Of a stretch of DNA of 23,768 nt, positions 1 through 23,768 are shown piece after piece (position 1 is the stretch's first letter; each line of letters starts with the position of its first letter). The translations under genes and the position numbers were made by a program. The notes beneath the pieces were generated by a model. The model ran no database searches. It was not told the DNA's origin and was given only the letters and a program-made list of their open reading frames with translations. The DNA comes from a virus: positions 1-23,768 of the IMG/VR virus record IMGVR_UViG_3300012954_000085; one strand, written 5' to 3'.

Positions 1-3000
1 AACGTCCATTGTAGACGACACCAGTTTCAAAATGTGCCTTGGGAGTGTCAATCTGTTCAATGGTGCCGCCAGAGTTGGAGAGTTCTGCAACCACCTTGTC
101 ACCAACAGAGAATCCATCAACATTATCCACTCTAATGACATTGGATCGTTTGCCCTCACCAAAGACTACCTTACAGGTATCTCCATTCTGGTTGTAGACA
201 GTTTCACCACTATCAAACGTGCTTTCTACCAAGTCAATCTCAAATTTAGCAATGTCAACAATGTTAGATACAGATCCGAGTTGACTACCATCATATGAAC
301 CTGGATTTTGTTCCGTTTCGTAGGTGATGGTTGCACCGTTGAATACATTCAGGTTTGCGTTGACTGCAGTAAGAGTGAAAGTTTTGTAAGCGAAGTCAGC
401 AGAGTTATAACCATTACCGGTGGTTACGCCCACATTCTCCACAAAAACCTTATCCCCAACAGCGAATGGAAGTGGAACAGCATTTGTGAAACCAGTTGTA
501 GGTGTCTTGAGTGTCAGGGTTACATTGGGGAATGCATAGGATGCACTAACAATACCAACTCCATTGGTGTTATTGATAGCAATGAGTTTGTTATCACCAC
601 TACGGAGGTTATTACCACCGCTAATAATATTCACTTCACTGACACCAGAACCCTGCAAGGATACCCGGAACTTAGTAATATCACTGATTTGATCACTCTT
701 AGAGTTGTAAACAACCAGGTCGGGTGGGGTCAGATACTTCCTACCAGCAGATGTGATTCCAACACGGTCGATAGAGAAGTTGTCTTTGAGGTAAATGATC
801 TGGGGAATTGCTGCCTCAGGACGCAGAGTCTTGTCAGATGGATAATCAAATCCATACCCAGAAATCCGAACCTCACTAATCTTACCGATCTTAGAACCAG
901 TTGGACGCAGGAGAGCAGAAGTGCCACTAGTTGAGGCAACACTCACCTTAGGAACATCGCGGTATCCAATTCCTCCAGACAGAAGATCAACAACTGCCAC
1001 AGGACCAGCATCAGTCTTAGAGTCAGTCAGGTATGCAATATTTGCCGTTACTGTGGTGTAACCCACACGCTCAGGTTGTTTGAAGACATTGAACGTGAAT
1101 TGATTACTAGCAACCGTGCTGATTGTACCAGCAGCACTGTAGACACTGTTGTTGACGACAATCTTGTTATAGTCATCAATGTCAATATTCTCATCAATAG
1201 TTTTTACACTGCTGAGAGAATTGACTCGATAATACAGAATCTCTGGTGCATCTGTATCCATTGCAACAGTTGCTGTTGCGTTAGCATTTCCAGCAACACC
1301 GCTGTAAGTTACCTGAGGATCAGTAGTACCCGAACCAACAAATTCCTTACGGAATTCTGGGTCTAAGAAGAACTGAATTTTGGTGTCCACCATGCTCGCA
1401 TCGGAGACATCAAACTCAAGCGTGTCGCCACGAGTGACATCAATTCGGGGATTAGCAGAATTGCCGATACTTACAAAGCGACTGCCGGGATCATAGACTA
1501 GGGAAACAGACGACGTTGCCGCTGAAACCACAGTCATATCAATATTATCAAGAGGTCGCAGAGTATGATCATCTCTGGTTGTGACCAAAACATTAGTGGT
1601 ACTAACCTTACCAGTTACAGCATCTCTGTCAGTCAAGAACAGGTGTGTATTACCAATACCAGTTTGATCTGGGTAATACATGATTCTTGCTTCAGCAGAA
1701 CTGATACCGCTGTAAGTTGTAACAATACCGATAGTGTTCTGACTCAGCACCTGAACATACAGATCAGTTTCAGGTACAGGTGAAGTCCAACCACTATCTG
1801 TTCCACCAGCACCTGTGGTGGGTTGATAGTTCAGTCGCGTGCCATTTTCAGACTTGTATGTGATCTTATCACCAGTCTCAAACTCATGCCTTGGGACAAA
1901 GATTGACCGTGTAGGAATAGTCTGCTGTCCGAAGTCAACAGTATCAATGGTGTGATTGTTTACTGCACCATAGGAGAGACCAAGACCAACTACATTGCCA
2001 GCGTCAAAGTAGACTGTGTAGTTCTCTGGTGTAGCAGGAATATATTCAAGATCGAACTCGAACCTGGTGGGAAGTTGTTTGATAGCAACCCCAAATGTAT
2101 GTGCTGCTGCAACAGTACCATTGAACTCACGAATCAAATCAAGTTGGTTCTGGAGTTCATCAACCCCAAACACTTTCATTTGCTCGTCATCTACCTGGAC
2201 AATATCATTGACATTGAATACGTTGACATTATCAGCAAGACGAACACTGGTAGTAAAACCAGAATTGGCGTTGATTGTTTGTAGTGCCGTTACAATACCT
2301 GATGTTACCTGAGGTACCCTAATTTGGTGGATACCTTGCAATTGAATGTGTCGCTGTGAACTAACATCACTAACTTTCACGAATGAGTTGTTATTCAATC
2401 CGTGAGGTACTGTGCTGATACCAGTTACTACTCCTTCTTTGAAAAGGAATTCAATATCATCAAGTTCTAATAGGGTAGACTCAATATCAGTAGCAACGGG
2501 TCCAACAATTTTCGCAACTCTACCAATAGCACCAAATCCTTGAGTGCCATTATTATCAAATACTAAGTTATCATCAACGTTGTACTCTTCACCACCATCA
2601 ACGATCTTGATCCTTTCAACGGGACCTTCTTCTGTTGAATAAATTTGTGATTGGATTAGAGTTCCTTTATTAGAGTTTGAGATGAACTCATACTCATCAA
2701 TGTTATATCCTCTGGTATTCTTGACCAGACCATATTGAGTGGGATCCTGACGTTGGTCAAAATCAAACTCAAAGTTTTTAGATTCTAATTTGGAACGATA
2801 TGTTTCTCCCACAACATAGGGGAAGATGGGAGTTCTACTCTGGTTGAAAGGATCTCCAGGGTTTGCAACCAGATTAGGAGATACTGTTGTGTAATAAGCG
2901 TAGACGCCATTCGGATACTCCGGAGTAACGGCAAAACGACCATTGTGCTCATCTAGGTCTCCATAACCAGGCACATACTTGTAGTCCTCTACAAAGAACC

Positions 3001-6000
3001 CAGCAGGGAAGTTGAGTATGGGAGGACCATCAAAACGTTGTCCAGTTACTTTGATGTAACTAGATTCCATGTACTTCAGAGCACCACCATTGGTTCCCTC
3101 AAAAGCATATGGTCCATAGATGGGGTTGCCGTCATAAGCATATCCCAAAATAGGAGAGTGGGTCTGACCCTCATCTCCGAGATAGTCCCGAAGTTTACGG
3201 GAAGGGTAATAGTTTACGTAAGGGAGACCATATCCTGCCTCACGTGGATTGGTGTAATATCCATCATCAAGACCAACCTGACCCAGTTTTGCATAACGAT
3301 CAACAGCATTGACATTCCATTCTTTCAAGTTTGCCGAAAGAATGCACCCTGAACCAGGAGTTCTTGCTTTTGCAGTGGTCTGTCCTTGGGTGTAATTTAC
3401 ACCCTTGTAAATCATGATGATATCTTTGATTTCGCCATTTTCAATGACTGCCTTTGCTTTGGCACCAATTCCATCACCACTGATTTCAATATCAGGTAAA
3501 TTGAAGTAATCTTGTCCACCCGCTTTGACAATGATAGATTCGACTCTACCATTTACAATAAACGGTTGAAGGTATGAGTTCTTACCCTCAATTACAGTGA
3601 CATCTGGACGGAAGTTATCGTTGATAACAGTAGAACCAAATTTAGTTCCTGCTTCAGTCACCTGAACGCTAGTAATCTTACCCCTCAAAATAGGAGTGGC
3701 AGTGGCATTTGCTGTAGTAATGCCCTGGCGTCCAACAATGTTGATGAAGATTGGAGGGTCGCCTAAGATATGATCTCCACTACCATCATTGATGAGTGAG
3801 ACGTATGACTCACCAGTATCCACCGTTGACAAGCGGAATCTATCTTTATCAAGTCTCTGACAGAAGTAATCCGTGCCTTCAGTCAGACCACCAATATCAC
3901 CACCATCTGGAGAAGCATATCGGATCTCATCATTGTCTACAAATCCATGATCTGGATAGAAGAAAGCATCAATAAACGTGTTGATACCAACAGTACCAGA
4001 TGAGAACTGCAGTTTTCTATTGTAGAAGACACCAGGTTCTTCAATATAAATTTTGTCTAATTTGTTTCTTCTTTTTATAGTTGAGAATTGATGGGTTCCG
4101 GCACCATTTGAATCTAGAGGAATAGTACCAATCCCTGCCAGTGCCTTCTCAGGTGACTCTGACAGCATGATCTCGAACTCATCCTTGACCACCACATAGT
4201 AAGGGTTACCATCAATCAGGTTGCCTGGCGTAGTTCCAATACCAACCTCAGTAGTACCAAAACTACTGTAAATTACTGCCTCACCATGCTTCAGTCCATG
4301 GGGGTTAGGGAATGAGAAACGATCTTGCTCTGTATTTACAACTCCTCCTGCAGAGGTGGCATCGAATGTTACTACTTGAGGAACGATCTTTGTTTGAGGT
4401 CTAATAACACAAGAACCCTTGTGGTTACCACCTTTGATGCTAACGAGAGGTGTCTCTTGATAATCCACACCCTCAGTATCCACTAGGATGTCCTCTAAGG
4501 TGCCTTGAACCAGTGCTACACAAGATGCACCTAATCCAGTATGATTGGGTTGTGTAAGGGACAGGCGGGGAGGATTAGCAATATCATAATCATCACCTGA
4601 ATTTAGAACATCTACGCTCCTGACTGCACCATAAAATACTTTTTCAGTAGATTTGTACGAGTGAATTTCTACGCCATTCGCAAACAAACCGATGCCACCT
4701 GCTTTGGTTGCATCTTTTTCTCCATCACCAAATTCAGGAACCGGGAATTTGCGAAGAAGTTTTTGGGAGTCATTATCAATTCCATAGAACTGAGTGGGCG
4801 TAAAGTGCTGCTCAGTCTGCCTATTGGAGTCGTCAGTGGTGATACCTACAACATAGATGCCGTTGCGAACATTCTCTAAAGTGAGTGATAATGAGAATTG
4901 GTTACCATTTAGACGTTTGACATAGTAAGAATCTCCCTCAATCAGGTTATCTAAAGCAACTCCATTTGATGCTTTATAGGTAACAATGTCACCATCTGCA
5001 AAATGGTGATCATTCAGATTGATGGTCGTGCCTGGAGTTTGCAGATAGGGGAACACCTCTCGTACCCGCTTGGAAGCAGCCATATCCCAGTGTGGGATAC
5101 TGTTAGATGCAACATAAACGGCATCTCCATTATCTCGATAAGTTGCCTGGACATCAGCAGTATGTCCATCACGAAGTTTGATATTGCGACGAACGAAATA
5201 AACAATATTAGGATCTAGTGTTGTCGTAGTGACAACCACAGAACTATCACTCAGGATAGTTGAGATTGTGGCAGTTTGAACATTATTATCTGGATCTACA
5301 ACGTCTAGAGTATCACTTTTATAGTAGTCATGGGTCCTACTAAAATCTAACTGATACTTACCCTGTCCAAGACTCTTCCATCCCAGAAGAGTATGCTTAG
5401 ATGCAGAGTTTTGGATCCAAGTAGCAAACCTCAGGTCAGTCTCATTATTACCAATTTGCTTGACATTGATAATACTTTGACGCTGTTGGTTTTCAGAGTA
5501 TCCACTGTAAGATGCAAGAATACCAACAATCTCCACCTCTACTGGCAGGGAGAGGTCTCCATTCTCATAGGAGAGTGCAGTCAATCCCGCAGTAACAGTC
5601 GCACCAATAGCAATCTGTGAGGTAGTAGAATTGATCCCAATAAATTGAGTGTAGTTGCTATTGGTATATGGATAAACCTGCCCTTCTAGGGAGAAGAATC
5701 CTGATGTATCAAAACCAACCGTAGAATCAACGTCGAGAACCGTTGCGCCGGAAGGGATCTCACGGGTCACATAGGTCTTGTTTATCTGGTTGAAAGTTCC
5801 AAGTGTTGTACCCTTGGAAAGGGAGATTTTGTAGTAAGTAGTGACTCCAACGATAGAAGATTCAACAGCGTATACAGAAGCAGAAGTTCCATCACCTTGA
5901 CTGATAGTTTGTCCTTCAATTTTTAGTGCATCGCCACTTTTGCCTTTAGCGAGCAGCACATCATTAGTCAAATAGTCCGCAGCAGACGGACGAATCATAT

Positions 6001-6685
6001 AACGAGCAGGTTGAAGCATCTCAACCTCTTCACCATACAAGGCACCAAAGAGGATTTTGAAAGATTCTTCAGTACCTTTCGTTCTATAGAAATCTTTTGC
6101 TTGGCGAATAAAATTATTCTGATTGACCTTCTCATTCAAAGGACGTTCAGAGAATCCAGGCAGAACCTGCTTCTTGAGTTTCTTGAGGAAGGAATGTAAG
6201 AATCTATTACTAAGGTTTTGAACCTTAGCACCAAGACCATGGGTAGAAATCCCAGTGCTAGTGAAAGTTAGATATTCAGGTTGATTAGTTTTATGGTTAT
6301 TTTCAATTCCACTGAAACCACGCTTACATCCAGTAAATGAAGTTGTTCCAATACCAGTGTATGTGATTATCTCATTATCAATCTTCAGCAGACCCCACGA
6401 TCCAGGCCACCCTTTGGTTGACCCCACGTAAATCGTGTCATGATAACCCTCAACATATTCAGTAACCGTGGTAAACCCGGTCAGGTTATTATTGCTCAGT
6501 ACGTCAAGACTTTTATACTCTACCAGATTCTCAGCAATATCAACCGGTCCCCCTTGATACTCTTGGGAGAGGTAATACTGCTTCATGAATTCGCCAAAAA
6601 GCGGATTCTCTGTATCAATCGATTCAGGAATCTGACTTTCGACTACCTCATGAATTTTTACTCGGGTAAGAGAAGTCTCAATCAC
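1..6685 (-). CDS. Giant baseplate/virion structural protein with YHYH-type motif (3' end beyond window)
   Basis: I read this frame codon by codon on the minus strand and found no stop from the GTG at 6685 to the window edge, giving 2228 codons plus one base. The GTG lies 5 nt after the gp6 stop codon. It occupies the slot of T4 gene 7, so a very large baseplate-wedge or tail component is the best guess. The N-terminal ~250 residues contain a segment (FIRQAKDFYRTKGTEESF) of a kind I associate with phage structural proteins. Around residues 1176-1190 lies GYAYDGNPIYGPY, the signature of the YHYH domain. Two internal repeat types occur. One is a beta motif of pattern VxxVxVxxGGxxY, with about ten copies between residues ~690 and 2040. 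The other is a HGxxxGDxVxY...GLxxGxxYYV...FxLS module near residues 559, 794, 912, 1427 and 1598, with the 1427 and 1598 copies incomplete. The protein is rich in Thr, Ser, Gly and Asn. It is partial at its C-terminus only because the window ends. Confidence 0.9.
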   Translation of the reverse strand, partial: MIETSLTRVKIHEVVESQIPESIDTENPLFGEFMKQYYLSQEYQGGPVDIAENLVEYKSLDVLSNNNLTGFTTVTEYVEGYHDTIYVGSTKGWPGSWGLLKIDNEIITYTGIGTTSFTGCKRGFSGIENNHKTNQPEYLTFTSTGISTHGLGAKVQNLSNRFLHSFLKKLKKQVLPGFSERPLNEKVNQNNFIRQAKDFYRTKGTEESFKILFGALYGEEVEMLQPARYMIRPSAADYLTNDVLLAKGKSGDALKIEGQTISQGDGTSASVYAVESSIVGVTTYYKISLSKGTTLGTFNQINKTYVTREIPSGATVLDVDSTVGFDTSGFFSLEGQVYPYTNSNYTQFIGINSTTSQIAIGATVTAGLTALSYENGDLSLPVEVEIVGILASYSGYSENQQRQSIINVKQIGNNETDLRFATWIQNSASKHTLLGWKSLGQGKYQLDFSRTHDYYKSDTLDVVDPDNNVQTATISTILSDSSVVVTTTTLDPNIVYFVRRNIKLRDGHTADVQATYRDNGDAVYVASNSIPHWDMAASKRVREVFPYLQTPGTTINLNDHHFADGDIVTYKASNGVALDNLIEGDSYYVKRLNGNQFSLSLTLENVRNGIYVVGITTDDSNRQTEQHFTPTQFYGIDNDSQKLLRKFPVPEFGDGEKDATKAGGIGLFANGVEIHSYKSTEKVFYGAVRSVDVLNSGDDYDIANPPRLSLTQPNHTGLGASCVALVQGTLEDILVDTEGVDYQETPLVSIKGGNHKGSCVIRPQTKIVPQVVTFDATSAGGVVNTEQDRFSFPNPHGLKHGEAVIYSSFGTTEVGIGTTPGNLIDGNPYYVVVKDEFEIMLSESPEKALAGIGTIPLDSNGAGTHQFSTIKRRNKLDKIYIEEPGVFYNRKLQFSSGTVGINTFIDAFFYPDHGFVDNDEIRYASPDGGDIGGLTEGTDYFCQRLDKDRFRLSTVDTGESYVSLINDGSGDHILGDPPIFINIVGRQGITTANATATPILRGKITSVQVTEAGTKFGSTVINDNFRPDVTVIEGKNSYLQPFIVNGRVESIIVKAGGQDYFNLPDIEISGDGIGAKAKAVIENGEIKDIIMIYKGVNYTQGQTTAKARTPGSGCILSANLKEWNVNAVDRYAKLGQVGLDDGYYTNPREAGYGLPYVNYYPSRKLRDYLGDEGQTHSPILGYAYDGNPIYGPYAFEGTNGGALKYMESSYIKVTGQRFDGPPILNFPAGFFVEDYKYVPGYGDLDEHNGRFAVTPEYPNGVYAYYTTVSPNLVANPGDPFNQSRTPIFPYVVGETYRSKLESKNFEFDFDQRQDPTQYGLVKNTRGYNIDEYEFISNSNKGTLIQSQIYSTEEGPVERIKIVDGGEEYNVDDNLVFDNNGTQGFGAIGRVAKIVGPVATDIESTLLELDDIEFLFKEGVVTGISTVPHGLNNNSFVKVSDVSSQRHIQLQGIHQIRVPQVTSGIVTALQTINANSGFTTSVRLADNVNVFNVNDIVQVDDEQMKVFGVDELQNQLDLIREFNGTVAAAHTFGVAIKQLPTRFEFDLEYIPATPENYTVYFDAGNVVGLGLSYGAVNNHTIDTVDFGQQTIPTRSIFVPRHEFETGDKITYKSENGTRLNYQPTTGAGGTDSGWTSPVPETDLYVQVLSQNTIGIVTTYSGISSAEARIMYYPDQTGIGNTHLFLTDRDAVTGKVSTTNVLVTTRDDHTLRPLDNIDMTVVSAATSSVSLVYDPGSRFVSIGNSANPRIDVTRGDTLEFDVSDASMVDTKIQFFLDPEFRKEFVGSGTTDPQVTYSGVAGNANATATVAMDTDAPEILYYRVNSLSSVKTIDENIDIDDYNKIVVNNSVYSAAGTISTVASNQFTFNVFKQPERVGYTTVTANIAYLTDSKTDAGPVAVVDLLSGGIGYRDVPKVSVASTSGTSALLRPTGSKIGKISEVRISGYGFDYPSDKTLRPEAAIPQIIYLKDNFSIDRVGITSAGRKYLTPPDLVVYNSKSDQISDITKFRVSLQGSGVSEVNIISGGNNLRSGDNKLIAINNTNGVGIVSASYAFPNVTLTLKTPTTGFTNAVPLPFAVGDKVFVENVGVTTGNGYNSADFAYKTFTLTAVNANLNVFNGATITYETEQNPGSYDGSQLGSVSNIVDIAKFEIDLVESTFDSGETVYNQNGDTCKVVFGEGKRSNVIRVDNVDGFSVGDKVVAELSNSGGTIEQIDTPKAHFETGVVYNGR

Positions 6686-6690
6686 TTGTA

Positions 6691-8811
6691 TTAGTATCCG
6701 CTAGATTGTGGTGCTGAATATGAACTTGATGATGTAGTGGATGATGTAGTAGCTGACACACTCGTAACTGTTTTAGTAGTCACGATGGGGGTAGACGTAA
6801 TCAACTTACTGTTAGGACTGTGAGAAGAACCGGTCATCTTAGTCCCATCCGCCATAACGTGGAATGCGCCAAAGTATTTTTCACCATTGACATAACCAAT
6901 AAGTGTAGAACCGGCAGTAGTAGTTATAATGGTTCCACGAACCCTCTTATCAGGGAAGTAACTAGATTGTGAGATGAACCTAGAACCAGAACTGTTATTG
7001 CCTGTTGCAATACTGTCTACACGCATGAAGACATTACTCTTTGCCACATCAAACGAGAGATACATCTCATTCTTGGCAAGAATATCATTAGACTGAGGAA
7101 TTGCCTCAATTTCAATAACATTGTCGGGTTCGAGGGTAGAGGTAATATTGATTGTCTCCAAAATAACCTCACCCTTCATATAATCAATACGACCGAATTT
7201 AGAGTTGATTACTTGAACTCTGTCGTCATCAAGGATTTGGAACAAGAACAGATCACCTTGAGTCTCATCAATCTTATTATCAGAGAAGTAACATGTTCCC
7301 ACCACACCAGATACGTTGAATCCAGTTGATTGGATATTGTAAGAACCTTTGTTGCAATAGAAAGGATTTAGGAAACAAATTTCATATTGTGCAAACTGGT
7401 TGATTTTTGCAACCAGGTTACGACGCATCCTGACGAGAGTAATATTGGAAGTAATAGAAGTATCTACACCATCAATGGTTGATTGGATGCCACTATATTT
7501 GAATCTACCACTGAAACGATTGATTTCACGCCCTCCACCGTAAAGGGTCAAGGCACTGATAACGTTTGTCTTCAGATTATCAACATCCCCAATAAAGTTG
7601 CTGTTGTAGTAGACATAGGTATCAATCTCAACAAACAGGAAACTAAGATCTACAAAGGATGGGAGAATACCTGCGATTGAGTAATCCCGCAGAGATACTA
7701 GAAGTTGCTTCTTTGTCAAATCTGACAAGAAGAAACCATTCTTTGGTTTAGCAGCAATGAAGACTCGACCATACTGGGGAGGATTCAACTCCTCACCCCC
7801 GTAGGCGGACACAGACTCGATGTTTGGATAAATGGAGGGTAAGATTGCCTCATAGTCATTTGCCGTCACAGCGCGGTTCTGGGCGGCATACATGCGGGGT
7901 GCATAATACTTGACACTCTCCAAAGACTCAATACTGTCGCCATTCTGAGAGGGTGTATCAGTAAACAGATTGGCACTAAACCCACTCTCAGTCAAACCAT
8001 CCTGATCTTTTAGAGTGCCGACAAAATTGAAGAATCGAACACCATTTCCTGCCCTACCATTGGTCTTGATATAACCAACGGTAACTATATTACCTGACTG
8101 AAGTTTTTTGCCGAAAACATTGTCACCGAAAAGAATTTCATATTTCTCGTCGGTAGTTTCTTGTAGCAGGTAAATGTTAGATGTTGAAGTAATACCGATG
8201 ATACTTTCAACTAGACTGTATTCAGTTACAGTGTTATCGGATGAACTATTCCTTACCTTTACTGTAATCGTTGATGTATCAATACCATTATTAGGGAGAA
8301 TAAATCGCTGATTAGGAATTGAGTCGTTTACAGTAAATGAGTTTTCAAGATATTGACCTTGAAAAATTTCAACAGAAGCACCTGCCTCAGTGTCATTAGC
8401 AGGGAAGGTAACAGTTTCTGGTACGGAGAAGATATAATTTACATCAGAGACAGTGCCGTTAGCAATGACTCCAGGAGAGATACTGACTGTCTCAGTGGTA
8501 CTTGGAAGTTGGGAAATAGAAATATCTACGACCGCACGCGCCGCCCGGACAGAGCGAGGTACATAACCAATATTACGAGCAAGAGATACAACATTTTCCC
8601 TCAGCGTAGCGGAGTCGATGAATGTCTCATTCACCGCCATATTGGTGTTGTAGGCGGTGCTATATGAATTATACGCTAACAGATTGATTAGCATTGAGAG
8701 GTTAGACCCCTCAAAGTCCATATCTGTGAAGTTTGAGTTCTCCCTCAGATAATCTTTGATTGAGGTCTTGATGTCCTCAAAGTTTAGATTTGTAAATTGT
8801 GTTAGTGCCAT
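6691..8811 (-). CDS. 6: Baseplate wedge protein gp6
   Basis: This 706-aa protein is a T4 gp6-type baseplate wedge subunit, which in T4 forms the inner ring of the baseplate by dimerising around the hub. The N-terminus (FTNLNFEDIKTSIKDYL, then LINLLAYNSYSTAYNTNMA and ETFIDSATLRENVVSLARN) is the conserved start of phage gp6/baseplate-J proteins. A central region around residues 300-400 (MYAAQNRAVTANDYEAI) matches the family core. It is slightly longer than T4 gp6 (~660 aa) and ends in a low-complexity Ser/Thr tail of about 30 residues, which looks like a cyanophage-specific extension. Its ATG shares one base with the gp25 stop codon (TAATG), so the two are translationally coupled, and the giant structural gene follows 5 nt after its stop. 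The order gp25-gp6 is the T4 order. Confidence 0.95.
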   Translation of the reverse strand: MALTQFTNLNFEDIKTSIKDYLRENSNFTDMDFEGSNLSMLINLLAYNSYSTAYNTNMAVNETFIDSATLRENVVSLARNIGYVPRSVRAARAVVDISISQLPSTTETVSISPGVIANGTVSDVNYIFSVPETVTFPANDTEAGASVEIFQGQYLENSFTVNDSIPNQRFILPNNGIDTSTITVKVRNSSSDNTVTEYSLVESIIGITSTSNIYLLQETTDEKYEILFGDNVFGKKLQSGNIVTVGYIKTNGRAGNGVRFFNFVGTLKDQDGLTESGFSANLFTDTPSQNGDSIESLESVKYYAPRMYAAQNRAVTANDYEAILPSIYPNIESVSAYGGEELNPPQYGRVFIAAKPKNGFFLSDLTKKQLLVSLRDYSIAGILPSFVDLSFLFVEIDTYVYYNSNFIGDVDNLKTNVISALTLYGGGREINRFSGRFKYSGIQSTIDGVDTSITSNITLVRMRRNLVAKINQFAQYEICFLNPFYCNKGSYNIQSTGFNVSGVVGTCYFSDNKIDETQGDLFLFQILDDDRVQVINSKFGRIDYMKGEVILETINITSTLEPDNVIEIEAIPQSNDILAKNEMYLSFDVAKSNVFMRVDSIATGNNSSGSRFISQSSYFPDKRVRGTIITTTAGSTLIGYVNGEKYFGAFHVMADGTKMTGSSHSPNSKLITSTPIVTTKTVTSVSATTSSTTSSSSYSAPQSSGY

Positions 8812-9215
8812 TATAGCCTAGTAGGTTCAAGGATGAATGATACACTTTGAGATGGGGCGTTTTGTCCAACAATATCGTAAGAAATTGTCACCTCAAGACT
8901 GTTTGCGTCTGGTTCAGAAATAACATCAACCCGAGTCAATTTCACTCTAGGTTCAAAGTTAGTAATTGTTGTTTCAATCTCAGTTTTGATTGGATCGACA
9001 AAATCGCCGTCCGCTAGTTCAAAAAGAGCTCCCGTAATCCTAGTTCCCAGTAGGTTATTGAAGAAAACTTCGCCTAGTTGGATACGTACCAGGTTTTGTA
9101 CAGATCGCTTGATAGCGTCTTCATTCTTCAGAGGAATGATATCATTAGTAACTGGATGCCGTTTGAAAGACAGTGAAATGTCCTTGAATGGCAGCGATGT
9201 TCTCTGAAGAGGCAC
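8811..9215 (-). CDS. 25: Baseplate wedge protein gp25, lysozyme-like fold
   Basis: This 134-aa protein is a homologue of T4 gp25, which forms the core of the baseplate wedge with gp6 and gp53 and sits at the start of the sheath. The family hallmarks are visible. A short N-terminal strand region (LPFKDISLSFKRHP) precedes a conserved block with DAIKRSVQNLVRIQLGE, FNNLLGTRI and LFEL, followed by a beta-rich C-terminal half ending in SVSFILEPTRL. The length matches the family (about 130 aa). The start is a GTG at 9215 preceded by a weak TAGGT. No ATG gives a better N-terminus. It is the first gene of the late structural operon, about 25 nt downstream of a late promoter box. Confidence 0.95.
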   Translation of the reverse strand: MPLQRTSLPFKDISLSFKRHPVTNDIIPLKNEDAIKRSVQNLVRIQLGEVFFNNLLGTRITGALFELADGDFVDPIKTEIETTITNFEPRVKLTRVDVISEPDANSLEVTISYDIVGQNAPSQSVSFILEPTRL

Positions 9216-9239
9216 TGCGCGACCTAGTATTTCGTGATG

Positions 9240-9247
9240 TATTTATT
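9240..9247 (-). promoter_or_regulatory. T4-type late promoter box
   Basis: Read on the minus strand, this is AATAAATA inside CTCTAAATAAATAC, matching the NATAAATA late box of T4-like cyanophages (T4: TATAAATA). It lies about 25 nt before the gp25 GTG and just downstream of the terminator of the preceding operon, which is where a late promoter for gp25-gp6-giant gene should be. Confidence 0.7.
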
Positions 9248-9260
9248 TAGAGCATGAAAA

Positions 9261-9281
9261 AGGGGGATCAATGATCCCCCT
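9261..9281 (-). terminator. Rho-independent terminator
   Basis: AGGGGGATC and GATCCCCCT form a perfect 9-bp inverted repeat around a 3-nt loop. On the minus strand it is followed directly by TTTTT-like sequence (complement of the A-run at 9257-9260). It lies 4 nt past the stop of the 59-aa gene and ends the accessory minus-strand operon just before the gp25 promoter. The plus strand has no T-run after the stem, so it works in one direction only. Confidence 0.9.
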
Positions 9282-9285
9282 AGTA

Positions 9286-9465
9286 TTAGTCTTCATCTCG
9301 ACCGACATACACGACATCTACACTCTCTGGATGCGGTGTTCCTGTCTGATAGAACTCATCCGCTAGATCTTGAGTATATTCTTCCATCTCCTCTTCATCT
9401 ATATTGTGGTGAATTAGATGACCTTCCACGAATATATCGTATCTGTCCATATCTAGCGTATTCAT
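9286..9465 (-). CDS. Small acidic hypothetical protein (59 aa)
   Basis: This ORF begins with MNTLDMDRYDIFVEGHLI and ends at a TAA just before the terminator hairpin. It is strongly acidic (EEEMEEY, DLADEF) with no membrane segment. The opening pattern YD-[IV]-[FY]-[VL]-[DE] followed by an amphipathic acidic helix resembles the 51-aa protein at 14782-14937 and short cyanophage ORFs of unknown function that I recall. It is the last gene of the accessory operon, 17 nt after the glycosyltransferase stop. No Shine-Dalgarno sequence is visible before the ATG. The function is unknown. Confidence 0.75.
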   Translation of the reverse strand: MNTLDMDRYDIFVEGHLIHHNIDEEEMEEYTQDLADEFYQTGTPHPESVDVVYVGRDED

Positions 9466-9482
9466 TTGATATATCTATAAAA

Positions 9483-10247
9483 TCAAATGATTCTAGTCTT
9501 CTCGTGTCCAACTCGACACTTAGGATCACACCAGATCTCGAACCCTGCTTTCTTAGCATCAAGGCAGAATGAAACGTCCTCTCCACACATGTCCTGGACT
9601 TCACCAGACTCAAAAACCTGCATTTGTGGTGCAAACCAGGGGTACTTCATCATCTCGTGTTCAAACACACCATACTTGATCAACAACCAACCGAAACCGG
9701 TGTAGTCAACAGTAAATGGTTTGCGACGCTTCTGAATACCATCAAGCATCTCGTGGTTCATCACACCACCATTGTTCTTGAAGTCATCTTCTTCCAACCA
9801 GTGTGCAACAGAAGTGGTATTGCCATCTTCAGTCACATACCAACCAGCAGCAAGGTCTCTGTCCATCCAAAGGATACGATAGAACTGCTCAAGACCAAAA
9901 ACAATATCACTGTCAATCCACAGTTGGTAGTCATATTGCAGTTTGCCCTGCCAAGGTTTTTGATCTGGACCTTGGAGAACATTTGCACCCAAGCACTTAC
10001 AACGGGCAAAGTTGACCATTGACGAGTAGTCTTGGGAGATTTGAATAGCACCTCCCTGCTGCACAATCTCAAAACAGAGTTGTACAAAGTTCTTGAGGAA
10101 GATATATGATACACCGCGACCAGGAAGGCAGAAGACAAAGGTCTTACCCTTTACCATCTCTCTTGCGGCTTCAATTGAAAATTCGTCCGACTTTTGTGTC
10201 TGTTCACCTTCAGGCGGAGTCGTCACCACCTTGAAACCTTTAGCCAT
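9483..10247 (-). CDS. GT-A-fold glycosyltransferase
   Basis: This 254-aa soluble protein looks like a GT-A glycosyltransferase, transferring a sugar from a nucleotide donor with a bound divalent metal. The DxD motif is DSD at residues 112-114 in YDYQLWIDSDIVF. The acceptor-side acidic motif is GED at 222-224 (CGEDVSFCLDAKKAG), and a C-terminal metal-ligand type histidine is H248 (RVGHE). The N-terminal ~35 residues are polar and outside the fold, which begins at KTFVFCLPGRGVSYIF with a GT-A first strand. There is no signal peptide or membrane anchor, so it should act in the host cytoplasm. Similar genes occur near gp25 in T4-like cyanophages. The donor and acceptor are unknown. The neighbouring sulfo-, carbamoyl- and SGNH genes suggest a decorated glycan. 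Confidence 0.8.
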   Translation of the reverse strand: MAKGFKVVTTPPEGEQTQKSDEFSIEAAREMVKGKTFVFCLPGRGVSYIFLKNFVQLCFEIVQQGGAIQISQDYSSMVNFARCKCLGANVLQGPDQKPWQGKLQYDYQLWIDSDIVFGLEQFYRILWMDRDLAAGWYVTEDGNTTSVAHWLEEDDFKNNGGVMNHEMLDGIQKRRKPFTVDYTGFGWLLIKYGVFEHEMMKYPWFAPQMQVFESGEVQDMCGEDVSFCLDAKKAGFEIWCDPKCRVGHEKTRII

Positions 10248-10270
10248 ACATGTAGGTCAATTTGTAATAA

Positions 10271-10296
10271 GGCATCATGCCTGCAGGCATAATACC
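10271..10296 (-). terminator. Intercistronic 13-bp hairpin after the radical SAM gene
   Basis: The centre (10277-10290) is a perfect 14-bp palindrome, ATGCCTGCAGGCAT. In minus-strand RNA the stem extends to 13 bp including two G-U wobbles. In plus-strand RNA those positions become A-C mismatches, so the structure favours minus transcripts. It lies 7 nt beyond the radical SAM stop. The following bases (TTATTAC) are only weakly U-rich, so it may be a leaky terminator, a processing site or a stability element. Confidence 0.5.
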
Positions 10297-10303
10297 ATAT
10301 TAT

Positions 10304-11518
10304 TTAGTACCCCGCAAGTTCGGGAAAAGTCTGTCTCCAATTGGTATTTCTTAGACTGTCAAGGTCATCAAAATACTTTTTCGCCTTTATCCATCCATTT
10401 GTTATTGGACTTTGCATCATCTGCTTAGCAACAGACTCATCTACACTTTTCACATCATCATAGATCTCTTCTTTGATGGGATGGGGCAAATTATTGACCC
10501 TGAGGTAATCTGGGTTTTCTAGGTTGTTATAGATCTGAAATGGACGTTTTTTGAGACCACGTTTTTCAAAAAACTCAAATACTTCCTTGATCTTGTAAAC
10601 AGACAAAACAGATGGAGTATATGTTCCTGCAATTGACCCCTTACCAGTCCTAAGGAAATACTCGCGTATTTCGTCCACATGACTCAAGGTCTGCTCCCAA
10701 TTAGTTGGATATCGCAAATAATAGTTCCTATCACCCAAACCATCACAACTCCACTGAATGTGGGTATAATTGAATCTATCAAGATATTTTTGCATCTGCT
10801 TCAAAGTAAATATCGTCATATTCGATACATACGACAAACTAATAGACCTTGACTTACCAGAACCAGCAAGAGCATCTAAAACCCTAAAATGGGATTTCAT
10901 TAGCATCGGTTCTCCACCACAGAAAGATATTGACTTGATACGATCTGCATTATCTAAAATGTCACTTATAATGTCACTAAATTGAGCTTGATCAATTTTT
11001 AGGAGATCTGTATCTGGAAACTTATTAGTTCTCGGATATCTCTTATCAAGATCTGCTAATTGCTCTAAACGTCTGTCTCTAGTCGTAGAATCTCCAGAAT
11101 GGCAACCATAGCATTCTAAGTTACAAGTATTACCATAAAAATTCAATTCTAGGTTCAGATTTCTTGCAGTGCCCGTATAACTCCCATCTTCGGCATAATG
11201 ATCTAAAATTTTGGGATCATACAACTCATTCATCAAACGAGGTGATGTACCAAAGTGTTTCTCCTTATAGAAACATCTTTGACACATTGCTTTGACATAT
11301 TCTGACATTTCACCAGCGAGCATTGCACGACGCAATTCTTTCGCCTCAGGACCATCATAATAATCAAATGGTGTCGTATTAGCAGGACCGACTAATTGTT
11401 GAGTTTGCATCCAACAGCATGGTGTATAACCATGCGACATTCCATTACGAATGTTGGTAAATGGATAAGAACAAAAAGAATTATTTTTTATGTCACTTAG
11501 AAGGTCTTCTTTCTTCAT
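10304..11518 (-). CDS. Radical SAM protein (twitch/SPASM-like, N-terminal extra cysteines)
   Basis: This 404-aa enzyme has the radical SAM signature CxxxCxxC at C132, C136 and C139 (NTCNLECYGCHSGD), which binds the 4Fe-4S cluster that cleaves S-adenosylmethionine. It also has the SAM-binding GGEP at 201-204. Before the core lie further cysteines at C16, C34, C35, C79 and C82 (YTPCCWMQ and AMCQRCFYKE), resembling a twitch/SPASM auxiliary-cluster domain placed N-terminally. I know this arrangement from a radical SAM family common in T4-like cyanophages. The substrate is unknown and could be a peptide or a sugar. I chose the ATG at 11518, whose first base is shared with the SGNH stop (TGATG). 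A GTG one codon earlier is possible. A hairpin follows the stop. Confidence 0.85.
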   Translation of the reverse strand: MKKEDLLSDIKNNSFCSYPFTNIRNGMSHGYTPCCWMQTQQLVGPANTTPFDYYDGPEAKELRRAMLAGEMSEYVKAMCQRCFYKEKHFGTSPRLMNELYDPKILDHYAEDGSYTGTARNLNLELNFYGNTCNLECYGCHSGDSTTRDRRLEQLADLDKRYPRTNKFPDTDLLKIDQAQFSDIISDILDNADRIKSISFCGGEPMLMKSHFRVLDALAGSGKSRSISLSYVSNMTIFTLKQMQKYLDRFNYTHIQWSCDGLGDRNYYLRYPTNWEQTLSHVDEIREYFLRTGKGSIAGTYTPSVLSVYKIKEVFEFFEKRGLKKRPFQIYNNLENPDYLRVNNLPHPIKEEIYDDVKSVDESVAKQMMQSPITNGWIKAKKYFDDLDSLRNTNWRQTFPELAGY

Positions 11519-12357
11519 CACTTAGGAAAAAAGTGCTTGAGTCCTGGATGTTCAATCATTTGACTTAGAATCCATTTTGCGATAGCAATATGACCATTTG
11601 CACTAGGATGCCATCCCCCTAACCACCTGTGAGTGTCTTCCTCATCACCAGTGGCAAATTCAGTCTTACGATCCCGCAAATCAAGAGTTCTGTACTCTCT
11701 AATCAATTCTTCTTCATTCATCCACCATGATGGGCAGATAGCATTAGTTTCTCCGGGATGGTAGTCCCTAGGAACGAATTCTTCTTGAGATGGAGTAACA
11801 CCTTTGATATCGCGGTTCTTGACTAACTCCATCCATGGACTGACACAATACTTGAGTTCTGTTTCAGTCCATTCCTCTAATTGCAAGAAGATATAAGGAA
11901 TACCCTTCTTCTCAAAGTAACTTTCAAGAAGAAACACATTTTTGAAGAAATTTTCAATATACTGGGTCCGGGACTTGACATTCTTATCCCACCACTCACA
12001 AATCCCAATTACTTTGTGATCTGGGTGACAACCATGGAAATGTTCGTACTGATCCATGCTATACCAGCGTTCATGCTCTTCACTATAGAACGCCCACCTC
12101 TGGGGATGAGAAAACTCGACAACTACGAGATCTGCTTCATTATTCTCACACCAAGTGACTGTATCACGGGTAATCTGATCATTTGAGTAACCAGAGTATC
12201 CAATATTGTCAAAAGTAACATTCAACCCATATAAGTCATTGACATACTCACTGACTACGTTTGAGTACCTCAGTTTGTCTCTAAGTTCAAGACTATGCTC
12301 CAGACCGTCTAATTCGGTGCCTTCGCAGAAGGAATCTCCGGAGAATAGGATTTTCAT
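11518..12357 (-). CDS. SGNH/GDSL-family hydrolase or acyltransferase
   Basis: This 279-aa protein has SGNH-hydrolase features. Block I is GDSF at residues 7-10 with the nucleophile Ser9 directly after strand 1. Block II is probably NIGYSGYSNDQ near residue 54, and block V is WHPSANGH with catalytic His at residue 250. SGNH enzymes remove or transfer acyl groups on sugars, lipids or peptides. There is no signal peptide, so the action is probably intracellular or virion-associated. Its ATG overlaps the carbamoyltransferase stop (ATGA) and its stop overlaps the radical SAM start, so the three are coupled. It differs from the plus-strand SGNH group in block I (GDS, not GCS). Confidence 0.75.
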   Translation of the reverse strand: MKILFSGDSFCEGTELDGLEHSLELRDKLRYSNVVSEYVNDLYGLNVTFDNIGYSGYSNDQITRDTVTWCENNEADLVVVEFSHPQRWAFYSEEHERWYSMDQYEHFHGCHPDHKVIGICEWWDKNVKSRTQYIENFFKNVFLLESYFEKKGIPYIFLQLEEWTETELKYCVSPWMELVKNRDIKGVTPSQEEFVPRDYHPGETNAICPSWWMNEEELIREYRTLDLRDRKTEFATGDEEDTHRWLGGWHPSANGHIAIAKWILSQMIEHPGLKHFFPK

Positions 12358-13733
12358 AATACAGTCACGTTATACTTGTTTGAAAAATCTAATGCATCAG
12401 ACCATTCGTTGACCATTGGCATGCCACGAATGTTCAGTGATGTATTTAGTAGCACTGGGCAACCTGTGCGCTCTTCCCACGCCTCTAGAATCGCCCTGAA
12501 GACCGATGGACTGGTTTCCGGTACCGTTTGCACTCTTGCACTATTATCGACGTGTACGCAGGCAGGAATGTCGTCTGGACGCTTACATTGATAGACATAA
12601 GACATGTACCGGGAATGTTCTGGCATCCAGAAGTAATCTTGGCAAGATTCCTCCAGAATTGCCGGAGCAAACGGTCTGAACTTCTGCCTCTTCTTGATTT
12701 CGTTGACTCGATCCTTATTTGCAAAGGTTCGGGGGTCTGCAAGCAAAGATCTGTTGCCTAGGGCACGAGGACCATATTCTGCCTTGCCATTTGCAACACC
12801 ACAGATACCATCCCTCAAAAGAACGTCTACAACCTCTTTGGGGTCGATTTTACGAGAAATACTGTGACCAGTATAAGGAGTGAACTCAACCTTCTTACCA
12901 GACGCCAATAAGGCAGCACCAAGTGCCCCACCGGCATCTCCTGGATTAGGCATGATCCATAGATTGCACTTATCCCGGAGTTTGGTGTTGGCAACGCAAT
13001 TTAGGGCAACTCCACCCCCATAACAAATATTATTGCTGTACTGCATTGCTATATCAAAAATAGCATGCAATTCTGTCTCCAGAACAACCTGTGCACTAGC
13101 AGCAACGTCTTCTTTGCTCTCAATGTCAAGTTGACAACCACGATGGTTGTTTTGTGACAGAAGTTGGCGAACTTCATCGATATGCTTCGGTTTTCCGAAT
13201 GCTGCCATACCCATGAAGATGTATTCCTCATCTAAAGGGCGAAGACCTGCCCATCCTGTCAATGCAGAGTACCAAAGACCAATAGACTTGGGATATGCCT
13301 GAGACCAGACCTTTTTATAGACTGCTTTACCATCTTCCATCTTTGCAGTCCATACAGAACTGCAATCCCACTCACCAATACTATCTACAACGACACATGC
13401 TGCTTCTTCAAAGCATGAAGTCTGAAATGCTGCCGCAGCATGCGATTGGTGGTGAGGAAAACTAATAGTTGGGCGTAATGCTAGATGTCGCCGCCTACGC
13501 CAGTGTTTTTGTCCAGCAAAAAATTGCCGAACACGTTTCGGGAACTGCTTCTCGTAAAAAGCAACTACGTCAGCATTTGGGTTGAGATAATTGCCGTAAA
13601 ACGCAAGTTCACCGCACAATTTCTTGTCATGTTTTTTCTTAGAATATCTTTCGCTGTGTGCAGCAAAGATAATCTTGTTTTCATGAACAACTGCTAATCC
13701 AGCGTCATGAAATCCTTCAGAAAAACCAATCAT
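12354..13733 (-). CDS. Carbamoyltransferase, NodU/CmcH/TobZ family
   Basis: This 459-aa protein is a NodU/CmcH-type O-carbamoyltransferase. These use carbamoyl phosphate and ATP, through a carbamoyl-adenylate made in the Kae1-like domain, to carbamoylate a hydroxyl group, often on a sugar. The family motifs are present. FHDAGLAVV lies at 8-16, ERYSKKKHD follows, HHQSH at 94-98 gives metal ligands, and the nucleotide-binding GGVALNCVANTKL and GGALGAALL come later. The C-terminal domain carries EYGPRALGNRSLLADPR and CPVLLNTSLN. At 459 aa it is shorter than many bacterial members (about 570), with linker regions compacted and the extreme C-terminus slightly short, but all catalytic motifs are present. 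It overlaps both neighbours by ATGA. The substrate is unknown. Confidence 0.92.
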   Translation of the reverse strand: MIGFSEGFHDAGLAVVHENKIIFAAHSERYSKKKHDKKLCGELAFYGNYLNPNADVVAFYEKQFPKRVRQFFAGQKHWRRRRHLALRPTISFPHHQSHAAAAFQTSCFEEAACVVVDSIGEWDCSSVWTAKMEDGKAVYKKVWSQAYPKSIGLWYSALTGWAGLRPLDEEYIFMGMAAFGKPKHIDEVRQLLSQNNHRGCQLDIESKEDVAASAQVVLETELHAIFDIAMQYSNNICYGGGVALNCVANTKLRDKCNLWIMPNPGDAGGALGAALLASGKKVEFTPYTGHSISRKIDPKEVVDVLLRDGICGVANGKAEYGPRALGNRSLLADPRTFANKDRVNEIKKRQKFRPFAPAILEESCQDYFWMPEHSRYMSYVYQCKRPDDIPACVHVDNSARVQTVPETSPSVFRAILEAWEERTGCPVLLNTSLNIRGMPMVNEWSDALDFSNKYNVTVL

Positions 13734-13861
13734 TCTACCTCTTCTGTTTCGTCGTCATCTAGATCCTCCTCCATATCATCAACCTCATAAATGAACGGAT
13801 CCATTTTGCGAATTTTCCAGAGATTGTATTCACCTTTGATCCAATACCAAAGACGGAGCAT
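13730..13861 (-). CDS. Small hypothetical protein (43 aa) with acidic tail
   Basis: This ORF is supported by a strong Shine-Dalgarno sequence (GAGGT, 5-6 nt before the ATG at 13861) and by a stop/start overlap (ATGA) with the carbamoyltransferase. The N-terminal half is Trp-rich and basic (MLRLWYWIKGEYNLWKIRK). The C-terminal half is almost all acidic (EEDLDDDETEEVE). It may be a leader that couples translation into the carbamoyltransferase. The function is unknown. Confidence 0.7.
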   Translation of the reverse strand: MLRLWYWIKGEYNLWKIRKMDPFIYEVDDMEEDLDDDETEEVE

Positions 13862-13891
13862 AATTACCTCGACAGCAGACTATGTATGTTA

Positions 13892-14782
13892 TCACTTTCT
13901 CCAGGATTCTGGCAAGTGCCCAAAATACTGCTTCCAATGCTCATAACATGGTTCTAAAAAGATTCCTGCCTTCTCACGGGCATGATCTGGTAGATGCATG
14001 ACATCAGACTCCCACTGGTCATTCAAATATTGGATATGTGGAGCACAGGGACCTAAATCTGGAACATATGCGTTTGGATGAACATCTCCAATCTCCATAC
14101 CGATAAAATCAGAAAGTGGAGCAGTATCACCTGCCCAAAAATCTTCCATGATCGTAATATGGACGGCATCCTCTCCAAAAGCAGCTGCCCATTTGATATA
14201 CATGTCCACATAGTCAAAATCCATGCCACACTTCAAAAAATGCTCGACAGGTTTGTCTCTTTTCTGTGCCTGACGACAAGACCAGAGTCTACGGAGAGGA
14301 TCTCGAAAAATAATGTGGATTTTTACGTCAAAATAACTCTGTAAGTGAAATGCCAAGAATTGTAGATATTCTGGAGAGCAATATCCATTAGGATTGCTAA
14401 AATCAGCAACTGCCTTATAATCATCCTTGATATTATCCCAATGCTTGAGATAATATTGAACGTATTTCTTCAATTCAAACGGAGGACCCCAAAAATACTC
14501 AATTTCTTCCTCAGACCACTTTCCAGCAACATAAGGAGATTCGTGAGTGAAAATTTTTGGTTTTCTCGTTGTTATTGACTTCCTTGACGGTCCAAAAAAC
14601 TTCTTGTAGAATTTTACTCTCTCAAAAGTGTTTTTATCTTCCTGCAATTGAAGCAACCACAAATATCCCTTCTCTTTGCGGTGACCTGCATGACAATACT
14701 TGTTATACCACCCCAAAGTGTAGTATAATGGAGTAGTACCGGACCATCCCGTTCCTACGTTCAAAAATAACGTGGGTTTCAT
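13892..14782 (-). CDS. Sulfotransferase-family protein A
   Basis: This 296-aa protein fits the PAPS-dependent sulfotransferase fold, which transfers sulfate from 3'-phosphoadenylyl sulfate to hydroxyl or amino groups. A P-loop-like 5'-phosphosulfate segment is GTGWSGTTP at residues 10-18, right after strand 1. The 3'-phosphate site is FRDPLRRLWS at 159-168 with Arg and Ser in the expected places. The C-terminal half ends in WKQYFGHLPESWRK. It has no membrane segment. It is clearly paralogous to the divergent gene at 14969-15946, sharing the first residues MKPTL and the C-terminus. Its ATG shares one base with the 51-aa gene stop (TAATG). The acceptor is unknown. Sulfation of a glycan is plausible from the context. 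Confidence 0.8.
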   Translation of the reverse strand: MKPTLFLNVGTGWSGTTPLYYTLGWYNKYCHAGHRKEKGYLWLLQLQEDKNTFERVKFYKKFFGPSRKSITTRKPKIFTHESPYVAGKWSEEEIEYFWGPPFELKKYVQYYLKHWDNIKDDYKAVADFSNPNGYCSPEYLQFLAFHLQSYFDVKIHIIFRDPLRRLWSCRQAQKRDKPVEHFLKCGMDFDYVDMYIKWAAAFGEDAVHITIMEDFWAGDTAPLSDFIGMEIGDVHPNAYVPDLGPCAPHIQYLNDQWESDVMHLPDHAREKAGIFLEPCYEHWKQYFGHLPESWRK

Positions 14783-14937
14783 TATTCACATGGTTCAATT
14801 CTGATGTCTTCGACCTTATAAGTAGTATTGATTCCTGCCATGATCATTCTTTGCATGGTAGTGCGAATCTCTTCTGCTTGTTCCTTTGAAATAGATTCAA
14901 AGATCATTTTCTTGTCTAGATAGACATCGTAAGGCAT
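14782..14937 (-). CDS. Small hypothetical protein (51 aa), first gene of the accessory operon
   Basis: The protein begins MPYDVYLDKKMIFESISKEQ. A longer frame exists upstream, but I chose the ATG at 14937 because a strong AGGGGGG Shine-Dalgarno run lies about 8 nt before it. It has the YD-[IV]-[FY]-[VL] opening plus a Glu-rich helix also seen in the 59-aa protein that ends this operon, suggesting the two are distant relatives. It is coupled to sulfotransferase A by a TAATG overlap. The function is unknown. Confidence 0.7.
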   Translation of the reverse strand: MPYDVYLDKKMIFESISKEQAEEIRTTMQRMIMAGINTTYKVEDIRIEPCE

Positions 14938-14968
14938 AAAAATTCCCCCCTGACGTATATAGTTTACC
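14938..14968. promoter_or_regulatory. Compact divergent intergenic region
   Basis: Only 31 bp separate the two divergent start codons at 14937 and 14969. It holds the AGGGGGG Shine-Dalgarno run for the minus gene and a TATATA core at 14956-14961 that is AT-rich on both strands. Any promoter for either operon must use this core or lie inside the opposite gene. No clear late box is present. Confidence 0.4.
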
Positions 14969-15946
14969 ATGAAGCCCACTCTGCTTTTGAACCCTGGTAC
15001 AGGTTGGTCTGCTACCAGTCCATTTCATTACACAGTGACGATGGAGAACCAGTATGCCCACATGGGGCATAAGAAAGAGAACTGGTACCTCAACTGCTTG
15101 CAACAAAATACCCCATCCGCTTGGAGGATGTTCGATACCTTGTGGGAAGGTACGCAATACAACGGTGGTAAACGACCACCCACGCATCCTTTTGGGAAAT
15201 ATTTGTCCCGAAGTAACCTTTTTATCGAAAATACGTCAACTGAGATTCTCCAAAAGACTCCAAAACACATTGATGGGTATATTGAATACTTTTTAGGTCA
15301 CTATGAAAACGTCAAAGAGACATATGCGGCAGTTTGCGACTTCTCGAACGCCAATTTTAGTCTTGACAGGGAATTTTTGTTGGGAATTGCTCCAAAACTT
15401 CGTGATCACTTCAACGTAAAGGTCACAATGCAGTTCCGGGACCCGGTTCGGCGCTATTTTTCCGAAGTTGGCAGTGTCTGTCAGCGAGAACTCGAAATTA
15501 TGGACGCATTTGGAGGCGATTTTGTCGCTTCTCGTTATGCTGCCAGAAAAAAGCACAAAAAACTCTTTTTCTGGAACCTAAAAAAGGATCGTTTGCCGTA
15601 TCACTGCGATTATACCGATGGTTACCTGAAATTTTGCGATGCATTTGGGAAAGAAAACGTTTATCCCATGGTTATGGAAGATTTTTGGAACCCAGATAAG
15701 GAAAAAGAAGAGTTAGAGCGTCTTTCTAACTTCCTAAATTACAAAATTACCAAAATTCATCATAATTGTTATGTCCCAGACATGGGAAGTAATGCACCTG
15801 AGTACGATTACCTCAAAGATCAGTGGTCAAGTGACATTGAAGACCTTGATGAAGAGGATATCAACGTTGCTGGAATGTATATGGGTCGCTTCTATAAGGA
15901 TTGGAAGGTTGTTTTCGATGAGTTGCCTGATTCATGGGGAAAATAG
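14969..15946 (+). CDS. Sulfotransferase-family protein B
   Basis: This 325-aa protein is a paralogue of sulfotransferase A, arranged head to head. The N-terminal segment GTGWSATSP (10-18) aligns with GTGWSGTTP, but its P-loop Gly and Thr positions are changed to Ala and Ser. The 3'-phosphate segment FRDPVRRYFS (156-165) keeps Arg and Ser. The C-terminus (WKVVFDELPDSWGK) also aligns with A. It is about 30 residues longer, with a Lys-rich insertion near residues 190-210. It may use the same donor, PAPS, on a different acceptor, or have reduced activity because of the P-loop changes. It starts the plus-strand accessory run. The window shows no Shine-Dalgarno sequence before its ATG. Confidence 0.78.
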   Translation: MKPTLLLNPGTGWSATSPFHYTVTMENQYAHMGHKKENWYLNCLQQNTPSAWRMFDTLWEGTQYNGGKRPPTHPFGKYLSRSNLFIENTSTEILQKTPKHIDGYIEYFLGHYENVKETYAAVCDFSNANFSLDREFLLGIAPKLRDHFNVKVTMQFRDPVRRYFSEVGSVCQRELEIMDAFGGDFVASRYAARKKHKKLFFWNLKKDRLPYHCDYTDGYLKFCDAFGKENVYPMVMEDFWNPDKEKEELERLSNFLNYKITKIHHNCYVPDMGSNAPEYDYLKDQWSSDIEDLDEEDINVAGMYMGRFYKDWKVVFDELPDSWGK

Positions 15947-15999
15947 AGTGCTACCAAGTCACCGTAATGACTTTGACCATATTCGCCAAACTATGTCGC

Positions 16000-16007
16000 G
16001 ATAAATA
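16000..16007 (+). promoter_or_regulatory. Late promoter-like box
   Basis: GATAAATA matches the NATAAATA late box of T4-like cyanophages. It lies 42 nt before the first tandem SGNH gene, in the 103-nt gap after sulfotransferase B. That gap holds nothing else I recognise. Confidence 0.5.
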
Positions 16008-16049
16008 CGGCAGGATACCACGATTACTACCTCCTCGTTATATCACAGA

Positions 16050-16838
16050 ATGACGCTAGTTACCTTTGGATGCTCTTGGACGTTTGGAGTTGGTCTCCAT
16101 TACGAAGAAGGGATGACTGAAATAGATTATCGCAAGAGCGGTAAGATGACCGATAAAGAAGTATCCAGAGAATATGCATGGAGAAGCATCCTTGCTGAAC
16201 GTTGGGGGATGGAAAATAAGAATTTTGCGGTAATGGGATCCTCAAATGAGAGGCAATTCCGTATGGCGACGAAATATTTTGGAGATTTGTCGAAACAGAA
16301 GTGTCAAAATACCACTGTCATATGGGCATTGACAGTTACACCACGCACAGAAGTGTGGTATAACTCAAAACAGGACTATGTAAACGTTCTATTTGGTAAT
16401 GGATGGGGTAAAGACGCTATGAAAGAGCGTGCACAATTCAATGTCAAGGAACATATAACCCATCACTACAATCATGAGCAAAAAGTTATCCTCTTATCGC
16501 AACAAATAAGGTTCTGGGACAAGTTTTTTGCTCTTGCTGGGATCAAAAATTACTGGTTGGATACTTTCAACCACCATAATTACGACTACAAGAGTCCTAA
16601 TATGCTTTTTGATGACAAACCTCAGCGGGATTTACTATCATTGAGATGTGCAGACCGTGGTTATGCTCCTAAAGCAGACGGATATCACGTTTCACAGTTC
16701 GCTGACAGCGATTCCAGCAGAGTTCCCTACCTCGTAAAGCAAGGTGATCTAAATCCATACTCATATCATCCAACAAAATCCTGCCACGCCTGGTTCGCTG
16801 ACAAAATTTATGACGAGATTGCTAACATTAGGGTGTAG
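16050..16838 (+). CDS. SGNH-family hydrolase-like protein 1
   Basis: This 262-aa protein belongs to the SGNH superfamily. After the first strand comes GCSW at residues 7-10, with Ser9 as nucleophile. The block II region MGSSNERQF is near residue 64, WALTVTPRTEVW forms the next strand and turn, and YSYHPT with His240 supplies the catalytic base. A segment shared with its relatives (FWDKFFALAGIKNYWLDTFN) marks it as part of the tandem family that follows. It has no signal peptide. Its last 29 nt overlap the start of the next gene, so the GCSW-coding strand of gene 2 is also the tail of gene 1. No Shine-Dalgarno sequence precedes its ATG. Likely chemistry is esterase or acyl transfer on an unknown substrate. 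Confidence 0.75.
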   Translation: MTLVTFGCSWTFGVGLHYEEGMTEIDYRKSGKMTDKEVSREYAWRSILAERWGMENKNFAVMGSSNERQFRMATKYFGDLSKQKCQNTTVIWALTVTPRTEVWYNSKQDYVNVLFGNGWGKDAMKERAQFNVKEHITHHYNHEQKVILLSQQIRFWDKFFALAGIKNYWLDTFNHHNYDYKSPNMLFDDKPQRDLLSLRCADRGYAPKADGYHVSQFADSDSSRVPYLVKQGDLNPYSYHPTKSCHAWFADKIYDEIANIRV

Positions 16839-17685
16839 TTGGGTAAAGGGAATCGGTGCTTCCTACGACAACACCAAAAAATACACAAGAGATGAGTATC
16901 GTAAGTTTAGTTTTGACAACGAACAACGCAAATATTCTTTTACGACGTTGTTGTGCAAGAAATATAAACTAGATCATGTTGATATTAGTGCAGGTGGAGC
17001 AGCAAATAACTCTCAAGCACGTAAACTAAAGAGGTATTTGCTTGCTAATGACCTGAATGACACTATTGTCATGTGGGGAATCACGTCAATCTATCGTGAT
17101 GAAATGTATTTTACCGATACTAAGAAACATCATTCGTTCCAACCTAACCAAAAAGTAGATTTACGTAAGACTGGTCGCAGCAATTGGTGCGGCCCTAAGG
17201 AACATTTCAATTTACACTTTGATGAGGAGATGGCAATATCCCTGTTGACATCAGATATTTGCCATTGGCAGAAACATTTTGAGTTAGCAGGTTGTGAACA
17301 GATGTGGTTTGACACTTTGAATACTATAACTTACGCAGAATACAGAGGACACTCACTCCATAAACCATTTTGTGAGATGCCCTACCCTTGCAATAAGGAT
17401 TTACTTAGTCAATTAGCATACAAGAATGGGTGGGATCCAATAGATGACAAGTATCATTCTTCAGATTGGAGAGCAGATTGTGATAGAATAAAACTATTAG
17501 AGCAAAAGGGAGTTGTAAATCCATACTCTTTCCACCCAACACGCCAGGGTCATGAGCAAATTGCGGAGATCCTTGACCCAATCTTTGAAAAGTATTATAA
17601 TAGACACAAAAGTAACAACCCAAATCCCAGTTTATACAAAACTTTGTGGCATAAATCATACCAAGTGAGTAATTACGATGACTAA
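16810..17685 (+). CDS. SGNH-family hydrolase-like protein 2
   Basis: This 291-aa protein is close to SGNH protein 3 (roughly half of residues identical by eye). Block I is LTLGCSW with nucleophile Ser10, block II is GGAANNSQ near residue 62, WGITSIYR is the block III strand, and YSFHPTRQGHEQIA carries the catalytic His242. Conserved positions shared with protein 3 include WCGPKEHF, LLSQLAY and SDWRADCDRI. It has a C-terminal extension of about 28 polar residues absent from protein 3. It overlaps gene 1 by 29 nt and gene 3 by 8 nt, so the trio is translationally coupled. The function is inferred only as an SGNH esterase or acyltransferase. Confidence 0.78.
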   Translation: MTRLLTLGCSWVKGIGASYDNTKKYTRDEYRKFSFDNEQRKYSFTTLLCKKYKLDHVDISAGGAANNSQARKLKRYLLANDLNDTIVMWGITSIYRDEMYFTDTKKHHSFQPNQKVDLRKTGRSNWCGPKEHFNLHFDEEMAISLLTSDICHWQKHFELAGCEQMWFDTLNTITYAEYRGHSLHKPFCEMPYPCNKDLLSQLAYKNGWDPIDDKYHSSDWRADCDRIKLLEQKGVVNPYSFHPTRQGHEQIAEILDPIFEKYYNRHKSNNPNPSLYKTLWHKSYQVSNYDD

Positions 17686-18484
17686 GTTACTGACTTTGGG
17701 GTGCAGTTGGATGGAAGGTGTCGGGGCTATGTACGTTCCGAACGTTCATAAGACATCCCAATTGTATAGCGATGTTTCACATAACCGAGAGTTGATGGCA
17801 AAATACTCTTTTAGAACTATTCTCTCAAAGAAGTATGGTTTTGAAAATGTCAATCTGGGTAAGGGTGGTGCATCTAATGGTTCGATGTTCCGTAGAGTGC
17901 TAACATACTTACGGAAAAATACTTTAGATGATACTATTGTCCTGTGGGGAATAACTTCTATCTACAGAATGGAGTTGTTTTTCAATCACTCGAAAGGGTT
18001 TTCGTCATTTCAACCAACACAAAGATCAAAAGCAAACTTACATGGTCCTGATTGGGTTGGACCAAAAGAATACTTTCGTCAACACTTCGATGAAAAAGTT
18101 CAACTAAACCACATGATCCGTGAAATATGTCATTGGCGGCACTATTTTGAGTTGCTTGGTGTTCCTCAACTATGGTTTCATACGTTGAATTACCCTGGAA
18201 TTGATTGGCGCAAAAAAGATGCTTTCCGAAACTTTGTGAAACTACCTTATCCTTGCAATAATGACTTACTAAGTCAATTGGCATATCATAATGGATGGAA
18301 TCCAAAGGATGATAAGTATCACTTTTCTGACTGGAAAGCAGACTGTGATCGTATTTCACATCTGAAAAAGAGGAAGATAGTCAACCCATACTCCTTCCAT
18401 CCAACTCTAGAGGGACATAAGCAAATCGCTGACATCCTTGACGCAGCAGTGAATAACTGTTATACTAACTATAAGGGAGTATAA
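17678..18484 (+). CDS. SGNH-family hydrolase-like protein 3
   Basis: This 268-aa protein is a tandem duplicate of SGNH protein 2. It has LTLGCSW with Ser10, KGGASNGSMF as block II, WGITSIYRME as block III, and YSFHPTLEGHKQIA with His241. The middle regions DDTIVLWGIT and DLLSQLAYHNGWNPKDDKYH are nearly the same as in protein 2, while the N-terminal loop after GCSW differs, which suggests a diverged substrate pocket. The gene begins inside the last codons of gene 2 (ATGACTAA overlap) and ends 7 nt before the DUF3310 gene. No signal peptide is present. Confidence 0.78.
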   Translation: MTKLLTLGCSWMEGVGAMYVPNVHKTSQLYSDVSHNRELMAKYSFRTILSKKYGFENVNLGKGGASNGSMFRRVLTYLRKNTLDDTIVLWGITSIYRMELFFNHSKGFSSFQPTQRSKANLHGPDWVGPKEYFRQHFDEKVQLNHMIREICHWRHYFELLGVPQLWFHTLNYPGIDWRKKDAFRNFVKLPYPCNNDLLSQLAYHNGWNPKDDKYHFSDWKADCDRISHLKKRKIVNPYSFHPTLEGHKQIADILDAAVNNCYTNYKGV

Positions 18485-18491
18485 CATTCTT

Positions 18492-18920
18492 ATGGCCGAA
18501 ATTCACGCAGACGATGAGTTTGGACTACCTCTTGATTTCGTAACTTCAAGAAACAAGATGAAAGAAGAAAAAGTAACTGACTCCATCACTATTGGTACAG
18601 GTGAGTCATTTGGTGCAGCACAACCTGTTCCTATGGATGGAATAATCTTCGGTGCTGAGGGTGCAGATGTTATTTCATTTGATATGAGTATTCCTGAAAA
18701 GCGTCCTCAACCCAAGAGTGCTAATTACAGTCATCCCGAGCACTACAATACCGGTAAGATTGAAGTATGGGACTTTGTTGCAGATCAAGGTCTTGACTTC
18801 TTTGCTGGAAATGTGGTAAAATATGTCAGTCGAGCAGGTAAGAAAGTGGGCGAATCTCGTCTCTCAGACTTACAGAAAGCTAGGACATACATACAGAAAA
18901 TGATTGATCTTTCGGCATGA
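18492..18920 (+). CDS. DUF3310 (nucleotide kinase-like) protein
   Basis: This 142-aa protein carries a C-terminal DUF3310 domain at residues ~78-142. The hallmark is HYNTGKIEVWDFVADQGLDF, followed by GNVVKYVSRAGKK and LSDLQKARTYIQKMI. DUF3310 proteins are small phage proteins sometimes annotated as nucleotide kinase-like. Their biochemical role is not settled. The N-terminal ~75 residues are acidic, lack recognisable motifs and are probably disordered. An AAGGGAG sequence in the end of the preceding gene may serve as a distant Shine-Dalgarno site. Its stop overlaps the next SGNH start (ATGA). It is an outsider within the SGNH run and may simply be co-expressed. Confidence 0.88.
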   Translation: MAEIHADDEFGLPLDFVTSRNKMKEEKVTDSITIGTGESFGAAQPVPMDGIIFGAEGADVISFDMSIPEKRPQPKSANYSHPEHYNTGKIEVWDFVADQGLDFFAGNVVKYVSRAGKKVGESRLSDLQKARTYIQKMIDLSA

Positions 18921-19552
18921 TCTTTGCGGGTTGTTCTTATACATGGGGTGATGAACTGAGGAATCGCCTGACTGAGCGATTCATCCATCATGTCTCTAAA
19001 CATTATAAGACTGAAGTTACAGATCTATCCCAATGTGGTGCATCTAATGACTTCATCGTAAATAGGGCACTGCATGAGATCAAGACTAATGGTGTTCAAC
19101 CTACGGTCTTGCAACTCACAGTGCCTACCCGCATTGAATACTATGCAGAAGATGGTCCACATCTATTCTGCCCCTATCGCTTCCGTCAAGATAACTCTAA
19201 CTTCAACTTTCGCTCTGGTAACAAGAAGAAAGTCCCACACTCCCTAGCAATGTCTTCCTACTACCGTTGGGTGTGGAATAAGACACATGGTGGGGAGAAT
19301 CTGTATAAGAACTTATTGTTATTTGAACAGTTTGCTAAGGTACACAATGTTCCTTACATTGTACTGTTCAATGATTGCGATCCACTAGCAGATCTTGGTT
19401 ATTGGCGTAACCTAATGGATGACTCTACGATGCATTGCATCTATAAGGATATCCTGAAGATTATCCAGACACCAGGTCAAGGTCATCCAAATGCACTGCA
19501 GCATAAGACTATTGCTGAGTATATTATTGCACACACGGACTTTGATTGCTAG
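18917..19552 (+). CDS. SGNH-family hydrolase-like protein 4
   Basis: This 211-aa protein is a shorter, more divergent family member. Block I is AGCSYTWGDE with Ser7. Block II is CGASNDFIVN. LQLTVPTRIEYY takes the block III position, and GHPNALQHKTIAEYI contains the probable catalytic His190. It lacks much of the middle insert (roughly 50 residues) of proteins 1-3. It is coupled to the DUF3310 gene by ATGA. The length is near the minimum for the fold but all expected catalytic positions are filled, so I regard it as probably active. The substrate is unknown. Confidence 0.75.
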   Translation: MIFAGCSYTWGDELRNRLTERFIHHVSKHYKTEVTDLSQCGASNDFIVNRALHEIKTNGVQPTVLQLTVPTRIEYYAEDGPHLFCPYRFRQDNSNFNFRSGNKKKVPHSLAMSSYYRWVWNKTHGGENLYKNLLLFEQFAKVHNVPYIVLFNDCDPLADLGYWRNLMDDSTMHCIYKDILKIIQTPGQGHPNALQHKTIAEYIIAHTDFDC

Positions 19553-19555
19553 AAT

Positions 19556-19563
19556 CTAAATAA
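19556..19563 (+). promoter_or_regulatory. Late promoter-like box
   Basis: CTAAATAA in the 34-nt gap before the small Cys protein resembles the CTAAATA/NATAAATA late boxes elsewhere in the window. The spacing to the ATG at 19587 is about 23 nt, as for gp25. No Shine-Dalgarno sequence is seen here. Confidence 0.45.
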
Positions 19564-19586
19564 TTCGATCAACTGCTGTTCTCCCC

Positions 19587-19856
19587 ATGAGAAAATGTGA
19601 GAAATGTGGTGCTACCTGGATGGAGGGTCAACTCTACTGGCAGGGTACTGGTAAACCGGGTAAAGATATAGATCTCGCTGGTTTAGTCTGTAATAATATT
19701 CAAACAGATGATCCAGACTACGGCAAATGCATCAATGCATCTAGAGGTAAATCAGGTGGTGATACTTGGGAATATCGTAGAGGGTTTCTTGATGGTGCAC
19801 TTGACTCCCTCAAAAAACAACGTGAGGACATGAGGGATAAATTTGGCGATCTCTGA
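19587..19856 (+). CDS. Small Cys-rich putative zinc-binding protein (89 aa)
   Basis: The protein opens with MRKCEKCGATWMEGQLYW, giving a CxxC pair at C4 and C7 typical of a treble-clef or zinc-ribbon start. C35 and C48 could complete a four-Cys metal site. The C-terminal third is a charged helix (LDSLKKQREDMRDKFGDL). Similar short CxxC proteins occur in cyanophages, but I do not know a function. It overlaps the next gene by 14 nt, and a GAGGG within its end appears to serve as the ribosome site for that gene. Confidence 0.7.
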   Translation: MRKCEKCGATWMEGQLYWQGTGKPGKDIDLAGLVCNNIQTDDPDYGKCINASRGKSGGDTWEYRRGFLDGALDSLKKQREDMRDKFGDL

Positions 19857-20646
19857 TACATTATTGGTTGTTGGTGGTAGATGGGCAGAAGGCAGAACTG
19901 CCGGATATGTTCATGGTCAATCTAAAAAAGAATGGTCACAACTCAATAATAACCCAGACTCCTGCCGCCACCTTCATTGGGGGGAACTACTAGGAATAAA
20001 ACATAACCTACATGTTGATTATATTGCCGAAAGTGATCAAACCAATGAAGAAGCATTCCTTAGAGTAACAGAATACTTACAGAGACCTCATAACCTCGTA
20101 GGAGTCATCTGGGAAGTACAACCAATATATCTCAAACGTATATACTCCAGTAAGACTGATTTTCGTAAATCCTGTAGTCCATATTTCCCAGAACATATCA
20201 AAGATCATATAAGATCTCATAAGATTGACTTTGACTATTACTTCGATAATTATATCGACCCAGCATGGGAAAGAACCTGTCTCCAAATGGCAATCGCCCA
20301 TTGGGATGAATACTTCAAACTAAAAGGCATACCTAACTATTGGTTTGATTCCTTATACGACTGTATTCACCCATGTCCACGTGGGATTCGTAAATGTTTA
20401 CTACAGGAACTCACTTGGGTCTGCTCCACCGATTATGAACTAAACGGTGACTGGCACCTCTGTTATAGAGATCGTAAAGACTATCCTCAGTTAGATCATG
20501 CAGTTACTGTGGGTCTAGTGGATCCATTCTTTCACTCACCTACAAAAGAGGGGAACCGGCGAATCGCACTCATCATGGAACACGTCTATAAAGACATCTT
20601 TCATAACCCTTATAACTATATTTCATACCCTCACCTTCGTGCATAA
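19843..20646 (+). CDS. SGNH-like protein 5, probable catalytically dead paralogue
   Basis: This 267-aa protein starts at a TTG (19843), the only usable start between the in-frame stop at 19831 and the first strand, with GAGGG six nt upstream. It aligns with SGNH proteins 1-3 over the whole length. The strand LLVV is followed by GGRW at 11-14 where the others have GCSW, so the nucleophile Ser is Arg. WDEYFKLKGIPNYWFDSLYD matches WRHYFELLGVPQLWFHTLNY of protein 3. DPFFHSPTKEGNRRIA aligns with NPYSFHPTRQGHEQIA, putting Ser232 at the His position with a His one residue earlier. Both catalytic positions are changed while the scaffold is kept, so a binding or regulatory role is more likely than hydrolysis. 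Confidence 0.75.
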   Translation: MAISDTLLVVGGRWAEGRTAGYVHGQSKKEWSQLNNNPDSCRHLHWGELLGIKHNLHVDYIAESDQTNEEAFLRVTEYLQRPHNLVGVIWEVQPIYLKRIYSSKTDFRKSCSPYFPEHIKDHIRSHKIDFDYYFDNYIDPAWERTCLQMAIAHWDEYFKLKGIPNYWFDSLYDCIHPCPRGIRKCLLQELTWVCSTDYELNGDWHLCYRDRKDYPQLDHAVTVGLVDPFFHSPTKEGNRRIALIMEHVYKDIFHNPYNYISYPHLRA

Positions 20647-20667
20647 AGAGGGTTCCGAACCTCACCC

Positions 20668-20898
20668 ATGACCCAATCATTCGCTCCACTACTCCCAGGC
20701 ATGCAAAGTTTCCTAATACACCTCACAGCATTCTTTCAGGTTGTAGTGGTCAACTGTGTACAACCAGCAAACTGGGAGCACTGTGCACCTGTACATGAAT
20801 GGTTACTGCCAGAACTAGCAGTTGGTTATCAACTATGGACTGGGCAAACAACTCCCTACGACTCTGAGAAGGAATTTCTCCATGAAATATCTCATTGA
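20668..20898 (+). CDS. Small hypothetical protein (76 aa) with a hydrophobic segment
   Basis: The ORF fits the gap between SGNH-like protein 5 and the 55-aa gene. Residues ~14-30 (SFLIHLTAFFQVVVVNC) are hydrophobic enough for one membrane pass. The rest is polar with Trp-rich WEHCAPVHEWLLPE. An AGAGGG lies 15 nt before the ATG, rather far. It overlaps the next gene by 17 nt. I recognise no family and cannot exclude that it is a chance frame. Confidence 0.5.
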   Translation: MTQSFAPLLPGMQSFLIHLTAFFQVVVVNCVQPANWEHCAPVHEWLLPELAVGYQLWTGQTTPYDSEKEFLHEISH

Positions 20899-21049
20899 AT
20901 ACCAAGACCAATTCTTCAAGTGGCATCGCTATGGCGAGCAGCACAACTTGACATCTGCTTCTAGTTTGGCAAAAGGTCGTTCAATCCAAACTGGTAAGAA
21001 GTTTCGCTTGACTCAAAATGGCAATTTAGTCGAAATCTTCTACCCTTGA
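20882..21049 (+). CDS. Small basic hypothetical protein (55 aa)
   Basis: The ATG at 20882 has a good Shine-Dalgarno sequence (AAGGA, about 8 nt upstream). The opening MKYLIEYQDQFFKWHRYGEQ and the later AKGRSIQTGKKFRLTQNG fit a small beta-rich basic protein type that I recall from T4-like cyanophages, function unknown. It is the last gene of the plus-strand run, ending about 25 nt before the strong terminator at 21075-21112. Confidence 0.75.
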   Translation: MKYLIEYQDQFFKWHRYGEQHNLTSASSLAKGRSIQTGKKFRLTQNGNLVEIFYP

Positions 21050-21074
21050 TATGACTGCATAGTTGAACACTTCT

Positions 21075-21112
21075 CCCCCCTCGAAAGGTTGGGGGTGGGG
21101 GGGATTTTTTTT
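21075..21112 (+). terminator. GC-rich terminator with T8 tract
   Basis: A C6 run (21075-21080) can pair with either of two G runs (G5 at 21091-21095 or G7 at 21097-21103), and the second is followed after one base by eight T residues. It lies just after the last plus-strand gene. The alternative pairings are unusual. The stem is pure G-C. Confidence 0.8.
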
Positions 21113-21258
21113 CCTCGGAATTTTTTCTAAGGGACCTCTGGGGGTCTCCGAAAAAAATTTTGATATTGATATCACTAGGTCGTCTGGAAACGTTTATAGC
21201 TTAGAAAGACGGTACTTTTTTGGCAACGCCCCCCCGCGATCACAACAACCGGCACCGA

Positions 21259-21357
21259 ATCACTGTCCCTGAGTGATACTAACTGTCCGTGGCAGTTTGT
21301 GTCAGATAGTGGGCACGATTGGTGTGAGGTTCTTGATGCTTACTGTGTGCCCACTAT
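21259..21357. other. Three consecutive hairpins, candidate structured RNA
   Basis: The first stem is ATCACT/AGTGAT (21259-21264 with 21272-21277, 7-nt loop). The second is AACTG/CAGTT (21281-21285 with 21293-21297, 7-nt loop). The third is a perfect 11-bp pairing ATAGTGGGCAC/GTGCCCACTAT (21306-21316 with 21347-21357) closing a 30-nt loop. No ORF overlaps it convincingly, and I match it to no known RNA family. Confidence 0.5.
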
Positions 21358-21484
21358 GTGTCTCTCAGTGTCTCCTAGTTTCCTCCTTGGTTGTTATCCG
21401 AATCATAGCAGTGATTTCTCCCAGTGACTGTCAGAAATGTGCCAGTTCGTAGACTGTCTAAATGTCACTAACTGTTCGACTGTT
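21262..21484 (+). repeat. Recurring ACTGTY hexamers
   Basis: ACTGTC occurs at 21262, 21282, 21427 and 21453, and ACTGTT at 21471 and 21479, all in the same orientation. Six copies in about 220 bp of otherwise unique sequence is far above the roughly 0.1 expected. The spacing is irregular. Confidence 0.45.
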
Positions 21485-21498
21485 TGTGAACTTAGGGG

Positions 21499-21527
21499 TT
21501 GCAATTCTTGGAGATTCGTGGTAGAAT
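21499..21527 (+). promoter_or_regulatory. Sigma70-like promoter without an obvious gene
   Basis: TTGCAA (21499-21504) and TAGAAT (21522-21527) are separated by exactly 17 nt, close to the TTGACA-N17-TATAAT consensus. No plus-strand ORF follows before the opposing gene at 21609, so it may drive a non-coding or antisense RNA. Confidence 0.5.
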
Positions 21528-21608
21528 TGTGAGTTCATTGTGTGCTCGCTAAGGTAACAGTAACTCCGCACAATAAGGAACGAATAAGTTTACATAACAC
21601 GATTTATT

Positions 21609-21746
21609 TCAACATTTACGATTACACTTAGAAACACGATATTCCATGAATAAACGATAGTCAACGGGGTGCATATTTAGTAGGGCATGATACACCTCAT
21701 CATTGACTAAAGTATCAGTATTTCCAGTGGATTTACGATGTTTCAT
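21609..21746 (-). CDS. Small basic hypothetical protein (45 aa)
   Basis: The ORF begins MKHRKSTGNTDTLVNDEVYH and ends YRVSKCNRKC, a basic protein with two Cys near the end. It is in line with the run of small minus-strand genes and has the same ACTAAC leader element immediately before its ATG (TTACTAACA) that other genes of the run show. No Shine-Dalgarno sequence is present. It is too short to be certain. Confidence 0.5.
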   Translation of the reverse strand: MKHRKSTGNTDTLVNDEVYHALLNMHPVDYRLFMEYRVSKCNRKC

Positions 21747-21791
21747 TGTTAGTAACTGTGCTGCTGCGCGTTTACATCAATAAAACATAAT

Positions 21792-22007
21792 TTAGAACCT
21801 ATTTGGCACTTTATATAGTTGGACGGAACTAACACAAAATGCAGCAGATTCAGTGATCTGATTGACTACATCCTCCTCATTATCTGCATACCATACGGTA
21901 CACATAGCAGCATCGATTATCCCCTGTCTAAATGACAATGGACACTCGAAGTCTCCATCTACCCAATCAAACTGAATGGAGTCAATTACGTATCTTGATT
22001 GTGTCAT
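21792..22007 (-). CDS. Small acidic hypothetical protein (71 aa)
   Basis: The protein starts MTQSRYVIDSIQFDWVDGDF and is acidic with three Cys. It looks like a small alpha/beta protein without signal or membrane segment. It lies 39 nt downstream of the 115-aa gene. The gap holds a leader with ACTAAC and TCAACCCCATT that is repeated before the 115-aa gene, and there is no Shine-Dalgarno sequence. I recognise no family. Confidence 0.65.
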   Translation of the reverse strand: MTQSRYVIDSIQFDWVDGDFECPLSFRQGIIDAAMCTVWYADNEEDVVNQITESAAFCVSSVQLYKVPNRF

Positions 22008-22021
22008 GATCTTGAAAGAAT

Positions 22022-22044
22022 AATGGGGTTGATTGTTAGTTAGT
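22022..22044 (-). repeat. Leader repeat copy 1 (ACTAAC...TCAACCCCATT)
   Basis: Read on the minus strand, TTACTAACTAACAA is followed by TCAACCCCATT (22022-22032 on plus: AATGGGGTTGA). The same 11-nt core recurs at 22408-22418 before the neighbouring gene. Both lie about 15-20 nt before a start codon that lacks a Shine-Dalgarno sequence. Confidence 0.55.
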
Positions 22045-22046
22045 AA

Positions 22047-22394
22047 TTATGCGAGGATATAACCATTGGAGAAATCATCTGCATTGTAGACTCTACTTTG
22101 ATTGGCATATCCTACGAATTTAGAAACATACCATTTGAAATCTTTCTGAAATACTCCTTCACCAGTTTTGGCGAACTCATCACATAGTGCATTGAGTCTG
22201 CTCTTGGTGGTATTACTTTGCCAACCTCCATCAAACATCTGAAGAACACCATTTGAGACAATAGCAATCAGATTCCCATGCAAGTACACTTCAGAAGAGT
22301 TACGAATAGGTGAATAGATTACACGGGTGTTTGATGAACTGAAGTTTTCGCAATTACGGATTGCGGTGTTCATTTGCTTTTCAATCTTACGCAT
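22047..22394 (-). CDS. Hypothetical protein (115 aa), cyanophage type
   Basis: Residues ~30-75 form a beta-rich stretch (VYLHGNLIAIVSNGVLQMFD) followed by GGWQSNTTKSRLNALCDEFA and a later FQKDFKWYVSK. I recall these features from short conserved cyanophage proteins of unknown function. The C-terminus is polar. The ATG at 22394 is preceded by ATTATCATC and the leader repeat AGTAACACTAACTCAACCCCATT, not by a Shine-Dalgarno sequence. It follows the 88-aa gene by 42 nt and is probably in the same transcript. Confidence 0.75.
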   Translation of the reverse strand: MRKIEKQMNTAIRNCENFSSSNTRVIYSPIRNSSEVYLHGNLIAIVSNGVLQMFDGGWQSNTTKSRLNALCDEFAKTGEGVFQKDFKWYVSKFVGYANQSRVYNADDFSNGYILA

Positions 22395-22407
22395 GATGAT
22401 AATAATG

Positions 22408-22430
22408 AATGGGGTTGAGTTAGTGTTACT
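22408..22430 (-). repeat. Leader repeat copy 2 (AGTAACACTAACTCAACCCCATT)
   Basis: The minus-strand reading combines AGTAACACTAAC (22419-22430), which is repeated exactly at 23218-23229, with TCAACCCCATT (22408-22418), which is repeated exactly at 22022-22032. It sits in the 42-nt gap before the 115-aa gene and so links the leaders of three genes. Confidence 0.6.
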
Positions 22431-22436
22431 TAGTGA

Positions 22437-22703
22437 TCAAAGATCTTTCATCATTTCGTTCACTTCGTCGCGGTTGATTGTTTCATCATCCCAACGGAAT
22501 CCATCACCATTTACTTCACGTTGGCAGTTATTCATGCAGCGAATAAATGCATCATAAGGTGTGTCACATGTCTCACAATATGTCACACATGCCTTGGCAG
22601 TGTTATAAAGAAACTCATCATTTTGCATCCACAAAGTAACATTCCAGGTGGCACGATTTGCCCAACCGTTGTAAGTTTGTGTCTCGGTGGTGTTAGTGAA
22701 CAT
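22437..22703 (-). CDS. Hypothetical protein with YNGWANRATWNV motif (88 aa)
   Basis: I chose the ATG at 22703. A TTG extends the frame to 22805 but would place the conserved promoter repeat inside the gene. The motif YNGWANRATWNVTLWMQND at residues ~10-28 is characteristic of a small phage family common in cyanophages (I believe DUF7249, not verified). Its function is unknown. The remainder has four Cys (CVTYCETCD and CMNNCQ) and an acidic C-terminus. It is the first gene downstream of the operator/promoter module at 22720-22787 and has no Shine-Dalgarno sequence. Confidence 0.75.
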   Translation of the reverse strand: MFTNTTETQTYNGWANRATWNVTLWMQNDEFLYNTAKACVTYCETCDTPYDAFIRCMNNCQREVNGDGFRWDDETINRDEVNEMMKDL

Positions 22704-22719
22704 TTGGTTTCGTTGTTTG

Positions 22720-22787
22720 ACTTGTGAATACAATAGACCAGATGGCGGGTCAAAAACATATCTTGTGACACTTATCCTAGTGGCACA
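22720..22787 (-). promoter_or_regulatory. Operator/promoter module copy 1
   Basis: On the minus strand, an inverted repeat with one mismatch (22764-22787, half-sites TGTGCCAC and GTGTCACA around 8 nt) is followed 27 nt later by CTATTGTATTCACAAGT (22720-22736). TTGACC (22748-22753) and TATTCA (22725-22730) are 17 nt apart and could be the -35 and -10. The start codon is 16 nt further. The same layout recurs at 23495-23562. Confidence 0.6.
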
Positions 22788-22801
22788 GAATATCGTTTTT
22801 A

Positions 22802-23014
22802 TCAATCATTTATGGTAGGTGTTTCTAGGAGTGATTGATCATATTCTTCAACCTCTGCAATCAGTTCATCGATTGTATAACTCTCTAGAACATATTCCAT
22901 ATGATCGTAGATATATTGCACCATTGATTTCTCATCCATTCCTTCTATCAATTCCTTGATATATCTGTCCGTGATAAGATCACGGTCGATGATGTTATCA
23001 TTTACAGAAGTCAT
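22802..23014 (-). CDS. Small acidic hypothetical protein (70 aa)
   Basis: This is a strongly acidic all-helical protein. It begins MTSVNDNIIDRDLITDRYIK and contains LIEGMDEKSMVQYIYDHMEY and ELIAEVEEYDQSLLE. The pattern RYIxxLIxxMDxKxxVxYIYD is one I recall from small conserved cyanophage proteins of unknown function. Its ATG overlaps the stop of the preceding gene (ATGA at 23011-23014), so they are co-translated. It ends 15 nt before operator/promoter module 1. Confidence 0.75.
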   Translation of the reverse strand: MTSVNDNIIDRDLITDRYIKELIEGMDEKSMVQYIYDHMEYVLESYTIDELIAEVEEYDQSLLETPTIND

Positions 23015-23196
23015 TTTGTTGCCTCCTCATAGACTTCATAAAACATATTCCATGCCTTTAGATCATAAACAAAAGAATCAATTTCTGTCTGGTCACTAAC
23101 CCAATCATATGCCATATCAATGTCGGCAGATGTATCAAGGATGAAGGATTGCAACCCTTCAAGTGCATCCAAGAATCGTGGATTGTTGTAGATCAT
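23011..23196 (-). CDS. Small acidic hypothetical protein (61 aa)
   Basis: I prefer the ATG at 23196 (MIYNNPRFLDALEGL) because it is preceded by a leader like that of the 115-aa gene, namely AGTAACACTAAC, then 21 nt, ending in CATCATG. A longer form from 23235 (74 aa) would overlap the preceding gene by 7 nt and is also possible. The protein is acidic and helical with Trp/Tyr (AYDWVSDQTEIDSF, WNMFYEVYEE). It is coupled to the 70-aa gene by ATGA. The function is unknown. Confidence 0.65.
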   Translation of the reverse strand: MIYNNPRFLDALEGLQSFILDTSADIDMAYDWVSDQTEIDSFVYDLKAWNMFYEVYEEATK

Positions 23197-23217
23197 GATG
23201 TTACTTAGAGAATGTTC

Positions 23218-23229
23218 GTTAGTGTTACT
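23218..23229 (-). repeat. Leader repeat copy 3 (AGTAACACTAAC)
   Basis: This 12-nt sequence is identical to 22419-22430 and lies 21 nt before the preferred ATG at 23196. It touches the stop codon of the 83-aa gene, so it begins the spacer between the two genes if the 23196 start is right. Confidence 0.55.
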
Positions 23230-23480
23230 CAGCATGCCATACCCATGGCGGAATTGTATAACTGTGGAATCATCTCACTATTTGTTACTTTATACTCATA
23301 TCCTTCAATTCTAGAATATACCTCACGGCGGAAGTCTTTCGCATTGATGTATCTCTTAGATTGTGCAGATCCCATAAAAGTAACAACCTTGAGCATCAAT
23401 CGATTGTGAATCTCACCGGTTGCAAACTTCACCGGATAGAAGTCAACAACCATATTACCATTTTTGGATGTGAGTTGCAT
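23229..23480 (-). CDS. Hypothetical protein (83 aa)
   Basis: I chose the ATG at 23480 (MQLTSKNGNMVVDFYPVKF). A GTG extends the frame to 23561, but that would cover the operator/promoter repeat. The core has two beta strands, then KRYINAKDFRREVYSRIEGYEY. It is basic and soluble, and I recognise no family. The second operator/promoter module lies 14 nt upstream of the ATG, the same position as for the 88-aa gene, so the two are likely co-regulated. Confidence 0.65.
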   Translation of the reverse strand: MQLTSKNGNMVVDFYPVKFATGEIHNRLMLKVVTFMGSAQSKRYINAKDFRREVYSRIEGYEYKVTNSEMIPQLYNSAMGMAC

Positions 23481-23494
23481 TGGTTGATCTCTGA

Positions 23495-23562
23495 ACTTGT
23501 GAATACAATAGCAAAAATAAATGACTGTGCTCATTATATGTGCCACTAGAACATGTGGCACA
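23495..23562 (-). promoter_or_regulatory. Operator/promoter module copy 2
   Basis: On the minus strand, a perfect inverted repeat TGTGCCAC-N8-GTGGCACA (23539-23562) is followed after exactly 27 nt by CTATTGTATTCACAAGT (23495-23511), identical over 17 nt to module 1. TATTCA (23500-23505) again lies in the -10 position, but the -35 position (ACAGTC) is poor, which suggests help from a factor bound at the inverted repeat. Confidence 0.6.
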
Positions 23563-23570
23563 CATTCTTA

Positions 23571-23735
23571 TCAATTACCAAACATATCCTCCCACAATTG
23601 TTGAGAAGAAACATTTATTTCTTCACGGTGTTCCTGATGCCAACGCTTGTAATCTTCCATGCGTTTGATTGCAAGTTCACGCGGCAATCCTTCATGCATA
23701 ATAACATTGCCGTTTGGTAGTTTGTGCATGTACAT
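23571..23735 (-). CDS. Small hypothetical protein (54 aa)
   Basis: The ORF begins MYMHKLPNGNVIMHEGLPRE and continues with a charged helix (LAIKRMEDYKRWHQEHREE), ending in WEDMFGN. The start at 23735 follows TTTTTCATC, the same CATCATG context as two other genes of the run. No Shine-Dalgarno sequence is present. It lies just upstream of operator/promoter module 2. The function is unknown. Confidence 0.6.
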   Translation of the reverse strand: MYMHKLPNGNVIMHEGLPRELAIKRMEDYKRWHQEHREEINVSSQQLWEDMFGN

Positions 23736-23768
23736 GATGAAAAAGAATCAGGATTGAATGTAAAGATC

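Follow-up and report, generated by a model that had tools for sequence, protein, structure and literature searches.

An island of sulfotransferase and SGNH-like genes in the gp46–gp25 hot-spot of uncultured marine cyanomyoviruses and its possible role in glycan tailoring

Introduction

The interval between gp46 and gp25, upstream of gp25–gp6–gp7, is a known hot-spot of cyanophage genomes (Sullivan et al., 2010, PMC3037559). In the named phages examined, it contains mostly tiny genes of unknown function and genes encoding 2OG-Fe oxygenases, and in P-SSM2 and S-SSM7 it also carries the glycosyltransferase-like gene T4-GC 102. Phage enzymes related to those described below are known from other systems. 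Mycobacteriophage glycosyltransferases glycosylate virions (Freeman, 2023, cited in PMC12619734); the excerpt available from PMC12619734 does not mention sulfation or carbamoylation. A carbamoyltransferase of phage origin found with MetaGPA acts on 5-hydroxymethylcytosine (5cmdC; PMC8670742), and cyanophages encode a "Nol-like carbamoyltransferase" (phrog_1601). The function of phage sulfotransferases has been called unclear (PMC10580990).

Here we describe a locus in a 23,768-nucleotide stretch of viral DNA (IMG/VR record IMGVR_UViG_3300012954_000085; hereafter the window) that shares T4-GC 102 with the hot-spot of P-SSM2 and S-SSM7 and, unlike the hot-spot of the named phages, is densely filled with sulfotransferase and SGNH genes alongside a distinct carbamoyltransferase. 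Although gp46 itself was not located within the window, the site is the known hot-spot with previously undescribed content; a search of the literature on cyanophages with sulfotransferases or SGNH proteins found no description of such an island. We tentatively read it as a hypervariable island that tailors glycans in an uncultured marine cyanomyovirus clade, an interpretation to which we give slightly less than even credence.

Organization of the locus

Within 11.4 kb (9261–20646), ORFs and profile matches define divergent arrays of overlapping genes for two sulfotransferases (ST1 and ST2), a carbamoyltransferase (CT), a radical SAM protein, a glycosyltransferase-like protein (GT) and six SGNH-family proteins (SGNH-A to SGNH-F). 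The initial annotation had given this inventory; its ORFs stand as listed, and its families are borne out by Pfam, NCBIfam, profile and fold-model matches. On the minus strand, a conserved protein of about 51 amino acids (MPYDVYLDKK...; 14782–14937, start corrected from 14979) is the first of the CT unit; next on this strand are ST1 (13892–14782), CT (12354–13733), SGNH-A (11518–12357; GDSF), an N-terminal-twitch radical SAM protein (10304–11521) and GT (9483–10247). Relatives of the ~51-aa protein begin at the same MxYDVYL, and matches to it lie near CT in most loci. Divergent from this unit, the plus strand encodes ST2 (14969–15946), SGNH-B (16050–16838; GCSW), SGNH-C (16810–17685; GCSW), SGNH-D (17678–18484; GCSW), a DUF3310 protein inside the array (18492–18920; PF11753, 2.9e-14), SGNH-E (18917–19552; GCSY), a phrog_484 protein (19587–19856) and SGNH-F (19843–20646), a diverged member whose start is uncertain. 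The overlaps reported earlier are real: 4 bp at 11518–11521 and 12354–12357, where SGNH-A overlaps the radical SAM gene and CT, and at 18917–18920, 29 bp between SGNH-B and SGNH-C, and 8 bp between SGNH-C and SGNH-D. The genes for the ~51-aa, DUF3310 and phrog_484 proteins and a small ORF after GT had been overlooked.

The baseplate wedge genes gp6 and gp25 (6691–9215, minus strand) are constant neighbours of the cassette and form a separate transcription unit. An intrinsic terminator (9261–9281, minus strand; 9-bp stem, 3-nt loop and T tail) lies between GT and gp25, and a CTAAATA late-promoter-like motif (9244–9250, minus strand) lies 35 bp upstream of gp25. Among relatives, a terminator-like hairpin is found in 51 of 67 distinct GT–gp25 intergenic regions, and CTAAATA in 43 of 55 distinct gp25 upstream regions, compared with 0.8% expected. 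These conserved signals place the cassette beside the baseplate operon and not in it, and co-transcription of the two is rejected on these grounds. Thus, the initial description of the cassette as next to the baseplate genes is right for position but not for transcription, and the adjoining position does not by itself imply decoration of the virion. CTAAATA also occurs at 10301–10307, 60 bp upstream of GT, and at 19556–19562 before the phrog_484 gene, where the motif is present in 6/6 relatives. The late-promoter motif precedes 1 of 143 ST genes and 1 of 67 CT genes. This near absence does not favour late, virion-linked timing and so counts against a virion glycan as the target.

Predicted activities of the encoded enzymes

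CT matches Pfam Carbam_trans_C (3.1e-51, 173.7 bits) and Carbam_trans_N (1.8e-37, 130 bits), both above cutoff. Aligned with a novobiocin-type carbamoyltransferase, a 597-aa carbamoyltransferase and the enzyme of an actinobacterial genome (L112, described below), it keeps the HxxxH-type metal site, GPRALGxRS and the C-terminal LLNTSxN, and its GPRALGNRS is the motif of antibiotic-type O-carbamoyltransferases. These features point strongly to an O-carbamoyltransferase of the NodU/CmcH/TobZ type, predicted to transfer a carbamoyl group to a hydroxyl using ATP and carbamoyl phosphate. Both domains and the core motifs are shared with the TobZ/NodU/CmcH enzymes, including phrog_1601, whereas CT belongs to a shorter, 459-aa clade. 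Its identity is 26–31% to the S-SSM7 and S-SSM5 enzymes, 38% to that of phage C48C1, and 66% only to that of one single-virus genome. The phage clade has a single-virus genome in AG-345-D19. CT could instead carbamoylate 5-hydroxymethylcytosine of the phage DNA, an activity known from the phage-type MetaGPA enzyme, which is of the same superfamily and likewise of phage origin (PMC8670742). That enzyme, however, reads GPRALCNTT where CT reads GPRALGNRS; neither a hydroxymethylase (thymidylate-synthase family, PF00303) nor a TET partner (PF12851) was found in 10 large related contigs, several of them incomplete; and sulfotransferases would have no role in that pathway. DNA hypermodification is therefore disfavoured on both partner genes and CT motif, and we consider it very improbable.

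Singly, ST1 and ST2 matched no Pfam or PHROG model. The profile of their family matches solved sulfotransferases (3rnl, 1e-8), and 10 of 56 ST relatives match Sulfotransfer_3 (best 3e-10). For the ST1 model (pLDDT 93.6), the PDB matches with E <= 0.001 are only sulfotransferases, and the fold resembles heparan-sulfate and tyrosylprotein sulfotransferases. Across 151 family members, the 3'-PAPS motif RDPxxRxxS is conserved (R160 96%, P162 99%, R165 99%, S168 94%); a candidate 5'-PSB loop lies near the N-terminus (GTGWSGTT in ST1, GTGWSATS in ST2), its strict pattern being present in just 43 of the 151. ST1 and ST2 are predicted PAPS-type sulfotransferases. They have the fold and 3'-PAPS motif of known PAPS-dependent enzymes (Sulfotransfer_3; 3-OST, NDST, TPST) but form a family of their own, multiplied up to eight per locus. 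Named phages almost entirely lack this family, and a search for its cellular origin using a narrower alignment and two patterns retrieved no relative from the genome collection.

A family profile from which window and near-window sequences had been left out recovers all six SGNH proteins. The family profile matches a GDSL-like protein (0.0014), its members match Lipase_GDSL and DUF6071, and the SGNH-D model (pLDDT 92.2) has a GDSL-esterase fold (5.6e-5), with matches that include acetyl-xylan esterases and PatB. In 208 family members, the block I catalytic Ser (GxS) is conserved at 96% and the block V His at 92%. The Asn of block III GxND is not conserved at the expected place, N67 and R97 being conserved instead, and the proteins are thus SGNH-like rather than classical SGNH hydrolases. 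With DUF6071/GDSL proteins they share the block I Gly-x-Ser, a C-terminal His-Pro and the GDSL-esterase fold; they differ by the missing canonical block III, with a conserved Arg instead, and by occurring as several tandem diverged copies. The earlier count of six SGNH proteins agrees with the profile, whereas SGNH-F has lost the catalytic serine and, because GGRW replaces GxS, is unlikely to act as a serine esterase. In named phages, one search with SGNH-D gave no match.

The radical SAM protein matches NCBIfam NF033640 over its full length (254.6 bits against a cutoff of 170), its CxxxCxxC reads CNLECYGC, and its gene is variable among relatives. GT matches phrog_1574 (2.2e-110) and T4-GC 102. 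Its putative identity as a GT-A glycosyltransferase is suggested by an invariant DxD (D112/D114) and by weak matches to PHROG glycosyltransferases (best 8e-6); its profile matched no solved glycosyltransferase in the PDB. The GT gene occurs in 103 named phage records across cyanomyoviruses and is thus general to cyanophages, not a member of a special set as first proposed. Genes for 2OG-Fe oxygenases adjoin it in P-SSM2, Sf-FS3 and S-SCSM2R.

Conservation and turnover of the cassette

In related marine viral loci, CT is followed by an optional SGNH or radical SAM gene and then GT in 85 of 87 cases, a count biased by retrieval of the loci through CT; gp25 and gp6 come next. The genes were thus not found scattered without linkage, the outcome that the initial annotation had named as contrary to its reading. 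Upstream of CT, the content varies from 0 to 8 ST and from 1 to 7 SGNH genes per locus (39 loci with >5 kb upstream). Wherever a relative has >5 kb of sequence upstream, ST and/or SGNH genes occupy the site, and in the 2 kb preceding CT the two families together account for 165 of the 192 ORFs (86%) that are 90 aa or longer. The repertoire differs even between close phages. Every measurable dN/dS is well below 1, and SGNH, ST2 and radical SAM genes diverge faster than CT, ST1 and GT; dN/dS gave no sign of positive selection, with synonymous sites often saturated. The cassette genes are under purifying selection, and the ST and SGNH set turns over rapidly.

Turnover in a tolerant hot-spot (PMC3037559) could also mean that independent accessory genes were collected there with no common pathway, as could the occurrence of ST and SGNH genes elsewhere in the genomes and the separate inheritance of GT across cyanophages. 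Yet just two enzyme families fill most of the site, CT keeps one position in nearly all loci (with the retrieval bias given above), and CT and an SGNH protein of the phage family are linked in an unrelated bacterium too. The conserved linkage and the ST/SGNH-filled site argue against a chance pile-up, and we regard such an assembly as fairly unlikely. The same enzyme families form further islands elsewhere in relatives' genomes; in two genomes, a second ST island lies between structural/fibre-like and putative neck genes, and another such island includes a phosphomannomutase gene. Although the conserved linkage agrees with the single dedicated pathway first suggested, these other islands and the strongly varying gene set make a variable tailoring repertoire the better reading.

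Glycan or metabolite

Several related cassettes contain sugar-nucleotide genes, which supports a glycan. For instance, a UDP-Glc/GDP-Man dehydrogenase gene lies 2 bp from CT in locus L091, an NAD epimerase gene is present in L094, and L109 has a phosphomannomutase gene interspersed with SGNH and ST genes, as well as genes for mannose-6-P isomerase and GDP-Man dehydratase close by. The initial annotation had left the product as a glycan or a metabolite, and the metabolite side is kept by the nearest cellular CT (46% identity). This enzyme comes from the Actinobacteria MAG L112, where its gene is part of an NRPS-like natural-product cluster that also encodes an A-T-TE NRPS-like protein, a radical SAM protein, an aminotransferase, an MFS exporter, a 2OG-Fe oxygenase and a DUF6071 SGNH protein. 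The latter matches the phage SGNH profile, and DUF6071 occurs once in the L112 genome, ~2 kb from CT. As 395 genomes of the L112 class otherwise contained only generic, about 40% identical carbamoyltransferases, the cellular CT–SGNH link rests on one cluster.

By analogy with L112, the CT, SGNH, radical SAM and ST proteins might tailor a small molecule or peptide. N-twitch radical SAM proteins are, to our knowledge, not confined to glycan chemistry, which fits such a product. However, the cellular instance is single, no backbone-making enzyme (NRPS, PKS or RiPP precursor) was recognised in the phage islands, and a set of as many as eight STs in one phage is better suited to a polymer; a metabolite pathway is accordingly quite unlikely. 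Some observations count against a glycan: the window shows no acceptor, polymerase, flippase or ligase gene, GT is general to cyanophages with an activity that is predicted, SGNH-F is without its serine, and the L112 cluster is NRPS-like.

Proposed function and carrier

Under the tentatively preferred glycan-tailoring reading, the island enzymes probably decorate a sugar coat or related molecule. GT or host enzymes would attach a sugar to an acceptor, either protein or lipid, CT would carbamoylate a hydroxyl at the expense of carbamoyl phosphate and ATP, and the STs would sulfate different positions with PAPS drawn from the host. SGNH proteins may shift or strip acyl groups, and in some phages the radical SAM protein may add a further change. 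Swaps of ST and SGNH genes would then make the pattern differ from phage to phage, much as serotype is altered by genes for O-antigen modification.

The likeliest carrier would be a glycan on the virion surface (tail, fibre or baseplate), followed by the host envelope. In the latter case, the enzymes would sulfate, carbamoylate or deacylate cyanobacterial LPS or exopolysaccharide, which would hide receptors from superinfecting phages or help progeny leave the cell. The sugar-nucleotide genes of related cassettes are consistent with this, ST and CT units without the late motif would fit earlier expression, and unlike repertoires between close phages fit the exclusion of rivals. Serotype conversion has mainly been described for temperate phages, whereas the island phages are T4-like; moreover, the island is without a membrane or export gene, and a further island adjoins fibre-like genes. 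Modification of the host surface is thus unlikely. A virion glycan would follow the same logic as the glycosylated mycobacteriophage virions if the phage enzymes decorate surface glycans.

Fairly unlikely, and more doubtful than glycan tailoring as such, is that sulfation, carbamoylation and acylation form a combinatorial code. Each phage lineage, with its own set of STs and SGNH enzymes, would then write a specific pattern onto a single conserved glycan or metabolite that is carbamoylated, and this pattern would act as a phage serotype governing adsorption, rival exclusion or particle protection. If true, such a code would have no known precedent as a sulfated-glycan system encoded by a virus. 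In this widespread, uncultured group of marine cyanophages, roughly 10 kb and as many as a dozen genes at a fixed site are given over to sulfotransfer and SGNH chemistry. If the target is a metabolite, the island would be a virus-borne biosynthetic pathway; if it is a virion or host glycan, sulfate and carbamate chemistry would join phage–host recognition in the sea's most abundant photosynthetic cells.

Gene content of the cassette

The 23.8-kb virus fragment comes from a T4-like cyanophage, since it carries the baseplate genes gp6 and gp25 plus a Kyanoviridae gp96 gene; photosystem genes of the psbA/psbD family occur in three of ten large related contigs. An ORF check confirmed every gene that the initial annotation had placed between 9261 and 20646, in what it described as a two-sided enzyme cassette beside the baseplate genes. 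By sequence, the short NodU/CmcH-type carbamoyltransferase (CT; 12354–13733, minus strand) and the N-twitch radical SAM protein (NF033640; 10304–11521, minus strand) are securely identified, and the glycosyltransferase-like protein (GT; 9483–10247, minus strand) is likely, but not proven, to be a glycosyltransferase.

The six SGNH proteins (SGNH-A, 11518–12357, minus strand; SGNH-B to SGNH-F, a plus-strand array at 16050–20646) form a single diverged family with a GDSL-esterase fold, and all six match a profile built without window or near-window sequences. SGNH-F (19843–20646) lacks the catalytic serine (GGRW instead of GxS), retains the family signature and shares no more than 27–34% identity with its closest relatives. 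Searched singly against Pfam and PHROG, the sulfotransferases ST1 (13892–14782, minus strand) and ST2 (14969–15946, plus strand) gave no match. Their family has about 150 unique relatives with a conserved RDPxxRxxS motif; its profile matches a solved sulfotransferase (1e-8), 10 of 56 members match Sulfotransfer_3, and the best matches to a confident predicted structure are sulfotransferases throughout. In the phage collection, ST2 homologues come only from records of one uncultured virus, AG-345-D19. Since the particles on plate AG-345 were sorted from the extracellular fraction (PMC6122165), this is a single-virus-particle genome.

Conservation and evolution of the locus

A CT query of IMG/VR found 228 relatives, and the analysis used the best 80. 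GT follows CT in 85 of 87 CT loci, a count that presupposes CT and covers the closest relatives, either directly or with an SGNH or radical SAM gene between (in a few, several ORFs); gp25, gp6 and a large gp7-like gene come next. Among ORFs of 90 aa or longer upstream of CT, ST and SGNH genes account for 86% within the nearest 2 kb and for 79% within the 2 kb beyond. The 39 loci whose upstream sequence exceeds 5 kb have 0–8 ST and 1–7 SGNH genes each. The divergent arrangement of ST2 opposite ST1–CT and a gene of about 51 aa (14782–14937, minus strand) is retained in about 25 loci, counted by eye. This small gene, a conserved partner, comes first in the CT unit of many relatives; its product shares the start MxYDVYL (MxYDVYLDxK...) with them and matched no known family, phrog_2626 weakly at most. 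The enzyme cassette was correctly observed, on evidence now stronger than the initial annotation could know.

Between the window and close relatives, dN/dS is 0.03–0.16 for CT, ST1, GT and gp25, whereas ST2, radical SAM and several SGNH genes have dN roughly two- to fourfold higher, with dS often saturated. The enzymes retain their function as the gene repertoire turns over.

Genomic position and transcription signals

GT corresponds to T4-GC 102, is found in 103 named records and lies immediately upstream of gp25 in P-SSM2 and S-SSM7. The cassette site is the cyanophage hot-spot "between gp46 and gp25" (Sullivan et al., PMC3037559). In the named phages examined, however, this hot-spot holds tiny genes and 2OG-Fe oxygenases, and the ST family is absent from all five named phages checked.

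In the window, a terminator lies 3′ of GT and a CTAAATA motif 5′ of gp25; the GT–gp25 intergenic regions of relatives contain the terminator in 51 of 67 cases and the motif in 50 of 67. CTAAATA stands upstream of gp25 in 43 of 55 regions, against 0.8% expected, and upstream of GT in 38%, SGNH genes in 8%, and ST and CT in about 1%. We take it to be the cyanophage late motif, as its position before gp25 here supports. Given these recurrent signals and per-gene frequencies, the baseplate genes seem to form a late unit of their own, with CT and ST probably under different control. A phrog_484 gene within the SGNH array (19587–19856, plus strand) has its own late-promoter-like CTAAATA (19556–19562), found in six of six relatives. 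The approximately 1.4 kb at 20650–22040 contains short ORFs only, and a G-run/T-run hairpin near 21096–21117 resembles a terminator closing the island.

Related islands and possible function

In the genomes of relatives, ST and SGNH genes also occur at 42–47 kb, between structural/fibre-like proteins and putative neck genes, and a further ST/SGNH island adjoins putative ribonucleotide-reductase and transaldolase genes (neck, reductase and transaldolase are presumptive names read from protein starts). One genome has phosphomannomutase inside this further island, with mannose-6-phosphate isomerase and GDP-mannose dehydratase genes nearby. At the gp25 site, cassettes of related marine viruses include a UDP-Glc/GDP-Man dehydrogenase abutting CT (locus L091), an NAD epimerase (L094) and an HpcH aldolase (L009). 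The second ST island of a cyanophage genome (G001, at about 44 kb) carries a gene for a DctP-type (TRAP transporter) solute-binding protein (L105, 5959–6915, minus strand). P-loop ORFs starting TGPQGSGNHL recur in the second island (L105, 4141–4776 and 9191–9871; L108, 15413–16820); Pfam gives no match for them, and they might represent a further family of sulfotransferase-like proteins or kinases.

Among cellular CTs the nearest (46%) is encoded in an Actinobacteria MAG (L112, 37–13674), beside genes for an NRPS-like A-T-TE protein, a radical SAM protein, an aminotransferase, an MFS exporter, a DUF6071 SGNH protein and a 2OG-Fe oxygenase. The single DUF6071 gene of that genome is about 2 kb from CT. 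The cluster resembles a pathway to a carbamoylated natural product and matched no known pathway in this analysis. Because it links CT to the same SGNH family outside phages, a small-molecule role for the phage cassette keeps some standing, but is unlikely. DNA hypermodification by CT, for which a 5hmC carbamoyltransferase offers a precedent, is very improbable, given that the CT motif differs from that of this enzyme (PMC8670742) and its partner enzymes are absent in ten large relatives, several of them incomplete. The common pathway proposed by the initial annotation for a glycan or metabolite is plausible; the best single reading of the cassette, at slightly less than even chances, is glycan tailoring, with a putative carrier and putative chemistry.

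Follow-up and report, generated by a model that had tools for sequence, protein, structure and literature searches.

Two sites in the 23,768-base IMG/VR virus record analysed here (the window) are, with a probability that we put near 0.78, units of one promoter class used across T4-like cyanophages. That each site is an operator-promoter, with a palindromic operator held at a set distance from a -10 element, we regard as highly probable. The minus strand of the window carries T4-like baseplate genes, with a gp25-like gene at 8811-9209, and the best DNA matches are to myoviruses of Synechococcus and Prochlorococcus.

Read on the minus strand, each unit consists of the palindrome, 27 nt, a C, TATTGT and an ATG 14-16 nt past a 17-mer that the two units share. 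Operator A (22764-22787) reads TGTGACACTTATCCTAGTGGCACA on the plus strand and TGTGCCACTAGGATAAGTGTCACA on the minus strand, has one arm mismatch and scores 37.5 bits; operator B (23539-23562), TGTGCCACTAGAACATGTGGCACA on the plus and TGTGCCACATGTTCTAGTGGCACA on the minus strand, is a perfect 24-bp palindrome scoring 38.7 bits in the module scan. The 17-mer, CTATTGTATTCACAAGT on the minus strand, is present in identical copies at 22720-22736 and 23495-23511. Within these copies lie the minus-strand -10 elements, TATTGT at 22730-22735 for unit A and at 23505-23510 for unit B, each 28 nt past its operator. Transcription would start on the minus strand at 22723, an offset taken from the module alignment, and at 23498, 12 nt from the first -10 base of unit B, where the initiator consensus is R-T. 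The 17-mer is separated by 16 nt from the ATG at 22703 of gene A (22437-22703, minus strand; 88 aa, DUF7249/phrog_871) and by 14 nt from the ATG at 23480 of gene B (23229-23480, minus strand; 83 aa, phrog_500). An earlier note on this DNA had described one perfect palindrome and one with a single mismatch, and both were borne out to the base, together with its 27-nt gap, its identical minus-strand 17-mer and its distances to the two ATGs.

This arrangement is not expected by chance. Two exact 17-mers occurred in none of 100 shuffles, and the shuffle mean was 0.14 even with 3 mismatches allowed; the loose palindrome pattern appeared 0.74 times per shuffle at 3 mismatches, whereas the window sites match it with 0-1. 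Further copies, for which the earlier note had advised a search, were found both in the isolate genomes described below (113 sites) and in the window itself. The window copy, operator C (TTAGACAGTCTACGAACTGGCACA, 21438-21461, minus strand), is weaker at 30.3 bits; TATGAT (21402-21407) lies 30 nt past it. The minus-strand region after it (21270-21400) has no obvious ORF and contains an 11-bp stem, ATAGTGGGCAC...GTGCCCACTAT. It is possibly a small RNA; it had no Rfam match, and its fold was not clearly better than those of shuffles.

The earlier note spoke of a duplicated module and named, as an outcome that would count against it, the origin of both sites in one recent duplication of the whole segment, with the linkers also alignable. 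The 17-mer, identical in both copies, would fit such an event. The linkers, which the note had rightly called unlike in sequence, agree at 7 of 27 positions against 7.5 in shuffles, and the flanks outside the motif cannot be aligned. The genes behind A and B are from separate families, phrog_871/DUF7249 for A and phrog_500 for B, and in other genera the same module precedes genes related to gene B. With unrelated linkers and different downstream genes, a recent duplication is therefore excluded, and we give it practically no weight. The word "duplicated" is misleading, since the two sites belong to a promoter class that is widespread.

The breadth of this class emerged from a scan of IMG/VR viral contigs for TGTGNCAC-N8-GTGGCACA. 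At least 120 viral stretches match the palindrome pattern, and several of these carry between three and six sites in 10 kb. In 288 oriented metagenomic flanks, TA[T/C]NNT peaks 28-30 nt from the palindrome (49, 55 and 22 occurrences, vs about 3 at most other offsets), a peak that was found without a distance limit and that coincides with the position of the -10 element of unit B. Modules were then defined as palindromes with a -10 element sought at 28-31 nt, which yielded 412 non-redundant modules, 262 of them below 75% identity. Their operator consensus is TGTG[A/C]CA[C/G]TT-N4-AA[C/G]TG[G/T]CACA, 24 bp in length; within the 28-31 nt that were searched, the spacing between operator and -10 element has its mode at 29 nt, and the -10 element is TATAAT or TATTNT, often extended. 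A good -35 element is usually lacking, with TTGA at -23 from the -10 element in only 39 of 320 modules. Between operator and -10 element, the module alignment shows nothing conserved that would correspond to the MotA box near -30 of T4 middle promoters. A purine-T dinucleotide (+1/+2) is conserved 12-13 nt from the first -10 base and, judging by its position in the alignment, would mark the transcription start, which would place the centre of the operator at about -53.5. With the module as a marker, putative early promoters of uncultured cyanophages can be annotated.

A matrix trained on the metagenomic modules only, applied with a cut-off of 20 bits, recovered 113 sites in nine T4-like cyanophage isolates, compared with 0-0.25 per shuffled genome. 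All nine genomes carry the module, with 6-24 sites each: S-CRM01 has 24, S-PM2 18, P-SSM2 17, S-E7 12, P-HM1 11, S-SSM5 and S-RSM4 9 each, S-CAM8 7 and Syn9 6. At the same cut-off, the matrix found no site in T4, in HTVC008M (a Kyanoviridae phage of SAR11), in the three other cyanophages Ma-LMM01, P-SSP7 (a phage of Prochlorococcus) and PSS2, or in 0.4 Mb of the host Synechococcus WH7803. Several hundred metagenomic sites, along with the 113 from isolates, support the earlier proposal of a dimeric regulator's site at a fixed distance from a -10 element; the position of -57 that came with it gives way to a probable centre at -53.5.

The modules precede small genes. An ATG ORF follows 91 of the 113 isolate sites, at a median of 84 nt from the 5' end of the operator (IQR 81-87), and the ORFs behind the isolate sites have a median length of 86 aa. 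The sites cluster among small ORFs, in a region where helicase and dam genes are found too; in P-HM1, this site-rich region lies immediately before gp25/gp6. Modules in different genera stand before related genes, namely gp32, helicase, CobS, a CobT-like peptidase, DUF6267 and phrog_500, the last being the family of gene B, whose look-alikes in P-SSM2, S-E7 and S-SSM5 carry the module too. No structural gene was identified among the recurrent targets. In S-CRM01, the modules at 127441, 134497 and 149101 precede tRNA clusters, which suggests a regulon that includes phage tRNAs along with the other module genes.

A palindrome ahead of a gene may also act as RNA, forming a stem-loop that terminates the upstream transcript or marks a site for its processing. 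The fold of operator B has an energy of -12.9 kcal/mol, and two palindromes of S-CRM01 (HQ615693), at 125862-125891 and 154634-154661, are annotated as rho-independent terminators. Module linkers also fold better than shuffles, 37% vs 16% reaching -6 kcal/mol or below, with a GC-rich, terminator-like hairpin between operator and -10 element in a subset. This hairpin signal comes from the linker and not from the operator. Across the module set, the free arm positions of the palindrome show no covariation (5/20, p 0.34; 8/17, p 0.20), and the palindrome letters themselves are fixed, which argues for recognition as DNA rather than for an RNA hairpin. Examined for the marks of a rho-independent terminator, the modules showed variable sequence in place of a T-run right after the palindrome and no compensatory arm pairs; the distance to the -10 element is fixed as well. 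We consider a role as RNA very improbable, and the module evidence contradicts the terminator label on the two S-CRM01 palindromes.

Our proposed mechanism begins with a dimeric protein that would bind the two-fold symmetric 24-bp operator near -53.5. The bound dimer would help the host sigma70-type RNA polymerase to start at a conserved -10 element that usually has no good -35 element beside it, so that transcription would begin some 15-25 nt upstream of a small phage gene. In some units, the linker hairpin may end the previous transcript and the unit start the next. A dyad near -55 in place of the -35 element is also the design of the late promoters served by P2 Ogr and P4 delta, in which the dyad is TGT-N12-ACA; the half-sites of the module and their spacing differ from these. 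The data show the sequence, its geometry and conservation, the lack of arm covariation and the restriction to phages; from these we infer protein binding, activation over repression, early timing and a phage origin of the regulator.

The sign of the regulation can be argued in either direction. Early genes have to be transcribed at a time when no new phage proteins are yet available, the modules have good host-like -10 elements, and host promoters frequently lack a -35 element, all of which would suit a phage repressor that shuts early genes later, with host polymerase alone starting at once. The operator, however, lies upstream of the core site of the polymerase, a placement that simple blocking does not need; nor does blocking call for the 28-31 nt distance or for a better half-site on the promoter side. 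The promoter-proximal half-site is the stronger in 81 of the 113 isolate sites, a bias that perhaps comes partly from scanning with an oriented model and that the seed set, collected with a symmetric pattern, shows as well. The tight spacing and the stronger promoter-proximal half-site favour contact with the polymerase and, along with the usual lack of a -35 element, fit an activator that touches it. Marine cyanobacterial promoters often lack a -35 element, so its weakness here is poor proof of activation, and the strength of the operator showed no trade-off with the match to a -35 element (rho -0.09, p 0.11). Given the operator, we think that the regulator is probably an activator, and we rate repression as rather unlikely.

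Early use would require a factor that is present at infection, either a protein of the host or one that the virion brings in. A host regulator of the CRP/NtcA family, or another host global regulator, might bind the site and be exploited by the phage: an early element needs a pre-existing factor, and the absence of sites from HTVC008M, as host dependence predicts, leaves room for a cyanobacterial factor. TGTGA, found in one variant of the module half-site, resembles the half-site of CRP (TGTGA-N6-TCACA), a likeness that the earlier note had remarked on. It does not extend further, since the module operator spans 24 bp rather than 16, with the half-site TGTGNCAS, a different half-site spacing and a position of -53.5. 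The note was right to set NtcA aside, as GTA-N8-TAC is absent, the letters differ and the centre probably lies at -53.5 instead of near -41.5.

The host genomes also speak against a host regulator. The exact palindrome occurs 12 times in 151 host-family genomes (2 for a control pattern), with a -10 element in place at only one of the 12; by eye, some of these copies are GC-rich and some lie near an excisionase/PIN-like gene pair. No enrichment upstream of host genes, as would mark a cyanobacterial regulon site, was found in the 151 genomes or the 0.4 Mb of WH7803, and even the sensitive model has no site in the latter or in P-SSP7. The near-absence from hosts and the absence from the scanned cyanophages of other families indicate a phage factor. 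A host regulator is accordingly unlikely in our estimate, and a regulator that is phage-encoded or virion-carried seems a reasonably good bet. More tentatively, T4-like cyanophages, which are without MotA, AsiA and Alt, may run their first genes by means of their own dimeric activator that replaces the -35 element. Such an activator might, equally tentatively, enter with the virion or be synthesised immediately, and read the 24-bp operator.

Gene-content comparisons among cyanophages gave no convincing candidate for this regulator, and neither did the families present in most cyanophages yet absent from HTVC008M. Ten small proteins compared with PHROGs and Pfam produced one transcription-regulation match (phrog_385), too weak to name a regulator. 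A gene profile that treated S-RSM4 and S-CAM8 as module-less was invalid, because the sensitive model found the module in both; a simple dyad search upstream of -10 elements is insensitive because the arms vary independently. The precise operator, its geometry and the genome-wide list of sites make the missing regulator directly testable.

The design of this promoter itself has probably been reported before. Doron et al. 2016 reportedly described, in Syn9 and P-TIM40, a novel regulatory element of early genes that is said to be abundant and conserved among T4-like cyanophages. The window module is quite likely the same element, which would make the window sites further members of a known one. 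Like that element, the module is conserved, here in all nine isolates and at least 120 IMG/VR stretches, and it precedes small genes in what is likely the early region, also in Syn9, where sites lie at 48558, 51000 and 52996. The half-site variants, the lack of covariation, the linker hairpins and the near-absence from hosts come from the present analysis. Among the papers citing Doron et al. 2016 that a limited literature search covered, none prints the motif letters. Early and middle control in T4-like cyanophages was called unclear in the review of Mann and Clokie (PMC2984593), and the motif search of Sullivan 2010 covered only sigma70, late, Pho and NtcA motifs (PMC3037559). The cyanophage MarR system (PMC9692554) is a different case, from a T7-like phage and with its site downstream of the start. 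T4-like cyanophages are very common viruses of ocean photosynthesisers, and their early takeover proceeds without the T4 toolkit.

The linker hairpins may be of the type found in PeSLs. These promoter-terminator cassettes, described for other T4-like phages (Arbiol 2010; Comeau 2014), are said to join a stem-loop to an early promoter. Where its linker folds, the module may likewise combine the two compactly amid small variable genes; unlike a PeSL, it has a conserved, predicted protein operator 5' of the unit. PeSLs were judged sparse in S-PM2 (PMC4503421).

A second type of half-site, [C/G]TGTCCAC or, on the other arm, GNGGACA, recurs in Syn9 (43113 and 47204), P-HM1 (36482-37140) and S-RSM4 (138853-140150), and may represent a subclass or a related regulator. 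Elsewhere in the window, the stretch from 10304 to 20646 holds, by eye, non-structural ORFs that are radical-SAM-, carbamoyltransferase- and sulfotransferase-like, along with several GDSL/SGNH-type paralogues, a block that is unusual for a baseplate neighbourhood.
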